A stretch of 64,000 nucleotides of DNA from NCBI RefSeq assembly GCF_023897065.1, contig NZ_JAMHIV010000038.1, positions 1-64,000 of the forward strand, written 5' to 3'. Positions 1 to 64,000 of this stretch are shown here, piece after piece. The notes beneath the pieces are model-generated. The model was not told the DNA's origin, did not search any database, and worked only from the letters and a program-made list of their open reading frames with translations. Position 1 is the stretch's first letter, and each line of letters starts with the position of its first letter. The stretch comes from Crossiella sp. SN42 (GTDB taxonomy: Bacteria; Actinomycetota; Actinomycetes; Mycobacteriales; Pseudonocardiaceae). A program made the position numbers and the translations under genes.

Positions 1-62
1 GGCTGCCCCGTTCGTCGGTGGGGTGCGGTTGACTGGCCGCACCACCACCTCGGGGAGATGAG

Positions 63-659
63 ATGACCACCATCGAGCTCGGCGGCGCGGCCGACCGGAT
101 GTCCGCGCTGCTCGCCGCGATCACCGACGAGCAGCTGACCGGACCGACACCGTGCGCGGAGTACCGGCTGGGCGACCTGGTCGAGCACATCGGCGGGCTC
201 GCGCTCGCCTTCACCCAAGCCGCGCGCAAGGAGCTCGGCCCGGACACCGGCCCGCCGCCGGCCGGTGACGCCGCCCGGCTGCCCGCCGACTGGCGCACCG
301 CCTATCCCGCCCAGCTGGACGAGCTGGCCGAGGCCTGGCGGGACCCGGCCGCGTTGGCCGGGATGACCAGGGTCGGCGGGGTGGACCTGCCCGGTGAGGT
401 GGCCGGGATGGTGGCGATGAACGAGCTGGTCGTGCACGGCTGGGACGTGGCCCGCTCGATCGGCGCGGACTACTCGGTGCGGGCCGCGGAACTGGCCGCC
501 GCGCTGGAGTTCGTGGAGCAGTTCTCCGGGCCGGAGAGCGAGGCCGACCGGGAGGGCCTGTTCGGGCCGGTCGTGGCGGTGGACGCGGGGCGGTCGCCGC
601 TGGAGCGGCTGATCGGCCTCAGCGGGCGGGACCCGGAGTGGACGCCCAGCTCGGTGTAG
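63..659 (+). CDS. TIGR03086-type metal-binding / mycothiol maleylpyruvate isomerase-like protein
   Basis: A 198-residue soluble protein of the DinB/mycothiol-dependent isomerase superfamily. The N-terminal part has the typical T-P-C-A-E-Y and L-x-E-H-I-G-G signatures, where His and Glu residues bind a metal, and a second conserved block N-E-L-V-V-H-G-W-D near residues 119-127. These proteins use a divalent metal and often mycothiol; the substrate here cannot be told. The start at 63 follows a GGGGAG ribosome site. The gene is monocistronic and meets a convergent pirin pseudogene across a hairpin at 661-691. Confidence 0.85.
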   Translation: MTTIELGGAADRMSALLAAITDEQLTGPTPCAEYRLGDLVEHIGGLALAFTQAARKELGPDTGPPPAGDAARLPADWRTAYPAQLDELAEAWRDPAALAGMTRVGGVDLPGEVAGMVAMNELVVHGWDVARSIGADYSVRAAELAAALEFVEQFSGPESEADREGLFGPVVAVDAGRSPLERLIGLSGRDPEWTPSSV

Positions 660-660
660 C

Positions 661-691
661 CGGCCGGTGCACCCGCCGTCTTCACCGGCCG
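661..691. terminator. Hairpin between convergent genes
   Basis: Perfect 9-base inverted repeat CGGCCGGTG / CACCGGCCG with a 13-base loop, one base after the stop codon of the preceding gene and 18 bases from the stop of the convergent pirin gene. It could serve both directions. There is no U-run, as is usual in actinomycetes. Confidence 0.55.
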
Positions 692-709
692 CATCCGGGC
701 ACGGGAAAC

Positions 710-1333
710 TCAGCCGAGGGTCGCGTGCATCTCCCACACCAGGACCTCGGCGTCCTCGGTCGCGGTGATGCGCTGCCCGCCGACGGCGGTGAACCGCACC
801 GCGTCGCCCGGTGGCCAGCTCGCCGGAACCCTCCAGCGTGACCGCCCCGCGCGGCACGAACAGGTGCGGGAACGGCGCGTCCGGCAAGGTCACGGACTGC
901 CCCGCGGTCAGCCGGGCGGCGTGCAGCGCGGCGTACTTGTTCTTGATCCGGATGGCCGGCTCGTCCCGGTGCCGGTCCATTCCCGAGGCGACCGGGACGA
1001 GGCCGCCGGCGAGCAGCTGGTCCTCGATCTCCAGCTGCTCGTAGCCCGGCGTGATCCCCGACTCGTCCGGCACCACCCACATCTGGGCCAGGCCGGGATA
1101 GATGATCCCGGAATGACCGGTGGAGTCCTGGTGCACGAGGGAACCCCGCAGCACCCAGGTGACGATCTCCATGTCCCGGTGCGGGTGGGTGTCGAACCCG
1201 GCGCCGGGGCTGACCACGTCGTCGTTGTTGACCAGTAGCAGGCCGTGGTGGGTGTTGGCCGGATCGTAGTGGCCCCCGAAGGAGAAGGAGTGCTTAGAGT
1301 CCAGCCAGTCGATCCTGGTCGCGGACCGTCCAT
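710..1333 (-). pseudogene. Pirin-like protein, frameshifted
   Basis: Two adjacent reading frames together give a nearly full bicupin pirin of about 205 residues. The first frame carries the start of the cupin domain (D-W-L-D-S-K-H-S-F-S-F-G-G-H-Y) and the metal-binding cluster H-P-H-R-D-M-E-I. The family C-terminus (A-V-R-F-T-A-V-G-G-Q-R-I-T ending at 710) lies in another frame. The break is around 805-812, where a run of three G on the coding strand would restore the frame if it had two. No start codon is in frame at the 5' end: the ATG at 1333 is out of frame with the conserved residues, so a second lesion is likely. Pirins are iron cupins, some acting as quercetinases. Sequencing error remains possible. 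Confidence 0.7.
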
Positions 1334-1356
1334 TGTAGACAGTCTGAAAGGGAGGA

Positions 1357-1911
1357 TCAGGCGGCGCGGACCGCGGAGACCTCGAACTCCAGCACGATCT
1401 TGTCGCTGACCAGCACGCCGCCGGTCTCCAGCGCGGCGTTCCAGGTGATGCCGAAGTCCTTGCGGGAGATGGTGGTGGTGCCCTCGAAGCCGACCCTGGT
1501 GTTGCCGAACGGGTCCTTGGCGGTGCCCTCGAAGGTGAAGTCGATGGTCACCGGCCGGGTGACGTCCTTGATGGTCAGGTCGCCGGTGAGCGCGAAGTCC
1601 TCGCCGTCCTGGGCCACCGAGGTGGAGACGAACCGGATCTGCGGGAACTTCTCCAGTTCCAGGAAGTCGCTGCCGCGCAGGTGCTCGTCGCGCTGGGCGT
1701 TGCGGGTGTCGATGCTGGCCGCGTCGATGGTGACCGCGACCGAGGAGTTGGCCGGGTTGTCACCGTCGACCTTGATCCGGCCGTCGAACTCGTTGAAGGC
1801 GCCGCGGACCTTGGTCACCATCGCGTGCCTGGCCACGAAGCCGACCCGGCTGTGCGTGGCGTCGATCGCGTAGTCGCCGGTCAGTTCGCTGAGGGAGAGG
1901 GTGCTGGTCAT
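1357..1911 (-). CDS. YceI family polyisoprenoid-binding-like protein
   Basis: A 184-residue lipocalin-like beta-barrel protein with YceI signatures: A-T-H-S-R-V-G-F near the N-terminus, V-R-G-A-F-N-E-F, then D-V-T-R-P-V-T and G-F-E-G-T-T-T-I-S-R-K-D-F-G. Family members bind long-chain isoprenoids; there is no signal peptide, so this one is cytoplasmic. I take the ATG at 1911 because AAAGGAG lies just upstream. An upstream in-frame ATG at 1938 falls inside a probable operator and has no ribosome site. The gene is divergent from a MarR regulator that very likely controls it. Confidence 0.85.
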   Translation of the reverse strand: MTSTLSLSELTGDYAIDATHSRVGFVARHAMVTKVRGAFNEFDGRIKVDGDNPANSSVAVTIDAASIDTRNAQRDEHLRGSDFLELEKFPQIRFVSTSVAQDGEDFALTGDLTIKDVTRPVTIDFTFEGTAKDPFGNTRVGFEGTTTISRKDFGITWNAALETGGVLVSDKIVLEFEVSAVRAA

Positions 1912-1924
1912 CGGAAGCTCCTTT

Positions 1925-1973
1925 GGTTGATGTGTCATCTACATCCTGCACAACCCAAGTTGATGTGTCAACT
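1925..1973. promoter_or_regulatory. Two MarR-type operator half-repeats between yceI and marR
   Basis: A perfect palindrome AGTTGATGTGTCAACT (1958-1973) and a related copy GGTTGATGTGTCATCT (1925-1940) lie exactly 33 bases apart, three helical turns, in the divergent gap between the YceI gene and the MarR gene. MarR dimers bind palindromes of this size. The layout suggests joint control of both promoters by the adjacent regulator. Confidence 0.65.
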
Positions 1974-1993
1974 ATTCCGGTAGACTCCTGGGT

Positions 1994-2467
1994 GTGACCG
2001 ACACCGAGTGGCTTGAGGAGTCCCAGCAGCGGGCCTGGCGCGCGTTCCTGCGCGTGCACGCCGAGCTGACCGTGCGCATCGGGCGTCAGCTGCAGGTGGA
2101 CTCGGACCTCTCGCTGGCCGAGTTCGAGGTGCTGGTCCAGCTGAGCGAGCTGCCCGAGCCCCGGATCCGGATCCTGGAGCTGGCCAAGCTGCTGAACTGG
2201 GAGAAGAGCCGGGTCTCGCACCAGCTCGGCCGGATGCAGAAGCGCGGGCTGGTGGCCAGGGCGGGCTGTCCTGAGGACAAGCGCGGCGCGTTCATCCAGC
2301 TCACCGAGGCGGGCAAGGCGGCCATCGAGGGTGCCGCCCCTGGACATGTGGCGGTGGTCCGGCGGCTGGTGTTCGACGCGCTGGACAACGCCCAGGTGGG
2401 CGAGCTCACCGCGCTGTGCGAGCGACTCCTGGCCAACATCGAGTCCTCCGGCTGTCCCACGGAGTAG
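1994..2467 (+). CDS. MarR family transcriptional regulator
   Basis: A 157-residue winged-helix regulator. The recognition region reads L-L-N-W-E-K-S-R-V-S-H-Q-L-G-R-M, followed by the wing residues C-P-E-D-K-R-G-A and I-Q-L-T-E-A-G, both typical of MarR proteins that sense small aromatic or oxidising ligands. The start is a GTG at 1994. The gene is divergent from the YceI gene and two palindromes lie in the gap, so autoregulation together with control of the neighbour is the simplest reading. The ligand is unknown. Confidence 0.9.
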   Translation: MTDTEWLEESQQRAWRAFLRVHAELTVRIGRQLQVDSDLSLAEFEVLVQLSELPEPRIRILELAKLLNWEKSRVSHQLGRMQKRGLVARAGCPEDKRGAFIQLTEAGKAAIEGAAPGHVAVVRRLVFDALDNAQVGELTALCERLLANIESSGCPTE

Positions 2468-2513
2468 CGCGGGTTGGCCGAAGCGGGCGGGGGGTTGGGC
2501 CGTGGTGCGCGGG

Positions 2514-5426
2514 TCAGGCCAGGTGGCTGGCGGCCAGCGCGATGGCTTCCTCCGCGGCGGCCGGTGGTGGGGCCGGGGTGTTGAGGGTGGCGGCGGCCTG
2601 GTGCAGCGCGGGGGAGCCGGTGAGCTCGGCCAGCACGGTCAGGATGGTGGCCAGCGCCGGCAGGTTGCGGCGGGCGACCGCGATCGCGAAAGCTTCCTTG
2701 AGCAGCGGTTTTGCTGATTCGGGGTGACCTGTGGCACATTCGATACGGGCCAGGGTGGTCTGGGTCTGGCAGCGCAGTTCCTCGGTGGCGAACACCCCGA
2801 GTGGGCTGGCGGCGAGGGCTTGGGTGCAGAGCGCCCGGGCCTGGTCGAGGTCGCCGGTGCGGCGGGCCAGTTCGGCCTGACCCAGCTGTGCGGTGGCCAC
2901 CCAGTCGGGCGCTCCGGCCTGGCGGCCCAGCAGCGCGACCTGGGCCAGGTCCGCGCGGGCGGCGGAGAGGTCCCCGTGTGCCAGGTGGCCGGCGGCGCGG
3001 CGGTTGAGCAGGTCCGCGGCTTCCTCGGTGGCGCCCAGCTCGCGGGCCAGGGTGATGGCTTCGGCGTAGAGGGCGTGCGCGTGCGCGCGGTCGCCGCGGT
3101 GGTCGGCCAGTGGCGCGAGGTCGCCGAGGGCCTGGATCATGGCCCAGCGTTCGCCGAGGGCGCGGAACCGGGCCAGCGCGACGGTCAGCAGCGCCTCGCC
3201 CGCCACGGGGTCGCCGCGGTAGATGGCGACCACGCCGTTGCTGAGGCCTTGCAGCGCGGCACTCCACGGGTCGGCGTCGAACATCGCGCCGTACTGGCGG
3301 GCGGTCGCCGCCAGGTCGGCAGGCGGGCCCTCGACCATCGCCCACAGCACCCAGAGCAGGGGCTGCCGGGGCGCGCTGGTGCGCGCCTCCAGCAGGCGGC
3401 GGACCTCGTCCAGCTGGGGGCGCATCGGGGCCGGGTCCGGGGTGCCGAAGGCGGTGGTGAGCACGCAGACCGAGTACTCCTCGGCCAGCTCCGGCGGGGC
3501 GGTGGCGCCCAGCCCGCTGGTCAGCGGCGCGGTCAGGCGGGCGCCCTCGGCGCGGCGGCCGCGCAGCCACCAGTAGGGGGCCAGCGCGGCGGCCAGGCGC
3601 AGCGCGGTGGGCGGGTCGGTGGCGGTGGTCCAGCGCAGGGCGGCGACGAGGTTGTCGTAGTCGGCGTCCAGGCGGGCCAGCCAGTCGAGCTGTTCGGCGC
3701 GCAGCAGCCTGGGCGAGGCCGCCTGCGCCAGGGTCAGGAAGTGCGCGGCGTGCGTGTGCCGGAGGCGGTCGGTGTCCCCGGCGTCGGCGAGGCGTTCGGC
3801 GCAGAAGGCGCGGATGGTCTCCGGCATCCGGTACCGCTGGCCGGTCCTGGTCAGTAGGGACTTGTCCACCAGGCCGGTGAGCGCGTCCAGCAGGTCGGGC
3901 GCGGCGCACACCTCGGTCAGCGCGGCCAGGGTGGCGCCACCGGCGAAGACGGTCAGTCGGCCGGCCAGCACCCGCTCCGGGCCGTCGAGGAGGTCCCAGC
4001 TCCACTCGACCACGCCGCGCAGGCTGCGGTGCCGGACGGCCGCGGTGCGCTCGCCCTTGGCCAGCAACGCGAACCGGTCGTCCAGCCGGGCGGCGATCTC
4101 CGGCACGGGCAGGCCGCGGACCCTGGCCGCGGCCAGCTCGATGGCCAGTGGCAGGCCGTCCAGGGCCTGGCAGATGTGCTCGACCTGCCCGGGATGCGCG
4201 GCCGGGTCGTGCGCGGGGTCGGCGGCGCGGGCGCGGTGGGTGAACAGCTCGACCGCGGCCGCGCGGTCCAGGCTGGGCACCGGGTGGCGGGCCTCGCCGG
4301 TGATGCCGAGCCCTTCCCGGCTGGTGGCCAGCACGCGCAGCTCGGGGAGCGCGCGCAGCAGGTCGGCGGTGAGCTCGGCGACGGGCTGGATGAGGTGTTC
4401 GCAGTTGTCCAGCAGGAGCAGCGGCGGCCGGTCGGCCAGCGCGGCGCGCAACCGGTCGAGCGGGTCCCGCGCGCCCTCGCGCGCGCCGAGGGCGGCGAGC
4501 AGGGCGCGGGGCAGGTCGGCCTGGTCGGTGAGCGGGGCGAGCGCGACGAAGCAGGCCGGCGTCCCGGCGGCGGCCTCGATGGCCAGCCGGGTCTTGCCCG
4601 CGCCGCCGGGTCCGGTGAGGGTGACCAGGCGGTGCCTGCGCAGCAGCTCGCGGACCTGCCGCAGCTCCTCGGCGCGGCCGACGAAGCTGGTCAGCTGGGC
4701 CGGTGGCGGGGTGCGCCGCTGGTGGTCGCCGCGCAGGGCGAGCCGGTGCGCCTCGGCGAGCTCGGCCGAGGGGTCGGCGCCGAGTTCCTCTGCCAAGCGG
4801 GTTCTGGCCTGCTCGAAGGCGGCCAGGGCTTCGGCGGGGTGGCCGTCGGCGAGCAGGGCGCGGACCAGCAGCGCCCACAGGCGTTCCCGCAGCGGGTGCG
4901 CGCCGAGGTGTTCGCGCAGGGCCGGGGCCAGGCCGGTGCGGCCGAGGGCGAGCGCGGCCTCGGCGTGGTCCTCGATCGCAGTCAGCCGCAGCTCGGGCCA
5001 GCGGCTGGGGCCGAGCTCGGTCGGCAGGTCGCCGCGCCACAGGGCCAGGGCCTCGGCCAACTGGGCCTCGGCGGTGGCGGGCTCGCCCCGGCGCAGCGCG
5101 GCGCGGCCGTCGGCGGCCAGGGCGGCGAACCGGTGTGCGTCCACCTCGGCCGGGTCGACCGCCAGCCGGTACCCGGTCGGGTGAAACTCGACGACTCCGG
5201 AACCCAGTGCCCTGCGCAGCCGGGAGACCTGGGACTGCAAGGCGTTGGCCGCGCCCTCCGGCGGGTCGTCGGCATAGAGGCCGTCGAGCAGCGTCTCGGC
5301 GGGCACGATCCGCCCGGCCCCGGCGGCCAGCAGCGCGAGCAGGGTGCGGACCTTGGGGCCGCCGAGCTGCACGGGCGTGCCGTCGGGGTGGGTGGCCTGG
5401 ACCGGGCCGAGGATGCCGAAGCGCAT
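2514..5426 (-). CDS. AfsR/SARP-type regulator with BTAD, NB-ARC and TPR domains
   Basis: A 970-residue regulator. Residues 1-95 form an OmpR-type winged helix, followed by the BTAD all-helical domain to about residue 235, a short linker with F-V-G-R-A-E-E-L, and a STAND-type ATPase with Walker A G-P-G-G-A-G-K-T. The C-terminal third is helical TPR-like. Such proteins act as ATP-dependent activators of antibiotic clusters. The gene starts one base after the stop codon of the upstream HxlR gene, so the two are an operon. No biosynthetic genes adjoin directly; its target could be elsewhere. Confidence 0.9.
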   Translation of the reverse strand: MRFGILGPVQATHPDGTPVQLGGPKVRTLLALLAAGAGRIVPAETLLDGLYADDPPEGAANALQSQVSRLRRALGSGVVEFHPTGYRLAVDPAEVDAHRFAALAADGRAALRRGEPATAEAQLAEALALWRGDLPTELGPSRWPELRLTAIEDHAEAALALGRTGLAPALREHLGAHPLRERLWALLVRALLADGHPAEALAAFEQARTRLAEELGADPSAELAEAHRLALRGDHQRRTPPPAQLTSFVGRAEELRQVRELLRRHRLVTLTGPGGAGKTRLAIEAAAGTPACFVALAPLTDQADLPRALLAALGAREGARDPLDRLRAALADRPPLLLLDNCEHLIQPVAELTADLLRALPELRVLATSREGLGITGEARHPVPSLDRAAAVELFTHRARAADPAHDPAAHPGQVEHICQALDGLPLAIELAAARVRGLPVPEIAARLDDRFALLAKGERTAAVRHRSLRGVVEWSWDLLDGPERVLAGRLTVFAGGATLAALTEVCAAPDLLDALTGLVDKSLLTRTGQRYRMPETIRAFCAERLADAGDTDRLRHTHAAHFLTLAQAASPRLLRAEQLDWLARLDADYDNLVAALRWTTATDPPTALRLAAALAPYWWLRGRRAEGARLTAPLTSGLGATAPPELAEEYSVCVLTTAFGTPDPAPMRPQLDEVRRLLEARTSAPRQPLLWVLWAMVEGPPADLAATARQYGAMFDADPWSAALQGLSNGVVAIYRGDPVAGEALLTVALARFRALGERWAMIQALGDLAPLADHRGDRAHAHALYAEAITLARELGATEEAADLLNRRAAGHLAHGDLSAARADLAQVALLGRQAGAPDWVATAQLGQAELARRTGDLDQARALCTQALAASPLGVFATEELRCQTQTTLARIECATGHPESAKPLLKEAFAIAVARRNLPALATILTVLAELTGSPALHQAAATLNTPAPPPAAAEEAIALAASHLA

Positions 5427-5427
5427 C

Positions 5428-5763
5428 TCAGCAGTCGGTGGGCAGGTGGTTCGCGGCCCACCTGGCCAGCTCGTCCAGCGCGGGCAGCAGCGCGGCGCCC
5501 CGGTCGCTGAGCCGGTAGGAGACCGCCAGCGGCGGGCCGTCCCTGACCTCGCGGAGCACCAGCCCGGCCGAGGTCAGCTCGGTGAGCCGGTCCGAGAGCA
5601 TGGAGTCGCTGATCCCGCCGATGGCCCTGCGCAGCTCGGCGAACCCGGCAGGGCCGGCGGCCAGGGTTCCGATGATCACTCCGTTCCACCGTTTCCCGAG
5701 CAGCGCGAACACCCTGACCAGCGCGCCGTCGCAGCTCCGGTCCCCGGCAGCGTCCTCCGCCAT
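5428..5763 (-). CDS. HxlR family transcriptional regulator
   Basis: A 111-residue winged-helix protein with the HxlR core: a Cys near the N-terminus (D-R-S-C-D), L-G-K-R-W-N-G-V-I-I, F-A-E-L-R-R-A-I-G-G-I-S-D-S-M-L-S-D-R-L and Y-R-L-S-D-R-G. The Cys residue is often redox or aldehyde sensing in this family. It is the first gene of a two-gene unit with the SARP-type regulator downstream, and it faces a 307-base gap shared with a LysR gene. Confidence 0.88.
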   Translation of the reverse strand: MAEDAAGDRSCDGALVRVFALLGKRWNGVIIGTLAAGPAGFAELRRAIGGISDSMLSDRLTELTSAGLVLREVRDGPPLAVSYRLSDRGAALLPALDELARWAANHLPTDC

Positions 5764-6070
5764 GGCGGACAGGGTAGTGCCCGAGCGGGCCGCCTATCCG
5801 GCTTCGCGATAACAGTGATCATGATCGACTGCTTTCCGGCGGCGGCCCCCGGCGGGAGGATGTCCTGTGCAGATGATCCGCCACGGGAGTGCCCGGCACG
5901 CCGAACACCTCGCGCGCGCCGTGTCCGGCGCCCGGCGCCTCCCGCCATCCCGGAGATCGTCCGGCCGACGGCCCCCAGCCGCCGGAGGACGCGCGTTCCG
6001 GCGCACCGGCCTGCCACGCTCCGCCCGTCGTGGTAGGCCGGTGCGGTGCGAGAGTTGACGGGACGGACCC
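5764..6070. other. Divergent intergenic region, no gene seen
   Basis: This 307-base gap separates the HxlR and LysR genes. I see no convincing coding frame. It holds a 10-base palindrome GATCATGATC at 5817-5826, in the less GC-rich part nearest the HxlR gene, and a large hairpin at 6003-6044 near the LysR gene. Both genes presumably have their promoters here. Confidence 0.5.
6003..6044 (+). promoter_or_regulatory. Long inverted repeat upstream of the LysR gene
   Basis: The 15-base arms GCACCGGCCTGCCAC (6003-6017) and GTGGTAGGCCGGTGC (6030-6044) are separated by 12 bases. The single mismatch would be a G-U pair in RNA, so a transcript could form an uninterrupted 15-pair stem ending 27 bases before the LysR start. 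It may be an operator or an attenuator. Confidence 0.45.
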
Positions 6071-6907
6071 GTGCTTGACCCGGTGTGGCTGCGCAGCTTC
6101 CTCGCCGTCGCCGAGACCGGCGGCTTCACCGAGGCGGCCAGGCGGCTGTGCCTCGGCCAGTCCACGGTCAGCCAGCACGTGCGCAGGCTGGAGCAGGCCA
6201 CCGGCAGGCAGCTGTTCGTGCGGGACACCCATTCGGTCAAGCTGACCGGCGACGGCGAGGCGCTGACCGGGTTCGCGCACAACATCCTGGAGCAGGAACG
6301 CCTGGCCATGGCCTACTTCGCCCGGCCGGAGCTGCGCGGCAAGGTGCGCCTGGGGGTGTGCGAGGACCTGGTGCTGGGCCACCTCCCGGCGACCCTGCGC
6401 CGGTTCCGGGCCACCCACCCGCTGGTCGACCTGGAGCTGACCGTCGAACTGAGCAGCCTGCTGCACGACCGGCTCGCCGCGGGCGGCCTGGACCTGGTGC
6501 TGGCCAAGCGCCGCACCGAGGCCGACGGGCACCTGCTGTGGCGGGAGCCGCTGGTCTGGGTCGGCAGGCCGGGGCTGCGGGTGACCAAGGGTGAGCCGGT
6601 GCCGCTGGTGGTCTACCCGGAGCCGAGCCTGACCAGGGCGCGGGCGCTGGAGGCGTTGCGGGCCTGCGGGATGCAGTGGCGGATCGGCTGCTGGAGCGAC
6701 CGGCTCAACGGGTTGCGCGCGGCGGCGCTGGCCGGGCTCGGGGTGGCGGTGTTCGCCCGGTCGGTGGTGCCGGAGGGGCTGGTGCCGGTGGAGGGGGAGC
6801 TGCCGCCGCTGGCGGAGGTGGACTTCGCGGTGCTGGGCGGCAGGCGGGCCGGGCACGGGCCTGCGGCGGCCTTGGCGGAGCTGATCATCGCGGCGCGGTG
6901 GCCGTAG
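6071..6907 (+). CDS. LysR family transcriptional regulator
   Basis: A 278-residue LysR protein. The N-terminal helix-turn-helix is clear (F-L-A-V-A-E-T-G-G-F-T-E-A-A-R-R-L, then S-T-V-S-Q-H-V-R-R-L-E), followed by the linker helix and a periplasmic-binding-protein-like effector domain from about residue 90. The start is GTG at 6071. It is a little shorter than the usual 290-310 residues, mostly at the C-terminus. No divergent metabolic gene adjoins, so its target is uncertain; the HxlR-SARP unit on the opposite strand is one candidate. Confidence 0.9.
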   Translation: MLDPVWLRSFLAVAETGGFTEAARRLCLGQSTVSQHVRRLEQATGRQLFVRDTHSVKLTGDGEALTGFAHNILEQERLAMAYFARPELRGKVRLGVCEDLVLGHLPATLRRFRATHPLVDLELTVELSSLLHDRLAAGGLDLVLAKRRTEADGHLLWREPLVWVGRPGLRVTKGEPVPLVVYPEPSLTRARALEALRACGMQWRIGCWSDRLNGLRAAALAGLGVAVFARSVVPEGLVPVEGELPPLAEVDFAVLGGRRAGHGPAAALAELIIAARWP

Positions 6908-7000
6908 CCGGGGCACGGCGGCGTGGGCGCGGCGGGGCGCGGTGGGGCGGTGGGCTGGGCTGGGCGCGGCGGCGCAGGGCGGCGGGGCTTGGTGGGCGTG

Positions 7001-7030
7001 GGCCGGGGCTGGCTCGCGCGCGCCCCGGCC
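7001..7030. terminator. Hairpin between convergent genes
   Basis: Perfect 9-base inverted repeat GGCCGGGGC / GCCCCGGCC with a 12-base loop. It lies between the 3' ends of the LysR gene (stop at 6907) and the phosphoribosyltransferase gene (stop at 7039). The rest of the 131-base gap is G-rich with no gene. Confidence 0.5.
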
Positions 7031-7038
7031 GGGGTGGC

Positions 7039-7545
7039 TCAGGCGTCCAGCACCTGGTTGGCGCGGCGGACCACCGGTGGCTGCACCGACCACGGGAAGT
7101 TGATCCACCGGTCGGTGTGCCGCCACACGTACTCGCACTTGACCAGCGAGTGCGGCTTCTCGTAGATCACCGCGCAGCGCACCTCGGCCACCGTGTCGGC
7201 GCAGAAGTCGTGCACCAGCTTCAGGGTCTTGCCGGTGTCCGCGACGTCGTCGGTGACCAGCACCTTCGCCCCGGACAGGTCGATGACGTTGGGCACCGGC
7301 GGCAGCATGACGGGCATGTCCAGGGTGGTGCCGACGCCGGTGTAGAACTCCACGTTCATCACGTGCAGGTTCTTCACGTCCAGCGCGTAGCCCAGGCCAC
7401 CGGCCACGAACAGGCCGCCACGGGCGATGGACAGGATGATGTCCGGGGCGTAGCCGTCATCGGCGATGGCCTGCGCGAGGTCGCGGACCGCCTCCCCGAA
7501 CAGGCTGTAGGTCAGGTTCTCCCGGTCTTCCGGTGCAGCCGTCAT
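7039..7545 (-). CDS. Purine-type phosphoribosyltransferase
   Basis: A 168-residue type I phosphoribosyltransferase. The PRPP-binding signature V-L-V-T-D-D-V-A-D-T-G-K-T lies around residues 97-109 and an upstream I-L-S-I-A-R-G-G-L loop fits the pyrophosphate-binding site. The family transfers the phosphoribosyl group of PRPP to hypoxanthine, guanine or xanthine. The hood region is not decisive for which base. It is a single gene in the cytoplasmic salvage class. Confidence 0.85.
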   Translation of the reverse strand: MTAAPEDRENLTYSLFGEAVRDLAQAIADDGYAPDIILSIARGGLFVAGGLGYALDVKNLHVMNVEFYTGVGTTLDMPVMLPPVPNVIDLSGAKVLVTDDVADTGKTLKLVHDFCADTVAEVRCAVIYEKPHSLVKCEYVWRHTDRWINFPWSVQPPVVRRANQVLDA

Positions 7546-7564
7546 GGGTGCAGTCTCGCTTATC

Positions 7565-8179
7565 TCAGGCCGGGCGGCCGAGCGCGGGGCGGGCGCAGTG
7601 CACCCGGTCCCGGCCGGCGTGCTTGGCCGCCAGCAGCGCGGCGTCCGCGGCCAGCACCAGGTCGGCCAGGCGGGTGCGGGCGCCGGGGCAGTGGGTGGCC
7701 AGGCCCACCGACACGGTCAGGTCGGTGACGGTGCGCGGGCCGCACACGGTGCGGGCCGGGACCTGGAGCGCGCCGACCTCCGCGCGCAGTGTGGCGGCCA
7801 GCGCGGTGGCGGCGCCCAGGTCGGCTCCCGGCAGGAAGGCCAGGAACTCGTCGCCGCCGTGCCCGCCGTAGCGGCCCAGCACCGCGTGCTCGCACACCTG
7901 GCGCAGCACCGAGGCGACCGCGCGCAGCACCCGGTCACCGGCCGGGTGGCCCAGGGTGTCGTTGATCCGCTTGAAGTGGTCGAGGTCCAGCAGCACCAGC
8001 GCGGCGGGCTCGTCCCGGCGGCGGGCGGCGGCCAGCGCGCGCCCGGCCTCGGCGTCCCAGCCCCAGCGGTCCAGCAGGCCGGTGAGCTTGTCGGTGGCCC
8101 AGGCCCGTGGCTCGTGGCCGCAGGAGCGGCAGCGGGCCGAGGGCGGTGGTTGTCGATGGTTCATCCCGGTGGCACCCAT
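7565..8179 (-). CDS. GGDEF-domain diguanylate cyclase
   Basis: About 204 residues, almost entirely one GGDEF domain preceded by a short C-x-x-C segment (C-R-S-C). The substrate helix D-L-D-H-F-K-R-I-N-D-T-L-G-H and the active loop G-G-D-E-F are intact, so synthesis of cyclic di-GMP from GTP is expected. The loop is preceded by an extra G-G-H (R-Y-G-G-H-G-G-D-E-F). No R-x-x-D inhibitory site precedes it. There is no sensor or membrane segment. The start is uncertain: ATG at 8179 or at 8164, neither with a good ribosome site. Confidence 0.8.
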   Translation of the reverse strand: MGATGMNHRQPPPSARCRSCGHEPRAWATDKLTGLLDRWGWDAEAGRALAAARRRDEPAALVLLDLDHFKRINDTLGHPAGDRVLRAVASVLRQVCEHAVLGRYGGHGGDEFLAFLPGADLGAATALAATLRAEVGALQVPARTVCGPRTVTDLTVSVGLATHCPGARTRLADLVLAADAALLAAKHAGRDRVHCARPALGRPA

Positions 8180-8206
8180 GTTCGGTTCGGTCAGTGTCGC
8201 GGCGGA

Positions 8207-8251
8207 CGGCGGGGGACCTCGCGGGTCGGTGGGATTCACGGTCCCCCGCCG
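8207..8251 (-). terminator. Hairpin downstream of the TetR gene
   Basis: An 11-base perfect stem CGGCGGGGGAC / GTCCCCCGCCG with a 23-base loop lies in the 110-base gap after the TetR stop (8290) and before the GGDEF gene. It may terminate the TetR transcript. Confidence 0.4.
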
Positions 8252-8289
8252 CCTGCCGTGGACAGGCGTCGGTCTGGGGGTCCGGCCGC

Positions 8290-8937
8290 CTATCCGGTCT
8301 TCGGGACCGCGGTCAGCGCGCACACGCCGTCCACGGTGTGGCAGAGCAGCTGGCTGAGCTCGTCCAGCAGCTGCGCCCGGCCCGGCCGCCGGTGCTCCAG
8401 CCACCAGTGGCACACCGCCTGCACCATCCCGGCCAGCGCGTAGCGCACCGGGTCCGGCGGCGGGGACGGGTTCAGGCCGGGGATCTCGCCGAGCAGGTCG
8501 GCCAGCGCGGTGACGATCGGGTCGGCCGCCTGGCCACCCCGAGGACCTGCCGGGTTGCTCAGGCTGAACCGGTAGAGCCATTGGTGCTCCATGATCACCA
8601 CCAGGTAGGCCTCCACCGCGCCGCGGATCCACTGCCGCCGGGTGCCCGCCTCGCGCAGGCCGGTCAGCGCGGGCCGCAGCCGGGCCAGCATCAGCTCGGC
8701 CGCCCGGTCGCCCGCGGCCTTGAGCAGTCCGGCCTTGTCGTAGAAGTAGTGGTACAGCAGGGGTTTGCTCACCCCGGCCGCGGCGGCCAGCTGGTCCATG
8801 CTGATCCCGGCGCCGTGCGTGGTGATCACCTTGATCGCGGTCTCCACCAGCTCCGCCCGCCGCGCGGCCGGGGCCATCCGCCTGCGCCGCCCCTCGCACG
8901 GGCGGCGGAGCGCGCTCTGCTCCAGGGGAGTGTCCAT
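8290..8937 (-). CDS. TetR family regulator, probable local regulator of the biosynthetic cluster
   Basis: A 215-residue TetR protein. The DNA-binding domain has T-H-G-A-G-I-S-M-D-Q-L-A-A-A-A-G-V-S-K-P-L-L-Y-H-Y-F, followed by the usual all-helical ligand domain with Q-W-L-Y-R-F and C-H-W-W. I place the start at the ATG at 8937, which has GGAGG just upstream. It is divergent from the first gene of the biosynthetic block at 9087, with a 149-base shared gap, so it is the natural candidate repressor of that block. The ligand is unknown. Confidence 0.88.
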   Translation of the reverse strand: MDTPLEQSALRRPCEGRRRRMAPAARRAELVETAIKVITTHGAGISMDQLAAAAGVSKPLLYHYFYDKAGLLKAAGDRAAELMLARLRPALTGLREAGTRRQWIRGAVEAYLVVIMEHQWLYRFSLSNPAGPRGGQAADPIVTALADLLGEIPGLNPSPPPDPVRYALAGMVQAVCHWWLEHRRPGRAQLLDELSQLLCHTVDGVCALTAVPKTG

Positions 8938-8965
8938 GTGTCCTCCGCTCGGCTGCCTGTCTGCC

Positions 8966-8997
8966 TTGACAGAGCAGGCCCGCGGCCCGCTGGATAC
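8966..8997 (+). promoter_or_regulatory. Possible promoter of biosynthetic block 1
   Basis: TTGACA at 8966-8971 is followed after 20 bases by GGATAC (8992-8997), about 90 bases upstream of the ATG at 9087. The spacing is longer than the usual 17-18, so this is tentative. It lies in the gap with the divergent TetR gene, where an operator would be expected. Confidence 0.3.
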
Positions 8998-9086
8998 CGG
9001 GTGGCGGCAACTTTCTCGCGCTCCGCGATCAGGTGTATCCGCTGCGCCACCTCGTGGTCTCTGTGTCGGTGAGACGAAGGGGCGTG

Positions 9087-10418
9087 ATGGCGGTGACTCC
9101 GAGAACAACGTCCACAGTGGACGTCGCGGTGGTCGGCGGCCGGGTCGCGGGCGCCGCGCTGGCGGCCAGGCTGGCCAGGGCCGGGCTGCGGGTGGCGGTG
9201 TACGAGCGGGCGGTGGAGCTCGGGCCGACGCTGTCCACGCACATCTTCCACGGCACCCAGGACCTGCGCGCCGAAGGCGTCTACGCGGACCTGGTGGCCG
9301 CCGGGGTGCCGCCGCTGCCGGAGGTCCAGGTGCGCCTGGACGAGCTGCGGCTGACCTTCCGGCACCCCGACGACCCCGGGCTGTGCCCGCCGCGTGAGCT
9401 GCTGGACAACCTGCTGCTGGACCGGGCCCGCGCGGCCGGGGCGCAGGTGCATCTGGGCCGCCCGGTGGTCGGGCTGCTGCGCGAGCGCGACCGGGTGACC
9501 GGGGTGGAGGTGGCCGACCAGGACGGGCGGGTGCGGCCGGTGCGGGCCCGGCTGGTGGTCGGCGCGGACGGGCGCAGCTCGCCGGTGGCCCGCTGGGTGC
9601 GCGCCACCCAGTACCTGACCTTCCGCAGCGGCCGCGGCCAGGTGTGGCGGTACTTCCGCGGCAAGCGGCTGCCCAGGGTGCTGCTGTGGCACCGGGCCGG
9701 CGCGCGGCTGGCGCACATCCTGCCCACCGGGGAGGAGGAGTACTACCTGTGCGCGCAGCCGCCGGTGGGCGATCCGGAGGACTTCCGGCGCACCGGGCCG
9801 GATGCGCTGCTGCCGTGGGTGGAGCGGGTCAGTCCGGAGATCGCCGAGCTCGCCAGCGGCGGCGAGCCGGTGGGCGGGCTGCGCCGGATGAGCGGCTACC
9901 CGTGCTTCTTCCGGCAGCCCTTCGGTCCGGGCTGGGCGCTGGCCGGGGACGCCGGGCACGCCAAGGACGCCACCATCGGCCACGGCATCACCGACGCGCT
10001 GCGCAACTCCGCCACCCTGGCCACCGCGCTGCTGTCCACTTGGGACGATCAGTCCGCGCTGCCGGAACGGTTGGGGGAGTGGGCGCGGCGGCGGGACGAG
10101 GCCGAGCTGGCCAACTTCTGGTACAGCCAGGAGCTGGGCGACGCGGCTCCGGTCGGCGCGCTGCGCAAGGCCTTCTTCCGCGGGCTCGACGCCACCGGCG
10201 TCCGCAGGCTGGACGAGGTCATGGCGGACAAGCGGGACGCCGACACCCTGCTCACCGCGACCCGGCTGGCCCGCACCGCGCTGAACCAGGTCCTCTCCGG
10301 TGTGCCCGCGCCGGAGGTGCTCCGCGAGGCCGGTGTGCTGGTGCGGCTGAACCTGCTGCGCCGCAAGGCTTTCCGGGAACGCGCCGGGCAGGCGCCGAGC
10401 TTGGCGGTGTCCCGATGA
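9087..10418 (+). CDS. FAD-dependent oxidoreductase (geranylgeranyl reductase/monooxygenase type)
   Basis: A 443-residue flavoprotein. The Rossmann dinucleotide motif is V-V-G-G-R-V-A-G-A-A-L-A near residue 15, and later come V-V-G-A-D-G-R-S-S and G-D-A-G-H. These are the three FAD contacts of the group A monooxygenase and geranylgeranyl reductase family. In the first motif the usual G-x-G-x-x-G reads G-G-R-V-A-G. The start at 9087 has GAAGGGG upstream; an earlier in-frame start at 9033 has none. It is the first gene of block 1 and overlaps the next by four bases. Substrate unknown; an oxidation or N-oxygenation on the pathway intermediate fits the context. Confidence 0.8.
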   Translation: MAVTPRTTSTVDVAVVGGRVAGAALAARLARAGLRVAVYERAVELGPTLSTHIFHGTQDLRAEGVYADLVAAGVPPLPEVQVRLDELRLTFRHPDDPGLCPPRELLDNLLLDRARAAGAQVHLGRPVVGLLRERDRVTGVEVADQDGRVRPVRARLVVGADGRSSPVARWVRATQYLTFRSGRGQVWRYFRGKRLPRVLLWHRAGARLAHILPTGEEEYYLCAQPPVGDPEDFRRTGPDALLPWVERVSPEIAELASGGEPVGGLRRMSGYPCFFRQPFGPGWALAGDAGHAKDATIGHGITDALRNSATLATALLSTWDDQSALPERLGEWARRRDEAELANFWYSQELGDAAPVGALRKAFFRGLDATGVRRLDEVMADKRDADTLLTATRLARTALNQVLSGVPAPEVLREAGVLVRLNLLRRKAFRERAGQAPSLAVSR

Positions 10419-11776
10419 CCCTCGCGCACACCTCGCCCTGGGGCGACGCTCTGGCCGCCGAGCCGCTGCTGCCGCCGCTGACCGGCAGGCACCGCGCGGA
10501 TGTCGTGGTGGTGGGCGGCGGGATCGCCGGGTTGTCGCTGGCGCACCGGCTGCGCGAAGAGCTGCCCTCGGCGCGGATCCTGCTGCTGGAGGCCGTGGTG
10601 GTCGGCGGCGGCGCGACCGGGCACAGCACCGGGCTGGCCAGGCCGGGTGTGTGGGGCTCGATGCGGTTGCTACACAAGCGGGTCGGGGCCGCGGCCGCGG
10701 AAAGTCTGACCAGGGCCTCCCTGGCGGGAATGGCCGCGTTGCACGACCTGGTCACGTCCGAGGGCATCGACTGCGACCTGGTGCGTGGCCGGATGTACCA
10801 GCTGCCGGTCACCGCCGAGCACGTCCGGCGCTACACCGGCGACCTGCCGGAGCTGAACCGCCTGGGTATGGAGGCGGACTGGCTCTCGTCCCGGGAGACC
10901 GCGGAAACCCTTGGGCTGCAAGGCGGATTCGGCGCGCTGCGGGTGGCTCCGCTCTACCAGCTGGACCCGCTTCGGCTGTGCCGCGGCCTGCGGGACCTGC
11001 TGGTGGCGCGCGGGGTGGAGGTGTTCGAGGGCACGCCGGTGCGCTCGGTCGAACCCGGCGCGCGGGTGCGGGTGCGTACCGATCTCGGCGAGGTGGACGC
11101 GGCTGAGGTGGTGCTCGCGATCGACGGCTACACCAGGGTTTCCGGGCTGGTGGAGCTGCCGGTGGTGCCGTTCCGCTCGCAGGCCCTGTGCACCGAACCC
11201 CTCTCCACCGACCAGCTCGCCGCGCTCCCGCTGCGGCCGGGTGACCTGGTGCTGGACTCGCGGGCCTACTTCAACTACGCGCGGCTGAGCCCGGACGGCA
11301 GGCTCATCCTCGGCGGCGGCCGCGCGGCCAACCCCAGCACCCGGCCCGGCACCCAGCCCAGGGTCTCCGGCGGCACCTGGCGACGTCTGGAACGCGAGTT
11401 GCGCCAACTGTTCCCGGCCCTGGACGGGGTGCGCATAGCCCGGTCCTGGGCCGGGGTCAGCGGGGCCACCCCGGACTGGATGCCGATCGTCGGCCAGGTC
11501 CAGCCCGGCGTGTGGTTCGCCGGCGGCTGGAACGGCCGGGGCATCGCGCCCGCCCTGCACACGGCGGGCTGGCTCAGCGGCCAGCTCGCCGCCGCCCTGC
11601 ACGGACAAGCCCTGCCGCCGCCCACCGTGCCCTGGCACCGCGGCGGGGCCAGGCCCGCGCCGGTGCTGGACCGGCTGCGCTACCCGCTGCGCCAGGGCTT
11701 CCTCGAACTCAACGACCGCCGTTCCCTGCACACCGGACGTCGCGCGCCGCTCCGCTTCGGCCGCGACGGGAAATGA
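10415..11776 (+). CDS. FAD-dependent amino acid oxidase-like protein (DAO family)
   Basis: A 453-residue DAO-fold flavoprotein. An N-terminal A-D-V-V-V-V-G-G-G-I-A-G-L-S motif binds FAD, A-T-G-H-S-T-G follows, and the family C-terminal block G-V-S-G-A-T-P-D-W-M-P-I-V-G with G-G-W-N-G-R-G is present. Glycine and sarcosine oxidases of this fold oxidise the C-N bond of amino acids and N-substituted amino acids to an imine. The ATG overlaps the previous stop (ATGA), so the two are translated together. In this cluster it could act on an N-alkyl or hydrazino amino acid intermediate; that is inference. Confidence 0.8.
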   Translation: MTLAHTSPWGDALAAEPLLPPLTGRHRADVVVVGGGIAGLSLAHRLREELPSARILLLEAVVVGGGATGHSTGLARPGVWGSMRLLHKRVGAAAAESLTRASLAGMAALHDLVTSEGIDCDLVRGRMYQLPVTAEHVRRYTGDLPELNRLGMEADWLSSRETAETLGLQGGFGALRVAPLYQLDPLRLCRGLRDLLVARGVEVFEGTPVRSVEPGARVRVRTDLGEVDAAEVVLAIDGYTRVSGLVELPVVPFRSQALCTEPLSTDQLAALPLRPGDLVLDSRAYFNYARLSPDGRLILGGGRAANPSTRPGTQPRVSGGTWRRLERELRQLFPALDGVRIARSWAGVSGATPDWMPIVGQVQPGVWFAGGWNGRGIAPALHTAGWLSGQLAAALHGQALPPPTVPWHRGGARPAPVLDRLRYPLRQGFLELNDRRSLHTGRRAPLRFGRDGK

Positions 11777-13000
11777 GTGTCCACAATGGATAAATGCCCG
11801 GTCCGTCCCGACCCGGCCGACGCCGCGCTGTTCGACGAGGACTACCAGCGCGACCCCTACCCCTCCTACGCCCGGCTGCGCGCGGTGTCCCCGGTGCGCT
11901 ATGTGACCCTGCCGACCGGACTGACCGCCTGGCTGGTCACCGGCTACGAGGAGGTCCGGCAGGCGCTGACCGATCCGTTGCTGAGCAAGGAAAGCCGCTA
12001 CGACGCCGAGTCCGTCCAGGGCCTGTCGCCGAGCATGGGCGCGAGCATGCTCAACCTGGACCCGCCCGACCACGACCGGCTGCGCCGCCTGGTCGGCAGC
12101 GCGTTCACCCGCCGCCGGATCGAGGCCCTGCACGACACGCTGCACGACGCCGCCGACCGGCTGATCGACGAGTTCGCCCCGCGCGGGCAGGCCGACCTGA
12201 TGCGGGAGTTCGCGCTGCGGCTGCCGGTCGGCATGATCGGCGAGCTGCTCGGCGTGCCGGAGCAGGACCGGGACGCCTTCTTCGAGCTGGCCCACGACTA
12301 CGTCGGCTTCACCCCGGAGACCAGGGAGCAGGCCGCGGCCGCGCTGGCCGGGCTGAACCAGTACATGGCCGGGCTGATCGCGGCCAAGAAGCACGCGCCC
12401 GGCGAGGACCTGATCAGCGCGATGATCGCGGCCAGGGACGAGCAGCGGCGGCTCACCGACGAGGAGCTGCTGGCCAACGCGCTGCTGCTGTTCCTGGCCG
12501 GGCACGTCACCACCGCCGGCCTGATCGCCAACGCCACCCTGGCCCTGCTGCGCCACCCCGACCAGCTCGCCGCCTTCCGCGCCGACCCGGACCTGGTGAC
12601 CAACCTGGTGGAGGAGGCGCTGCGGTACGAGGGACCGGCCGAGCTGTCCACCATGCGCTGGGCCAAGCAGGAGACCGTGATCGGCGGGGTGACGATCGGC
12701 AAGGGCGAGCGGGTGCTGGTCTCCCTCGGCGCGGCCAACCGGGACCCGCGCCGCTTCGCCGACCCGGACGTCTTCGACCTGGCCCGCGCCGACGCCAACG
12801 CGCATCTCGGCCTTGGCCACGGCATCCACTACTGCCTCGGCGCGCAGCTGGCCAGGGCCGAGGTGCGCACCGCGCTGGCCCGCCTGTTCGCCCGGCTGCC
12901 CGACCTGCGGCTGAACGCGCGCTTCGAGGACCTGGAGTGGATGCCGGGGATCGGCCGCGCCCCGCTGTCCCTGCCCATCGTGTTCACCCCGGGAGGCTGA
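11777..13000 (+). CDS. Cytochrome P450
   Basis: A 407-residue soluble bacterial P450. The heme loop L-G-H-G-I-H-Y-C-L-G supplies the Cys ligand, and E-E-A-L-R gives the E-x-x-R pair of helix K. Helix I reads A-G-H-V-T-T: the threonine is kept, but the acid usually found before it is Val, which is unusual. The GTG at 11777 follows directly on the stop of the oxidase. The start codon sits in a copy of the dispersed palindrome. A ferredoxin partner is not encoded nearby. Likely a tailoring hydroxylase or desaturase of the product. Confidence 0.92.
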   Translation: MSTMDKCPVRPDPADAALFDEDYQRDPYPSYARLRAVSPVRYVTLPTGLTAWLVTGYEEVRQALTDPLLSKESRYDAESVQGLSPSMGASMLNLDPPDHDRLRRLVGSAFTRRRIEALHDTLHDAADRLIDEFAPRGQADLMREFALRLPVGMIGELLGVPEQDRDAFFELAHDYVGFTPETREQAAAALAGLNQYMAGLIAAKKHAPGEDLISAMIAARDEQRRLTDEELLANALLLFLAGHVTTAGLIANATLALLRHPDQLAAFRADPDLVTNLVEEALRYEGPAELSTMRWAKQETVIGGVTIGKGERVLVSLGAANRDPRRFADPDVFDLARADANAHLGLGHGIHYCLGAQLARAEVRTALARLFARLPDLRLNARFEDLEWMPGIGRAPLSLPIVFTPGG

Positions 13001-13003
13001 GGC

Positions 13004-13447
13004 GTGGATCCGCGCAACCTGTTCGAGACCCGCACCACCTACCGCCTGCTCCGCCTGGAATACCTGGCCGCGCTGGGCGTGTGCGGCTGGCTCCTCTTGG
13101 TGCACTGGGACGAGGTGCGGCTGCTGCCCGCGCTGCTGCTGTTCGCCTACATCGACGTCATCGGCTACCTGCCCGGCCTGATCGCCTTCCGCCGCAGCGA
13201 AACCGGCAAGATCCACCGCGGTTTTTACGTGGCCTACAACCTGGCGCACAGCTTCGTCACCGCTGGGCTGGTCGCGCTGCTGTGGTGCTGGCTGGTGCGA
13301 CCGGAGTGGGCGCTGCTGGCCATCCCGATCCACCTGTGCGGCGACCGGGGGCTGCTCGGCAACTTCCTCAAACCGTTCGCGGTGTCCTTCGAGCCCAAGC
13401 CGCACCCGGCCTACCTCCGGCTGGCCGCCGCGGTGGCATCGCGGTGA
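13004..13447 (+). CDS. Small integral membrane protein, candidate VlmO-like rearrangement enzyme
   Basis: A 147-residue protein with about four hydrophobic segments (near residues 20-35, 42-60, 75-95 and 103-115). Conserved-looking polar residues lie within or next to them: Y-I-D, Y-N-L-A-H-S and I-H-L-C-G-D-R. The Y-N-x-x-H and H-x-x-x-D-R pairs resemble DUF4260-type membrane proteins, from memory. The gene starts at GTG 13004 just after the P450 and overlaps the DUF2156 gene by four bases. In valanimycin biosynthesis a small membrane enzyme, VlmO, follows the aminoacyl transferase step and forms the N-N bond. The pairing here suggests the same role; sequence identity has not been tested. 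Confidence 0.6.
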   Translation: MDPRNLFETRTTYRLLRLEYLAALGVCGWLLLVHWDEVRLLPALLLFAYIDVIGYLPGLIAFRRSETGKIHRGFYVAYNLAHSFVTAGLVALLWCWLVRPEWALLAIPIHLCGDRGLLGNFLKPFAVSFEPKPHPAYLRLAAAVASR

Positions 13448-14424
13448 CCGCCGTGGACCTGCTGCGCGCGCACGCCCGCAGCTCCAGCGCGTTCCTGGCC
13501 TACAACCAGGACACCGAGCACTTCCAGACCCCGGGGATCGACGGCCTCATCGCCTACCGGCCGGCCGGTAGACGGCACCTGGTGCAGCTGACCGGGCCGT
13601 GCGCGGCCGAGGCCGACCAGGCAGCGCTGACAGCGGCCTTCCGCGCCTTCGCCGCCGGACAGGGCCGCCGGATCACCGCCGTGCAACTGGGCAAGGAGGA
13701 GGCCGCGGCCTGCGCCGAACTGGGCTACGCGGTCAACCAGCTCGGCGCCTCCTTCAGCATCGACTTGGGCCAGTTCACCTTGCGTGGCGGCAAGCTCGCC
13801 GAGACCCGCAACCGGCTCTCCCAGGCCCGCCGCGCCGGGGTCCAGGTCACCGAGGAGTCCACAATGGACAGTGAGCTGGCGCTGACCCTGACCGCGATCG
13901 ACCAGGAGTGGCTGTGCGCCAAGGGCCGCGCGGTCAAGCAGCTCGGCTTCATGGTCGGTGAGCGCGGCGGCCGGGGCGCGGCGCACCGCAGGCTGTTCGT
14001 GGCCAGGGCGGCGGAGCGGATCGTCGCCTACATCTCCTTCTCCCCGGTCTACGGGCCACGGCCGGGCTGGCTCTACGACCTGACCCGCCGCCACCCCGCC
14101 GCCCCGACCGGCGCGATCGAGTCGGTCATCGCCCACGCCGCGGAGGTCTTCCGCGGCGAGGGCGCTGAGTGGCTGCACCTGGGCTTCACGCCGTTCGTCC
14201 AGCTCCACCCGGAACACCGGATTCCCGGCGCGCACAACAAGATTCTCGACGGGGTCATGCGCCGGATCGCCGGGCGGGAGCGCTGGCTGTACTCCGCGCG
14301 CACCCAGGAGCGGTTCAAGACCAAGTGGGCCCCGCACCTGGTCGAGCCCGAGTACCTGGCCTTCGAGCACGGCCTCAGCCTCGGCGCGGGCTACCGGTTG
14401 CTACGGTTGATCGGGGCGCTGTGA
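13444..14424 (+). CDS. DUF2156 / lysylphosphatidylglycerol-synthetase C-terminal-like aminoacyl transferase
   Basis: A 326-residue protein made only of the double GNAT-like catalytic domain found at the C-terminus of MprF-type phosphatidylglycerol lysyltransferases; the membrane flippase half is absent. Visible family features are K-E-E-A-A-A-C-A-E-L-G-Y in the first lobe, and L-Y-D-L-T-R-R and F-K-T-K-W-A-P in the second. The family takes an aminoacyl group from a charged tRNA. VlmA of valanimycin biosynthesis, which moves seryl from tRNA to an alkylhydroxylamine, is to my knowledge of this kind. The GTG start overlaps the membrane protein gene. Last gene of block 1. Confidence 0.75.
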   Translation: MTAVDLLRAHARSSSAFLAYNQDTEHFQTPGIDGLIAYRPAGRRHLVQLTGPCAAEADQAALTAAFRAFAAGQGRRITAVQLGKEEAAACAELGYAVNQLGASFSIDLGQFTLRGGKLAETRNRLSQARRAGVQVTEESTMDSELALTLTAIDQEWLCAKGRAVKQLGFMVGERGGRGAAHRRLFVARAAERIVAYISFSPVYGPRPGWLYDLTRRHPAAPTGAIESVIAHAAEVFRGEGAEWLHLGFTPFVQLHPEHRIPGAHNKILDGVMRRIAGRERWLYSARTQERFKTKWAPHLVEPEYLAFEHGLSLGAGYRLLRLIGAL

Positions 14425-14425
14425 C

Positions 14426-15112
14426 TCAGACTCCCGCGATACTCCGGATCCAGTCCCGGTAGGCGCCGACGTGGGTGTACTGGCAGCTGGTGTCGTTGCC
14501 GGTGGAGAGCACGCCGACCTGGTTGCCGTTGGGCGCGAACATCGGTCCGCCGGAGTCGCCGGTGCCGCACACGCCGTTGATCCGCTCGCCGTTGATCGCC
14601 CGGCCGCCCTTGTAGTCCTCGGCGGACACGTTGGTGACCTTCAGCTTCGCGTTCTTCAGCTTCGGTGACTGCTGACCCTGCTCGGTCTGGCCCCAGCCGT
14701 GGATGGTGACCGTGTTCCCCACCGCGACATCGGCCAGGGCGCCCAGCTTCACCGCGGGCGCGCGCACCGGCTTGGCCAGCTTCAGCAGCGCCAGGTCGGC
14801 GTTGGTGTGCACGGTCAGGCCGCCGGGGGCCACGTCCACGTACTGGCCCTTGGCGTGCTCCACATTCCCGATCCGGAAGCCCCACTGGTGGTTGCCGCCC
14901 ACGCAGTGCTCGGCGGTGAGGATCCACTGCGCGGCGATGACGGTGGCGGTGCAGTAGCCGTCCTTGCCGTCCTGGTAGAGCCGGGCGCTCCACGGCGCTG
15001 ACGCGGTGAACTCGCCGTTGACGATGGTCACGCCCGCCTGGGCCGGGGCCGCCAGGCCGAGCAGCACGGCCGAGCCGGCCAGCAGACCGGCGATGAAGTT
15101 CCTCGCGCGCAC
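14426..15112 (-). CDS. Secreted trypsin-like serine protease (S1 family)
   Basis: A 228-residue preprotein. The first 27 residues form a signal peptide (R-A-R-N then a hydrophobic stretch ending A-P-A-Q-A). The catalytic triad is complete: His in W-I-L-T-A-E-H-C, Asp in N-A-D-L-A-L-L, Ser in G-D-S-G-G-P. Paired cysteines fit extracellular life. The GTG start at 15112 has GGAGG four bases upstream; an earlier ATG at 15184 would add a non-hydrophobic extension. It lies on the opposite strand between the two biosynthetic blocks and is probably not part of the pathway. Confidence 0.88.
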   Translation of the reverse strand: MRARNFIAGLLAGSAVLLGLAAPAQAGVTIVNGEFTASAPWSARLYQDGKDGYCTATVIAAQWILTAEHCVGGNHQWGFRIGNVEHAKGQYVDVAPGGLTVHTNADLALLKLAKPVRAPAVKLGALADVAVGNTVTIHGWGQTEQGQQSPKLKNAKLKVTNVSAEDYKGGRAINGERINGVCGTGDSGGPMFAPNGNQVGVLSTGNDTSCQYTHVGAYRDWIRSIAGV

Positions 15113-15284
15113 AACGCCTCCAGTGCCACCGGCTCCGCAGGCCGGATGCCCGGACGCTAAGCGCCGGTCAGCGCCGCGGAACACCGACTAAAGCACTGCG
15201 CAATTCAGTTCAGTCGGCTCGCGGTATCCAGCCGGGCACCCAGCGCCACTGTGCCAGTGACGAAGCCAGCCGAGAGGGAGACCG

Positions 15285-16913
15285 ATGAGCCCAGGGGTTC
15301 CGGTGCCGACCTACCTGTCCTACGTGGCGGGGAAGGAGATCGACTCCGACCGTTACGTCTACACCGTGGGCGCGCGGCCGATCCTCACCGACCTGTTCGG
15401 CAGCCTGACCCTGAAACGGCGGCTGGAACAGGGCCAGCTCGACCCGGCCACCGTGGCCGACCGGGTGGTCGGGCGGTGCGCACTGGCCGATGAGGACACC
15501 ATGGCCGCCGCGGTGGCCGCCGCCGCCGAGGCCGCACCCGCCTGGGGCGCCACCCCACTGGCTGTCCGGGTCGAGCTGGCCCTGGCGCTGCGGCAGCGGA
15601 TCCTGGCCGGGCACAAGGACCTCGTGGACGTGCTCATCGCCGAGGGCAACCCGCGGCCGTTGGCCGAGTGGCAGGTGGCCGGGATGCTGTCGGTGGCCAG
15701 CGAGGAGACCGTGGGCTGGCTGGCCGGGCAGCTGGAACAGGAGTTCCGGCACGGCGACCGGCGACTGCTGCTGCGACGGCGGCCGGACGGGGTGGTCTGC
15801 GTCAACCCGCCGCAGAACGCGCCGGCCACCAGCGCCCTGTTCGGCGCCACCGCGCTGATGGCGGGCAACACCGTGGTGGTGCGCGCCCCGCGCAGCGCGC
15901 CGTTTGGTGTGATGCACGTGCTGCGCGAGTACGTGGTGCCCGCGCTCGCCGAGATCGGCGCGCCGCCCGGGGTGCTCAACATGTTCTGCGGCAGGCCGGG
16001 ACCGGCGCTGCGCGGCTGGCTGGCCGACCCGCTGGTGGACGACATCTTCTACACCGGCGGCGTCGAACGCGGACTTGAGCTGGAACGGGACTGCGTGGCC
16101 GCCGGGAAGAAACCGATCCTGGAGCTGGCGGGCAACGACTGCGTGGTGATCTGGCGGGACGCCGACCTGGACCTCGCGGTGGAGGCGCTCACCGAGTGCT
16201 TCTACGGCTCCGGCCAGATCTGCATGGTGCCCAACCAGGCCGTGGTGCACCCTGCCATCGCCGAGGAGCTGATCGCCAAGCTGCACACCGCGGTCACCGC
16301 GCTGCGCCCCGGCTACCCGGACGAGCCGGACGTGCTGCTGTCCCCGGTGCTGCGCGCCGAGCGTTTCGGCACCGTGGTCGAGGACGCCCTGGCCCGCGGC
16401 GCCACGCTCATCTGCGGCGGCGGGCGGCTGGAGGTCGACGGCGAACCCTCCGAGACCGGGCCGTTCCTGGCGCCCACCGTACTGCGGGTGGACGGCCTGG
16501 ACACCTGCCGGGAGCTGACCGCGGTCCGCGAGGAGACCTTCTTCCCGCTGCTGCCCGTGGTCGTGCCCGGCGAAGCCCCCGACGAGGAGCTGCTGGCCGC
16601 GATCTTGTCCTTTGTGGACAGCAACCGCTACGGCCTGCGCAACTCGTTGTGGGCCAAGGACAAGCAGGTCATCGAGGAGTTCCTGGCCAAGGTCGGCAAC
16701 GGCGGCCTGCTCAAGGTCAACGACTCGCACATCGGCTTCCTCCCTTACCTGCCCACGCACGGCGGCACCGGGCTCACCGGCGGCGCCTTCGGCGAGGCCA
16801 ACTACCTGGTGCTGCGCACCACCCACCTGCAGGGCGTGTCGGTAGCGGAGAACGTGCGGCCCAGCGCCGCGGTCTTCGAGGCCTACACCCGCATCACCGA
16901 ACCAGGAGCGTGA
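15285..16913 (+). CDS. Aldehyde dehydrogenase superfamily protein, possible acyl reductase
   Basis: A 542-residue ALDH-fold protein. The nucleophile lies in G-S-G-Q-I-C-M-V-P-N-Q and the general base Glu in I-L-E-L-A-G-N-D; the cofactor loop G-N-T-V-V-V-R-A-P is present. It is about 40-50 residues longer than common ALDHs, mostly at the N-terminus. A GAGGGAGACC ribosome site precedes the ATG. Beside an aminotransferase and an ACP it may run in the reductive direction, giving a fatty aldehyde for amination, but oxidation of an aldehyde cannot be excluded. It opens block 2 and abuts the next gene. Confidence 0.8.
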   Translation: MSPGVPVPTYLSYVAGKEIDSDRYVYTVGARPILTDLFGSLTLKRRLEQGQLDPATVADRVVGRCALADEDTMAAAVAAAAEAAPAWGATPLAVRVELALALRQRILAGHKDLVDVLIAEGNPRPLAEWQVAGMLSVASEETVGWLAGQLEQEFRHGDRRLLLRRRPDGVVCVNPPQNAPATSALFGATALMAGNTVVVRAPRSAPFGVMHVLREYVVPALAEIGAPPGVLNMFCGRPGPALRGWLADPLVDDIFYTGGVERGLELERDCVAAGKKPILELAGNDCVVIWRDADLDLAVEALTECFYGSGQICMVPNQAVVHPAIAEELIAKLHTAVTALRPGYPDEPDVLLSPVLRAERFGTVVEDALARGATLICGGGRLEVDGEPSETGPFLAPTVLRVDGLDTCRELTAVREETFFPLLPVVVPGEAPDEELLAAILSFVDSNRYGLRNSLWAKDKQVIEEFLAKVGNGGLLKVNDSHIGFLPYLPTHGGTGLTGGAFGEANYLVLRTTHLQGVSVAENVRPSAAVFEAYTRITEPGA

Positions 16914-18056
16914 ATGGATCTACAGTTCATGGCCGCCGACCGGGACGTCTGCGAGGAGCTGGCCCCCGGCCTGCGCGCGGAGCTCGCCGGGATGAGCCTG
17001 GCCGAACGGGAGGCCGACGACGGCAAGGCCATCCAGCTCTTCCGCGCCTGCGGGGCCTCGAACCTGCTGGTGCCCAAGGCTTACGGCGGCACTGGCGGCA
17101 CCGCCGTGCAGGCGATGGGCGTCATGCGGGCACTCGGCGCGCTGGCCCCGTCGATGGCGGTGGCCACCATGATGCACCACTTCTCCGTCGGCACCCTGTA
17201 CTCGATGCTCGACGCCATCGGCACCCAGGTGAACCTGGATCCCGTGCTGCCGAGACGGATCGCCAGTGACCGGCTGCTGCTGGCCTCCGGGTTCGCCGAG
17301 GGCAACACCGACCAGGACATCCTGCGCCCCACCCTGCGCGCCGAGCAGGTCGAGGGCGGCTACCTGGTCAACGGGGTGAAGAAGCCGTGCAGCCTGTCCC
17401 GCTCGATGGACCTGCTCTCGGCCAGCGTGGCGGTGCCCACCGGCGACGGCGAGGCCGACTTCGGGCTGATCCTGCTGCCCGCCATGACCCCCGGGCTCTC
17501 CGTGCACCCGTTCTGGTCCACCTTCGCCCTGGCCGGGGCGGAGAGCCACGAGGTCCGGCTCACCGACGTCTTCCTCACCGAGGACCAGCTGGTGCGCACC
17601 ACCCCGGAACTGGCCGTGCGCATGCTCGAGCTCCAGATCCTCGGCCTCACCTGGTTCCAGCTCAGCGTCTGCTCTGTCTACAGTGGACTCGCCGGGGCAC
17701 TGGTCGAGCGGGTGCTGCACCGGGGCCGGGGCAGTGCGGCCGACCGGGCCGCGCTGGTCATCCGGCACCAGAGCGCCGCACTGCTCACCGAGGGCCTGGC
17801 CCGCCGGATCGACGCCGGGGACACCGGGGCGGACACCCTGACCGCGGCCCTGGTCACCCGGCACACCGTGCAGGAACTGGTCACCAGCACCGCCTCCGCG
17901 GCCGCGGAACTGCTGGGCGGCATGGCCTTCATCGCCGCCGGCGAGATCGGCTACCTGCTGGCCGCCGCGCACGCGGTCGCCTTCCACCCACCCGGCCGGA
18001 CCGGCACTACGCAGACCGTGCTCGGCCACCTCAGCTCGGCCAGGGACGCGACATGA
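16914..18056 (+). CDS. Acyl-CoA dehydrogenase-fold flavoprotein, possible amine N-hydroxylase
   Basis: A 380-residue protein of the acyl-CoA dehydrogenase superfamily. It has the N-terminal helical domain (L-L-V-P-K-A-Y-G-G-T-G-G-T), the middle beta domain (G-F-A-E-G-N-T-D, then Y-L-V-N-G-V-K-K) and the C-terminal helical bundle. The C-terminal Y-E-G-T-type segment, with the catalytic Glu of true dehydrogenases, is not visible. Two-component N-hydroxylases such as VlmH share this fold, and a fatty amine hydroxylase would fit between the adjacent aminotransferase and the DUF2156 protein. Desaturation of the chain is the alternative. It ends in a four-base overlap with the aminotransferase gene. 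Confidence 0.75.
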   Translation: MDLQFMAADRDVCEELAPGLRAELAGMSLAEREADDGKAIQLFRACGASNLLVPKAYGGTGGTAVQAMGVMRALGALAPSMAVATMMHHFSVGTLYSMLDAIGTQVNLDPVLPRRIASDRLLLASGFAEGNTDQDILRPTLRAEQVEGGYLVNGVKKPCSLSRSMDLLSASVAVPTGDGEADFGLILLPAMTPGLSVHPFWSTFALAGAESHEVRLTDVFLTEDQLVRTTPELAVRMLELQILGLTWFQLSVCSVYSGLAGALVERVLHRGRGSAADRAALVIRHQSAALLTEGLARRIDAGDTGADTLTAALVTRHTVQELVTSTASAAAELLGGMAFIAAGEIGYLLAAAHAVAFHPPGRTGTTQTVLGHLSSARDAT

Positions 18057-19306
18057 CCGTGGACCTCGCGGCGGCCGAGGCGGAGTTCGAGCGCACCGCC
18101 ACCGCCTACCGCACCCACCTCAGCCGCGGCCGGGCCGCGCTGGGCGAGCTGTTCGGCCGCGAGCTGGAACAGTCGGCCACCGGGGCCTGGGTGCGCACCA
18201 GCCGCGGCCGGGAACTGCTCAACTGCGGTGGCTACGGCGTGCTGCTGATGGGCGCCCGCCACCCCAGGGTGGTCGCCGCAGTGCGCGCCCAGCTGCACAC
18301 CCTGCCGGTGTCGGCCAAGCTGCTGCTCGAACCGGTCGCGGCCAAGGCCGCCGCCGCGCTCACCGCGATAGCACCGTCCACAATGGACAAAGTGCACTTC
18401 GCCTGCTCCGGCGCGGAGGCGGTGGAGACCGCGATCAAGCTCGCCCGCACGCACGGCCGCACCCACCTGATCTCGGCCAAGAACGGCTACCACGGCAAGA
18501 CCCTCGGCGCGCTCAGCGTCACCGCGCGCAGTGTGTTCCAGGAACCGTTCCGGCCGCTGCTGCCCGGCGTCTGCCACGTGCCCTACGGCGACCCGGACGC
18601 GCTGCGCCGGGAGCTGGCCGCGCACGAGGGCAGGGCTGCGCTGATCCTGGAACCCGTGCAGGGCGAGGCCGGCGTGATCTTGCCACCGGCGGGCTACCTG
18701 GCCGAGGCGCAGCGGCTGTGCCGGGAGTACGGGGCCTTCTTCATCCTGGACGAGGTGCAGACCGGCCTGGGCCGCCTCGGCCACTGGTGGGGCGCGGACC
18801 GCGAGCGGATCACCCCGGACGTGCTGGTGGCAGGCAAGGCGCTCGGCGGCGGGGTGCTGCCGGTGTCCGCGGTGCTGGCCACCGAGTCCGCCTTCCGCGC
18901 CTTCGACCGCGACCCCTACCTGCACACCTCCACCTTCTCCGCCAGCCCGCTGGCCATGGCCGCGGTGTGCGGGGCGATCGAGGCGATCCAGGAAGGCGGC
19001 CTGGTCGAGGCCGCGGGCAGGCTCGGCGAACACATCCGGAACAAGCTTTCCGCGCTGTGCCAGGACATCCTCGGCTCCCGGGTGCGGGAGGTGCGCGGCG
19101 CCGGCCTGCTCATCGGCATCGAGTTCAGCAGGCCGGGTATGGCCGCGGACCTGCTGGCCGAGCTGATGGCCGCCGGGGTCATCGCCAACCACTCGCTCAA
19201 CTCCGCCCAGGTGCTGCGGCTCACCCCGCCGGCCACCCTGGACGAGGCCGAGCTGGACTTCCTCGTCCAGGCCTTCGCCACCGCGGCCAAGGCGGTGGCC
19301 GGATGA
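18053..19306 (+). CDS. Class III pyridoxal-phosphate aminotransferase
   Basis: A 417-residue fold-type I enzyme. The cofactor-phosphate region is S-G-A-E-A-V-E-T-A-I-K, the ring-stacking Asp is in F-I-L-D-E-V-Q-T-G, and the Schiff-base lysine is in V-A-G-K-A-L-G-G-G. These are omega-aminotransferase signatures, used on amino groups distant from a carboxylate or on simple aldehydes and amines. In this operon it most likely converts a fatty aldehyde, or a ketone made by the ketosynthase, into an amine. ATG overlaps the upstream stop and its own stop overlaps the next ATG. Confidence 0.92.
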   Translation: MTVDLAAAEAEFERTATAYRTHLSRGRAALGELFGRELEQSATGAWVRTSRGRELLNCGGYGVLLMGARHPRVVAAVRAQLHTLPVSAKLLLEPVAAKAAAALTAIAPSTMDKVHFACSGAEAVETAIKLARTHGRTHLISAKNGYHGKTLGALSVTARSVFQEPFRPLLPGVCHVPYGDPDALRRELAAHEGRAALILEPVQGEAGVILPPAGYLAEAQRLCREYGAFFILDEVQTGLGRLGHWWGADRERITPDVLVAGKALGGGVLPVSAVLATESAFRAFDRDPYLHTSTFSASPLAMAAVCGAIEAIQEGGLVEAAGRLGEHIRNKLSALCQDILGSRVREVRGAGLLIGIEFSRPGMAADLLAELMAAGVIANHSLNSAQVLRLTPPATLDEAELDFLVQAFATAAKAVAG

Positions 19307-19776
19307 GGCGGATCCACCTGCTGGCCGAGGTTCCCGGCGCCAGCCCCGCGCAAGCCTTCACCCTGCTCACCGACTTCACCCGCTTCCCGGCCATCGCCGA
19401 GGAGGTGCGCTCCGTCGAGGTCTTCCCCGGCCGGCCACGGCATTCCGCCTGGGAGGTCGCCTTCCGCCGCGGCCGGTTGCGCTGGCGGGAGTGGGAACAC
19501 CTCGACCCGGCGACCACCAGCGTCGAGTTCGGCCAGGTCGACGGCGACTTCGAGCACTTCCGCGGCGCCTGGCGGATCACCGGGGCCGAAGCCGGCTGCA
19601 CGGTGGACTTCCAGGTGGACTTCGACTTCGGCATCGACAGCCTCGCCGAGGCCATGGACCCGGTGGCCGAACGGCTGCTGCGCGGGGTCATGGGCTCCGT
19701 CCTGAGTGGACTCTTCGGCGCGGACACCCAACTGCACGACCTGCCCCCCATCCCTGTGGAAAGGACCAACCCATGA
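19303..19776 (+). CDS. SRPBCC (START-like) cyclase/lipid-transport type protein
   Basis: A 157-residue helix-grip protein. The pattern A-F-T-L-L-T-D-F-T-R-F-P near residues 18-29, W-R-E-W-E-H in the central sheet, and a long C-terminal helix (D-S-L-A-E-A-M-D-P-V-A-E-R-L-L) fit the polyketide cyclase and coenzyme-Q-binding branch. Such proteins hold hydrophobic intermediates; some catalyse cyclisation or dehydration. No acidic or His catalytic dyad can be named from sequence alone. It overlaps both neighbours by four bases and lies directly before the ACP, so it may handle ACP-bound intermediates. Confidence 0.75.
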   Translation: MRRIHLLAEVPGASPAQAFTLLTDFTRFPAIAEEVRSVEVFPGRPRHSAWEVAFRRGRLRWREWEHLDPATTSVEFGQVDGDFEHFRGAWRITGAEAGCTVDFQVDFDFGIDSLAEAMDPVAERLLRGVMGSVLSGLFGADTQLHDLPPIPVERTNP

Positions 19777-20012
19777 GCACCCTGCTCGACCAGCTGACCT
19801 CGCTGCTGACCACCCGCTTCGGCGTGCCGCCCGAGGAGGTCCGGCCCGAGGCCACCTTCGCCGAGCTCGACCTGGACTCCCTCGCCCTGGTGGAACTGGG
19901 CCTGGTGACCGAGAAGGAGTTCGGGGTCAGGGTCAAGGACAACGAAGTGTCCACTTCGGACACCCTGGCCACCATCGCCTCGCTGATCGAGTCCAAGCGC
20001 GAGGCCGCCTGA
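19773..20012 (+). CDS. Acyl carrier protein
   Basis: A 79-residue carrier protein. The phosphopantetheine serine is Ser36 in the motif L-D-L-D-S-L-A-L-V-E-L, in which the usual D-S-L is intact. Four-helix length and acidic helix II are as expected. The ATG overlaps the SRPBCC stop, and its stop shares a base with the ketosynthase start. Being inside the cluster, it is probably a pathway-dedicated carrier rather than the housekeeping AcpP. Confidence 0.93.
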   Translation: MSTLLDQLTSLLTTRFGVPPEEVRPEATFAELDLDSLALVELGLVTEKEFGVRVKDNEVSTSDTLATIASLIESKREAA

Positions 20013-21229
20013 TGAACGGCCTCGCGATCACCGGGCTCGGCCTGGTCACCGCCGCGGGCATCGGCGTGGAAGCCAGCTGGGCGGGGATCCTGCGCGGCGA
20101 GTCCACCGCCAGTGCCGACCCCGCGCTCTCCGGCATGGTCACCGACTTCAGCTGCCGGGTGCCCGGCTTCGACGCCGACGCCCAGCTCGGCCGCCGCACC
20201 GCCTGGCGGCAGGAACGCTGCGCGCACCTGGCCAGGGTCGCCGCCCGCGAGGCCGTCGCGGACAGCGGCCTGGACCCCACCACCTGGAACGGCGCACGGG
20301 TCGGCGTGGTGGTGGGCAACTCCCTCGGCGGCACCATGACCTTCGAGCAGCAGTACGAGATCCTGCGCGCCGAGGGCGAGTCCCAGGTGACCCCGCTGCT
20401 GATCCCGATGGCAGGCACCGGCTCGCCCACCGCCTGGCTCAGCCTCGACCTCGGCGCCCGCGGCCCCAGCCTGGCCCCGGCCACCGCCTGCGCCTCCGGG
20501 GCCACCGCGCTCGGGGTGGCCTGGGACTGGCTGCGCTCCGGGATCTGCGACGTGGTGGTCACCGGCGGCGCGGAGTCCGCGCTGTCCCCGCTGATCATGG
20601 CCGGGTTCGGGCAGCTCGGCGCGCTGTCCACCCGCAGCGCGGATCCGGCGACCGCCTCCCGGCCCTTCGACGCCGACCGGGACGGCTTCGTCGCCGCCGA
20701 GGGCGCTGGAATCCTTGTCCTGGAAAGGATCGAGGACGCCAAGGCGCGCGGCGCGCGGGTGCACGCCCGGCTGGCCGGGTACGGCGGGGCCTCCGACGCC
20801 TTCCACATCACCGCCCCGCACCCACAGGGCGACGGTGTGGAACGGGCCAGCCGGATCGCCTTGGAAGCCGCCGGGCTCCACCCCTCCGACATCGGGCACG
20901 TCAACGCGCACGGCACCTCCACCCCGATGAACGACGTGATCGAGGGCAGCCTGATCAAGCGGCTCTACCCCGAGGGCACCCCGGTCACCTCGGTCAAGGG
21001 CGCCATCGGGCACGCCCTCGGCGCGGCAGGCGGGATCGAGGCGGTGTGCACGGTGCTGTCCGTGCGCGACGGCATCGTGCCGCCGACGGCCAACCTGGAC
21101 CGCCTGGACCCACGGATCGACCTGGACATCGTGCACAAGATCCCGCGGCAGCTTGACCTCCAGGCCGCGGTCAGCAACTCCTTCGGCTTCGGCGGGGCCA
21201 ACGGCGTGGTGGTGCTGACCCGTGACTGA
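20012..21229 (+). CDS. Beta-ketoacyl-ACP synthase, KAS II type
   Basis: A 405-residue thiolase-fold condensing enzyme. The nucleophile is in T-A-C-A-S-G, the two catalytic histidines in N-A-H-G-T-S-T-P and K-G-A-I-G-H-A-L-G-A, giving the Cys-His-His set of elongating synthases. The C-terminal S-F-G-F-G-G-A-N is also intact. There is no chain-length-factor partner, so this is a fatty-acid-like elongation enzyme and not a type II polyketide pair. The start overlaps the ACP stop by one base and its end overlaps the enoyl reductase by eight. Confidence 0.93.
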   Translation: MNGLAITGLGLVTAAGIGVEASWAGILRGESTASADPALSGMVTDFSCRVPGFDADAQLGRRTAWRQERCAHLARVAAREAVADSGLDPTTWNGARVGVVVGNSLGGTMTFEQQYEILRAEGESQVTPLLIPMAGTGSPTAWLSLDLGARGPSLAPATACASGATALGVAWDWLRSGICDVVVTGGAESALSPLIMAGFGQLGALSTRSADPATASRPFDADRDGFVAAEGAGILVLERIEDAKARGARVHARLAGYGGASDAFHITAPHPQGDGVERASRIALEAAGLHPSDIGHVNAHGTSTPMNDVIEGSLIKRLYPEGTPVTSVKGAIGHALGAAGGIEAVCTVLSVRDGIVPPTANLDRLDPRIDLDIVHKIPRQLDLQAAVSNSFGFGGANGVVVLTRD

Positions 21230-22019
21230 GCCGAAGCTGTTGTCCGGCAAGAAGATCCTCATCACCGGCGTGCTCACCGAGAGCTCCATCGCCTACGGGG
21301 TGGCCAGGATGGCCCAGGAGCACGGCGCGGAGATCGTGCTCACCGGCTTCGGCCGCGGCCTGCGCATCACCGAGGCCATCGCGGAAACCCTGCCCCAGCC
21401 CTGCGACGTGCTGGAGCTCGACGTCACCAAACCCGAGCACCTGGACGCGGTCTCCGACGCGCTCTACGCCCGCTGGGGTCACCTGGACGGGGTGCTGCAC
21501 TCGGTGGCTTTCGCCCCGCCCAGCGCGCTCGGCGGCGGCTTCCTCACCGCGGAGTGGGCGGAGGTGGCCACCGCGCTGCACATCTCCACCTACTCCTTCG
21601 CCGCCTTCGGCCGGGTCTTCGGCCCGCTGCTGGCCAAGTCCGCGCACGGCTCCCTGGTCGGCCTGGACTTCGACGCCAGCCTGGCCTGGCCCGGCTACGA
21701 CTGGATGGGCGTGGCCAAGGCGGGCCTGGAAAGCTGCTGCCGCTACCTCGCACAAGCGCTGGGGCCACAGGGCACCAGGGTCAACCTGGTCGCCTGCGGT
21801 CCACTTAGGACGCTCGCCGCGCGCGGCATCGGCGGCTTCGACCAGCTGGACCGGGTGTGGGCGGACCGGGCCCCGCTGGGCTGGGACCAGACCGACACCG
21901 AACCGGTGGCCAGGGTGGTGTGCGCGCTGCTCTCGCCGTGGCTGCCCTCGGTCACCGGGGAGATCCTGCACGTCGACGGCGGGGCGCACGCGGTCGGCGC
22001 GGGCCAGGAGAGGGGATAG
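21222..22019 (+). CDS. fabI: Enoyl-ACP reductase, FabI/InhA type
   Basis: A 265-residue short-chain dehydrogenase of the FabI class. The start of the Rossmann fold is I-L-I-T-G-V-L-T-E-S-S-I-A-Y-G, and the catalytic pair Tyr-x6-Lys is Y-D-W-M-G-V-A-K, spaced as in FabI and InhA. The S-V-A-F-A-P motif follows. GTG start at 21222 lies inside the ketosynthase gene. Actinomycetes normally carry one InhA-like gene for growth; a copy inside a biosynthetic operon is either dedicated to this pathway or protects against a FabI-targeting product. Confidence 0.9.
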   Translation: MTEPKLLSGKKILITGVLTESSIAYGVARMAQEHGAEIVLTGFGRGLRITEAIAETLPQPCDVLELDVTKPEHLDAVSDALYARWGHLDGVLHSVAFAPPSALGGGFLTAEWAEVATALHISTYSFAAFGRVFGPLLAKSAHGSLVGLDFDASLAWPGYDWMGVAKAGLESCCRYLAQALGPQGTRVNLVACGPLRTLAARGIGGFDQLDRVWADRAPLGWDQTDTEPVARVVCALLSPWLPSVTGEILHVDGGAHAVGAGQERG

Positions 22020-22023
22020 CCGG

Positions 22024-22500
22024 ATGCGGATCTTCAGCAGTATCGCCGAGCTGCGCGCCTCGGCAGGCCAGCGGCTGGGCGAGAGCGGCTGGCACACCGT
22101 CAGCCAGCGCCGGATCGCCGAGTTCGCCGAGGTCACCGAGGACCGGCAGTGGATCCACCTGCACGCCGAACGGGCCAGGGAGGGCATGTTCGGCGGGCCC
22201 ATCGCGCACGGCTTCCTCACCGTCTCGCTGATCCCGGCGCAGCTGCGCGAGACCATGCACGTGGACGGGGTCGACCTGGTGATCAACAAGGGCATGGACC
22301 GGCTGCGCTTCCACCAGCCGGTGCCGGTCGGCGCCCGGGTGCGCGCGGTGTTCGAGCTGCTCACCGCCACCGAGCGGGCCCTCGGCTTCACCGACCTCCA
22401 GCTGGGCGTCACCGGCGAGGTCGAGGGCAAGGCCGAGGCCGCCTACACCGCCCGGATGCGGATGCTGCTGCACGCCCCCGAACTGGCGCCGACGGGCTGA
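22024..22500 (+). CDS. MaoC family (R)-hydroxyacyl dehydratase
   Basis: A 158-residue single hotdog-fold protein with the hydratase-2 motif E-V-T-E-D-R-Q-W-I-H, giving the Asp/His pair, and G-P-I-A-H-G-F-L-T after it. These proteins remove or add water at the 3-position of acyl-ACP or acyl-CoA. Together with the ketosynthase and enoyl reductase it gives three of the four elongation activities. A ketoreductase is not in the operon and must come from primary metabolism. It is the last gene, five bases after fabI, and is followed by a strong hairpin. Confidence 0.9.
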   Translation: MRIFSSIAELRASAGQRLGESGWHTVSQRRIAEFAEVTEDRQWIHLHAERAREGMFGGPIAHGFLTVSLIPAQLRETMHVDGVDLVINKGMDRLRFHQPVPVGARVRAVFELLTATERALGFTDLQLGVTGEVEGKAEAAYTARMRMLLHAPELAPTG

Positions 22501-22510
22501 CCGGCCAGGA

Positions 22511-22542
22511 CACCGCCGGGGCCGGACGCGGTCCCGGTGGTG
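22511..22542 (+). terminator. Terminator of biosynthetic block 2
   Basis: Thirteen-base arms CACCGCCGGGGCC and GGTCCCGGTGGTG separated by six bases start ten bases after the MaoC stop codon. Two positions pair as G-U in RNA. The following sequence to 22650 is less GC-rich and presumably holds the promoter of the SARP gene. Confidence 0.65.
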
Positions 22543-22650
22543 CGCGTCATGTCTGGGGTAATTCGGTATTTCGCACATTTGGAGTAACCATTCACCGAGC
22601 CTCCGCGACAGGGAGGACATAGTCGCTGGTGAAGTGTGTGGGGTCAGTCA

Positions 22651-25600
22651 GTGGAGTTTCGGGTACTGGGACCGCTGGAAGCCGTGCTCGACGGGCGGTC
22701 GCTGCCGCTGGGCACACCCAGGGCGCGCACCGTGCTCGGCATCCTGCTCGCCAACGCCGGCGCCATCGTCAGCATCGACCGGATCGCCGAGGAGCTGTGG
22801 CCGCAGGGCACCGCGGTGGACACCAAGGCCGAGATCTACGCCTACGTCTCCCGGCTGCGCTGTGCGCTGGGCCAGCGCAAAGGCGGACCGGCCTGGCTAC
22901 TACGCCGCTCACCGGGCTACCTGCTCAGCCTGCGGCCCGGTGAGCTGGACCTGCACCGCTTCGAGGCGCTGGTCGAGCAGGCGAGGATGGCCAGGAGCGC
23001 GGGCAGGCTCGAGGCCTGCCTGGCCCGGTACCGGGAGGCCCTGGGCCTGTGGCGGGGCGAGCCCTTCGCCGGGGTGACCGCCACCCCGATGCTGGCCGCG
23101 GAGAGCGCCCGGCTGGCCGAGTACCGGCTGCTCACCCAGGAGGAGCTGGCCGACTGCGTGCTCGAGCACGGTGGCGGGCGCGGCGACCTGGTCGCCGAGC
23201 TGAGCGCGCTGGCCGCGGCCAACCCGCTGCGCGAACGCCTGCACGCCCTGCTCATGCGCGCGCTCTGCCGGGCGGGCAGGCCGGCCGAGGCGCTGCGGGT
23301 GCACCAGGAGCTGCGCACCGCGCTGGCCGAGGAGCTCGGCGTGGACCCCGGGCCGGAGATCGGCGAGCTGCACGAGCGGATCCTGCACGGGGAGTGCGAA
23401 CCCCCGCCCCAGCGTCCCGCGGCGCGAGTCAGCGCCCGGCGCAACGACCTGCAGGCCGACATCGTCGACTTCACCGGCCGCCAGGAGGAGATGCGCCGCC
23501 TGGTGGCCACCCTGCCGGAGACCGACCGGCCCGGCGGCACCGCGCTGGTGATCACCGCCATCGACGGCATGGCCGGGGTCGGCAAGACCACCCTGGCCGT
23601 GCACGCCGCGCATCAGCTGGCCACGCACTTCCCGGACGGCTCGCTGTTCATCGACCTGCACGCGCACACCGCGGGCCACGAGCCCACCGACCCGGCCGCC
23701 GCGCTGGACACCCTGCTGCGCGCGATCGGCGTGGCGGGGGAGAAGATCCCGGAACGCCTGGACGCCCGCGCCGCGCTGTGGCGGGCCGAGCTCGCCGACA
23801 AACGGCTGCTGCTGGTGCTGGACAACGCGGCCAGCGCCGCCCAGGTCCGCCCGCTGCTGCCCGGCACCGCGGGCTGCCTGACCCTGGTCACCAGCAGGCG
23901 CAGGCTCACCGACCTGGACACCGCGCAGACCCTGTCCCTGGACGTGCTGCCGCGCGAGGCCGCCGCCGACCTGTTCACCCGCACCGTGGACCACCCGCCC
24001 GCCACCGCCGAGGCCGCCGCGGTGGCCGAGGTGGTCGAGCTCTGCGGCCGCCAGCCCCTCGCGCTGCGCATCGCCGCCGCCCGGCTGCGCGCCCGGCCCG
24101 CCTGGACCGCCGCGCACCTGGCCACCCGGCTGCGCGACGAACGCAGGCGGCTCACCGAGCTGGCCGCCGGGGACCGCTGTGTCGGCACCGCGTTCAGCCT
24201 GTCCTACCGGCAGCTCGCGCACACCAAGGCCCGGTTGTTCCGGTTCCTCGGCCTGGTGCCCGGCCCCGACTTCGACGTCCGGGTGGCCGCCGCGCTGGCC
24301 GACCTGCCGGTGCCCGAGACCGAGGACCTCCTCGAGGAGCTCGTCGACGTGCACCTGGTGCAGCAGCCCACCCCCGGCCGTTACCAGTTCCACGACCTGC
24401 TCCGGCACTACGCCCGCCGCGCTGCCCAGGAGGAGGAGTCCGAGCCGGCCCGCGCGGCCGCGCTGGAGCGGATGTACGAGCACTACGTGCGCACCAGCGG
24501 CGCGGCCGCGATCATGTTGGACCCCAACCTGGTCTGGCTGCCCAGCGCGCCCGAACCGCGCCCGTGGCTGCGCACCCCGGAGCAGGCGCTGAACTGGCAG
24601 GACGCCGAGTACCCCAACCTGGCCGCGGCCATCACCCAGGCCCAGGAGGAGGGCAGGCACCAGGTCGGCTGGCAGCTGCCGCACACCCTGGAGACCTACT
24701 TCGACACCAGGGGCCGGGCGCCGCTGCGCGCCCTGCACGGCGCGGTGGAGGCCAGCCGCGAGCTCGGCGACCGGCACGCGCAGGCCTGCAGCAGGCTCGG
24801 GCTGGCCTCCGCCTGCGCCCGCCTCGGCCGCTACCGGGAAGCCGTGGACAACCTCAAACAAGCCCTGGAACTGTTCCGGGCGGCCGGTTTCCGCCGCGGC
24901 GAGGCCACCGCGCTGCGCCGCTTCGGCGGCATCTACGAACCCACCGGCCGCTACCCCGAAGCCGTCGCCAGTCTCACCCAGGCCCTGGACATCTACCGCG
25001 AGATCGGCGACCTGATCGGCCAGGGCGAGGCGGAGAACGACCTGGCCAATGTCTTCCTGCACACCAGCCGCTACGCCGACGCCCAGCGGCGGCTGGAGTC
25101 CGCGCTGCGCCTGTACCGGCGCGGCGGGTTCCGCGCGGGCGAGGGCATCTCGCTGATCAACCTGGGCTACCTCTACCTGCGCACCAGCCGCTACCCCGAG
25201 GCCATCGAGCACTTCTGCTCCGCCCTGGAGGTCAACCGCGCCACCGGGTCCCGGCTGGGCATCGGCGGCGCGCTGAACAACCTCGGCCACACCTACCTGC
25301 GGATCGGCCGCTACGCCGAAGCCCTTGAGCACCTGCGCGGCGCGCTGGCCGTGCACCGGGAAAGCGGCTACCGGCGGCACCAGGCCAACGCGCTGAGCAA
25401 CCTGGGCCAGGCCCTGCTGCGGGTGGGCAGGCCCGGCGAGGCCACCGAGCTGCTGGAGCAGGCGCTGAGCGTGTACCGGGAGATCGGCTGCCCGTCCGGG
25501 GAAGGCGCCGCGCTGGGCTACCTCGGCGAAGTGCTGATGTGGACCGGGCAACTACCCGAAGCCGCGCAGAACCTGTTGCAGGGCTTGGAGTTGCAGCGCG

Positions 25601-25896
25601 AGACCGGGAACCTGTTCAGCGAGTGCATGACCCTCAACCACCTCGGCGACCTGCACCGGCTGCTGGAGGACGCGCCCAACGCGCGGATCTGGTTCGAGCA
25701 GGCCCTGCACCGCAGCGACCTCGCGCACAACCGGCACGAGCAGGCGCACGCCCACCACGGCCTCGGCGCGGTGCACGAGGTGCCGGACACCGCGGCCGAG
25801 CACCGGCGGCGGGCCGAGCAGGCCTACCGCGAACTGGGCCTGCCCGAGCCCGAGCTCATGACCGCCAGCCGTCGAGGGCGAACTGGAGCTGCCTGA
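22651..25896 (+). CDS. AfsR/SARP-type pathway regulator with NB-ARC and TPR domains
   Basis: About 1081 residues. An OmpR-like winged helix (F-R-V-L-G-P-L-E-A at the N-terminus) is followed by the BTAD domain to about residue 245, a STAND ATPase with Walker A A-G-V-G-K-T-T near residue 310, and a long TPR tail in which G-R-Y-x-E-A repeats at about 40-residue spacing. SARPs activate secondary-metabolite operons. I prefer the GTG at 22651, matching the usual family N-terminus; a GTG at 22636 is in frame. It directly follows the terminated biosynthetic block and is the best candidate activator. Its 3' end overlaps the convergent sigma gene by 41 bases. Confidence 0.9.
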   Translation: MEFRVLGPLEAVLDGRSLPLGTPRARTVLGILLANAGAIVSIDRIAEELWPQGTAVDTKAEIYAYVSRLRCALGQRKGGPAWLLRRSPGYLLSLRPGELDLHRFEALVEQARMARSAGRLEACLARYREALGLWRGEPFAGVTATPMLAAESARLAEYRLLTQEELADCVLEHGGGRGDLVAELSALAAANPLRERLHALLMRALCRAGRPAEALRVHQELRTALAEELGVDPGPEIGELHERILHGECEPPPQRPAARVSARRNDLQADIVDFTGRQEEMRRLVATLPETDRPGGTALVITAIDGMAGVGKTTLAVHAAHQLATHFPDGSLFIDLHAHTAGHEPTDPAAALDTLLRAIGVAGEKIPERLDARAALWRAELADKRLLLVLDNAASAAQVRPLLPGTAGCLTLVTSRRRLTDLDTAQTLSLDVLPREAAADLFTRTVDHPPATAEAAAVAEVVELCGRQPLALRIAAARLRARPAWTAAHLATRLRDERRRLTELAAGDRCVGTAFSLSYRQLAHTKARLFRFLGLVPGPDFDVRVAAALADLPVPETEDLLEELVDVHLVQQPTPGRYQFHDLLRHYARRAAQEEESEPARAAALERMYEHYVRTSGAAAIMLDPNLVWLPSAPEPRPWLRTPEQALNWQDAEYPNLAAAITQAQEEGRHQVGWQLPHTLETYFDTRGRAPLRALHGAVEASRELGDRHAQACSRLGLASACARLGRYREAVDNLKQALELFRAAGFRRGEATALRRFGGIYEPTGRYPEAVASLTQALDIYREIGDLIGQGEAENDLANVFLHTSRYADAQRRLESALRLYRRGGFRAGEGISLINLGYLYLRTSRYPEAIEHFCSALEVNRATGSRLGIGGALNNLGHTYLRIGRYAEALEHLRGALAVHRESGYRRHQANALSNLGQALLRVGRPGEATELLEQALSVYREIGCPSGEGAALGYLGEVLMWTGQLPEAAQNLLQGLELQRETGNLFSECMTLNHLGDLHRLLEDAPNARIWFEQALHRSDLAHNRHEQAHAHHGLGAVHEVPDTAAEHRRRAEQAYRELGLPEPELMTASRRGRTGAA

Positions 25897-26419
25897 GCAG
25901 CCGGGCCCTGGTCGGGCCGATCGAGCCGCGCGGGATGCCCAGCCGCGCGCTGATCTCGTCGTAGCTGACCGACTGCGCGCCGAAGAGCAGCACCAGCAGC
26001 CGCCGCTGCGCCTCCGGCAGCCTGGCCACCACCGCCAGCGCCGCGTCCAGCTCCGCCTCCAGCACCACGTGCTCCGCCGGGCAGGCCTGTTCGTCGGGCA
26101 TGTCGAAGTAGTCCTGGTCGCCGATCGGCAGCTCGCCGGAGGCCCGCCGGTTCAGGTGCCGCAACGCCTCCCGCCTGGCCACGGTGACGATCCAGGCCCG
26201 CACCCGCTCCGGCTCGCGGACCGAGCGGATGCCCTCGTAGACCCGGATCCAGGTCTGCTGGGCGACATCTTCCACATCGGCCCGGCGCAGGCCGAGTGAG
26301 GCGGCGATCGCGCGCACCAGCCGGCCGTAGCGGTGCACCAGCTCGGTCCAGGCGTCCTCCTCCCGGTTCTGACAGCGGTTGACCAGTGAGCCGGACTCGG
26401 CGTGCAGGGTGTGCGACAT
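25856..26419 (-). CDS. ECF RNA polymerase sigma factor
   Basis: A 187-residue sigma-70-like factor. Region 2 has D-V-E-D-V-A-Q-Q-T-W-I-R-V-Y-E and W-I-V-T-V-A-R-R-E-A; region 4 has L-P-E-A-Q-R-R-L-L-V-L-L-F and a helix-turn-helix S-Y-D-E-I-S-A-R-L-G-I-P-R-G-S-I. There is no C-terminal extension and no anti-sigma gene next to it. It is divergent from two small secreted peptide genes whose promoter looks ECF-type, and convergent with the SARP gene. It probably drives the peptides. Confidence 0.9.
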   Translation of the reverse strand: MSHTLHAESGSLVNRCQNREEDAWTELVHRYGRLVRAIAASLGLRRADVEDVAQQTWIRVYEGIRSVREPERVRAWIVTVARREALRHLNRRASGELPIGDQDYFDMPDEQACPAEHVVLEAELDAALAVVARLPEAQRRLLVLLFGAQSVSYDEISARLGIPRGSIGPTRARLLRQLQFALDGWRS

Positions 26420-26503
26420 GTTCCGCCCGATCGGTTCGCTCGGCGTGGGGAGCAGCCCGGTGATCGTGCGCGCCCGGGATTGGCGAAAACTGGATGGAAA
26501 CCT

Positions 26504-26528
26504 GACGCCGATTGAAGTTCACCATTCA
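26504..26528 (-). promoter_or_regulatory. Candidate ECF promoter for the sigma gene itself
   Basis: Reading on the minus strand, TGAAT (26528-26524) and CGTC (26507-26504) are separated by 16 bases, a spacing and -10 core common for ECF sigma factors. It would start transcription about 80 bases before the sigma gene ATG at 26419. Autoregulation is inferred only from this pattern. Confidence 0.35.
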
Positions 26529-26624
26529 ACTTGCTCTGACTTTTCGGTCAATAGGGACGCGATTTGCCCAGCCCTTTTCTTTCGCGGTTCGGTGGTTTAG
26601 GTTCAGCGTCCGTCAAGTCAGCGC

Positions 26625-26650
26625 GGAACGTGTGCGAGGGCGGACGTTCC
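26625..26650 (+). promoter_or_regulatory. ECF-type promoter within an inverted repeat, upstream of the peptide genes
   Basis: GGAAC at 26625-26629 and CGTT at 26645-26648 are separated by 15 bases, close to the textbook ECF -35/-10 pair. The same stretch is a perfect inverted repeat, GGAACGT (26625-26631) with ACGTTCC (26644-26650). The peptide ATG lies at 26673, giving a leader of roughly 18 bases. Confidence 0.6.
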
Positions 26651-26672
26651 CTTATTGATCAGGGGCTGATTC

Positions 26673-26843
26673 ATGAAACGTGTGCTGGTGCTCGTCATGG
26701 CTCTCGCCGGTCTCGCCGGTCTGGGCTCCGGACTCGCCGCGGCCTTCAGTGCGCAGGTCAGCACGAGTGTGGACAGTGGCAAGCCGGGCGGTGGCTGCGT
26801 CGGCGGCTGCGGCACCGTGCTCGCCGAGTGCGGTCATTGCTGA
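26673..26843 (+). CDS. Small secreted Cys-rich peptide 1 (ends C-G-H-C)
   Basis: A 56-residue peptide. Residues 1-27 form a signal peptide (K-R, a Leu/Val/Ala core, then A-A-A-F-S-A). The predicted mature part is rich in Gly and Ser and carries four cysteines: G-G-G-C-V-G-G-C-G and the C-terminal A-E-C-G-H-C. AGGGG lies ahead of the ATG. It starts M-K-R-V-L like the next gene, so the two are paralogues. C-G-H-C is the redox motif of protein disulphide isomerases, and the peptide could also bind metal. I recognise no named family. Confidence 0.7.
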   Translation: MKRVLVLVMALAGLAGLGSGLAAAFSAQVSTSVDSGKPGGGCVGGCGTVLAECGHC

Positions 26844-26891
26844 ATTGGCCGACCGTGGGTAAACAACTGGTTCACGTTGTGGAGTGATTAC

Positions 26892-27023
26892 ATGAAGCGC
26901 GTGCTTCTCGTTTCGCTGGCGTTGTCCGGTGTCCTGGCGGCTGGTGTGCTGACCACCGCCCAGGCCGCGCCGGTCCCGCCGGTGACCGTGCTGGCCGGCA
27001 CCTGCGGCCACTGCGGTTGGTGA
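26892..27023 (+). CDS. Small secreted peptide 2 (T-C-G-H-C-G-W tail)
   Basis: A 43-residue peptide with signal sequence M-K-R-V-L-L-V-S-L-A to about residue 25 (A-Q-A-A). The mature part is only about 18 residues: Pro/Val-rich, ending T-C-G-H-C-G-W. GGAG precedes the ATG. The gene lies 48 bases after peptide 1 on the same strand and before a strong hairpin, so they form a two-gene unit behind the ECF-type promoter. No export partner or modifying enzyme is adjacent. Function unknown. Confidence 0.65.
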   Translation: MKRVLLVSLALSGVLAAGVLTTAQAAPVPPVTVLAGTCGHCGW

Positions 27024-27035
27024 CAATGATCCGGA

Positions 27036-27068
27036 CCGCCGGACGGCGCCCTGCGGGCCGTCCGGCGG
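27036..27068 (+). terminator. Terminator of the peptide unit
   Basis: Perfect 12-base stem CCGCCGGACGGC / GCCGTCCGGCGG with a nine-base loop, starting 13 bases after the second peptide stop codon and about 60 bases before the next gene. Confidence 0.7.
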
Positions 27069-27124
27069 TTCGCCCGCGGCGGAACTCGGGTGTGCGGATC
27101 CGGCCACCCGGCTAGGTTCGGCGC

Positions 27125-28678
27125 ATGTCTGCCAGCCCGGTCCACCATCGACTCCGGCGCGCGCTCGCGCCGCTGACCGCAGCGGCCCTGCTGCTGCCCC
27201 TCTTCCCGGCGCTCGCCACGGCCGCCCCCTCCTCCACCGCGGCCGAGTGCGCGCCGCCCACTGCTCCTGTTGTGCCCGGCGCCCGCGTGCTGTCGGTGAC
27301 CGCCGAGGCCAAGCCCGCCGGGGTGATCGAGGAACCCTGGTTCCCGCCGCTGGCCTACCCGGCGGCCTGCGAGATCAAGGTGACGCTCACCCACCCTGGC
27401 GTGAACGACAAGGTCCTGGTGCAGGCCTGGCTGCCGAAGGCGGGCTGGAACGGCCGCTTCCAGGGTGTCGGCGGTGGCGGCTTCGCCATGGGCAACTTCA
27501 CCTTCGGCCTGGCCTCCGCGCTGGCCCAGGGCTATGCCGCGGCGACCACTGACGGCGGGGTCGGCGATGACGGCCTCAACCCGGCCTCCTGGGCGCTGGG
27601 GCCGGACGGCCGGGTGAACAAGGAGCTGCTGACCAACTTCGCCTCCCGCTCGCTGCACGACCTCGCGGTGGCAGGCAAGGCGGTCACCGCCGCGCACTTC
27701 GGCCGTCCCGCTGACTTCAGCTACTGGAACGGCTGCTCGACCGGCGGTCGCCAGGGCCTGATGAACGCCCAGCGCTATCCGGCCGACTACGACGGCATCC
27801 TGGCCGCCGCGCCCGCGATCAGCATGCCGCGGTTCCTGGTCGCCGACCTGTGGGGCCAGGTGGTGATGAACCAGGAGAAGACCCGGCCCAGCCTCTGCGA
27901 GTTCGAGGCGTTCCAGCGGGCCGCGGTGCAGGCCTGCGACACCAAGGACGGCGTGGCCGACGGAGTCCTGGAGCAGCCGCTGCGCTGTGGGTTCGACCCG
28001 GCGAAGCTGGTCGGGACGAAGATCCAGTGTGACGGCAAGGAGATCACCATCAGCCGGGCCACCGCCGAGGTGGTGCGCAAGATCTGGACCGGGCACCCCG
28101 CCTGGTTCGGCCTGCCCAAGGGCGCGCCGTTCACCGTGGTCGGCGACGCCGAGCCGAACCCGATCGCGGACAACTGGGTGCGTTACTTCGTCGAGCAGGA
28201 CCCGAAGTTCGACCTGAAGTCGGTGGACTACCGCGAGTTCAACCGGATCGCGGCCAAGTCGCCTGCGCTGATGGACCGGTTCATCGCCACCGACAACCCG
28301 GACCTGTCCGGCTTCCGCCGCGCGGGTGGCAAGATGATCACCTGGCACGGCTGGTCGGACGCGATCATCTTCGCCCAGGGCACCACCGACTACCGCGACC
28401 GGGTGGAGCGCCGGATGGGCGGCGCGGCGCGCGTGGACGAGTTCTACCGCGTGTTCATGGCCCCCGGCGTGGACCACTGCGGCGGCGGCACGGGCCCGGC
28501 TCCGGTGGACCCGCTGGGCGCGCTGGTGAGCTGGGTGGAACAGGGCAAGGCCCCGGACACCCTGCCCGCCGCGATCAACGACACCACCCGGAACCTGTGC
28601 CGGTATCCGCTGGTGTCGCAGTACGACGGGAAGGGTGACCCGAAGCAGGCGAGCAGCTACCGCTGCGCCCGTGCCTGA
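27125..28678 (+). CDS. Secreted tannase/feruloyl esterase family protein
   Basis: A 517-residue exported esterase. A signal peptide of about 33 residues ends A-T-A-A. The nucleophilic serine is in N-G-C-S-T-G-G-R-Q, the acid in W-H-G-W-S-D-A-I-I, and the base in A-P-G-V-D-H-C-G-G-G. The C-S and H-C cysteines are the disulphide-linked pair typical of the tannase family. These enzymes hydrolyse esters of aromatic acids from plant tannins or feruloylated polysaccharides. Its 3' end overlaps the convergent methyltransferase gene by 22 bases. Confidence 0.92.
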   Translation: MSASPVHHRLRRALAPLTAAALLLPLFPALATAAPSSTAAECAPPTAPVVPGARVLSVTAEAKPAGVIEEPWFPPLAYPAACEIKVTLTHPGVNDKVLVQAWLPKAGWNGRFQGVGGGGFAMGNFTFGLASALAQGYAAATTDGGVGDDGLNPASWALGPDGRVNKELLTNFASRSLHDLAVAGKAVTAAHFGRPADFSYWNGCSTGGRQGLMNAQRYPADYDGILAAAPAISMPRFLVADLWGQVVMNQEKTRPSLCEFEAFQRAAVQACDTKDGVADGVLEQPLRCGFDPAKLVGTKIQCDGKEITISRATAEVVRKIWTGHPAWFGLPKGAPFTVVGDAEPNPIADNWVRYFVEQDPKFDLKSVDYREFNRIAAKSPALMDRFIATDNPDLSGFRRAGGKMITWHGWSDAIIFAQGTTDYRDRVERRMGGAARVDEFYRVFMAPGVDHCGGGTGPAPVDPLGALVSWVEQGKAPDTLPAAINDTTRNLCRYPLVSQYDGKGDPKQASSYRCARA

Positions 28679-29724
28679 TCGACGCCCAACCGCCACAGGG
28701 TGACCACCTCGGCGGCCCGCGCCGCGTGCAGCGGCCCGGCCGCCGAGGTGGCCCTGGGGTGCCGGGGCCGGACCGAGCTGGTGCCCAGCACCCGGAGCCC
28801 GCTGGCCGTGATCGCGGCGGCCAGCGCGCCGGGTTCGCGCAGGCCCAGTAGCTCGGCCAGGTCGGAGAGCACCAGCCAGCCCTCACCGCCGGGCCGCAGG
28901 TGCCGGGGCAGGCGGTCCAGGAACGCGGTCAGCATCCGGCCGCCGGGGTCGAACACGCCGCGGTCCAGGCCGCCACGCACCCGGCCCGGCAGCCAGGGTG
29001 GGTTGCACACCACCAGGTCCGCGCGTTCCGGCGGGAACAGATCGGTCTGGCGCACCTCGGCCCGCAGTCCCAGGCGGTGCAGGTTGTCCCTGGCGCAGTC
29101 GACGGCTCGGGGATCTAGATCCGTTGCCACCACGTGGAATCCGCGCTGGGCGAGCACCGCGGCGAGGACTCCGGTGCCGGTGCCGATGTCGAAGGCCAGC
29201 GTGCCTGCCGGTGGTTCGGCCCGTGCCACCAGGTCGACGTACTCGTGGCGGGTCGGCGGGAAGACGCCGTAGTGCGGGTGGATCCGCGCGCCCAGCCCCG
29301 GCACGAACACCCCCTGCCGCCGCCATTCGTACGCGCCGAGCACCCCGAGCAGCTCCCGGGCCGACACCACCGCGGGTCGGTCGATCTCGCCGTAGACCTG
29401 CGCGCAGGCCGCCGGTGTCATCGGCGGCACGCCGGGGATGTCCAGTGGCACCAGCACCCGCCCGAGCACCGCCGCCCGCGACGCCCGGTGCTGCCGCCAG
29501 CGCCCGAAGTCCCCGCCGCGCCATGGCATTCGGCGGTCCATCGCCCGCAGCAACCGCCGCGCGCCGGTCCAGTCTCCTTGCCAGAGCAGGAAAACCCCGC
29601 CCCGGCACAGCCGCAGCGCCTCGGCCGCGGCGATCCGGTCGTCTGTCTCAACAATGTTCTCTGGGCGCGGTGCGTTCCGCGCGGACAGCCAGCTCCGGCC
29701 GTCGTCGAAGAAACCCGTGTTCAT
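28657..29724 (-). CDS. HemK/PrmC-like class I methyltransferase
   Basis: A 355-residue protein. The C-terminal half is a SAM-dependent Rossmann methyltransferase with A-F-D-I-G-T-G-T-G-V-L-A and the N-P-P-W motif that places a planar amide or amine next to SAM. The N-terminal half is a helical domain not easily assigned. N-P-P-W/Y enzymes methylate glutamine amides or nucleic acid bases. It is not PrmC itself, since that protein is shorter and normally adjoins prfA. Monocistronic. Confidence 0.8.
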   Translation of the reverse strand: MNTGFFDDGRSWLSARNAPRPENIVETDDRIAAAEALRLCRGGVFLLWQGDWTGARRLLRAMDRRMPWRGGDFGRWRQHRASRAAVLGRVLVPLDIPGVPPMTPAACAQVYGEIDRPAVVSARELLGVLGAYEWRRQGVFVPGLGARIHPHYGVFPPTRHEYVDLVARAEPPAGTLAFDIGTGTGVLAAVLAQRGFHVVATDLDPRAVDCARDNLHRLGLRAEVRQTDLFPPERADLVVCNPPWLPGRVRGGLDRGVFDPGGRMLTAFLDRLPRHLRPGGEGWLVLSDLAELLGLREPGALAAAITASGLRVLGTSSVRPRHPRATSAAGPLHAARAAEVVTLWRLGVDQARAQR

Positions 29725-29819
29725 GGTCCTGTTCCGCTGGTTCGACTGAGGGGCTCCGGAAACGGAGCGGGCTCAGCGAACGACCGCGGCGAACACAGGA
29801 CAGGTCATGCCGCCAGCCT

Positions 29820-29865
29820 AACCCCTCGCGCCCGTCCCGATGGACCGGAACGGGCGCGAGGGGTT
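29820..29865 (-). terminator. Terminator of the formate dehydrogenase operon
   Basis: Perfect 16-base arms (29820-29835 and 29850-29865) with a 14-base loop. The arms begin AACCCCTCGCGC and end GCGCGAGGGGTT. The hairpin starts within the stop codon of the delta subunit gene on the minus strand and is the strongest intrinsic hairpin in the window. Confidence 0.8.
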
Positions 29866-30083
29866 CAGCCGCGCAACAGGGTGGCCGCCGCCAGCGCCAG
29901 CGGGTTCAGCGCCCCGGGGTTGTCGGCGAGCTGGCGGTTGAGGTCCGCGCGCATGCGCGGGTCCCAGAAGGCGCGGACGTGCTCGGCGATGACCGCCGAG
30001 GCCCGCTCCACCGGCTGGCCCTCGAACTGGGCCGCGATCTCGTTGATCAGCCGCACCTGCGGTGACTGGGACGTGGTCGACAT
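29865..30083 (-). CDS. fdsD: Formate dehydrogenase delta subunit
   Basis: A 72-residue protein with the family signature A-F-W-D-P-R-M-R near its centre and L-N-P-L-A at the C-terminal part. In NAD-dependent molybdenum formate dehydrogenases the small delta subunit is needed for assembly and activity. It lies three bases after the alpha subunit gene and is the last gene of the gamma-beta-alpha-delta operon, with a terminator directly behind. Confidence 0.88.
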   Translation of the reverse strand: MSTTSQSPQVRLINEIAAQFEGQPVERASAVIAEHVRAFWDPRMRADLNRQLADNPGALNPLALAAATLLRG

Positions 30084-30086
30084 GCG

Positions 30087-32891
30087 TTACTCCACCAGTG
30101 CTTCGGCCGCTTCGGCCTGGGACGGGGCAACCGGGCTGCGCAGTCCGACCTGGACCGCGGTGACCTTGTACTCGGGGCAGTTGGTGGCCCAGTCGGAGTT
30201 CTCCGTGGTGACCACGTTCGCCCCGGTGACCGGGTGGTGGAAGGTGGTGTAGACGACGCCGACCGGCATCCGGTCCGAGAGCACCGCGCGCAGCGTGGTC
30301 TCGCCGACCCTGCTGGCCAGTGAGACCTCGTCGCCGTCGTTGATGCCGCGCACCTCCGCGTCGTGCGGGTGGATCTCCAGGAGGTCCTCCGGGTGCCAGG
30401 CCACGTTCTTGGTGCGCCGGGTCTGCGCGCCCACGTTGTACTGGCTGAGGATCCGGCCGGTGGTCAGGATCAGCGGGAACTTGCGGGTGCTGCGTTCCTT
30501 GGTCGGCACGTAGGTGGTCGGCACGAAGTGGCCCTTGCCGCGGACGAAGCCGTCCACGTGCATGATCGGCGTGCCCTCCGGCGCGTTGGCGTTGCAGGGC
30601 CACTGGATGCTGCCCAGCTTGTCCAGCCGCTCGAAGCTGACCCCGGCGAAGGTGGGCGTGGTCGCGGCGATCTCGTCCATGATCTCGCTGGTGTTGTTCC
30701 ACGACATCGGGTAGCCCATGGCCTGGGCGATCTCGGCCACGATCTGCCACTCGTGCTTGCCGGTCTTGGGCGCCATCACCGGGCGGACCCGGTTGATCCG
30801 GCGCTCGGCGTTGGTGAAGGTGCCGTCCTTCTCCAGGAACGAGGTGCCCGGCAGGAAGACGTGCGCGAACTTCGCGGTCTCGTTGAGGAACAGGTCCTGC
30901 ACCACCACCAGGTCCATCGCCCGCAGCGCGCTGAAGACGTGGTTGGTGTTGGGGTCGGACTGGGCGATGTCCTCACCGTGCACGAACAGCGCCCGGAAGC
31001 TGCCGTCGATGGCCGCGTCGAACATGTTGGGGATGCGCAGGCCCGGCTCGGCCATGATCGGCCGCTGCCACAGGGTCTCGAAGACCTCCCGGACCGCCTC
31101 GTCGGAGACGTGCCGGTAGCCGGGCAGCTCGTGCGGGAAGGAGCCCATGTCGCAGGAGCCCTGCACGTTGTTCTGCCCGCGCAACGGGTTCACGCCCACG
31201 CCGTCGCGGCCGATGTTGCCGGTGGCCATGGCCAGGTTCGCCATGCCCATCACCATGGTGGAGCCCTGGCTGTGCTCGGTGACGCCGAGGCCGTAGTAGA
31301 TGGCCGCGTTGCCGCCGGTGGCGTAGAGCCGGGCCGCCGCGCGCAGCTCGGCCGCCGGGACCCCGCTGAGCTCCTCGGTGGCCTCCGGGCTGTTCTCCGG
31401 CCGGGCGATGAACTCCGCCCACTCCTCGAAGCCCTCGCAGCGTTCGTCCACAAAGGACTGATCGACCAGGCCCTCGGTGACGATCACGTGCGCCAGCGCG
31501 TTCACCACGGCCACGTTCGCGCCCGGCTTGAGCTGGAGGTGGTGCTGGGCCTCGATGTGCGGGGAGCGGACCAGGTCGATCCGGCGCGGGTCGATCACCA
31601 CCAGCTTGGCGCCCTCGCGCAGCCGCTTCTTCATCCTGGAGGCGAACACCGGGTGGCCGTCGGTCGGGTTGGCCCCGATCACCACGATCACATCGGCCCG
31701 CGCCACCGACTTGAAGTCCTGGGTGCCCGCGCTGGTGCCGAAGGTCTGCTTGAGCCCGTAACCGGTGGGGGAGTGGCACACCCGCGCGCAGGTGTCCACG
31801 TTGTTGTTGCCGAAGGCCGCGCGGACCATCTTCTGCACCGCGTAGACCTCCTCGTTGGTGCACCGGGAGGAGGTGATGCCACCAATCGAGGCCGGACCGT
31901 GGCGGGCCTGGATCTCGCGCATCTTGGTGGCCACGGTGGTGATCGCGGTCTCCCAGTCCACCACCCGCCACGGCTCGTCGATGCTGTCCCGCACCATCGG
32001 TTCGAGCTGCCGGTCCGGGTGGGTGGCGTAGCCGAAGGCGAAGCGGCCCTTGACGCAGGAGTGGCCCTCGTTCGCGCCACCGTCCTTGTACGGCACCATC
32101 CGCACCAGCTCGGTGCCGCGCAGCTCGGCCTTGAACGAGCAGCCGACCCCGCAGTACGCGCAGGTGGTGATCACGCTACGGGTGGGCATGCCCAGCTCGA
32201 TGACCGACTTCTCCTGCAACGTCGCGGTCGGGCAGGCCTGCACGCAGGCGCCGCAGGAGACGCACTCGGAGTCCATGAACAGCTCGCCCGCGCCCGCGGC
32301 GACCTTGGAGTCGAAGCCCCGGCCCTCGATGGTCAGCGCGAAGGTGCCCTGCACCTCGCCGCAGGCCCGCACACAGCGGGAGCAGGCGATGCACTTGGAC
32401 GGGGTGAAGTCGAAGTAGGGGTTGCTGCTGTCGGTCTCCAGGTCGAGGTGGTTCTCGCCCTCGTAGCCGTAGCGCACCTGCCGCAGCCCGACCACGCCGG
32501 ACATGTCCTGCAGCTCGCAGTCCCCGTTGGCCGAACAGGTCAGGCAGTCCAGCGGGTGGTCGGAGATGTAGAGCTCCATCACGCCCTGCCGCAGCTTCTC
32601 CAGCTTCGGCGACTGCGTGCTGACCCGCATGCCCTCGGCCACCGGCGTGGTACAGGAGGCCGGGGTGCCGCGGCGGCCGTCGATCTCGACCAGGCACAGC
32701 CGGCAGGAACCGAAGGCCTCCAACGAGTCGGTGGCGCACAGCTTGGGGATGTCGATGCCGGTCTCGGCCGCGGCGCGCATCACCGAGGTGCCCTCGGGCA
32801 CCCGCACCGGCATGCCGTCGACCTCGATGCTGACGGTGGCCTCGCCGGGTTTGGCCGGGGTGCCGAGGTCGTGTTCCTTGAACAGAGTCAT
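30087..32891 (-). CDS. fdsA: NAD-dependent formate dehydrogenase alpha subunit (molybdenum)
   Basis: A 934-residue catalytic subunit. An N-terminal 2Fe-2S ferredoxin domain (about residues 20-100) and NuoG-like cluster ligands come first. Two 4Fe-4S motifs follow (C-I-A-C-S-R-C and C-V-S-C-G-A-C), then the molybdopterin domain with its own cluster motif C-A-Y-C-G-V-G-C. The metal ligand is Cys in R-V-C-H-S-P-T, so it is not a selenoprotein. It oxidises formate to CO2 and passes electrons to the beta subunit. Its start overlaps the beta gene stop by four bases. Cytoplasmic; no Tat signal. Confidence 0.95.
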   Translation of the reverse strand: MTLFKEHDLGTPAKPGEATVSIEVDGMPVRVPEGTSVMRAAAETGIDIPKLCATDSLEAFGSCRLCLVEIDGRRGTPASCTTPVAEGMRVSTQSPKLEKLRQGVMELYISDHPLDCLTCSANGDCELQDMSGVVGLRQVRYGYEGENHLDLETDSSNPYFDFTPSKCIACSRCVRACGEVQGTFALTIEGRGFDSKVAAGAGELFMDSECVSCGACVQACPTATLQEKSVIELGMPTRSVITTCAYCGVGCSFKAELRGTELVRMVPYKDGGANEGHSCVKGRFAFGYATHPDRQLEPMVRDSIDEPWRVVDWETAITTVATKMREIQARHGPASIGGITSSRCTNEEVYAVQKMVRAAFGNNNVDTCARVCHSPTGYGLKQTFGTSAGTQDFKSVARADVIVVIGANPTDGHPVFASRMKKRLREGAKLVVIDPRRIDLVRSPHIEAQHHLQLKPGANVAVVNALAHVIVTEGLVDQSFVDERCEGFEEWAEFIARPENSPEATEELSGVPAAELRAAARLYATGGNAAIYYGLGVTEHSQGSTMVMGMANLAMATGNIGRDGVGVNPLRGQNNVQGSCDMGSFPHELPGYRHVSDEAVREVFETLWQRPIMAEPGLRIPNMFDAAIDGSFRALFVHGEDIAQSDPNTNHVFSALRAMDLVVVQDLFLNETAKFAHVFLPGTSFLEKDGTFTNAERRINRVRPVMAPKTGKHEWQIVAEIAQAMGYPMSWNNTSEIMDEIAATTPTFAGVSFERLDKLGSIQWPCNANAPEGTPIMHVDGFVRGKGHFVPTTYVPTKERSTRKFPLILTTGRILSQYNVGAQTRRTKNVAWHPEDLLEIHPHDAEVRGINDGDEVSLASRVGETTLRAVLSDRMPVGVVYTTFHHPVTGANVVTTENSDWATNCPEYKVTAVQVGLRSPVAPSQAEAAEALVE

Positions 32892-34474
32892 GATGCCGTC
32901 CCCTCGTGCCGGGCGGTGAAGTCATCCGGGAAGTGCCGCAGCGCGGACAGGACCGGGTTCGGCGTCAACCCGCCCATCGCGCACAGCGAACCTTCGGTCA
33001 TCAGCTCGCACAGATCGCCCAGCAGCGCGAGGTTGGCGTCCGGGTCGACGCCGGCGACGATCCGGTCGATCGTCTCCACCCCGCGCACCGAGCCCACCCG
33101 GCACGGGGTGCACTTGCCGCAGGACTCCTCGGCGCAGAACTCCATGGCGAAGCGGGCCATGGCCGCCATGTCCACGGTGTCGTCGAAGACCACGATGCCG
33201 CCGTGCCCGAGCATCGCCTGTGCCGCGGCGAACGCCTCGTAGTCCAAAGGAATGTCCATTGTGGACGCGGGAATGTACGCGCCGAGTGGTCCGCCGACCT
33301 GCACCGCGCGCAGAGGCCGCCCGGACCGGGTGCCGCCGCCGTAGTCGTTGACCAGCTCGGCCAGCGACATGCCGAAGGCGGTCTCGAACACCCCGCCGTG
33401 CTTGATGTTGCCTGCCAGCTGGAAGACCTGGGTGCCCAGCGAGCGGCCCACCCCCAGCGCGGCGTAGGCCGCCGCGCCGTGGGCCAGGATGCTGGGCACC
33501 GAGGCCAGGGTGAGCACGTTGTTCACCACGGTCGGCTTGCCGAACAGGCCGGTGATCGCCGGGATGGGCGGTTTCGCCCGCACCATCCCGCGTTTGCCCT
33601 CCAGGCTCTCCAGCATCGAGGTCTCTTCCCCGCAGATGTAGGCGCCCGCGCCGACCCGCACGAACAGGTCGAAGCGCTGCCCAGAACCGAGGTAGTCCTG
33701 GCCGAGCCAGCCGCGCGCGTAGGCCACCTCGACGGCCTGGCGCAGGGTGGCCACCGCGTCCGGGTACTCCGAGCGCAGGTACACGTACCCCTCGGTGGCC
33801 CCGGTGGCATACGCCGCGATGGCCATGCCCTCGATCAGGCAGAACGGGTCGCCCTCGATCAGCATCCGGTCGGCGAAGGTGCCCGAGTCGCCCTCGTCGG
33901 CGTTGCAGCAGACGAACTTCAGCTCGCCGTCGGCCTTGAGCACGGTGTTCCACTTGATCCCGGCCGGGAAGCCCGCGCCGCCGCGGCCGCGCAGCCCGGA
34001 GTCGGTGACCTCCTTGACCACCTCGGCCGGGTCCATGGCCAGCGCCCGCCGCAGGCCGGCCATGCCGCCGTGGGCCAGGTAGTCCTCGGCGGAGACCGGG
34101 TCGGTGACGCCGACCCTGGCGAAGCACAGCCGCTGCTGCGCGACCATCCAGGGCAGTTGCTCGACCAGGCCGAGGCGTTTCTCGTGCGCGCCGCCGGTGA
34201 ACAGCCCGGCCTTGACCAGCTCGGGCACCTCGCCCGCGGAGACCGGCCCGTAGCCGATCCGGCCCGCGCCGGTGGCCACCTCCACCAGCGGTTCCAGCCA
34301 CAGCATGCCGCGGGATCCGTTGCGCACCAAGCGCACCTCGATCCCGGCGGCCGCGGCCTCCCGGCTGATCGCGCTCGCCACCGCGTCCGCGCCCACCGAA
34401 CAGGCGGCGGAGTCGCGGGGCACAAAAACCGTGATCCACTGGGACACTGATTCGTCCCTGCTAGCAGGACTCAT
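32888..34474 (-). CDS. fdsB: Formate dehydrogenase beta subunit (NADH-binding, NuoF-like)
   Basis: A 528-residue diaphorase subunit. A thioredoxin-like N-terminal domain is followed by the NuoF core: G-L-R-G-R-G-G-A-G-F-P-A-G binds NAD, N-A-D-E-G-D-S-G-T-F binds FMN, and E-S-C-G-K-C-T-P-C-R is the 4Fe-4S site. It takes electrons from the alpha subunit to reduce NAD. The ATG at 34474 overlaps the gamma stop (ATGA), and its end overlaps the alpha start. Confidence 0.94.
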   Translation of the reverse strand: MSPASRDESVSQWITVFVPRDSAACSVGADAVASAISREAAAAGIEVRLVRNGSRGMLWLEPLVEVATGAGRIGYGPVSAGEVPELVKAGLFTGGAHEKRLGLVEQLPWMVAQQRLCFARVGVTDPVSAEDYLAHGGMAGLRRALAMDPAEVVKEVTDSGLRGRGGAGFPAGIKWNTVLKADGELKFVCCNADEGDSGTFADRMLIEGDPFCLIEGMAIAAYATGATEGYVYLRSEYPDAVATLRQAVEVAYARGWLGQDYLGSGQRFDLFVRVGAGAYICGEETSMLESLEGKRGMVRAKPPIPAITGLFGKPTVVNNVLTLASVPSILAHGAAAYAALGVGRSLGTQVFQLAGNIKHGGVFETAFGMSLAELVNDYGGGTRSGRPLRAVQVGGPLGAYIPASTMDIPLDYEAFAAAQAMLGHGGIVVFDDTVDMAAMARFAMEFCAEESCGKCTPCRVGSVRGVETIDRIVAGVDPDANLALLGDLCELMTEGSLCAMGGLTPNPVLSALRHFPDDFTARHEGTAS

Positions 34475-34956
34475 GCGCGTTCCGCCTCCGCGTCGAGGAT
34501 GCCATCGAGTCTCGCCGGGTCCAGTCGTCCGTACAAGCGCCCGTTCACCTGACCCGCGGGCCCCAGCGCGCAGTTGCCCAGGCAGAACACCTGCTCCAGG
34601 GTCACCCGGCCGTCCGGGGTGGTCGAGCCGAGCTTGCTGCCCAGCCTGTTTTCGGCGTGCGCGACCAGGTCCTCCGCGCCCACGGACTGGCAGGCCTCGG
34701 CGCGGCACAGCTTGACCACGGTCTGACCGGCGGGTTCGGCGCGGAAGTCGTGGTAGAAGGTCACCACGCCGTGCACCTCGGCCCTGGACAGGTTCAGCTC
34801 GGCGGCCAGCACCGGGACCATCGCCTGATCGATGTAGCCGAACTCGGCCTGCAGGCTGTGCAGGATCGGCAGCAGCGCGCCCCGATCACCGCGATGCCGG
34901 TCGACCACCGAGCGCACCCGGTCCATCAGCGAAGGCTCGCCCGTGTTTGTCGGCAT
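34471..34956 (-). CDS. fdsG: Formate dehydrogenase gamma subunit (NuoE-like)
   Basis: A 161-residue thioredoxin-like 2Fe-2S protein. The four cluster ligands are in L-C-R-A-E-A-C-Q and C-L-G-N-C-A-L-G-P, and the upstream V-T-F-Y-H-D-F-R is typical of NuoE. I choose the ATG at 34956, which has GGGAG eight bases upstream, over the one at 34971. First gene of the operon; a near-perfect palindrome lies just before it. Confidence 0.9.
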   Translation of the reverse strand: MPTNTGEPSLMDRVRSVVDRHRGDRGALLPILHSLQAEFGYIDQAMVPVLAAELNLSRAEVHGVVTFYHDFRAEPAGQTVVKLCRAEACQSVGAEDLVAHAENRLGSKLGSTTPDGRVTLEQVFCLGNCALGPAGQVNGRLYGRLDPARLDGILDAEAERA

Positions 34957-34972
34957 GCCCGTGTCTCCCATC

Positions 34973-34989
34973 GTGCATACGGTATACAC
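34973..34989. promoter_or_regulatory. Palindromic operator at the fds promoter
   Basis: GTGCATACGGTATACAC is a 17-base palindrome with one mismatch, of the GTATAC type bound by GntR-family regulators. It sits about 17 bases upstream of the gamma start and probably overlaps the promoter. No GntR gene is in the window. Confidence 0.5.
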
Positions 34990-35118
34990 AACGTTAGTCC
35001 GATCCCGCGCCGAAAAAAAGAGCGACTTGTGCCGGGGACGTGTCGAGATCGGCGGACCGGCTCCGATCAGGGTGTGTACGGTGCCCAACGGGGGCGTCGT
35101 GGACACGAGGAGCACGTC

Positions 35119-35493
35119 GTGAAGTTCTTGCTGATCATGCAGGTCAACCCGGCCATCCTGGACGCGCTGACCGAAGAGGAGCGGGCCGCGATCGGGGAGG
35201 GCCACGGCGAGTTCATCCGCACCATCCAGGCCTCCGGCGAGCTGATCCTGACCCAGGCCCTGGCCGACCCGGCCGCCAGCGCGGTGGTGCGCGGGGCCGA
35301 GGGCCAGCCGGTGGTCACCGACGGCCCTTTCCTGGAGGCCAAGGAGTTCATGGGCGGCTTCTACCTGGTGGAATGCGAGAGCAAGGAACGGGCGCTGGAG
35401 CTGGCCAAGCTGATCCCCGACACCAAGTTCCCCGGGCTCGCGGTTGAGGTCCGGCCGGTGATGTTCTCGGGCGGTATGGAGTTGGAGATGTGA
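35119..35493 (+). CDS. YciI-like (DGPF) protein
   Basis: A 124-residue ferredoxin-like-fold protein of the YCII family, with F-L-L-I-M near the N-terminus and the defining T-D-G-P-F motif, then F-M-G-G-F-Y-L-V-E. Such proteins are encoded with ECF42 sigma factors, as here. The biochemical role is unknown; some YciI proteins have weak hydrolase activity. GTG start follows a GAGGAG site. The stop overlaps the sigma gene start by four bases. Confidence 0.88.
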   Translation: MKFLLIMQVNPAILDALTEEERAAIGEGHGEFIRTIQASGELILTQALADPAASAVVRGAEGQPVVTDGPFLEAKEFMGGFYLVECESKERALELAKLIPDTKFPGLAVEVRPVMFSGGMELEM

Positions 35494-36704
35494 GCAGGAA
35501 CGACGTCGAGGACCTGATCCGCGAGCTCGCGCCCCAGGTCCTCGGCGTCCTCGTCCGGCGGCACGGCCAGTTCGACGCCTGCGAGGACGCCGTGCAGGAA
35601 GCCCTCCTGGACGCCAGCACCCAGTGGCGGGCCGGGCCGCCGGAGAACCCGCGTGGCTGGCTGCTGACCGTGGCCACCCGGCGGCTCACCGACGCCTGGC
35701 GCAGCGACTCGGCCCGCCGCCGCCGGGAACAGGCCTTCGCGCTCGACCCGGAGGCCCCGGCCCCGGACGGACCGCCGGCCGAGGACGACTCGCTCACCCT
35801 GCTGTTCCTGTGCTGCCACCCCGAGCTGAGCGTCCCGTCCCAGCTCGCGCTGACCCTGCGCGCGGTCGGTGGCCTGAGCACCGCGCAGATCGCCAGCGCC
35901 TTCCTGGTGCCCGAGGCGACCATGGCGCAGCGGATCAGCCGGGCCAAGGCGCGGATCAAGGCCACCGGGTCCGCCTTCGGCCCGCCGCCGGCGCGGGAGC
36001 GGGACGAGCGGCTGCGGGTGGTGCTGCACGTGCTGTACCTGATCTTCAACGAGGGCTACACCGCCTCCAGCGGCGAGCAGCTGCAACGCGTGGAGCTGGC
36101 CGCGGAGGCGATCCGGCTGGCCCGCCTGGTGCACCGGCTGGCCCCGGCCGACAGCGAGACCGGCGCGCTGCTGGCGCTGATGCTGCTCACCCACGCCCGC
36201 CGCGCCGCCCGCACCGGCCCCGGCGGTGCGCTCATCCCGCTCAACGAACAGGACCGCACCCGCTGGGACCAGGCCGCCATCACCGAGGGCCTGACCCTGC
36301 TCCGGCACACCCTGTCCACCGGCGCGCTCGGCCCCTACCTGGTGCAGGCCGCGATCGCCGGCACGCACGCCGAGGCCGCCCGCCCCGAGGACACCGACTG
36401 GCCGCAGATCCTGGTGCTCTACGGCATTTTGGAGCGGATCGCGCCCAACCCGGTGGTCACCCTCAACCGGGCCATCGCCCTGGCCATGGTCAACGGCGCC
36501 AAGGCGGGCCTGGACCTGCTCGACGAGCTCGCCGACGACGACCGCCTGCGCGCCAGCCACCGCCTGGACGCCGTCCGCGCCCACCTCCTGGAGCTCGACG
36601 ACCAGCCCGGGGCCGCCGCCGAGGCCTACCACCGCGCCGCCCGCCGCACCGCCAGCCAGCCGGAACAGCGCTACCTGCTGGCCAAGGCGGCGAAGCTGGG
36701 CTGA
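35490..36704 (+). CDS. ECF42-type RNA polymerase sigma factor with C-terminal extension
   Basis: A 404-residue factor. Sigma region 2 (E-D-A-V-Q-E-A-L and P-R-G-W-L-L-T-V-A-T-R-R) and region 4 (L-R-A-V-G-G-L-S-T-A-Q-I-A-S-A-F) occupy the first 170 residues. The remaining 230 form the helical TPR-like domain with L-Y-L-I-F-N-E-G-Y and L-N-R-A-I-A-L, as in ECF42 proteins. No anti-sigma factor is known for this group; the extension controls activity. It is translationally coupled to the DGPF protein gene. Confidence 0.93.
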   Translation: MSRNDVEDLIRELAPQVLGVLVRRHGQFDACEDAVQEALLDASTQWRAGPPENPRGWLLTVATRRLTDAWRSDSARRRREQAFALDPEAPAPDGPPAEDDSLTLLFLCCHPELSVPSQLALTLRAVGGLSTAQIASAFLVPEATMAQRISRAKARIKATGSAFGPPPARERDERLRVVLHVLYLIFNEGYTASSGEQLQRVELAAEAIRLARLVHRLAPADSETGALLALMLLTHARRAARTGPGGALIPLNEQDRTRWDQAAITEGLTLLRHTLSTGALGPYLVQAAIAGTHAEAARPEDTDWPQILVLYGILERIAPNPVVTLNRAIALAMVNGAKAGLDLLDELADDDRLRASHRLDAVRAHLLELDDQPGAAAEAYHRAARRTASQPEQRYLLAKAAKLG

Positions 36705-36711
36705 CCCGGGG

Positions 36712-37095
36712 TCAGAGGGTGTGCTGGGCGATGAGCTGGCCGATGGCGCGCACGTCGGAGTCGCCGCGGAACTCCAGCCGGACCTTGCCCAGGCCGCTGA
36801 ACCACAGCTCCAGCTCGGCGTCCAGGTCGAAGGTGCCCGCGGTCTCGATGGAGAACGCCTGCACCTTGTTGTAGGGCAGCGAGGTGAAGTCCTTCTTCTT
36901 GCCGAGCATGCCCTGCACGTTCACCGCGATCAGCCGCTTGTTGGTGAACACCACGTAGTCCCGCACGGTCTTGAACGCGGCGATCAGCTGTTCCCCGGGG
37001 ATGATGATCGGCGCGATGGATCCGGCGATGTCCTCGGGACGGCACGGCGAGAGCTTGAATACGGAAGCCTTCTCGAAGTCGATCACGTTTTCCAC
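36712..37095 (-). CDS. Bacterial PH-domain protein
   Basis: A 127-residue protein of the YozO/bPH type. I-I-P-G-E-Q-L-I-A-A-F, D-Y-V-V-F-T-N-K-R-L-I-A-V-N-V-Q-G and K-K-D-F-T-S-L-P-Y are the conserved strands of the bacterial PH fold. No membrane segment or signal is seen. Role unknown. It faces the preceding sigma gene tail to tail and has a 219-base upstream gap with a repeated decamer. Confidence 0.85.
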   Translation of the reverse strand: MENVIDFEKASVFKLSPCRPEDIAGSIAPIIIPGEQLIAAFKTVRDYVVFTNKRLIAVNVQGMLGKKKDFTSLPYNKVQAFSIETAGTFDLDAELELWFSGLGKVRLEFRGDSDVRAIGQLIAQHTL

Positions 37096-37169
37096 TGTAC
37101 CGACGCGACGACGTCCGTGCCGTCAGCTTCCAGGACCCCGTGCAGGTCAGCCGTGGGTATGACAACCCT

Positions 37170-37218
37170 GATTTGTCAAGGACGGATTTCCGGGGATACA
37201 CGGATTCGGATTTGTCAA
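37170..37218. repeat. Repeated decamer in a divergent gap
   Basis: GATTTGTCAA occurs at 37170-37179 and 37209-37218, 39 bases apart, in the less GC-rich gap (37096-37314) between the PH-domain gene and the SNF2 helicase gene. On the minus strand each copy contains TTGACA. The copies may be operator sites or paired promoter elements. No gene is seen in the gap. Confidence 0.4.
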
Positions 37219-37314
37219 ATGTCGGATTCATTAGCGCGAGCGCAATCCGCGAGGTAGTCTCGATTGCCCATCGAGATTCCGTCCCGGCCACCGCCATGCC
37301 CCGAAAGGGAGGTC

Positions 37315-39123
37315 ATGCCGACCTCGCACGTCCAGCTCCAGGCCACGTTCCTGCCAGCCGAGGGCGCGTTCGCCTGGTGGGGCCCGCCCGACCCGGCCGC
37401 CGCGCTGGCCGCGGCCGGGCTGCCGGTGGGCCGGGCCGCCGAATGCCGGCTGGCCCGCCCGGTGGACGGCCGGATCACCGTGCTGCCCACCCCGGTGCGC
37501 CTGGTGGACCTGGACCTCGCGCTGCCCGCGCTGCTGAGCACCACCACCGAGCTCAGCCCCGCCGCCCGCGCCTGGCGGCAGGCGGCCCAGCACCCGGACG
37601 CCGACCCGCCGCTGCCCCCGGCCGCGCACGCGGTGCCCAACGCCGAGGGCACCGCGATCAGCTCGCCCGCCGCGCTGCTGCGCCAGTTCCGGCAGGCCGC
37701 CGGCACCAGGGCCGAGCTGCGCGCGGCCGAGGTGCGCGCGGAACTGCGGCCGTACCAGGTCACCGGGGTGGCCTGGCTGCGCTCGGTGCCCGGCGGCGGC
37801 ATCCTGGCCGACGAGATGGGCCTGGGCAAGACGCTCCAGGCGATCAGCCTGCTGGCCACCCGCCCCGGGCCGCACCTGGTGGTCTGCCCGACCTCGCTGG
37901 TCGGCAACTGGCGGCGCGAGCTGGACCGCTTCGCCCCCGCCCTGCCGGTGCGCGCCCACCACGGCCCCCGGCGCTCCCTCGACAACCTGGCCGCCGAGGT
38001 CGTGGTGACCAGCTACGGCGCGCTGCGCGCCGACGCCGAGGAGCTGGCCGGGACCAGCTGGGACACGGTGATCTTCGACGAGGCGCAGCAGATCAAGAAC
38101 CCGGACTCGCTGGCCGCCAAGGCCGCCACCCGGCTCAACGCGCGGCTGCGGATCGCGCTCACCGGCACCCCGGTGGAGAACCGCCTCGACGACCTGTGGG
38201 CCATCCTCAACGTCACCCGGCCCGGCCTGCTCGGCACCAGGGGCCGGTTCCGGCAGCGGTTCGCCACGCCCATCCAGCAGCGCCGCTCGGCCACCGCGGC
38301 CCAGCGGCTGCACGCGCTGATCGACCCACACCTGTTGCGCCGCACCAAGTCCGAGGTGGCCACCGACCTGCCGCCCAAGCTGTACACCACCGTGGCCTGC
38401 ACGCTCACCGACGAGCAGATCCGGCTGTACCGGGACGCGGTGGACCGCGCCTTCACCGACGGACTCGGCTCCGGCATCGAGCGCCGCGGCCGGGTGCTGG
38501 CCCTGCTGACCGCGCTGAAACAGGTCTGCAACCACCCGGCCCAGCTGCTCGGCCAGGACGGCCCGCTGCCCGGCCGCTCCGGCAAGTTCGACCGGGCCGG
38601 CGAGATGCTCGCCGAGATCGTCGAGGACGGCGACCGCGCGCTGGTGTTCACCCAGTACCGGGCCATGGGCGAGCTGCTCTCCCGCCACCTCACCGAAACC
38701 CTGGGCGGGCCGGAGATCCCGTTCCTGCACGGCGGGCTGACCGCCGACCGCAGGGACAAGCTGGTGCAGGCCTTCCAGCACGACGAGGACGCGCCGCCGA
38801 TCCTGTTGCTGAGCCTGCGCGCCGCCGGGTTCGGCCTCAACCTGACCAGGGCCGGTCACGTGCTGCACTACGACCGCTGGTGGAACCCGGCGGTGGAGGA
38901 GCAGGCCACCGACCGCGCGCACCGCATCGGCCAGCACCGGGTGCTCACCGTGCACACGCTGGTCACCGGCGGCACCGTGGAGGAGCACATCGCCCGGATG
39001 CACGAGACCAAACGCGCGCTGGCCGACCTGGTCTCCGGCGACAGCGAGACCGCGCTGGCCAACCTGCCCGACGAGGACCTGCACCGGGTGCTCGACCTGA
39101 ACCTGGAGGGGATCGGCCGATGA
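37315..39123 (+). CDS. SNF2-family DEAD/DEAH-type helicase
   Basis: A 602-residue protein. Motif I is D-E-M-G-L-G-K-T, motif II D-E-A-Q, and motif III is the T-G-T-P segment. The C-terminal lobe has S-L-R-A-A-G-F-G-L-N-L and motif VI Q-A-T-D-R-A-H-R-I-G-Q, diagnostic for Snf2 ATPases. The N-terminal 150 residues are a poorly conserved extension. Such proteins translocate on double-stranded DNA. The ATG at 37315 has GAAAGGGAGG upstream. The stop overlaps the start of a SWIM zinc-finger gene, the usual partner. Confidence 0.93.
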   Translation: MPTSHVQLQATFLPAEGAFAWWGPPDPAAALAAAGLPVGRAAECRLARPVDGRITVLPTPVRLVDLDLALPALLSTTTELSPAARAWRQAAQHPDADPPLPPAAHAVPNAEGTAISSPAALLRQFRQAAGTRAELRAAEVRAELRPYQVTGVAWLRSVPGGGILADEMGLGKTLQAISLLATRPGPHLVVCPTSLVGNWRRELDRFAPALPVRAHHGPRRSLDNLAAEVVVTSYGALRADAEELAGTSWDTVIFDEAQQIKNPDSLAAKAATRLNARLRIALTGTPVENRLDDLWAILNVTRPGLLGTRGRFRQRFATPIQQRRSATAAQRLHALIDPHLLRRTKSEVATDLPPKLYTTVACTLTDEQIRLYRDAVDRAFTDGLGSGIERRGRVLALLTALKQVCNHPAQLLGQDGPLPGRSGKFDRAGEMLAEIVEDGDRALVFTQYRAMGELLSRHLTETLGGPEIPFLHGGLTADRRDKLVQAFQHDEDAPPILLLSLRAAGFGLNLTRAGHVLHYDRWWNPAVEEQATDRAHRIGQHRVLTVHTLVTGGTVEEHIARMHETKRALADLVSGDSETALANLPDEDLHRVLDLNLEGIGR

Positions 39124-39650
39124 TCGCCGAGCACGGTGTCACCGCCTGGGGGCACGCCTGGCTGCGCACAGTGGAGCCCACCCGGGTCACCCGCCCCAAC
39201 CCGTCGCTGCCCAGGGCCCGCAACCTGGCCCGCGGCGACGGCATCACCGACCTGACCATGGCCCCCGGCCTGCTCACCGCCGGCTCCGGCCAGTACCGGG
39301 TGCGCATCGAGATCCCGCTCTGGCCCGCCGAGCCGGCCGCGCTGGCCGCCAAGCTGCTCGCGGACCTGCCGCCCAGCCTGGTCCTCGGTGACCTGCCCGA
39401 CTCCCTCGCGGCCGAGTTGCGCGCGCACGACATCGACATCGCCCCGCCCCCGGAGGAGCTCACCCCGCACTGCGACTGCCGCGACCGCCGGCCGCTCTGC
39501 GTGCACGTGCTGGCCGCCCTCTACGCCCTGGTCCAGGCCGTGGACGAACGCCCGGCGCTGGCGGTGGAGCTGCGCGGCGTCACCGCCACCACCACCGACC
39601 CGGACTGGATCCCGGTGAGCGAGCTCAGCGTGGCCGGGTTCTACGGCTGA
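39120..39650 (+). CDS. SWIM zinc-finger protein
   Basis: A 176-residue protein. The C-terminal C-D-C-R-D-R-R-P-L-C-V-H matches C-x-C-x(n)-C-x-H, the SWIM zinc-finger pattern. An N-terminal G-H-A-W-L-R and A-R-N-L-A-R-G are also common in this family. SWIM proteins are commonly co-encoded with Snf2 ATPases and probably guide them to DNA. ATG overlaps the helicase stop by four bases. Confidence 0.85.
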   Translation: MIAEHGVTAWGHAWLRTVEPTRVTRPNPSLPRARNLARGDGITDLTMAPGLLTAGSGQYRVRIEIPLWPAEPAALAAKLLADLPPSLVLGDLPDSLAAELRAHDIDIAPPPEELTPHCDCRDRRPLCVHVLAALYALVQAVDERPALAVELRGVTATTTDPDWIPVSELSVAGFYG

Positions 39651-39675
39651 CTACGCCGATCCACGTAGGCCGGAT

Positions 39676-39719
39676 ACGGTGGCGCGGGGACGCCCCGGCA
39701 GTCCCCGCGCTGCCACCGT
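39676..39719 (+). terminator. Terminator of the SNF2-SWIM operon
   Basis: Large imperfect hairpin: GGTGGCGCGGGGAC (39678-39691) faces GTCCCCGCGCTGCCACC (39701-39717) with a nine-base loop and a three-base bulge; AC/GT extends it outward. It lies 26 bases after the SWIM stop and just ahead of the esterase start. Confidence 0.6.
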
Positions 39720-39726
39720 CTCCGCC

Positions 39727-41172
39727 ATGCGCAAAGCGATACTCACCACCCTGACTCTCGCCCTGCTGGGCTTACCGGGCGTCGCCGCCGCCGACCACGG
39801 CGAGCTCGCCCCCACCGGCTCGGGCTGGGTGCGCGGCCGGGTCACCGCCGAACACCGTGTGTACCAAGGCATTCCGTACGCCGAAGCGGCCCGCTGGCAA
39901 CCCCCGCACCCACCCCGGCCCTGGACCGGCGTCCGCGAGGCCACCCAGCCCGGCCCGGCCTGCGCCCAGGCCGGCAAACCCGGCGAGGTGCGCGGCAGCG
40001 AGGACTGCCTGTCGCTGAACATCCACCGTCCACAAGGGACAGACCGCTTGCCGGTGCTGGTGTTCGTGCCCGGCGGCGGTTTCACCACCGGCGCGAGCAG
40101 CGACTACGACCCCAGCAGGCTGGCCGCCCGCGGCAAGGTCCTGGTGGTCACCCTCAACTACCGTTTGGGCGCACTGGGTTTCCTGGCCCACCCCGAGCTG
40201 GGACCGGACGCCGGGAACCTGGGCATCCAGGACCAGCAGGCCGCGCTGCGCTGGGTCAGGGCCAACATCGCCGCGTTTGGCGGTGACCCGGCCAAGGTCA
40301 CGCTGTGGGGCCAGTCCGCCGGTGGCTACAGCGTCTGCGCGCACCTGGCGAGCCCGGCCTCCCGCGGCCTGTTCCAGCGGGCCATCGTGCACAGCGCCCC
40401 GTGCGCCAACCCGATGGTCGAGCGCGCCGAGGCCGAGCGCCGCGCCCGCGCCACCGCCGCCACCCTCGGCTGCCCGGACACGGCCTGCCTGCGCGGTCTC
40501 CCGCTGACCTCCCTGGTCGGCCTGCACCAGGACCAGGTTTCCGTGCTGCGCCGCGACTTCAACGGCCGCCCCTGGCTGCCGGTGGCCGGAACCCCAACCC
40601 TGCCAATCCAACCGCTGAGCACGCAGGTCCCGCTGCTGCTGGGCGGCACCGCCGACGAGATGCGCCCGTTCGTCGCCCCGCACCGCGCCCTCACCGCCGA
40701 GGACTACCCCAACCTGGTCACCAGCCTGTTCGGCACCGACGCCCCGGCGGTCCTCGCCCAGTACCCCGCCACCGCCGAGCCCACGCCCGCGCTCACCCTG
40801 GCCCGCCTGCTCACCGACCACGGCGGCGCGCTCGGCGCCTGCACCCAGCTCCCGGTCGTCGCGGCGAGCCGGAAACCCGTGCACACCTTCGAGTTCGCCG
40901 AACCCACCGGCCACGTGCTGGGCGAGTTCCCCTACGGCGCGGCGCACGGCGCGGAGCTTCGCTACCTGCTCGACCTCAGCTGGCCGCAGCCGCCGCTGAC
41001 CCCGGCCCAGCAGGCCCTGGCCGACCGCATGATCGAGCACTGGGCGGCCTACGCGCACACCGGCGACCCGGGCTGGTCCCGGCACGGCACCCGCCGGTTC
41101 ACCGCCGAGCGCACCACCCGGATCGACCTGGCCGCCGAGCACAACTGCGGGTTCTGGTCCCAGCTCAGGTGA
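39727..41172 (+). CDS. Secreted type B carboxylesterase
   Basis: A 481-residue alpha/beta hydrolase with a 22-residue signal peptide ending V-A-A-A. The nucleophile elbow is W-G-Q-S-A-G-G, the oxyanion loop P-G-G-G-F, and E-D-C-L-S-L-N is the type B signature. The acid is near T-A-D-E-M and the His near Y-G-A-A-H-G-A-E. Codon 16 is TTA (39772-39774), rare in such genomes and dependent on the bldA-type tRNA. The substrate is unknown. Confidence 0.9.
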   Translation: MRKAILTTLTLALLGLPGVAAADHGELAPTGSGWVRGRVTAEHRVYQGIPYAEAARWQPPHPPRPWTGVREATQPGPACAQAGKPGEVRGSEDCLSLNIHRPQGTDRLPVLVFVPGGGFTTGASSDYDPSRLAARGKVLVVTLNYRLGALGFLAHPELGPDAGNLGIQDQQAALRWVRANIAAFGGDPAKVTLWGQSAGGYSVCAHLASPASRGLFQRAIVHSAPCANPMVERAEAERRARATAATLGCPDTACLRGLPLTSLVGLHQDQVSVLRRDFNGRPWLPVAGTPTLPIQPLSTQVPLLLGGTADEMRPFVAPHRALTAEDYPNLVTSLFGTDAPAVLAQYPATAEPTPALTLARLLTDHGGALGACTQLPVVAASRKPVHTFEFAEPTGHVLGEFPYGAAHGAELRYLLDLSWPQPPLTPAQQALADRMIEHWAAYAHTGDPGWSRHGTRRFTAERTTRIDLAAEHNCGFWSQLR

Positions 41173-41185
41173 CAACCCGGGATGG

Positions 41186-41211
41186 CACCTGCTAACTTTC
41201 GTTTGCAGGTG
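41186..41211. promoter_or_regulatory. Inverted repeat upstream of the MmpL gene
   Basis: CACCTGC (41186-41192) and GCAGGTG (41205-41211) are separated by 12 AT-leaning bases, 20 bases before the transporter start. It may be an operator for the small winged-helix regulator encoded downstream, or overlap the promoter. Confidence 0.4.
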
Positions 41212-41230
41212 ACTGACTGGGGAGAACTTG

Positions 41231-43384
41231 ATGACACTGACCGATCGGATCGCGGCCTGGGCCACCCGGCACCGCCGGGCCGCGATCCTGGGCTGGCTGG
41301 GCCTGGTCCTGCTCGCGTTCCTGGCCAGCGTGCTGGTCACCGGACCCAACGCGCGCAACCTGGACCCCGGCGACACCGGCCGCGCGCAGTCCACATTGGA
41401 CAAACAGGACGGCTACCTGCCGGTGGAGGAGAAGGTCCTCATCCAGGCGCGCACGCCGGGCGGGCACTTCGGCAACAGCCCGGAGCTGCGCAGGGCCACG
41501 GAGGACCTGGTCGCCGAGCTGGCCCGACGGCCCGACGCGGTCACCGACGTCCGCTCACCGCTGGAAAGCCGTTGGCAGGACCACGTTTCCGCTGACGGTC
41601 GCTCGGGCCTGGTCACCTTCAAGCTGGCCTGGCCGGTGGCGAAGCTGAGCGAGCACTTCAGCTTCGCCACCGGCGCGGTCCAGGCGGTCGCCGCCCGCCA
41701 TCCCGCGGTTCTGTTCGCGCAGGCGGGGGACCGCAGCCTGTCCAGCGCGGTCGACGAGGCCATCAAAGCCGACCTGGCGCGCTCGCACCTGCTGTCCCTG
41801 CCGCTGGTGCTGATCATCCTGCTCATCGTGTTCGGCTCGCTGGTCGCCGCGGGCATCCCGGTGCTGCTCACCGTCAGCGGACTGGCGGCCACCTTCGCCC
41901 TGCTGTCGGTGATCGGCAAGGTGGTCGCCGTCAACAGCGCGGTCTCGGCGCTGATCCTGCTGGTCGGCGTGGCCGTGGGCATCGACTACTCGCTGTTCTA
42001 CCTGCGCCGCTACCGCGAGGAACGACAGTCCGGAGTGGACGATCAGACCGCGTTGCGCACCACCGCCCGCACCTCCGGGCACGTGGTGCTGGTCTCCGGC
42101 CTCACCGTGATCCTGTGCCTGAGCGGCCTGGCGCTGACCGGGCTCGGCGTGCTCACCGGCGGCGCGATCGGCATGGCCGTGGTGGTCGGACTGGCCATGG
42201 TCGCCTCGGTGACCGTGCTGCCCGCCATCCTGGCCGCGCTGCGGCACCGGGTGGACGGCGGCCGCATTCCCTGGCTGGGCAAGGGCCGGACCGCGGCGCG
42301 GGAGTCCCGGATCTGGTCCGGCGTGGCCACCAGGGTGGCCCGGCGGCCGGTGCTGTGGGGCGGGGCCGCGGTGCTCGCGCTGCTGGCCATGACCGTGCCC
42401 GCGCTGGACATGAAGCTCCAGGACGCCGCCCCGGTGAACAGCCTGCCGCGCAGCGTGCCCCAGGTGGACGCGGCCCTGCGCATGCAGGAAGCCTTCCCCG
42501 GCGCGCCGACCCCGGCCAGGGTGGTGATCTGGCAGCGCGATGAGTCCACAGTGGACGGAATGCTGGCCACGGCGTTGGCGGACCGGCTGCGCGCGCAGGT
42601 CAAGGACAGCGGTGGCCTGCTGGCCGGTCCGCTGACCGTGGACCGGGTGGACAAGGCGCTGGTGGTCCGGATGCCGCTGGCCGGCTCCGGCACCGACGAC
42701 ACCTCGGTCCGCGCGCTGGAACACCTGCGGCACAAGGTGATCCCCGAAACCCTCGGCGCGTTCGGGCAGCTGGACGTCGCCGTGTCCGGGCGGACCGCGC
42801 AGACCACCGACTTCACCGCCCAGCTGCGCGAGCGCACCCCGCTGGTGTTCGGGTTCGTGCTGCTGCTGTCGTTCCTGCTGCTGGTGCTGGTCTTCCGCTC
42901 GCTCACCGTGCCGCTGGTCTCCATCGCGCTGAACCTGCTCTCCATCGGCGCGGCCTACGGCGTGATCACCTGGATCTTCCAGTACGGCAACCTCAGCGAC
43001 CTGCTCGGCTTCACCCCCTACGGCGGGGTGATGGGCTGGCTGCCGCTGTTCATGTTCGTCGTCCTTTTTGGACTGAGCATGGACTACCACATCTTCATCC
43101 TCAGCCGGATCCGCGAACGCTGGCGCGCGGGCCTGTCCGCCAAGGAGGCGGTGGTCAGCGGACTCGGCGCCAGCGCGGGCGTGGTCACCAGCGCCGCGGT
43201 GATCATGACCGTGGTGTTCGCCGTGTTCGTCACGCTCACCTCGATCGAGAACAAGATGCTCGGCGTCGGCCTCGCGGTCGCCGTGCTGCTGGACGCCACC
43301 CTGGTCCGCGGCGTGCTGGTGCCGGCCGCGCTGGCCCTGCTCGGCGAGCGAGCCTGGCGCTTCCCAGGACGGCGGGCGCACTAA
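41231..43384 (+). CDS. MMPL/RND family membrane transporter
   Basis: A 717-residue protein with about 12 membrane helices in two blocks, each preceded by a large extracytoplasmic loop. The MmpL hallmarks are present: G-V-A-V-G-I-D-Y-S-L-F in the first half and L-F-G-L-S-M-D-Y-H-I-F in the second, whose Asp-Tyr pairs carry the proton relay. Relatives export lipids, siderophores or drugs. GGGGAG precedes the ATG at 41231. A winged-helix regulator and a small membrane protein follow on the same strand. Confidence 0.93.
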   Translation: MTLTDRIAAWATRHRRAAILGWLGLVLLAFLASVLVTGPNARNLDPGDTGRAQSTLDKQDGYLPVEEKVLIQARTPGGHFGNSPELRRATEDLVAELARRPDAVTDVRSPLESRWQDHVSADGRSGLVTFKLAWPVAKLSEHFSFATGAVQAVAARHPAVLFAQAGDRSLSSAVDEAIKADLARSHLLSLPLVLIILLIVFGSLVAAGIPVLLTVSGLAATFALLSVIGKVVAVNSAVSALILLVGVAVGIDYSLFYLRRYREERQSGVDDQTALRTTARTSGHVVLVSGLTVILCLSGLALTGLGVLTGGAIGMAVVVGLAMVASVTVLPAILAALRHRVDGGRIPWLGKGRTAARESRIWSGVATRVARRPVLWGGAAVLALLAMTVPALDMKLQDAAPVNSLPRSVPQVDAALRMQEAFPGAPTPARVVIWQRDESTVDGMLATALADRLRAQVKDSGGLLAGPLTVDRVDKALVVRMPLAGSGTDDTSVRALEHLRHKVIPETLGAFGQLDVAVSGRTAQTTDFTAQLRERTPLVFGFVLLLSFLLLVLVFRSLTVPLVSIALNLLSIGAAYGVITWIFQYGNLSDLLGFTPYGGVMGWLPLFMFVVLFGLSMDYHIFILSRIRERWRAGLSAKEAVVSGLGASAGVVTSAAVIMTVVFAVFVTLTSIENKMLGVGLAVAVLLDATLVRGVLVPAALALLGERAWRFPGRRAH

Positions 43385-43397
43385 CCTTGCTGCTCAT

Positions 43398-43742
43398 GTG
43401 CTGGGTGCCGCGATGACCGGGAAGCCGCCGACGGGGGACGACCTCCTGCGGGTGCTGGCCACCCTGGCCAACCCGCACCGGCTCCGGGTGGTCGCGGCCC
43501 TGGCCGCCGAGCGCCAGTACGTCAGCGCGCTGGCCCGCGAGCTGGGCATCAGCCGGGCGCTGCTCCAGGTGCACCTGCGCAAGCTGGAGGCGGCCGGGCT
43601 GGTGAGCGCTCAGCTGGAGCTGTCCGCGGACGGCAAGGCGATGAAGTTCTACGAGGTGACCCCGTTCGCGATCGAGCTGACCCCGGCCAGCGTCGCGACC
43701 GCCGCCCGCACCCTCAGCACACCGGAAGAACAGGAAGACTGA
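43398..43742 (+). CDS. ArsR-like winged-helix regulator
   Basis: A 114-residue protein with a single winged helix: A-N-P-H-R-L-R-V-V-A-A-L, then V-S-A-L-A-R-E-L-G-I-S-R-A-L-L-Q-V-H-L-R-K-L-E. No metal-binding cysteines are present. The start may be GTG 43398 or ATG 43413. It lies 13 bases after the MmpL gene and three bases before a small membrane protein gene, and probably regulates this unit. Confidence 0.85.
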   Translation: MLGAAMTGKPPTGDDLLRVLATLANPHRLRVVAALAAERQYVSALARELGISRALLQVHLRKLEAAGLVSAQLELSADGKAMKFYEVTPFAIELTPASVATAARTLSTPEEQED

Positions 43743-43745
43743 CCC

Positions 43746-44015
43746 ATGAGCGCCCGTGCCTGGCAGGAACTCGTCGGCGTGTTCGGCGTCTTCACGCTGA
43801 TCACCGTGGTACTGACCGTGATCATCTGGCAGAGCTTCATCTCGGTGCGCGCCAAGGCCAGCGCCGCCCGCGAACAGGCCTACCAGGAGCTGGCCGCCCG
43901 CGCGGTGGCCGCCCAGGAGCAGACCGCCCGGGAGCTGACCGAGGCCAGGGCACAGCTCACCGAGGTGCAGACCCGGCTGGCCTCGGTGGAACGGATCCTG
44001 CGCGAGGTCGAGTGA
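43746..44015 (+). CDS. Small membrane-anchored coiled-coil protein
   Basis: An 89-residue protein: one transmembrane helix at about residues 9-30 (V-F-G-V-F-T-L-I-T-V-V-L-T-V-I-I-W), then a cytoplasmic helix rich in Ala, Glu and Gln with heptad-like spacing (A-R-E-Q-A-Y-Q-E-L to V-E-R-I-L-R-E-V-E). It starts just after the ArsR-like gene, a pairing often seen in actinomycetes. Function unknown. Confidence 0.75.
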   Translation: MSARAWQELVGVFGVFTLITVVLTVIIWQSFISVRAKASAAREQAYQELAARAVAAQEQTARELTEARAQLTEVQTRLASVERILREVE

Positions 44016-44079
44016 GCACCGCACGCTGAGCCCGGCCGGTCCGGACCGATTGCCGGGGCCGACCCGCGGGTGTAGTGCT

Positions 44080-44853
44080 ATGCACATGCATCCATGGGTC
44101 GGCCGGGCGCGTGGGGCCCTCGCCGGGCTCGCGCTGGGCGACGCCCTGGGCATGCCGACCCAGTCGATGCCGCCCGCCGCCATCGCCAGGTGCTACGGCC
44201 GGATCACCGGACTGGTGGATGCCGTTGCCGCCCAACCGATCGCGCCGTCCAGGCCGGCCGGTTCGGTCACCGACGACACCGAACAGGCGCTGCTGCTCGC
44301 CCGGCTGCTGATTCAGGGCCAGGGGCGGGTCGAACCGAGGGAGTTCGGCGAGGCGCTGCTGGCCTGGGAAGAGGTGATGATCCGCCGCGGCTCGGCGGAT
44401 CTGCTTGGCCCATCGACAAAACTGGCCCTGGCGCGGCTCGCCCGGGGTGAGCCGCCCACGGAGACCGGGCGGAACGGCACGACCAACGGCGCGGCCATGC
44501 GGGTCACCCCGGTCGGCATCGCGGTCCCGCCCGACGACCTCGATCGGCTGGCCGACGCGGTCGCGGTGGCCGCCACGGTGTCCGCCGGATCCAGCCGGTC
44601 CGAAGCCCTTGACCTGGGCGAACAGGGCGCGGAACGCGGTGCCCGGCGCGGGCGCTGGGTCGCCGGTGGGGAGATCGCGGCCTGGATCCGCTGGGCGCGG
44701 GGCTGGGTGCGCGGGATCGCGCGGGCGGACCTGGCCGCCGCCATCGGCACGGTGATCGGCACCTCGGTGGCCGCGCAGGAGTCCGTGGTGGCCGCCTTCG
44801 CGCTGGCCGAGGCCCTGCCCGCCGACCTGCTCGCGCTCCGGGGCCGGGCGTGA
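44080..44853 (+). CDS. ADP-ribosylglycohydrolase-like protein lacking the C-terminal metal motif
   Basis: About 257 residues against a usual 300-350. The N-terminal metal motif is intact (L-A-L-G-D-A-L-G-M-P, then S-V-T-D-D-T-E-Q). The family C-terminal G-G-D-T-D-T segment that completes the binuclear magnesium site is missing. The sequence runs from E-S-V-V-A-A-F-A-L-A directly to A-L-P-A-D-L-L, which resembles the normal extreme C-terminus, so an in-frame internal loss of a few dozen residues is likely. It overlaps the kinase gene by four bases. Activity is doubtful. Start uncertain (44080 or 44086). Confidence 0.75.
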   Translation: MHMHPWVGRARGALAGLALGDALGMPTQSMPPAAIARCYGRITGLVDAVAAQPIAPSRPAGSVTDDTEQALLLARLLIQGQGRVEPREFGEALLAWEEVMIRRGSADLLGPSTKLALARLARGEPPTETGRNGTTNGAAMRVTPVGIAVPPDDLDRLADAVAVAATVSAGSSRSEALDLGEQGAERGARRGRWVAGGEIAAWIRWARGWVRGIARADLAAAIGTVIGTSVAAQESVVAAFALAEALPADLLALRGRA

Positions 44854-45782
44854 GCGGGCAGCTCGTGTTCACCGGCCAGGTGGTGGTCGACCTGGTGCTC
44901 ACCGTCTCCGGCCTGCCACCGTTGGGCGGTGACGTGCTGGCCTCGGCGGTGAAACTGACCCCCGGCGGCGGCTTCAACGTGATGTCCGCGGCCACCCGCT
45001 CCGGCGCGGAGGTGCTCTACGCGGGCAGCCACGGCAGCGGCAGCTTCGGCGACCTGGCCAGGGCCGCGATGCTGGCCGAGGGCATCACCGTGGTCAACCC
45101 GCCCACCCCCGGCGCGGACACCGGCATCGTGGTGGTGCTGGTGGACGAGGAGACCGGCGAGCGCACCTTCGTCACCGGCGTGGGCGCGGAGGGCGTGCTG
45201 GACCCCGGCCGGCTGGACCTGGTGCACCCCAGCGCGGCGGACATGGTCTACGTCAGCGGCTACAGCCTGCTGCACGCGGCCAACCGGGACGCGCTGCTGG
45301 ACTGGCTGGGCAGGCTGCCCAGTCCGACCGTGCTGTTCGACCCCGGCCCGCTGGTGGAGCAGGTCGTCTGGTCCGACCTGACCGCGGTGCTGTCCAGAGT
45401 GGACATACTGAGCTGCAACGCCCGTGAGGCCAAACAGCTTTCCCGCACCAACACCACCCGCGCCGCCGCGGCCGCGCTGGCCACCCTGGTGCCCAGCTTC
45501 GCCACCGTGATCGTCCGGGACGGCCCGGCGGGCTGCCTGCTGCAGCGGGACGGGCGGATCACCACGGTCGCCGGGTTCAACGTGGACGCGGTGGACACCA
45601 ACGGAGCCGGGGACGCGCACTGCGGGGCGCTGCTGGCGGAGTTGTTGCGCGGCAACGGGATGTTCGAGGCGACCAGGTACGCCAACGCCGCGGCCGCGAT
45701 CGCGGTCACCCGGCAGGGACCGGCCACCGCGCCGGTGCGGGCGGAGATCGAGCGGCTGATCGGAACGGGGTTCTGGGCATGA
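44850..45782 (+). CDS. PfkB-family sugar/nucleoside kinase
   Basis: A 310-residue ribokinase-fold protein. The N-terminal G-G-x-x-x-N region is G-G-G-F-N-V-M-S-A-A, and the C-terminal catalytic motif is D-T-N-G-A-G-D-A-H-C-G-A, with the second Asp as base. Family members phosphorylate ribose, pseudouridine or other nucleosides. With an ADP-ribosylglycohydrolase relative upstream and a nucleobase-type permease downstream, a ribosylated base is the likely substrate. Starts inside the preceding stop codon and overlaps the permease by four bases. Confidence 0.88.
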   Translation: MSGQLVFTGQVVVDLVLTVSGLPPLGGDVLASAVKLTPGGGFNVMSAATRSGAEVLYAGSHGSGSFGDLARAAMLAEGITVVNPPTPGADTGIVVVLVDEETGERTFVTGVGAEGVLDPGRLDLVHPSAADMVYVSGYSLLHAANRDALLDWLGRLPSPTVLFDPGPLVEQVVWSDLTAVLSRVDILSCNAREAKQLSRTNTTRAAAAALATLVPSFATVIVRDGPAGCLLQRDGRITTVAGFNVDAVDTNGAGDAHCGALLAELLRGNGMFEATRYANAAAAIAVTRQGPATAPVRAEIERLIGTGFWA

Positions 45783-47200
45783 GCGAACCGCTGAAGGTGG
45801 AGACCCACGGCATCAACGTGATCGGCGACGCCGACCGGCACGGCAGGCCCCGGCAGCTGTTCTGGCCCTGGTTCGGTGCGAACGTCTCCGTGCTCGGCCT
45901 CAGCTACGGCTCCTTCGTGCTCGGCTTCGGCCTGTCCTTCTGGCAGGCCGTCTCCGTCGCCGTGCTGGGCATCGTGTTCTCCTTCCTGCTCTGCGGATTC
46001 GTCGCGGTGGCAGGAAAACGCGGTTCCGCGCCCACCATGTTGCTCAGCCGCGCGGCCTTCGGTGTGCGCGGCAACCGCCTGCCCTCGGCCATCTCCTGGC
46101 TGCTCACCGTCGGCTGGGAAACTGTGCTGGCCACCCTGGCGACCCTGGCCACCGCGACGGTGTTCGAGCGCCTCGGCTGGGGCGGCGGCGTGACCACCAA
46201 AGTGTTGGCGCTGCTGGTGGTCACCGTGCTGGTGGTCGGGGCGGGGGTGCTCGGCTTCGCCACCATCATGCGGCTGCAAACGGTGATCACCGTGGTCACC
46301 GGCGCGCTCACCCTGGTCTACCTCGGCCTGGTCGCCGACCACATCGACTGGGCCGCGGTCACCGCGCTGCCGGCCGGGAGTGCGAGCCAGTTCCTCGGCG
46401 CGCTGGTGTTCCTGATGACCGGCTTCGGCCTCGGCTGGGTCAACGCCGCCGCCGACTACTCCCGTTACCTGCCAAGGCAAACCGCCGGTCGCGCGGTGGT
46501 CGGCTGGACCACCTTCGGCGCCAGCCTGGCCCCCGTGGTGCTGCTGCTGTCGGGCCTGCTGCTCGCCGGATCCGCGCCCCAGCTCAACGCCGCCATCGCC
46601 ACCGACCCCATCGGCGCGCTGACCACCCTGCTCCCGGTGTGGTTCCTGGTGCCCTTCGCCCTGGTCGCGGTGCTGGGTCTGGTCGGCGGCGCGGTGCTGG
46701 ACATCTACTCCTCCGGCCTGGCCCTGCTCGCCGCCGGCGCCAAGATCTCCCGGCCGACGGCCGCGTTCCTCGACGGCGTGCTGATGGTGCTGGGCACGGT
46801 CTACCTGGTCTTCCTCGGCGGCGCGTTCCTCGGCCAGTTCCAGGGTTTCCTCACCACTCTCGGCGTCCCGGTGGCCGCCTGGTGCGGCATCATGCTCGCC
46901 GACCTGGCCCGCCGCCGCCGTGACTACACCGAACCCGACCTGCACGACCCGGCGGGCCGCTACGGCGACGTGCGCTGGGGCCCGGTCCTGCTGATCGTGG
47001 CCGCCACCGCCCTGGGCTGGGGCCTGGTCACCAACACCGCCGCGGGCTGGCTCGGCTGGCAGGGCTACCTGCTCGCCCCACTGGGCCTGGCCCAGGACTT
47101 CGCCGGAGCCAACCTCGGCGTCCTACTCGCCCTGGCCCTGGGCTTCCTGGTCACCCTGCTGACCAACCGCCGCGCGGTCGCCGCTCAGGAGGCGGCGTGA
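45779..47200 (+). CDS. NCS1 family purine/cytosine permease
   Basis: A 473-residue transporter with about 12 hydrophobic helices. N-terminal W-F-G-A-N-V-S-V-L and helix I S-Y-G-S-F-V-L-G-F-G-L-S-F-W-Q, and the A-D-Y-S-R-Y-L-P motif in the middle, are CodB-type NCS1 hallmarks. It imports a nucleobase or related compound with Na+ or H+. Translation is coupled to the kinase. The 3' end meets the convergent immunity gene with a four-base gap. Confidence 0.9.
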   Translation: MSEPLKVETHGINVIGDADRHGRPRQLFWPWFGANVSVLGLSYGSFVLGFGLSFWQAVSVAVLGIVFSFLLCGFVAVAGKRGSAPTMLLSRAAFGVRGNRLPSAISWLLTVGWETVLATLATLATATVFERLGWGGGVTTKVLALLVVTVLVVGAGVLGFATIMRLQTVITVVTGALTLVYLGLVADHIDWAAVTALPAGSASQFLGALVFLMTGFGLGWVNAAADYSRYLPRQTAGRAVVGWTTFGASLAPVVLLLSGLLLAGSAPQLNAAIATDPIGALTTLLPVWFLVPFALVAVLGLVGGAVLDIYSSGLALLAAGAKISRPTAAFLDGVLMVLGTVYLVFLGGAFLGQFQGFLTTLGVPVAAWCGIMLADLARRRRDYTEPDLHDPAGRYGDVRWGPVLLIVAATALGWGLVTNTAAGWLGWQGYLLAPLGLAQDFAGANLGVLLALALGFLVTLLTNRRAVAAQEAA

Positions 47201-47204
47201 CCGT

Positions 47205-47681
47205 TCACTCGGAGAAGACGACCGTCCGCCGGTGATAGGGCTGGGAGACCGCGGCCAGCCGCTCCGGTGGCCAGATGTCGGTGCGCTCGCTCAGGCTCAG
47301 CTCGCCGTCCCGGCGCAGGAGCCAGACCTGGTCGAGGTCCCGGTGCAGCACGGCGTCCCCGCCGACCCGCGCCAGCAGCCCGGAGACCAGGCGCACCATC
47401 TCGTGCTGCGCGGCCGCGATGTCCCGTTCCTTGTCCGGCTGGAAGATCACCGACACGGTCGGGTTGATGCCAAGGTCGGTGACGAGCACGTGCCAGGACG
47501 GCTTGCTGGTGCCGAAGACCCGCAGCCAGCTGCCGGAGACGCTCACCGCTCCCTCGGCCAGCCGCTCCGGGCTGACCGACTCGTCGAACAGGCCCTCGGC
47601 GCGGCCGAGGGCGTGCAGCTCGCGCGCCACCTCGGCCGGCGACGACGGGGTCACGAGCTCCAGCAGGTAGGAAATGGCCAT
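47205..47681 (-). CDS. SitI3-like immunity protein
   Basis: A 158-residue protein resembling SitI3-type immunity proteins: M-A-I-S-Y-L-L-E-L at the start, a mid-domain V-S-V-I-F-Q-P-D-K and D-L-D-Q-V-W-L-L-R-R. It is 19 bases downstream of a polymorphic toxin gene on the same strand, which is where the cognate immunity gene is expected. Cytoplasmic, no signal. The assignment rests partly on position. Confidence 0.7.
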   Translation of the reverse strand: MAISYLLELVTPSSPAEVARELHALGRAEGLFDESVSPERLAEGAVSVSGSWLRVFGTSKPSWHVLVTDLGINPTVSVIFQPDKERDIAAAQHEMVRLVSGLLARVGGDAVLHRDLDQVWLLRRDGELSLSERTDIWPPERLAAVSQPYHRRTVVFSE

Positions 47682-47700
47682 TCGCCTCGTCCTCGCTCGG

Positions 47701-48741
47701 TCAGGGGTAGAAGGGGATCACGGTGCCGTCGCGGTCGATGACGATGATCTCCTCCAGCTTGTCGATCGGATAGTTCTGGAACTGTCCGCGCAGCTCGTCC
47801 AGGTTGACCGTGCTGTCGGCCAGGTTGATCACGTGCCGGTAGGCCTGCTCGTCCTCGATCTTGTCCGAGATCACGCTGGCCACGCCGCGGGGCGTCTTGG
47901 TCGGCCCCGGCGCGTAGGCGTCCCAGTACTCGCCCTGGATGAAGTAGTCGGGATTCTTGCCGTTGGGCTTGGCCGGCGGGTTCTGCATGATGTCGTAGCC
48001 CGCCTTGGCCAGCGTCCGCGCCCCCTCGTTCTCCCGCAGGTGCCCGCGCTTGGTCTCCTCGTCGTCCCCGGGCCTGCTTACCGTCGGATTGCCGGAGGGC
48101 TCGCGGTCGGGGCTGGGCTCGTGCTCCGGCTCGGTGTGCGGGCTGAGCGCGTCCCGGATCTCGTCGCCGATCTCGGCCGCGAGCTCGCCGATCGCAGCGC
48201 CGATGTCGTTGCCGTTGTCGACCACGTCTTCCAGCAGTTCCTCGAACCAGTTGCCCTCCTCCTCCGGCCCCTGGCTCAGCCGCTGCTCGGCCGCGAGCAT
48301 CCCGGCGGAGAGGTCCCTGGCCAGCGAGGCGGCGATGAACTCCTGGTACGGCTCGGCCCACCGCGGCGGCAGCAGGAAGGTGGCCGCGTAGGGCACCGAG
48401 TGCGAGGCCACCCCATCGTGGATCATGTTCTTGACCCCGGTCACCTCCTCAGCGAACTGTGCGGAGCGCGCGGCCAGTCCGCTCATCCGCCGCGCCACCC
48501 CCTCGGCCCGGCCGTCCAGCTCGCCGGTGCGCACGGTGAAAGCGGTGCCGCCCTGGTCGGCCCAGCCGCGGGGCAGGTCGCTGAGATCAGTGCCGCGCAA
48601 GCGGTTCAGGTTCGCCGCGGCCTGCCGCCAGCCCTCGGCCAGTCGCCCGGCCCTGGTCTCGTCGCTGTCCGGCCAGCCGCCGATCGCCGGGCTGACCCTG
48701 GCCCACAGGCCGAGCGGGTCGGCGGGTTCGGCGATGGTCAT
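47701..48741 (-). CDS. ESX-type polymorphic toxin with CdiA-like tRNA nuclease C-terminus
   Basis: A 346-residue toxin. Residues 1-130 are helical with a W-A-D-Q-G-G-T-A-F segment like WXG100/LXG export domains. A charged Glu/Asp/Pro linker (about 195-235) follows, and the C-terminal 110 residues match the CdiA C-terminal nuclease fold (E-N-E-G-A-R-T-L-A-K-A-G-Y, K-N-P-D-Y-F-I-Q-G, then I-I-V-I-D). Export would be by a type VII system. No type VII secretion core gene is in the window. Flanked by a small WXG100-type partner and an immunity gene. Confidence 0.82.
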   Translation of the reverse strand: MTIAEPADPLGLWARVSPAIGGWPDSDETRAGRLAEGWRQAAANLNRLRGTDLSDLPRGWADQGGTAFTVRTGELDGRAEGVARRMSGLAARSAQFAEEVTGVKNMIHDGVASHSVPYAATFLLPPRWAEPYQEFIAASLARDLSAGMLAAEQRLSQGPEEEGNWFEELLEDVVDNGNDIGAAIGELAAEIGDEIRDALSPHTEPEHEPSPDREPSGNPTVSRPGDDEETKRGHLRENEGARTLAKAGYDIMQNPPAKPNGKNPDYFIQGEYWDAYAPGPTKTPRGVASVISDKIEDEQAYRHVINLADSTVNLDELRGQFQNYPIDKLEEIIVIDRDGTVIPFYP

Positions 48742-49049
48742 GCCGGGTCGAACCTGGCCGCGCTACGGGCGTCGGCGGCCTCGTAGTCGGCGGCGCAGGC
48801 GTGCCCGGTGCGGCTCATGCCCTCGTACAGGCCGGGCATCCGGCCGGCCATGGTGCGCGCCGGGGCGGCCCGGTGCGCGTAGCCGGCAGCGAAGGCCCGG
48901 CCCAGCCGGTCGCCGCCGATGCCGGACTCGCCGTCGGTGATCTCGCCGCGGTCGCGCGCCCACGCGCCGTCGAACTCCGCCGCGGCCGCGGACATCCGGT
49001 GCAGCGCGGCCCGCGCCGGTGCGAACCGCATGTTCAGGTCATCGCCCAT
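48738..49049 (-). CDS. WXG100-like small partner protein
   Basis: A 103-residue all-helical protein of ESX substrate size, with F-D-G-A-W-A-R-D-R-G-E near the middle where the W-x-G turn would be; the motif itself is degenerate (W-A-R). It overlaps the toxin gene start by four bases, so it is probably co-translated and exported as a heterodimer or acts as targeting factor. Confidence 0.7.
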   Translation of the reverse strand: MGDDLNMRFAPARAALHRMSAAAAEFDGAWARDRGEITDGESGIGGDRLGRAFAAGYAHRAAPARTMAGRMPGLYEGMSRTGHACAADYEAADARSAARFDPA

Positions 49050-49147
49050 GGTGCCTCCCTCGCTCCGCACGCAGTGTCGGGCCGTGGCGGTCGCGCGGGG
49101 CCGCACTGGCCCCTTCCTGCCAGCATCGCGCAGTGACGCAGGCCACG

Positions 49148-49176
49148 AACTGACCAAATGACGAATCTGGTCAGTT
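49148..49176. promoter_or_regulatory. Operator upstream of the flavin monooxygenase gene
   Basis: Perfect nine-base inverted repeat AACTGACCA / TGGTCAGTT with an 11-base centre, ending 17 bases before the ATG at 49194. The size fits a TetR dimer-of-dimers site, and a TetR gene is the second gene of this operon. The rest of the 144-base gap holds no gene. Confidence 0.6.
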
Positions 49177-49193
49177 GGGTCTAACCTGGGATC

Positions 49194-50417
49194 ATGGAAA
49201 CCACGGACAACAGCGGCCGCCGCGCACTGGTGGTCGGACTGGGCGTCAGCGGAATCGCCACCGCGCTGCGGCTCCGGCGCGCGGGCTGGCAGCCGGTGTT
49301 GATCGAGAAGGCCCCCTCGCGGCGCTCCGGCGGCTACTTCGTCGGCCTGTTCGGCGCGGGCCGCGCGGCGGCCGGACGGCTGGGCATCCTGGACGGGATG
49401 GCCGACCGGGCCGCCCAGGACGGGGTCAACTTCGACATCGACCGCGAGGGCAACCGGCGGCGTGGCCTCGGTTTCAAGGACCTGCCCGGACTGCCCCGGC
49501 TGATGGTGCGCGGCGACGTGGAACAGGCCGCCTTCGCCGCGCTGCCGGCCGAGGTGGAGATCCGCTACTCGACCGTGCCCACCGCCATCACCCAGGACGC
49601 CGGCGGCGTGGACGTGACCCTGCGCAACACCGCCGACGGCACCGTGGTCACCGAGCGGTTCGACCTGGTGGTCGGCGCGGACGGGCTGCGCTCCACGGTG
49701 CGCTCGCTGGCCTTCGGCCCGCACGAGCGCTACCTCAGGCGGCTCAACTTCATGGTCGCGGCCTTCTCGCTGCCCGGCTCGCTCACCGACCTGGCCTCAG
49801 AGGACGGCGTGACCCTGCTCGAACCGGGCCGGTCCATGTGGATCTTCCCGTTCCGCGACCACGCGCCGACCGTGCTGATCTCCTACCGCACCGAGGACGT
49901 GGACGCCGAGTTCAGCCAGCCGCCCGCGCAGCGGGTGCGCGCCGCCTTCGGCCCCGGCCCCACCGGCCGCGCGCTCGGTGAGGTGCTGCGGGCCATGGAG
50001 AACGCCGAGGAGCTGCTGTTCGACTCGGTCGAACAGGTCAAGATGGACCGCTGGCACCAGGGCCGGGTGGTGCTCCTCGGCGACTCGGCCTGGTGCGTGA
50101 CGCTGTACGCGGGCATGGGCGTCTCCGCCGGACTGGCCGGGGCCGACCTGCTCGGCACCATGCTGGAGCGGCACCCGCGCGACCTGCCGCGCGCGCTGGC
50201 CGCCTGGGAGGCCAAGCTGCGGCCCAGCATCGAGTACTACCAGCAGATCGGGCTGGAGCAGCAGGCGTTCTTCACCCCGACCAGCCGGTTCCAGATCGGG
50301 CTGCGCAAGATGCTGGCGCGCTGGCAGAAGTGGCCGCTGGTCGGGCGCTGGCTGCGCGCGATGTGGGAGGGCGGCAAAGCCAGCCGCATGAAGGACATGG
50401 ACATCGCGCGGGCATGA
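49194..50417 (+). CDS. FAD-dependent monooxygenase (group A)
   Basis: A 407-residue flavoprotein with A-L-V-V-G-L-G-V-S-G-I-A-T-A at the N-terminus (FAD), V-V-G-A-D-G-L-R-S-T-V-R-S (the DG motif) and V-V-L-L-G-D-S-A-W (the GD motif). Related enzymes hydroxylate aromatic compounds or inactivate tetracyclines and rifamycins. It leads an operon with TetR and epoxide hydrolase genes, suggesting inducible detoxification or catabolism of an aromatic or epoxide-forming compound. Confidence 0.9.
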   Translation: METTDNSGRRALVVGLGVSGIATALRLRRAGWQPVLIEKAPSRRSGGYFVGLFGAGRAAAGRLGILDGMADRAAQDGVNFDIDREGNRRRGLGFKDLPGLPRLMVRGDVEQAAFAALPAEVEIRYSTVPTAITQDAGGVDVTLRNTADGTVVTERFDLVVGADGLRSTVRSLAFGPHERYLRRLNFMVAAFSLPGSLTDLASEDGVTLLEPGRSMWIFPFRDHAPTVLISYRTEDVDAEFSQPPAQRVRAAFGPGPTGRALGEVLRAMENAEELLFDSVEQVKMDRWHQGRVVLLGDSAWCVTLYAGMGVSAGLAGADLLGTMLERHPRDLPRALAAWEAKLRPSIEYYQQIGLEQQAFFTPTSRFQIGLRKMLARWQKWPLVGRWLRAMWEGGKASRMKDMDIARA

Positions 50418-50463
50418 TGGAGACGTGCCGCCGGCACCCGGCGCGCGGAACGGGAGATCGGCG

Positions 50464-51174
50464 ATGGCCCAGCTGCTGGAGCAGGACTCGGGGAAGGCCG
50501 CGCGCATCCTCGCCGCCGCCAGGGAGCTGTTGCTGCGCCGCGGCGTCAAGGGCGTGACCATCGCCGAGATCGCCGAGCGGGCGCACGTCGGCAAGGGCAC
50601 CGTCTACCTGTACTGGGGCACCAAGGAAGACCTGTTCGTCGGGCTGTTCGCCAGGGAGTTCCTGGCCGCGGTGGACGAGATGATCGAGCTGTTCAGCACC
50701 GACCCGGACGCCGCGCGCCCGCACCGGTTCTGCCCGGTGCTGGTGCGCACCGCGCTGGAGCGCCCGTTCATGCGCGCGCTGCAGACCGGCGACGCGGACA
50801 GCCTCGGCATCCTGCTGGAACACCCGCGCAGCAAGGAGCTCATGGGCTCACTGGGCCCCAGCGAGCTGATGCACGCGGTGCTGCCGGTGTGGCGCGCGCA
50901 CCAGCTGGCCCGCACCGACTGGCCGGTCGACGAACAGGCCTATGCGTTGCGCGCCTTGCTCGCCGGCTTCTTCCAGCTGGCCAGCAGCTCGCACGCGCTC
51001 AACGAGGTCACCGTGGCCGAACCGGATCGAGTCATCTCCGCCGCGGTCACCGCGCTGCTGGGGGAGCCGACCGCAGGCGCGGCCGAGATCAGGGCCACCG
51101 CCGAGGAAGGGCTGCGCCTGCTGCACGCGCGGCGCGCGGACGTGCTGGCCACCATCACCACCACCAAGGAATGA
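50464..51174 (+). CDS. TetR family regulator
   Basis: A 236-residue protein. The DNA-binding domain is V-T-I-A-E-I-A-E-R-A-H-V-G-K-G-T-V-Y-L-Y-W, preceded by A-A-R-E-L-L-L-R-R-G. I choose ATG 50464, which has GGGAG upstream, over a start at 50425. It lies 46 bases after the monooxygenase and its stop overlaps the hydrolase ATG, so it is cotranscribed with its likely targets and can feed back at the operator at 49148. Confidence 0.9.
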   Translation: MAQLLEQDSGKAARILAAARELLLRRGVKGVTIAEIAERAHVGKGTVYLYWGTKEDLFVGLFAREFLAAVDEMIELFSTDPDAARPHRFCPVLVRTALERPFMRALQTGDADSLGILLEHPRSKELMGSLGPSELMHAVLPVWRAHQLARTDWPVDEQAYALRALLAGFFQLASSSHALNEVTVAEPDRVISAAVTALLGEPTAGAAEIRATAEEGLRLLHARRADVLATITTTKE

Positions 51175-52136
51175 GGCGAACAGCGTTGCCACAGCACCGC
51201 GAGGTCTCCGTCAACGGCATCACCATGCACATCGCCGAACAGGGCGAGGGCCCACTTGTCCTGCTGCTGCACGGTTTCCCGGAGAGCTGGTACTCCTGGC
51301 GGCACCAGTTCCAGCCGCTGGCCGAGGCCGGCTACCACGTGGTCGCGCCGGACCAGCGCGGCTACGGCGGCACCGACCAGCCGTCCGATGTGGACGACTA
51401 CTCGATCTTCCACCTGGTCGGCGACGTGGTCGGGCTGATCCACGCGCTGGGGGAGCGGCAGGCCGTGGTCATCGGCCACGACTGGGGCGCCCCGGTGGCC
51501 TGGAACACCGCGATGATGCGGCCCGACCTGGTCCGCGGCGTGGGCGGGCTCAGCGTGGCGCCCGCCCCGCGTGGCCCGGTCCCGCCGCTGGTGGCCGCCC
51601 GGCAGCGCTTCGGCGACGGCTTCTACCAGATCTACTTCCAGGAACCCGGTGTCGCCGACGCCGAGCTCAACCGGGACATCCGCAGCACCTTCCGCAAGAC
51701 CCTGGCCGCCACCTCCGGTGAGAGCGACAGCTCGGCGGCCACCCCGACCGCCCCGGCCGGCGGCGGCTTCCTCTCCGCGATGCCCGAGCCGGAGAAGCTG
51801 CCCAGCTGGCTCACCGAGGCCGACATCGACGCCTACACCGAGCAGTACCAGCGCAACGGCTTCACCGGCGGCCTGAACTGGTACCGCAACATCGACCGCA
51901 ACTGGGCGCTGACCGCCCCGTGGCAGGGCGCGCCGATCACCGCGCCCGCGCTGCACATCACCGGTGAACGGGACCTGGTCCGCGGCTTCTACCCGCCGGA
52001 CTACCTGGAGCGGCTGCCCGAGCAGCTGCCCGGCCTGCGCACCGTGCTGGACCTGCCCGGCTGCGGGCACTGGACCCAGCAGGAACGCCCGGACGAGGTC
52101 AACAAGGCGCTGCTGGAGTTCCTGGCCGGCCTGTAG
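51171..52136 (+). CDS. Epoxide hydrolase-like alpha/beta hydrolase
   Basis: A 321-residue enzyme. H-G-F-P-E-S-W is the oxyanion hole, G-H-D-W-G-A holds the Asp nucleophile of epoxide hydrolases, and G-C-G-H-W near the C-terminus gives the base. A lid region with Tyr residues lies between. An Asp nucleophile points to epoxide or haloalkane hydrolysis rather than ester cleavage. The ATG at 51171 overlaps the TetR stop; a TTG at 51186 is possible. Confidence 0.9.
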   Translation: MRRTALPQHREVSVNGITMHIAEQGEGPLVLLLHGFPESWYSWRHQFQPLAEAGYHVVAPDQRGYGGTDQPSDVDDYSIFHLVGDVVGLIHALGERQAVVIGHDWGAPVAWNTAMMRPDLVRGVGGLSVAPAPRGPVPPLVAARQRFGDGFYQIYFQEPGVADAELNRDIRSTFRKTLAATSGESDSSAATPTAPAGGGFLSAMPEPEKLPSWLTEADIDAYTEQYQRNGFTGGLNWYRNIDRNWALTAPWQGAPITAPALHITGERDLVRGFYPPDYLERLPEQLPGLRTVLDLPGCGHWTQQERPDEVNKALLEFLAGL

Positions 52137-52150
52137 CTCAAGGTCTGATT

Positions 52151-52179
52151 CCCGCCAGCCACGCGCTGGCCCCGGCGGG
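52151..52179 (+). terminator. Hairpin after the epoxide hydrolase gene
   Basis: CCCGCC (52151-52156) pairs with GGCGGG (52174-52179), with an inner GCCA/TGGC pair, 14 bases after the hydrolase stop. Moderate stem, so only a candidate. Confidence 0.4.
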
Positions 52180-52184
52180 TTGAC

Positions 52185-52226
52185 TCCCTCCCGGACACCC
52201 GGTGTCAGCCGGCGGTCCGGGAGGGA
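52185..52226 (+). promoter_or_regulatory. Hairpin that masks the ribosome site of the EamA gene
   Basis: Perfect 12-base arms at 52185-52196 and 52215-52226 (core CCCTCCCGGAC / GTCCGGGAGGG) with an 18-base loop. The right arm contains the GGGAGGG that serves as ribosome site for the GTG at 52232. If transcribed as leader, folding would hide that site. Confidence 0.45.
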
Positions 52227-52231
52227 ACGTC

Positions 52232-53164
52232 GTGCCGGGAACCCGCGTCAGCACCCCGATCCAGTTCAGCCTGCTCGCGCTCACCTGGGGCGCCAGCTTC
52301 CTGTTCGTCAAGATCGCGCTCACCGGCCTGACCCCGCCGCAGATCGTCTGGGGCCGCCTGGTCCTGGGCGCGCTCACCCTCGCGGCGATCATGCTGCTCA
52401 CCCGGCGCTCGCTGCCCCGCGAACCGGCGCTGTGGGGCCACCTGACCGTGGTCTCGGTGCTGCTCTGCGTGCTCCCGTTCCTGCTGTTCGCCTGGGCGCA
52501 GAGCCACATCTCGGCCAGCCTGGCCAGCATCTACAACGCCACCACCCCGCTGTTCGCCACCGCCTTCGCCGCCGCCCTGCTCCGCACCGAAGGCCTCACC
52601 CCGCACCGCCGCACCGGCCTGCTGCTCGGCTTCGCCGGCGTCCTGGTCATCATCAACCCGTTCGCCGCCACCCTCACCGGCAGCCTGCCCGCCCAACTGG
52701 CCTGCCTGGGCGCCACCACCAGCTACGGCCTGGCCTTCGCCTACCTGCGCCGCTTCCTCAGCCACCGGGACATTCCCGCCATCACCCTGGCCTTCATCCA
52801 GGTGGCGACGGGCGCGACCCTCATGCTGCTCAGCACGCCATTCCTAGGCGCGCCAACGGATCTGTCCCCGTCCGTGCTGCTGAGCATGCTCGCCCTGGGC
52901 GCGCTGAGCACCGGCCTAGCCTACGTCTGGAACACCGTGGTGGTCCGCGACTGGGGCGCGGCCAACGCCGCCGCGGTCACCTACGTGACCCCCGTGGTCG
53001 GCGTCCTGCTCGGCGTGCTCGTCCTCGGCGAACCCCTTGCCTGGCACCAGCCCCTCGGCGCGGCCCTGGTGCTGCTGGGCATCCTGGCCGCGCACGGCAG
53101 GCTGCGCCGGATCAGTAGGCGACGTGCGCCAGCCAGTCAGCCAGCAACGCCCGGTCCCCGGTGA
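52232..53164 (+). CDS. EamA/DMT family exporter
   Basis: A 310-residue membrane protein with ten hydrophobic segments in two homologous halves, as in the drug/metabolite transporter family. L-A-L-T-W-G-A-S-F-L-F-V-K lies in helix 1 and L-G-E-P-L-A-W-H-Q in the last repeat. Start GTG 52232 chosen for its GGGAGGG site; an earlier GTG at 52202 lies in the hairpin loop. Substrates of the family include amino acids and drugs. The 3' end overlaps the convergent isomerase-like gene by 53 bases. Confidence 0.88.
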   Translation: MPGTRVSTPIQFSLLALTWGASFLFVKIALTGLTPPQIVWGRLVLGALTLAAIMLLTRRSLPREPALWGHLTVVSVLLCVLPFLLFAWAQSHISASLASIYNATTPLFATAFAAALLRTEGLTPHRRTGLLLGFAGVLVIINPFAATLTGSLPAQLACLGATTSYGLAFAYLRRFLSHRDIPAITLAFIQVATGATLMLLSTPFLGAPTDLSPSVLLSMLALGALSTGLAYVWNTVVVRDWGAANAAAVTYVTPVVGVLLGVLVLGEPLAWHQPLGAALVLLGILAAHGRLRRISRRRAPASQPATPGPR

Positions 53165-53894
53165 CGCTGACCCGGTCATCACCCGGATCCACCCGCCGGG
53201 TCAACACCAGCAACACATCCCGCGTCCGCCCCGCCAGCACCACCTCCGCCCCCGCCGACTGCGCCCCCACAGCTCCCGCAGCCCCCACGGCCTCCCGCTC
53301 CCACCGCGCCCCGCCCGGCTCCCGCGTGATCAACCACCCCGCCTGCCCGTCCGTCGGCCGCACCGCCAGCCGCTGCCCGTTTCCGCGCAACCCGGCCAGC
53401 CCCGGCACCCAGGCCACCGCCTCCGGCGTGGTGATCAGCTCCAGCCCCTCGCAGATGGTGTCCGCGGCCAGCTCCGGCGCCACCAGGTAGTCCCGCCCGG
53501 CCACGTTGGCCGCGTCGAAGTGGTGCACCACCAGGTCATGCAGCAGCCGCCGCAGCCAGAACCGCGGCGAAGCGGGACCGAGGAAGGTCCACACCGGCTC
53601 CTCGCCCCGCAACTCCACCGCCTCGATCAGCTCGCGCACCCCGTCCACCAGCCAGCCGCGCCAGCCCGAGGGCGGCCCGGGATCGGCCTGCTTCGGATCC
53701 GGCACCGGCACCGCGCTCCCGCCCTGCACCAGCTCGCCGGCCCAGCGAAACCCCTGCCCGATGTGCCCCACCAGGTCCCTGACCAGCCATTCCGGACAGG
53801 TCGGCACCCGCGCGGCCGGGTCAAGCCCATCCACCACGGAGACGAAGGCCGCGATCTGGCCACGCGCCCACGCACTGAGTTGATCGGTCGTCAT
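53112..53894 (-). CDS. Mycothiol-dependent maleylpyruvate isomerase-like protein
   Basis: A 260-residue two-domain protein. The N-terminal DinB-like domain has V-P-T-C-P-E-W-L-V-R-D-L-V-G-H-I-G and a second metal-ligand block L-H-D-L-V-V-H-H-F-D-A. The C-terminal domain resembles the sterol-carrier-like tail of this family. The ATG at 53894 sits right after a MerR-type promoter whose regulator is divergent. Substrate unknown. Confidence 0.85.
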   Translation of the reverse strand: MTTDQLSAWARGQIAAFVSVVDGLDPAARVPTCPEWLVRDLVGHIGQGFRWAGELVQGGSAVPVPDPKQADPGPPSGWRGWLVDGVRELIEAVELRGEEPVWTFLGPASPRFWLRRLLHDLVVHHFDAANVAGRDYLVAPELAADTICEGLELITTPEAVAWVPGLAGLRGNGQRLAVRPTDGQAGWLITREPGGARWEREAVGAAGAVGAQSAGAEVVLAGRTRDVLLVLTRRVDPGDDRVSVTGDRALLADWLAHVAY

Positions 53895-53900
53895 GTCGGT

Positions 53901-53931
53901 ACCGTAGGAACTCCACTGGGGTGGAGGTTCG
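53901..53931 (-). promoter_or_regulatory. MerR-type promoter with 19-base spacer
   Basis: On the minus strand, -35 CGAACC (53931-53926) and -10 TACGGT (53906-53901) are 19 bases apart. The spacer holds the inverted repeat TCCAC / GTGGA, with GAAC and GTTC outside. Overlong spacers with a central palindrome are the hallmark of promoters untwisted by MerR activators. The -10 ends seven bases before the ATG at 53894, so the message is leaderless or nearly so. Confidence 0.65.
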
Positions 53932-53938
53932 AGCAAAG

Positions 53939-54880
53939 GTGACCGAGGACACAGTCGGTATCGGCGAGCTGGCGCGGCTGACCGGAGTGCCGGTGCGCAC
54001 CATCCGGTTCTACTGCGACGAGGGCGTGCTGGAGCCCGTGCGCACCACCGGCGGCCACCGCCGCTTCAGCCCTGCCACCGCCGACCGCCTCACCCTGGTC
54101 CGCAACCTCCGCACCCTCGGCCTGGGCCTGCCCGCCATCACCACCGTCCTCAATGGACAGACTTCCCTGGCCGAAGCCATCACCGCCGAACGCGCCACCC
54201 TGGACGCCGAACTGGCCACCCTCTCCTGGCGCCAAGCCAGCCTCGCGGCCCTGGAACAAGCGGACCCCACCGCCCGCGCCGCCCGCCTGGCCCTGCTCGC
54301 CGCCGCCCAGGACGGCTGCACCGCCCACGCCGCCCTGACCACCTTCTGGCGCCGGATCTTCGTCGCCCCAGCCCGCCCCGAAACCATCGAGATGTTCCTG
54401 CACGCCAGCGCCCCCGCCCCACCCCGCAACCCCACCCCGGCCCAGGTCACCGCCTACGCCGAAATGCTCACCCTGCTCGCCGGCCCCGCCCTGCGCCACG
54501 GCCTGCTCCGCCAAGCCCACCGCAACCACGCCGACATCCCCGACGAGGACGCCCTGCACTGGTCCATCGGCCCCGCCTGCGACCAAGCCCGCGACCTCAT
54601 CCTCACCCACCACCACCCCGGCCCCAGCCCCGCCCTGGACGCCTTCGTCACCGCCCACGCCCAAGCTCGCCACACCACCGACACCCCCACCTTCCGCCGC
54701 ACCCTCGCCGCCACCACCACCATCAACCGCCACCCCCACCTCCGCCGCTACTGGCACCTCACCACCACCATCACCGGCGAACCGGTCAGCCCCGGCCAGG
54801 CGTACACCTGGCTGCTCGACGGGCTTCCCGCCACCGCTGAACCCCAGGCAGGTGACCCCGTGGGCGCCGGGGCGGAGTGA
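53939..54880 (+). CDS. MerR family transcriptional regulator
   Basis: A 313-residue protein. The N-terminal MerR domain reads G-I-G-E-L-A-R-L-T-G-V-P-V-R-T-I-R-F-Y-C-D-E-G-V-L, then G-G-H-R-R-F. A dimerisation helix follows and a large helical effector domain of about 200 residues without metal-binding cysteine clusters, so an organic ligand is likely. I prefer GTG 53939, as the GTG at 53921 is inside the operator. The second half has strikingly high C content on this strand. It is divergent from the isomerase-like gene it probably controls. Confidence 0.85.
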   Translation: MTEDTVGIGELARLTGVPVRTIRFYCDEGVLEPVRTTGGHRRFSPATADRLTLVRNLRTLGLGLPAITTVLNGQTSLAEAITAERATLDAELATLSWRQASLAALEQADPTARAARLALLAAAQDGCTAHAALTTFWRRIFVAPARPETIEMFLHASAPAPPRNPTPAQVTAYAEMLTLLAGPALRHGLLRQAHRNHADIPDEDALHWSIGPACDQARDLILTHHHPGPSPALDAFVTAHAQARHTTDTPTFRRTLAATTTINRHPHLRRYWHLTTTITGEPVSPGQAYTWLLDGLPATAEPQAGDPVGAGAE

Positions 54881-54904
54881 TCGCGTATGGTTTCCGTGCC
54901 GAAC

Positions 54905-54978
54905 GCCCCGGTAGCCCAACCGGCAGAGGCAGCGGACTCAAAATCCGTCCAGTGTGGGTTCGACTCCCACCCGGGGCA
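54905..54978 (+). tRNA. tRNA-Leu (anticodon CAA)
   Basis: A 74-base cloverleaf. The acceptor stem GCCCCGG / CCGGGGC is perfect, the T arm is GTGGG-TTCGACT-CCCAC, and the anticodon arm GCGGA-CTCAAAA-TCCGT gives anticodon CAA. The variable loop is only about five bases although leucine tRNAs usually have a long variable arm. The CCA end is not encoded. The 3' half is the probable attachment site of the following element. Confidence 0.85.
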
Positions 54979-54999
54979 CAGCGCTTGACCACACAAACA

Positions 55000-55034
55000 C
55001 AGCCCATGACCAGGCAGAACCCGGTCATGGGCTG
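55000..55034 (+). terminator. Hairpin downstream of the tRNA
   Basis: Perfect 12-base stem CAGCCCATGACC / GGTCATGGGCTG with an 11-base loop followed by ATCTTGTCTTGT, 22 bases past the tRNA. It could end the tRNA transcript and, from the other side, the integrase transcript. Confidence 0.6.
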
Positions 55035-55112
55035 ATCTTGTCTTGTCCGGCTGTGTCCGGTCGTCACCGGCGAAATACGGGCGTTTGCGTCCAATACGCA
55101 TCCAAGTTCGAG

Positions 55113-56483
55113 TCAGGTGTCGCGCAGCGCCTCCTCGATGCGCTTCCGGTTCCGGTCCTCGTTCCCGGCGATGCAGGCGGCGTAGACCCGCAGCAGCACC
55201 TCGACGCTGTGCCCGGCCCACTCGGCGACCTGGGTCGGGTCCACACCGGCGTTGAGCTGGGTCGAGACGCAGGCGTGGCGCAGGTCGTACGGGCGGCTGG
55301 CCAGCGGCGAGTTGAACTCTCGCTCGGTCAACCCGTCCTTCCGTGCCTTGCGCCACGTCCGGCTGATGGTGCCCTCGGAGATCAACTCCCCGGAGCGCAC
55401 CCCATAGAACAGGTGCCCGGTCTTGTTCACGCCGAAGGTCTTCAGGTGCCACCACAACAGCGCGGTCAGTTCCGGCGGCGACAGCACCACCCGGACCTCC
55501 CCCTGCTCCCGGTGCTTGAGCCCACGCGGGTCCCGCCTGGTCCCGGAATCACTCCACGCGGCCCCGGTCTCCGGCGCGGACTCCCACAGGTAGATCTCGC
55601 CCCAGCCTTCGGCTGGCAGCTTGAGGTCTTCCTCGCGGAGGTTGATGGCCTCGGCCGGCCGGGCCGCGGCGTAGTACATCAACGCGAAGTACGCCTTGAG
55701 GCGCGGCCCGGACGGTTCCTGCTTCTCGACTTCGCCAAGCAGCCTTTTGGCCTGGCCGTGGTTGACGACCACGCGCTTGTCGACGACCCGGACCGCCTTG
55801 GTCGCCTTCCACTTCACCTCGGGCAGTGCGTTGCGGGTCAGCACCTTGAGCTCCTCGACGCCGTACTTCAGGGCGTTGTGCAGCACAGCGCGCTTGCGGC
55901 GGACTACCGAGGACGCGGCCTGCGTGCCGTCGAGCTTCAGCGTCAGCCGGTCGGCGACCGGCCGCAGCACGGTCGCGTCGGCCAGCACGGATACCGGTTT
56001 GGTGTTGCGCTCCAGCCACCGGAACGCCGCCGCGATCTCCTCGGCCGGTTCGCCCTCCTGCTGGCGGCGGAGGTTGAACGCCCAGCCGCTGAGCGCCCGG
56101 CGGAGCACCTTGTCGTCCGGCTTGCCGCGGTTCGTGCTCAGCATGCCCAGGGTGACCGCGGTCAGGGTCTCGGCGATGCCGGCGCGCGACTTGCCCGCCG
56201 AACGCGGCCACTTCATCTTGTTGTAGGCCATGGCGAAGGCCAGCCAGCTCATTTCCCGCTCGGCACGGGCCATCGAGACCGGGAGCCCGGTCTCGACGAC
56301 GAACGCCTCGCCCTGCCTTTGCGCGGAAAGGAGTTGGGAGCGGAAACTCTCGGCGAGCGCGGTGGTCTTGAACGGCTCCGTGAACACCTTGCCGTCAACA
56401 ACCCACCGCACCTTGTAGGTGGTGGTGCGCTCGCCCACATAGACGGAGGTTTTCCGCATTCTCACGTTGTAGGTCGTGGCCAT
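55113..56483 (-). CDS. Tyrosine site-specific integrase
   Basis: A 456-residue recombinase. The C-terminal catalytic box has A-R-P-A-E-A-I-N-L-R near residue 285, Y-D-L-R-H-A-C, G-H-S-V-E-V and the nucleophile in L-L-R-V-Y-A-A-C, giving the Arg-His-Arg-Tyr set. The N-terminal arm-binding and core-binding domains are helical. The ATG at 56483 overlaps the excisionase stop (TGATG). It reads toward the tRNA and ends 134 bases from it, consistent with integration there. Confidence 0.93.
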   Translation of the reverse strand: MATTYNVRMRKTSVYVGERTTTYKVRWVVDGKVFTEPFKTTALAESFRSQLLSAQRQGEAFVVETGLPVSMARAEREMSWLAFAMAYNKMKWPRSAGKSRAGIAETLTAVTLGMLSTNRGKPDDKVLRRALSGWAFNLRRQQEGEPAEEIAAAFRWLERNTKPVSVLADATVLRPVADRLTLKLDGTQAASSVVRRKRAVLHNALKYGVEELKVLTRNALPEVKWKATKAVRVVDKRVVVNHGQAKRLLGEVEKQEPSGPRLKAYFALMYYAAARPAEAINLREEDLKLPAEGWGEIYLWESAPETGAAWSDSGTRRDPRGLKHREQGEVRVVLSPPELTALLWWHLKTFGVNKTGHLFYGVRSGELISEGTISRTWRKARKDGLTEREFNSPLASRPYDLRHACVSTQLNAGVDPTQVAEWAGHSVEVLLRVYAACIAGNEDRNRKRIEEALRDT

Positions 56484-56680
56484 CAAGCGGCGCCCTTCTC
56501 TGCCAGGGATTCGAGCCACTGCTCGTAGTCGTCGAGGCGGATGCGTAGATCGCCGTTAGGCAGCTTCACGCAGCGCGGGCCGCGCTTCTTGGCCCGCCAG
56601 TCGTAGAAGGTCGACCGAGCCACGCCGAGGCTCGCGCAGACTTCGGGCACGGTGAGGAACTTGCGGGAGGCGGCGGCCAT
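56483..56680 (-). CDS. Excisionase-like MerR-type helix-turn-helix protein
   Basis: A 65-residue DNA-binding protein: F-L-T-V-P-E-V-C-A-S-L-G-V-A-R-S-T-F-Y-D-W is the helix-turn-helix and R-I-R-L-D-D-Y-E-Q-W-L the wing and C-terminal helix, the usual form of AlpA/Xis proteins on these elements. Coupled to the integrase by a one-base overlap. Confidence 0.88.
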   Translation of the reverse strand: MAAASRKFLTVPEVCASLGVARSTFYDWRAKKRGPRCVKLPNGDLRIRLDDYEQWLESLAEKGAA

Positions 56681-56773
56681 GATCTTTTCCTTCCAGGAGA
56701 GCGGAGGTACGTCGTCATCCCCGGCAGCCGCACCGCCGCCGGGCCTGCTGGAGCTGTGCGCCGGGCAGGGTGC

Positions 56774-56903
56774 CGGGTTTCAAACCCGCAAACCCGCAAA
56801 CCCGCCGCCGTAAGGCCGTGAACTGGGAAAACAAGGTGCGGGTTTGGTGCGGGTCAAACCCGCAACCCGGTCCGCAAACCCGCACCCAAACCCGCAAACC
56901 CGC
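56774..56903. repeat. Iteron array, AAACCCGC units
   Basis: Seven direct copies of the octamer AAACCCGC occur at 56782, 56790, 56798 (contiguous), 56856, 56876, 56888 and 56896 (last two contiguous). One inverted copy lies at 56838, and degenerate copies at 56774, 56849 and 56864. The array sits between the replication gene and the excisionase gene. Iterons of this kind are where a plasmid-type initiator binds, so this is the probable replication origin of the element or a repressor array. Confidence 0.65.
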
Positions 56904-56912
56904 GCCCGCGGG

Positions 56913-58601
56913 TCACCACAGCTCGGCCGGCGCGGGCGCCGCGGCCTCGTCCTGCTGCGGTCCGGTGCCCTCGGCCTCGGCCTGTTCGACCCAGAACACG
57001 CGGGCGTTGGCGTGCCGGTCGTGGGCTGAGCGGAGCACGTAGCCGCCGTGCCAGCGGCCGATGTGCCCGGTCAACACCCGGCCCAGGCTCTTGGCCGAGG
57101 GGACGCGACCGGAGTCGTCGGTGAGGAACGCGCCGTTCCACCGATCGACTGGGCGGCCGTTGTCGTTGTCGATCTCGGCTTGCTGGCGCAGGCGGGTGGC
57201 CGACATCGGGTTGTCGTTGTTCAGCTCCCACCAGCGGGTCAGGAATGCGCCCCATTCCGCGTCTTCGTCGTCGGCCTCGCGGAGATCGGCCAGGTTGTCC
57301 AGGAAGCCGTCGATTCCGTGGTGGGCCAGCAGCCCGCCGGTGGCCTGTGCCCAGCCGCTGAACTGGCGCATGGTGTGCCCGGAGCGCGGTGCGCCGGCGG
57401 CGATCCAGTCCAATACCAGGATCAGCAGGTGCCGCAGCACCTCGACCCGGTTGGCTGGGTCCTTGAGCCAGGTGTCCAGGTGCGGAATGCCGAACGCGCT
57501 CTGGTCCCGTTGGTCGGGGTGGGGGTCGTTGGGGTCCAGCCGGATAAGCACGGTGCGGGTGGCCATGTCCCCGCCCAGGCGCAGGTTGTTCCCGGTTGCC
57601 AACCAGGCCCGGTCGTTGGTCGCGGTGAACCCGGCGCCGGAGGAACCGAGCATCCGCGCTGACCACTCCGGACCGGTCAGCAGCTGGGCCAGCACCGGCG
57701 AGGCCACTTCGGTGCCCTCTTTGATGTTGTCCCACAACATGATCGGCGCGCTGCTGTGGAGTGCGGAGGTGATGGCCTTTTCCAACTCGGCGTCATCGCC
57801 CTTGCGCCAGACCAGGGTTTTGTGGCCGTAGAGGTAGCCGATGACCTCGGCCAGCAGCGTTTTGCCGCTGGACTGGGTGGTGGCCGAGATCAGCCCGAAG
57901 GGGATCAAGCACCGCAAGTACGGGCGCAGGATCGGGGCGAGCAGCAGACCGATGTGGTTGGCGCGGTCGGCCTCGGCGACGAACGGGAAGTCCCTCAGCA
58001 GTTGGCCCAGCAGAAACTGCCGGGCGCCGGTCACCTCCTCGGCGGTGGGTGTGGTCGGGATGGGTGGCATGCGGACGGTGGGCGCGTAGTACAGGCCGGT
58101 GGGCGGGTCGTAGCCCTCGATGTGCAGCAGCGTGCCGTCCGGGCGCAGCACCGGCGAGCCGACGATGCCGGTCAAGGGCCTCACACCGGGCCAGTACCGC
58201 TGGGAGAGCACCGCGGCCAGCGCGGACTTGGTCGGGCTGGCCTCAACCTTGGTCAGTTTGCCGGGTGTCGTGTTTCCCGCGTTGTCGGTGGTGTCAGGCT
58301 CCTTTTTGAGGCGGTAGCAGTAGGTGTGGTGGGCCAGCAGGAACGCCAGCGCCGGCGCGGTCAGCGGCTCGGCCGTCACCGTCGGCGGAGCACTGGGGTC
58401 AGCCTGTCCGGAGACCCGGGACAGGTGCACCAGCTGGCCCCCGGCGACGAAGACATCCGGCAACGAACCCTCAGCCAGAGTGCTGGTGAGGGCGCGGATC
58501 GCTTCGGCTTCTCCGCCGATGCGGATGGCCAGCCGGTCGGCCGGTAGCTCGTCGGTCGGCTTGGCCGCGCTGGGGGCGGGGCCGTCGTGGGTGGCGGTCA
58601 T
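56913..58601 (-). CDS. Replication-associated ATPase (DUF3631/DUF3987-like helicase)
   Basis: A 562-residue protein. A P-loop is visible near residue 243 (A-T-T-Q-S-S-G-K-T) and a Walker B/sensor region at M-L-W-D-N-I-K-E-G. A-W-L-A-T-G-N-N-L and R-T-V-L-I-R-L-D follow, as in phage and AICE primase-helicase C-terminal modules. The N-terminal 200 residues have no clear domain. The ATG overlaps the primase-polymerase stop, so the two likely form the element's replication machinery. Confidence 0.75.
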   Translation of the reverse strand: MTATHDGPAPSAAKPTDELPADRLAIRIGGEAEAIRALTSTLAEGSLPDVFVAGGQLVHLSRVSGQADPSAPPTVTAEPLTAPALAFLLAHHTYCYRLKKEPDTTDNAGNTTPGKLTKVEASPTKSALAAVLSQRYWPGVRPLTGIVGSPVLRPDGTLLHIEGYDPPTGLYYAPTVRMPPIPTTPTAEEVTGARQFLLGQLLRDFPFVAEADRANHIGLLLAPILRPYLRCLIPFGLISATTQSSGKTLLAEVIGYLYGHKTLVWRKGDDAELEKAITSALHSSAPIMLWDNIKEGTEVASPVLAQLLTGPEWSARMLGSSGAGFTATNDRAWLATGNNLRLGGDMATRTVLIRLDPNDPHPDQRDQSAFGIPHLDTWLKDPANRVEVLRHLLILVLDWIAAGAPRSGHTMRQFSGWAQATGGLLAHHGIDGFLDNLADLREADDEDAEWGAFLTRWWELNNDNPMSATRLRQQAEIDNDNGRPVDRWNGAFLTDDSGRVPSAKSLGRVLTGHIGRWHGGYVLRSAHDRHANARVFWVEQAEAEGTGPQQDEAAAPAPAELW

Positions 58602-59659
58602 GCGGCGGTCTCCAGCTCTGGCACGGGCCGCGGTCTGCGGAAGCCGCTGGCGATGGCGTAGCGGATCTCCGAGGCCGGAAGCCGGGCATGGGCGGCGGCC
58701 TGGGCCAGCGCGGTCTGCACCTGGTCGCGGTCGATCCACCCAGCCGCGGCCATCCCCGCCAGCTTGCTGGCCTCCCGGAACAGCTTTCGGTTGCGGCCGG
58801 AATCCGGGGCCATCGCGGCGAGCTCGGCGCAGGCCGAACGCAGCGCGCCCGCGGCGAACCGCTCACCCCGGCTGCCCCCGCCGGCCGGACCGGACAGCGC
58901 GGGCGCCGGTGCCATGCCGGACGCTGGAGCTGCGGCGTGGCGGTCGTGGCCGGTGGCGGCGAGCCGTTCGGCCAGCCAGGCCGGGAGCGGGGCTGGGGTG
59001 GTGGTGGCCGAGATGCGCCGGTATAGCCCCGCGGTGGTGCGGGAGCCGGGGATGACGACGTACCCGGCGTAGCACTTGATGTCGACCTGCCACCCCAGCC
59101 CGGTACACACCCGGCCGAGGCTGGACGCCTTGACGCTGCTGGACTTCCACCGGCCAGCCTCGGCCGCGTAGATCAGGTGCAGCCCGCCGGACGGTGTTTG
59201 GGTGCACAGCGTGCCGGCGGTGTCCACCGCGGCACCGTGCATCCCGGCCAGTGCGGCGAAGACGTCCAGCCCGTCCACCGGCACGCCCGCGTCGGCGGGC
59301 CAATCCAGGCCGTGCAGCGGCTGGGCGGGGGCGGGATCGGGGCGGGTGTCCAGGTCGACACCGAGCAGCCCGGAGACGCCGAGGTGCAGTCCCCACACGC
59401 TGGATCGCCAGGTGCGTGCCCAGCGGGTGATGACGGCGGGGTCGGCGCTGGCGGCCCAGACGCCGTGGCAGAGCGCGCCGTCCTGGCGGGCCAGGCACGG
59501 GCAGTGCGGCGCGGTGTGGTCGGCCCGGTCGGCGCGGCAGGCGGTGCATCCGCCCAGCGGTTTTTTGGTGCCGGGGTTGAGGGGGAGGACGTGCCAGCCG
59601 AGGTGGGTGGCCATCCACAGCGCCACCGTGGCCGGGTTGTCGGATGCTCTGGTGGTCAT
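58598..59659 (-). CDS. Bifunctional DNA primase/polymerase
   Basis: A 353-residue archaeo-eukaryotic-type primase. The N-terminal A-L-W-M-A-T-H-L-G-W-H-V-L-P-L and K-P-L are typical, the catalytic acids are in G-V-D-L-D-T-R, and P-S-G-G-L-H-L-I-Y is the third motif. The C-terminal 120 residues form a small helical domain. It would prime and extend DNA on the element. The ATG at 59659 has GGAGG six bases upstream. Confidence 0.9.
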   Translation of the reverse strand: MTTRASDNPATVALWMATHLGWHVLPLNPGTKKPLGGCTACRADRADHTAPHCPCLARQDGALCHGVWAASADPAVITRWARTWRSSVWGLHLGVSGLLGVDLDTRPDPAPAQPLHGLDWPADAGVPVDGLDVFAALAGMHGAAVDTAGTLCTQTPSGGLHLIYAAEAGRWKSSSVKASSLGRVCTGLGWQVDIKCYAGYVVIPGSRTTAGLYRRISATTTPAPLPAWLAERLAATGHDRHAAAPASGMAPAPALSGPAGGGSRGERFAAGALRSACAELAAMAPDSGRNRKLFREASKLAGMAAAGWIDRDQVQTALAQAAAHARLPASEIRYAIASGFRRPRPVPELETAA

Positions 59660-59719
59660 GGTCAACCTCCTGTCTGGACGGTGCGGCCAGCTGGGCGGGG
59701 AACGGGGCTGAGGAACGGG

Positions 59720-59754
59720 CAGGCCCTACTACCCGCGCGGGGTAGTAGGGCCTG
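59720..59754. terminator. Perfect hairpin upstream of the primase-polymerase gene
   Basis: Fifteen-base perfect arms CAGGCCCTACTACCC / GGGTAGTAGGGCCTG with a five-base loop. It lies between the SLOG-type remnant (ends at 59781) and the primase-polymerase start (59659), so on the minus strand it would separate the accessory and replication transcripts. Confidence 0.7.
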
Positions 59755-59780
59755 CTGGCGGTGCAGCTGTTGGTGGCCAG

Positions 59781-60150
59781 CTACACCGGTAGTTGTCGAT
59801 CTCGGATGCGGATGGTGCGGATTCCGGCGGCCTCGGCCAGCGCGGCGCAGTCTGCTGATCCCGGGAGGTGGGGAGCAGGAAGGCCAGGCACAACTGCGCG
59901 CCGAGGGCGATCATGTGGCGGTTGCGGATCGGTCCTGCGGCCCAGCGGTGGCGGTGCCAGGCGGCGGGGTGGGCTTCGGTGCCAGGCCCCAGCTGCACCA
60001 CAGGTGCGCGGCGATCCGGTCGGCTCCCCGGCAGTCGCCGTGCACGAGCACGGCCCCGGGGAACTGGCGGCGGGCGCGGGCCAGGTGTTCGGTGATGATC
60101 GGGACGTTGGTCCAGTTCCGGCTGCCGGTGATGAGGATGCGCGGGGTCAC
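59781..60150 (-). pseudogene. DUF2493/SLOG (YspA-like) protein, frameshifted twice
   Basis: Three successive frames together give a SLOG-superfamily nucleotide-binding protein of about 122 residues. The first is I-L-I-T-G-S-R-N-W and V-L-V-H-G-D-C-R-G-A-D-R, the second H-P-A-A-W-H-R-H and G-P-I-R-N-R-H-M-I, and the third A-D-C-A-A-L-A-E-A-A-G-I down to 59781. The frame breaks fall near 59978 and 59865; restoring one base at each would join them. GTG start at 60150 overlaps the upstream stop. Decay or sequencing error are both possible. Confidence 0.7.
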
Positions 60151-60413
60151 CTTCTGCCTCCAGCGTCCTGGAGCTGGCTGTACAGCCGCTGGCAGTCCTC
60201 ACAGCCGCACAGCTGGACGGAGAACTGGCCGAAGCCACGGAAGGTCTCGCCGGGCTGGGTCACGGTCTCGATCCGCTCGTTGGTGGCGTTGTTCCAGGTC
60301 GGCAGCAGCTCCGGGGGCAGCAGGTCGCCGCTGTCGCAGATCTCGCGCCCGAACGGGGCGTGGTGCAGTTCGGTGGCGTTGCAGGTCGAGCAGCGGTGCA
60401 CGATCAGACCCAT
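60147..60413 (-). CDS. Small zinc-ribbon-like protein
   Basis: An 88-residue protein with two cysteine pairs: H-R-C-S-T-C near the N-terminus and L-C-G-C-E-D-C near the C-terminus, likely one structural zinc site. The ATG at 60413 follows AAGGAG; an upstream in-frame start at 60443 has none. Overlaps the SLOG remnant by four bases. No family recognised. Confidence 0.65.
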   Translation of the reverse strand: MGLIVHRCSTCNATELHHAPFGREICDSGDLLPPELLPTWNNATNERIETVTQPGETFRGFGQFSVQLCGCEDCQRLYSQLQDAGGRR

Positions 60414-60456
60414 GGTCAGCTCCTTGGGGCGCGTCGAAGACACGGGCGGGTGGGGT

Positions 60457-62043
60457 TCAGGCGGCGCTGGGCGCGGCCAGGTCCAGGGAGGCGGCCACGG
60501 CGCGCACCAAGAACTCGGCGGCCGGCGGCGTGACCCCGTTGCCCAGCTGGCGGATCTGTTCGCGCCGGGTGCCGGTGACGACGTAGTCGGGGGTGAAGGC
60601 CATGGCGGCCTGGACCTCGGCGGGCTGGAGCATCCGGAAGGTGCAGTCCTCCACCACCGGCATCTGCCCGGCCTCGGCGGCCTGGACCAGGCCGTGGTGG
60701 TTGCCGTTGGCGCAGACTGTGGCCAGCGGCTCGTTCACCTGGCGGGCGGTGGATCCACCACCGCGCAGTTCGGCGATGAAGGCCAACCCGTGCCGGTCCA
60801 GGGTGGTGACCGTGCCCAGCGGCTGCTGAGCCGGGTGGGCGTGCCCGGCGGCGGAGTAGTACGGGACCACCAGCGCGGATTCCAGCCGGGTGGTCTGGGT
60901 CCGCAGCGGCTGTGATGTCGGCGCGGGGGCCTTGCCGTCGCGGCCTTCCACCGGCACCACCAGTGCCTCCATCTCCCGGGTGGTGCGGGCACGGAACGGG
61001 TCGCTGACGGTGCTGGCGGTCTCGTTCCAGGTGCCGCCGGAGGGCACCAGCAGGGCGCGGGTGGCGGTGGTGGTCAGCGTGGCGGTGGGCTGGTCCACCG
61101 GCCAGCCCCGCGAGTACACCGGCCGCCCGTCGGCACCGGTGCGCACGTAGGTATTGCCCGCGGCTTCGATGGTCATCGGACGCCCGTAGCGCTCCAGCCC
61201 GACCCGGATGCGCGCCAGTGTCTTGTCCGACAGCGGTTTGACGCGGTCACCGATGCGTTCGCCGGGGGTGTCCCAGTCGATCGCCGCCGCCGCGGGGAGG
61301 GCGTAGGGCTCGACCTGCCGGGAGCAGCCGGGGGTGGTGCAGGCGTAGAGGTACTGGGCGCGGTAGCGGCCCCAGCGGGCCATCGGCCACGACCGGCCAC
61401 GCGGCTTGAACACCTGGCGGCACTCCACCTCACGGTCACAGCCGAGGCACCAGCCGAGGGGCCGGATCTCCAGCTCCGGTGCGGGGTTGCCCTTGCGCCA
61501 GAACACGATGTACATCCGATCCCGGCTCTGCGGTGCCCTCGGGGCGGCGATGGCGGGGGCGTGCATGGAGTTGAGGTAGACGACGTGGTGGTCATAGCCC
61601 AGGCAGTCCATAGCCTGGAGCCACGCCCGAAACGGCGTCCAGTTCGCGGCATCGACGACGTTTTCCACGATCACCGCGCGGTAGGTGTGGACTTCGGCGA
61701 AGCGGACGACGTCCCACATCGTCGACCTGCTCCTCTCGGCCACGTGGTCGGCCACCACTTCACCGAACAGGTCCGGCTGGTTGTCTGACCGCTTGCGGCC
61801 CTTGGCCACGGAGTGGTTGGTGCACTCCGGACTGGCCCACAAGATGTCGGTGGCCCGGTAGCGGCGGGGCTCGACCTGGGAGATGTCCGCGCAGTCGTGG
61901 GCGCACCCCGGGAAGTTGACCTGGTGGGTCTCGATCGCGCGCGGGGAGTGGTTGGCGGCCATGACGAGCTCCACCCCGGGCACGGCAGTCGCGCCGAGAC
62001 CCGAGCCCCCGGCGCCGCAGAACAGGTCGGTGACGGTCAGCAT
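60457..62043 (-). CDS. C5 cytosine DNA methyltransferase
   Basis: A 528-residue enzyme. Motif I is D-L-F-C-G-A-G-G-S-G-L-G, motif IV S-P-E-C-T-N-H-S with the catalytic Cys (Glu in place of the usual Pro), motif VI V-E-N-V, motif VIII Q-S-R-D-R and motif X G-N-G-V-T-P-P-A. The region after motif VIII is longer than usual and has C-L-G-C and C-T-T-P-G-C, a possible zinc site in the target-recognition part. No restriction enzyme gene is adjacent, so it may be a solitary protective methylase of the element. Confidence 0.88.
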   Translation of the reverse strand: MLTVTDLFCGAGGSGLGATAVPGVELVMAANHSPRAIETHQVNFPGCAHDCADISQVEPRRYRATDILWASPECTNHSVAKGRKRSDNQPDLFGEVVADHVAERSRSTMWDVVRFAEVHTYRAVIVENVVDAANWTPFRAWLQAMDCLGYDHHVVYLNSMHAPAIAAPRAPQSRDRMYIVFWRKGNPAPELEIRPLGWCLGCDREVECRQVFKPRGRSWPMARWGRYRAQYLYACTTPGCSRQVEPYALPAAAAIDWDTPGERIGDRVKPLSDKTLARIRVGLERYGRPMTIEAAGNTYVRTGADGRPVYSRGWPVDQPTATLTTTATRALLVPSGGTWNETASTVSDPFRARTTREMEALVVPVEGRDGKAPAPTSQPLRTQTTRLESALVVPYYSAAGHAHPAQQPLGTVTTLDRHGLAFIAELRGGGSTARQVNEPLATVCANGNHHGLVQAAEAGQMPVVEDCTFRMLQPAEVQAAMAFTPDYVVTGTRREQIRQLGNGVTPPAAEFLVRAVAASLDLAAPSAA

Positions 62044-62465
62044 CGCGGGTCCGCATCCTTCCGGGGCTTGGTGGGGATCTCGCTGGCCGCAGGTGCTGTG
62101 CCGTCTGGATCTGCCCATTCGGCGCGGCGGAAGTCGATCTCGTCGTCTCGGCGGTCCAGCTCGCCGAACAGGTAGGCCAGGTCCCCCTCGCGGTGTTGCC
62201 GTGCGGCGGCGAGTTCGTGCTCGCGCTTGGCCAGGGCGGGCCGGACCCACAGCCGCCAGACGTCGGCGGCCAGGTCGCGGATGTAGTCCGGGTCGGACGG
62301 CGGGTCGCCGAGGTTGGCGCTCCAGCACGAATCGGCGGCGGCCAGCGCCAGGGTGAACTCCGCCAACTGCTCGGCGTCACGCTGGGCGGCGGGGCTGGCA
62401 TCCAGACGGGCGGCCACGCCTTCGGCGAGCGCGGCTGTGGCTGGCTGCGACGGCTCGTGCTTCAC
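62037..62465 (-). CDS. Hypothetical protein of the integrative element
   Basis: A 142-residue Ala- and Asp-rich helical protein with no motif I recognise. Its stop overlaps the methyltransferase start and its own start overlaps the stop of a 69-residue gene, so it is part of one translated chain on the minus strand. Confidence 0.6.
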   Translation of the reverse strand: MKHEPSQPATAALAEGVAARLDASPAAQRDAEQLAEFTLALAAADSCWSANLGDPPSDPDYIRDLAADVWRLWVRPALAKREHELAAARQHREGDLAYLFGELDRRDDEIDFRRAEWADPDGTAPAASEIPTKPRKDADPRC

Positions 62466-62671
62466 CGGCCACCGCCGCTGGCCACGTTGTGCCGTTGCAG
62501 GGCCGGGCGCACGACTTCACGCATCAGGCCCTGGGTGACCTTCTCGGCGGTGGTGGCCAGCGCGGTCGAGCTGGTGAAGGTCCCGGGTGGGAAGGCGGTG
62601 GACAGCCATCCGAAGAAGTACGCCTCCAGGTGGTTGGCCAGGTCGGTGTCCAGCGTGACGGTGGTCTTCAT
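62462..62671 (-). CDS. Small hypothetical protein of the integrative element
   Basis: A 69-residue protein starting M-K-T-T-V-T-L-D-T-D-L-A, which could be a short ribbon-helix-helix-like start, but the rest (Y-F-F-G-W-L-S) does not fit. A GGAG site six bases upstream is identical in context to that of the gene at 63920. Confidence 0.6.
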   Translation of the reverse strand: MKTTVTLDTDLANHLEAYFFGWLSTAFPPGTFTSSTALATTAEKVTQGLMREVVRPALQRHNVASGGGR

Positions 62672-62707
62672 GGCGACTCCAGATCAGGTGGAGGCGGGTG
62701 GGGTGGC

Positions 62708-63679
62708 TCAAGCCGCAACCCGGCCGCGGGCGGCTGCGTCGTTGGCGGACCGGTGCGGCTCGGCTGGGGCGAGGGTGAAGAGGTCCAGCTGGTCGGGCTG
62801 GCAGGCGATGCGGCGTTGGATGCGGCGGTGCCGGCCGAACAAGAACGTGGTGCAGTTGGCGCAGGACTTGGCCGGTGGGCGCCCGCGGTGGGAGGGGTGC
62901 ACGGTTCCGCAGGCGGTGCCCGTGCCCTTCCACCACCGGCCAGTCAGCGAGCCGGACTGGGAGTCCGCCGAGGCCAGGTAGCGGCCGCTGCGCAAGATTC
63001 CGTCGATCTTGAACCCGAAGCCGTGCAGCCGGGTCAGCCCTTCGGTGTGCAGGCGGGCCAGGATCTGCTCGGCCTCGCCGGTGGCCTGGCGGCGGCAGAC
63101 CGATCCGACCCCCACCACGGGGTGGGTGCTCAGGTCGGTGCCGCGGGCGGCGGCCAGGTCGCGGTGGCGCAGGTAGTCATCGACGTGCTGGCCTTGCAGG
63201 ACATAAAGGATCGGCAACTCCGGGGCCAGCTCCCGCAGCTGGTGGTAGTTGCGGTCGGAGCGGTCCTGATGCTCAGCCACGGACAGGCCGGTACCGGCGA
63301 AGTACACCGGGGCGCGGCTGCGCGGGTTGCGGTGCTGGAGGCTGAGCAGCCGGACCCCGTTCTGGTACCAGCCGCCTTCCCGGATCTGCTGTTCGCACAT
63401 CCAGTCCTGCTGGGCGGCCCACCGAAACGGCCCCAACTCCTCCCACAGCCGCCGCAGGAACGCGACGTAGGTCTGGGGGGAGATGGTCCATCGGCCGTGT
63501 TTTTGCAGTTCGGAGAACCCGCCTGAGTCCACGGCGTAGGGCACGGTGGCCCGGGGGAACGGGGTCTTGCGGCGGTGGAGGGTGGAGTAGGAGGGGAACA
63601 TGACCAGGCCCTGGTTGTCCGGGTGCCACAGCCAGTTCGGCTGATGGACGCCGAAGTAGAAGTCCTCGGGACGCATCAC
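62708..63679 (-). CDS. DpdA-like 7-deazaguanine transglycosylase (TGT superfamily)
   Basis: A 323-residue TIM-barrel-type protein. Asp51 in Y-A-V-D-S-G-G-F matches the substrate-binding Asp of tRNA-guanine transglycosylases (T-D-S-G-G-F). Q-Q-D-W-M-C-E, G-V-G-S-V-C-R-R and A-S-A-D-S follow in the order seen in DpdA proteins, where the last Asp would be the nucleophile. A C-terminal C-A-N-C pair may bind zinc. DpdA enzymes insert a 7-deazaguanine base into DNA in place of guanine. No preQ0 synthesis or DpdB/C genes are in the window. Confidence 0.72.
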   Translation of the reverse strand: MMRPEDFYFGVHQPNWLWHPDNQGLVMFPSYSTLHRRKTPFPRATVPYAVDSGGFSELQKHGRWTISPQTYVAFLRRLWEELGPFRWAAQQDWMCEQQIREGGWYQNGVRLLSLQHRNPRSRAPVYFAGTGLSVAEHQDRSDRNYHQLRELAPELPILYVLQGQHVDDYLRHRDLAAARGTDLSTHPVVGVGSVCRRQATGEAEQILARLHTEGLTRLHGFGFKIDGILRSGRYLASADSQSGSLTGRWWKGTGTACGTVHPSHRGRPPAKSCANCTTFLFGRHRRIQRRIACQPDQLDLFTLAPAEPHRSANDAAARGRVAA

Positions 63680-63701
63680 GCGTCCCGAGGCATGCCGCCG
63701 G

Positions 63702-63920
63702 TCACCACCAGCCGCCCTTCGGCTTCGCCTTGCGGGCGCCCTTCTTCGCGGCCTTCTTGGCGGCCTTCGCCTGGGCCTTGATGGTTTTGCAGGCCGGGCA
63801 GGTCACGGTCATGAGGTAGCCGCTGACCTTGACCTCGGTGATGGTCAGCCCGCACAAGGTGGTGGACGTGCTGCTCAGCCAGGAGCGGCTGGCTTCGATG
63901 TGGATGATCCAGTTCGACAT
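63702..63920 (-). CDS. Small Lys-rich protein with C-x-x-C
   Basis: A 72-residue protein: an N-terminal half with T-L-C-G-L-T and V-T-C-P-A-C (possible zinc knuckle), then a strongly basic Lys/Ala tail (K-A-A-K-K-A-A-K-K-G-A-R-K) suited to nucleic acid binding. Start at ATG 63920 with GGAG upstream. Last gene before the window edge; the remaining 80 bases show nothing further. Confidence 0.65.
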   Translation of the reverse strand: MSNWIIHIEASRSWLSSTSTTLCGLTITEVKVSGYLMTVTCPACKTIKAQAKAAKKAAKKGARKAKPKGGWW

Positions 63921-64000
63921 GGCGACTCCAGGTCGGGTGGGGCTGGCGGGCGGCCGGTGGCGCGGCACGGCCGCCCGCCAGGGCATGGGAAGGGGCCGGT

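What the first reader, a model, noticed from the sequence alone, without database searches (positions are those of the whole stretch)
9087..22500. Uncharacterised cluster that could make a fatty-amine-derived N-N bonded product
Seen: ACP, KAS II, FabI, MaoC, ALDH, class III aminotransferase, acyl-CoA-dehydrogenase-fold flavoprotein, DUF2156 transferase, small membrane protein, two flavin oxidases and a P450 in two plus-strand blocks. Known: in valanimycin biosynthesis an amine is N-hydroxylased by an ACAD-fold enzyme (VlmH), receives seryl from tRNA (VlmA), is rearranged to a hydrazine by a membrane protein (VlmO), then oxidised to azoxy. Inference: this cluster has a counterpart for the first three steps, plus its own fatty chain supply, and would give an alkyl hydrazine, hydrazone or azoxy compound. 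It lacks adenylation domains and a chain length factor, so it is neither NRPS nor type II PKS.
Basis: partly seen in the sequence, partly recalled or inferred. Interest (0 to 1): 0.85.

Follow-up and report, generated by a model that had tools for sequence, protein, structure and literature searches.

The report
Azoxy-like cluster with a swapped oxidase
An actinobacterium carries a gene cluster that probably joins a fatty amine to an amino acid through a rare nitrogen-nitrogen bond, but the enzyme that normally finishes such molecules is missing and a different oxidase stands in its place, a swap that recurs in other bacteria and may lead to a different class of product.

Summary
The cluster (genus Crossiella) has the 12 listed genes plus an SRPBCC gene. 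The membrane protein is VlmO-like: D51, H82, H110 and D114, at VlmO's published numbers, are kept in 155 of 155 distinct homologues. The PF09924 protein lies with 77 cluster enzymes, apart from 27 other family members. The flavoprotein has proline where acyl-CoA dehydrogenases keep their catalytic glutamate. So counterparts of the N-hydroxylation, aminoacylation and hydrazine-forming steps are present.

The new point is what is missing: the azoxy synthase VlmB. Of 135 distinct loci with VlmO, VlmA and VlmH, 77 have VlmB, 48 a glycine/sarcosine-oxidase-like (DAO) flavoenzyme, 10 neither, none both; trees need 6 to 8 switches. DAO-family oxidases (Spb39, Tri27, Apy10) are known to cleave hydrazines made by the unrelated cupin synthetases.

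Best reading: an azoxy-type pathway redirected after the hydrazine, where the oxidase gives a hydrazone, perhaps an alkylhydrazine, instead of an azoxy group. The chemistry is inferred; no product is known. The held papers searched do not describe the swap, but key papers and supplements were not readable.

The parts
9087..10418 (+). FAD_binding_3 (p-hydroxybenzoate-hydroxylase-type) flavoprotein; tailoring enzyme of unknown substrate; seen only in the 5 distinct Crossiella loci
   Evidence: PF01494 E 1.5e-17; nearest solved chains are a geranylgeranyl-type reductase and flavin halogenases, E 1e-10 to 1e-9; 5 of 48 DAO-type loci, 0 of 77 VlmB-type; start ATG 9087 after GAAGGGG
10415..11776 (+). 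DAO-family oxidase (glycine/sarcosine-oxidase fold), proposed to act on the VlmO product in place of VlmB
   Evidence: PF01266 E 7.8e-59; AlphaFold mean pLDDT 85, best folds sarcosine oxidase beta, glycine oxidase, L-proline dehydrogenase; never together with VlmB in 155 distinct loci
11777..13000 (+). cytochrome P450 (PikC-like), tailoring
   Evidence: PF00067 E 2e-31; best PDB hit PikC, E 3.7e-95
13004..13447 (+). VlmO-type membrane hydrazine-forming enzyme
   Evidence: D51, H82, H110, D114 (residues from PMC11705231); DUF4260 E 0.0048, under cut-off
13444..14424 (+). VlmA-type aminoacyl-tRNA:hydroxylamine transferase (PF09924)
   Evidence: E 5.5e-55; on the cluster side of the tree, apart from 27 other PF09924 proteins
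15285..16913 (+). aldehyde dehydrogenase-fold enzyme, proposed acyl-ACP/CoA to aldehyde (the role proposed for Ady2)
   Evidence: PF00171 E 2.3e-59; Cys and Glu of the SSADH active site align; this family is present in 56 of 77 VlmB-type and 17 of 48 DAO-type loci
16914..18056 (+). VlmH-type ACAD-fold N-hydroxylase
   Evidence: ACAD N and M domains only, no PF00441; nearest solved chains are DszC monooxygenases; proline at the catalytic Glu position
18053..19306 (+). class III aminotransferase, proposed aldehyde to amine
   Evidence: PF00202 E 9.4e-86; putrescine aminotransferase and PigE models hit under cut-off
19303..19776 (+). SRPBCC protein, conserved partner (role unknown)
   Evidence: PF03364 E 1.3e-20; present in 113 of 135 distinct VlmO/A/H loci, directly beside VlmO in 74
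19773..20012 (+). acyl carrier protein, DSL motif present
   Evidence: PF00550 E 1.2e-11; sequence
20012..21229 (+). ketoacyl synthase (KAS II type, catalytic residues kept)
   Evidence: TIGR03150 E 7.4e-131, under its cut-off; NF005589 over its cut-off; sequence
21222..22019 (+). FabI-type enoyl reductase (chain building, or a spare resistant copy)
   Evidence: NF005908 E 3.8e-113, over its cut-off
22024..22500 (+). MaoC-type dehydratase
   Evidence: PF01575 E 3.4e-20
22636..25896 (+). SARP-type regulator (BTAD, NB-ARC, TPR), probably of this cluster
   Evidence: BTAD E 5.3e-40; kept beside the cluster in L014, L015 and (cut by the end) L017
8290..8937 (-). TetR regulator, divergent from the cluster
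   Evidence: PF00440 E 2.6e-11; FasR model under cut-off; kept in L014 and L015

Best explanation
The cluster makes a fatty-chain compound with a nitrogen-nitrogen bond by the azoxy (valanimycin/azodyrecin) route up to the hydrazine, and then leaves that route. Acyl-ACP (ACP, KAS II, MaoC, FabI, helped by primary metabolism) is reduced by the ALDH-fold enzyme to an aldehyde; the class III aminotransferase makes the amine; the VlmH-type flavoprotein, with a flavin reductase from elsewhere in the genome, makes the alkylhydroxylamine; the VlmA-type enzyme puts an aminoacyl group from aminoacyl-tRNA on its oxygen; the VlmO-type membrane enzyme rearranges this to R-NH-NH-CH(R')-COOH. There is no VlmB to turn this into an azoxy group. 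Instead the glycine/sarcosine-oxidase-like flavoenzyme oxidises the N-C-alpha (or N-N) bond to a hydrazone (azo tautomer), which may stay or hydrolyse to an alkylhydrazine plus a keto acid, as Apy10 does in a cupin-type pathway. The P450 and the FAD_binding_3 flavoprotein then tailor it. Shown here: gene content, VlmH/A/O family membership, absence of VlmB, and the VlmB/DAO alternation. Inferred: every reaction, chain length, amino acid donor and final product.
For: VlmO residues in 155 of 155; VlmA tree; proline at the ACAD catalytic position in 150 of 150. The missing family is truly VlmB: a model of the S. atratus member matches the solved azoxy synthase VlmB (8wvr) at TM 0.97 and 50% identity. 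No VlmB in the window's genome: best match of the family profile 23.7 bits; family members score 452-550 with a profile of the same family. Alternation: 155 distinct VlmO loci give 92 VlmB only, 50 DAO only, 13 neither, 0 both; the 135 with VlmA and VlmH give 77, 48, 10, 0; the 114 of these with at least 8 kb each side of VlmO give 63, 46, 5, 0; Fisher p 5e-27 without correction for kinship. Trees: FastTree on all 135 rows needs 6 (H+A+O joined), 6 (H), 7 (A) and 7 (O) changes; IQ-TREE on 78 thinned rows needs 8, at least 6 forced by well-supported branches, shuffled mean 17.8. Outside the genus, the nearest VlmA, VlmH, aminotransferase and ALDH relatives of the window lie in VlmB-type clusters, as expected of a local swap. 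Fold of the oxidase: sarcosine, glycine and proline oxidases/dehydrogenases, which act on N-substituted or secondary alpha-amino acids (family knowledge). Precedent: Spb39, Tri27 and Apy10, DAO-family enzymes, work after cupin synthetases; Apy10 cuts the C-alpha-N bond (PMC11705231, passages). DAO-led control in 61 Streptomyces genomes: the 4 matches of 528 bits or more sit beside cluster genes, VlmO being seen in 3 of their loci (L159, L131, L281) while the fourth contig is 7.3 kb long and ends first (L280); 20-kb stretches around six next-best DAOs of six genomes (262-280 bits) show no VlmO or VlmA. Lower-scoring DAOs were not examined.
Against: No product, expression or enzyme data. Kinship-aware support is modest: 8 independent pairs, VlmB went the opposite way in about 5, did not differ in about 3 (DAO against neither), same way in 0; sign test median p 0.0625. 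Cluster DAOs are not one clade: Crossiella, Burkholderiaceae and the main actinobacterial group branch apart with ordinary DAOs between (at least 2 changes; long branches, weak deep support), so their reactions may differ; the window DAO is only 27-38% identical to the non-Crossiella ones aligned. Two loci (L123, L162) have neither VlmB nor DAO within 20 kb or more each side of VlmO. One DAO subtype carries a carboxyl-methyltransferase-like gene (17 of 48 DAO-type, 2 of 77 VlmB-type; Pfam run on one member), which fits a kept carboxylate rather than cleavage. Spb39, Tri27 and Apy10 sequences were not at hand for a direct comparison.
Confidence: 0.6

Rival explanations
1. The product is still an azoxy compound: the DAO flavoenzyme (hydrazine to azo) and the P450 or the FAD_binding_3 flavoprotein (azo to azoxy) together do the work of VlmB by another route.
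For: P450s of the two profiled families are commoner in DAO-type than VlmB-type loci (23 of 48 against 6 of 77); VlmB's route runs through an azo intermediate (PMC11705231, passages), so a two-enzyme split is chemically reasonable.
Against: 25 of 48 DAO-type loci show no P450 of these two families within the stretch read, so a DAO plus P450 pair is not the general rule.
Confidence: 0.2
2. The DAO is an ordinary amine or amino-acid oxidase used upstream (for example supplying an aldehyde or keto acid), the hydrazine made by VlmO is left reduced, and absence of VlmB is simply loss.
For: Of six regions around the next-best DAOs outside these clusters, five show an ALDH-like and four an aminotransferase-like gene (L282-L286), as in amine catabolism; two VlmO loci lack both enzymes.
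Against: Strict alternation with VlmB, 0 of 155 with both, repeated on the trees, is not expected of an unrelated upstream enzyme; genes for the aldehyde and the amine are already present.
Confidence: 0.15
3. The cluster is a lipid-modifying pathway (aminoacylated lipid or amine) with no N-N chemistry.
For: PF09924 is the lipid aminoacyl transferase family; fatty acid genes are present.
Against: VlmO counterpart with the four essential residues, VlmA tree, VlmH active-site change.
Confidence: 0.05

Closest known systems
Azodyrecin (ady) and elaiomycin (ela) clusters: fatty-chain aliphatic azoxy pathways
   Same: dehydrogenase, aminotransferase, VlmH, VlmA and VlmO counterparts; the S. atratus JCM 3386 locus L069, taken here as elaiomycin type, also has ACP and KAS
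   Different: no VlmB, no flavin reductase and no desaturase in the window cluster; extra DAO oxidase, P450, FAD_binding_3 flavoprotein, FabI and MaoC
Valanimycin (vlm) cluster
   Same: VlmH, VlmA and VlmO steps
   Different: no VlmB, VlmR, VlmL (SerRS), VlmJ or VlmK counterpart; a fatty chain (inferred) instead of isobutylamine
Cupin hydrazine-synthetase pathways with DAO-type oxidases (s56-p1 Spb39, triacsin Tri27, actinopyridazinone Apy10)
   Same: a DAO-family flavoenzyme acting next after N-N bond formation (here inferred)
   Different: the N-N enzyme is VlmA plus VlmO, not a cupin/MetRS protein; the hydroxylamine is a fatty alkyl one (inferred), not hydroxylysine
Hydrazide natural products (hydrazidomycins, geralcins)
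   Same: a substituted hydrazine core that a DAO-cleaved VlmO product could supply (hydrazidomycin D: acetyl and cis-vaccenoyl hydrazide, PMC6344404 passages; geralcin structures recalled); one DAO subtype carries a WS/DGAT-like acyltransferase (17 of 48 against 0 of 77; Pfam run on one member)
   Different: no gene cluster is linked to them in the passages read; the window cluster has no such acyltransferase; that subtype also has the methyltransferase that argues against cleavage; the S. atratus genome searched has one VlmO locus, of VlmB type

Membership tests
Aliphatic azoxy biosynthetic cluster (valanimycin/azodyrecin/elaiomycin type) | VlmH-type ACAD-fold N-hydroxylase | tested here: met
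   same protein community as in VlmB-type loci and active-site comparison
Aliphatic azoxy biosynthetic cluster (valanimycin/azodyrecin/elaiomycin type) | VlmA-type aminoacyl-tRNA transferase | tested here: met
   groups with cluster enzymes, apart from 27 other PF09924 proteins
Aliphatic azoxy biosynthetic cluster (valanimycin/azodyrecin/elaiomycin type) | VlmO with D51, H82, H110, D114 | tested here: met
   residues from PMC11705231 (passages)
Aliphatic azoxy biosynthetic cluster (valanimycin/azodyrecin/elaiomycin type) | VlmB diiron azoxy synthase | tested here: not met
   absent from the cluster; whole-genome profile search best 23.7 bits, and no VlmB profile hit over 50 bits around those two places (L191, L192)
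Aliphatic azoxy biosynthetic cluster (valanimycin/azodyrecin/elaiomycin type) | VlmR flavin reductase in the cluster | tested here: not met
   none in the cluster, as in 27 of 77 VlmB-type loci; three PF01613 matches elsewhere in the genome
Aliphatic azoxy biosynthetic cluster (valanimycin/azodyrecin/elaiomycin type) | azoxy product | not testable with these tools
   needs chemistry
Lipid lysyl/aminoacyl transferases (MprF, LysX) | PF09924 protein groups with them | tested here: not met
Acyl-CoA dehydrogenases | catalytic glutamate of the C-terminal domain | tested here: not met
   proline in 150 of 150 cluster flavoproteins, against Glu in 7 and Gly in 3 of 10 own-genome ACADs; no PF00441 match
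Spb39/Tri27/Apy10 hydrazine-cleaving oxidases | DAO/glycine-oxidase fold | tested here: met
Spb39/Tri27/Apy10 hydrazine-cleaving oxidases | sequence grouping with those enzymes | not tested
Spb39/Tri27/Apy10 hydrazine-cleaving oxidases | oxidative cleavage of an N-N intermediate | not testable with these tools
   needs assay
Type II PKS | chain length factor beside the KAS | tested here: not met
   single KAS with Cys-His-His kept
NRPS | adenylation domain | tested here: not met
   none in the 13 cluster genes

The most novel reading that the evidence does not exclude
There is a second, unrecognised branch of the VlmA/VlmO pathway in Actinomycetota and Burkholderiaceae in which a DAO-family oxidase, recruited more than once, replaces the azoxy synthase and diverts the common alkyl-hydrazino acid to alkylhydrazines, hydrazones or hydrazides; some of these clusters would be the missing source of hydrazide natural products such as hydrazidomycins and geralcins. 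It would be convergent with the cupin-synthetase/DAO pathways.
Probability: 0.32. Interest if true: 0.78.

Novelty: new variant of a known kind. Interest (0 to 1): 0.62.

Why it matters
The azoxy cascade is described as conserved (title of a 2023 paper cited in PMC11705231; VlmB/O/R 'highly conserved' near VlmA, PMC9379638). If about a third of VlmO loci in the present sample (50 of 155 distinct; a sample, not a census) use another finishing oxidase, mining on VlmA/VlmH pairs alone would predict the wrong functional group for many clusters, and a genetic marker (DAO in place of VlmB) becomes available for finding alkylhydrazine or hydrazone natural products. It also gives a direct test of whether DAO-type oxidases have been recruited independently to two unrelated N-N bond systems.

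Tried and rejected
Lipid-modification reading: rejected on the VlmA tree and on VlmO. Dehydrogenase reading of the ACAD-fold protein: rejected. A VlmB orthologue elsewhere in the genome: not found. A solved VlmO relative: none (one hit at E 0.55). Type II PKS or NRPS: rejected. Papers: the nine searches listed no paper whose title or abstract start describes VlmB-less, DAO-bearing VlmO clusters; among the papers listed, two name VlmO in this sense (in one search, 15 of 23 papers were listed). I saw passages only of PMC11705231, PMC9379638, PMC12945691, PMC13274452, PMC10445470, PMC6344404 and PMC13061610, and read none whole. The 2023 JACS paper was not looked up, the 2024 Angew.

Flawed or limited steps: alignment A1 mixed wrong-strand translations and was replaced by A2; the first VlmA tree had the same fault and was replaced; the first count (50 VlmB-only, 24 DAO-only, 16 neither, of 90) used my own gene calls, which missed the DAO in Burkholderiaceae, and was replaced by the profile count on all open frames. 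Rows dropped: a DAO match of 49 bits fell under the 150-bit threshold; 21 of 176 loci were merged as duplicates; 20 distinct loci without detected VlmA and VlmH were left out of the 135; 57 of 135 rows were thinned out of the IQ-TREE tree. Some counted DAO matches are cut by the end of a stretch (for example L041, 180 bits). Sample bias: 80 loci are the 80 best of 141 matches of one pattern scan; the other 95 (besides the window) come from VlmO hits in genome draws of 60, 390 and 394; of the phylum draw the doubtful hit in G471 was not fetched.


Full report
What is there. The window (first 64 kb of contig 32 of a 9.7 Mb genome) belongs to the genus of Crossiella sp. S99.2: the syntenic locus L025 carries that title, and a same-genus genome holds a contig of the same length, 905235 bases. 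A SARP regulator follows and a TetR regulator precedes. The order of the 13 genes is the same in four other genomes of the genus; the trypsin gene between the blocks is present in the same-species genome and absent in the other three.

(1) VlmO: PF14079 (DUF4260) hit at E 0.0048, under cut-off; weak DUF4260 homology is also what was published for Ady6 (PMC9379638, passages). The review PMC11705231 (passages) names D51, H82, H110 and D114 as essential in VlmO. The window protein has those residues at those numbers, and all 155 distinct homologues keep them. (2) VlmA: 78 cluster proteins against 27 other PF09924 proteins gave one supported split. (3) VlmH: only the N-terminal and middle ACAD domains are recognised; the nearest solved proteins are DszC monooxygenases; the catalytic-glutamate position holds proline in 150 of 150 cluster flavoproteins, against Glu in 7 and Gly in 3 of 10 own-genome ACADs.

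What is missing. VlmB and VlmR counterparts are absent from the cluster. I found the VlmB family from neighbourhoods of 90 loci and confirmed it by structure: a model of the S. atratus member (mean pLDDT 94) matches PDB 8wvr, 'azoxy synthase VlmB', at TM 0.97 and 50% identity; two E-x-x-H motifs are kept in at least 92% of 50 members and in 11 of 11 of alignment A6. The window's genome has no VlmB: best profile match 23.7 bits. It has three flavin reductase matches elsewhere, one of which could serve VlmH; 27 of 77 VlmB-type loci also lack one in the stretch read.

Alternation with the DAO oxidase. With profiles on all open frames of 176 loci (155 distinct), VlmB and the DAO oxidase never occur together: 92 VlmB only, 50 DAO only, 13 neither, 0 both. 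For the 135 with VlmA and VlmH: 77, 48, 10, 0. For the 114 of these with at least 8 kb on both sides: 63, 46, 5, 0. Of those 5, three (L042, L043, L060) belong to a type in which the DAO of relatives lies at the edge of the fetched stretch, and two (L123, L162) have neither even after wider reading. FastTree trees of all 135 rows need 6 or 7 state changes; the IQ-TREE tree of 78 thinned rows needs 8, at least 6 on well-supported branches. A stricter pair test has only 8 pairs and median p 0.0625. The pattern is strong, the kinship-aware statistics moderate.

The oxidase. It has the glycine/sarcosine-oxidase fold. In 61 Streptomyces genomes searched from the DAO side, the four matches of 528 bits or more sit beside cluster genes, with VlmO itself seen in three (the fourth contig ends first); 20-kb stretches around six next-best DAOs (262-280 bits) show no VlmO or VlmA. 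Cluster DAOs do not form one clade, which suggests more than one recruitment, though deep support is weak. Outside the genus the window's VlmA, VlmH, aminotransferase and ALDH are nearest to VlmB-type clusters.

Mechanism. The VlmO product is an alpha-hydrazino acid, that is, an N-substituted amino acid, the substrate type of this oxidase fold (family knowledge). In cupin pathways the DAO-family enzymes Spb39, Tri27 and Apy10 act after N-N bond formation, and Apy10 oxidises the C-alpha-N bond to give a terminal hydrazine and pyruvate (PMC11705231, passages; Spb39 also in PMC13274452, and PMC10445470, passages). By analogy the window oxidase would give a hydrazone and perhaps an alkylhydrazine. 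One DAO subtype adds a WS/DGAT-like acyltransferase (17 of 48 DAO-type, 0 of 77 VlmB-type; Pfam run on the L088 member), which would suit acyl hydrazides such as hydrazidomycin D (PMC6344404, passages). Against this, nearly the same loci carry a leucine-carboxyl-methyltransferase-like gene (17 of 48 against 2 of 77), which argues for a kept carboxylate there, and the one S. atratus genome searched has only a VlmB-type locus. The window cluster has neither of these two genes.

Distribution. DAO-type loci occur in Streptomycetaceae, Nocardiaceae, Micromonosporaceae, the window's family and Burkholderiaceae.

Verdict. Observation confirmed, interpretation supported, and sharpened: a variant of the azoxy pathway whose finishing enzyme has been exchanged. 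Which functional group results is open and directly testable.

Noticed in passing
window 19303-19776; many loci: An SRPBCC protein is a near-constant partner of VlmO pathways: 113 of 135 distinct loci, directly beside VlmO in 74, in both VlmB and DAO types. The word SRPBCC does not occur in the two azoxy texts searched. Fragin's HamE is also called a polyketide cyclase or dehydratase (PMC11705231, passage).
   Followed up: partly
L028, L050, L058, L059, L089: Paraburkholderia and Burkholderia loci with P450, VlmO, VlmA, DAO and VlmH counterparts and no VlmB; L028 also has a glutathione S-transferase-like gene.
   Followed up: partly
L123 (G126) and L162 (G1121): VlmH/A/O loci with neither VlmB nor DAO within wider flanks: perhaps a third outcome or decay.
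   Followed up: partly
window 54905-63679: tRNA-Leu followed by an integrase, a Prim-Pol protein, a C5 DNA methylase and a DpdA (deazapurine in DNA) protein: an integrated element.
   Followed up: no
window 14426-15112 (-): Trypsin-like protease gene lying between the two cluster blocks in this species only among the five Crossiella loci compared (L105, same species, has it; L014, L015 and L017 do not).
   Followed up: yes
L017:18632-19375: The most distant Crossiella cluster has an extra short-chain dehydrogenase (PF00106, KR) after MaoC, which could complete the chain-building set that the window lacks.
   Followed up: no
L018, L066, L111, L113: DAO-type clusters that keep VlmJ- and VlmK-like genes, suggesting a serine-derived unit that is dehydrated without an azoxy synthase.
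   Followed up: no
L008/L017 (G003) and L012/L022 (G033): VlmO matches that run past one TGA near the start; probably a later start codon, not examined further.
   Followed up: no
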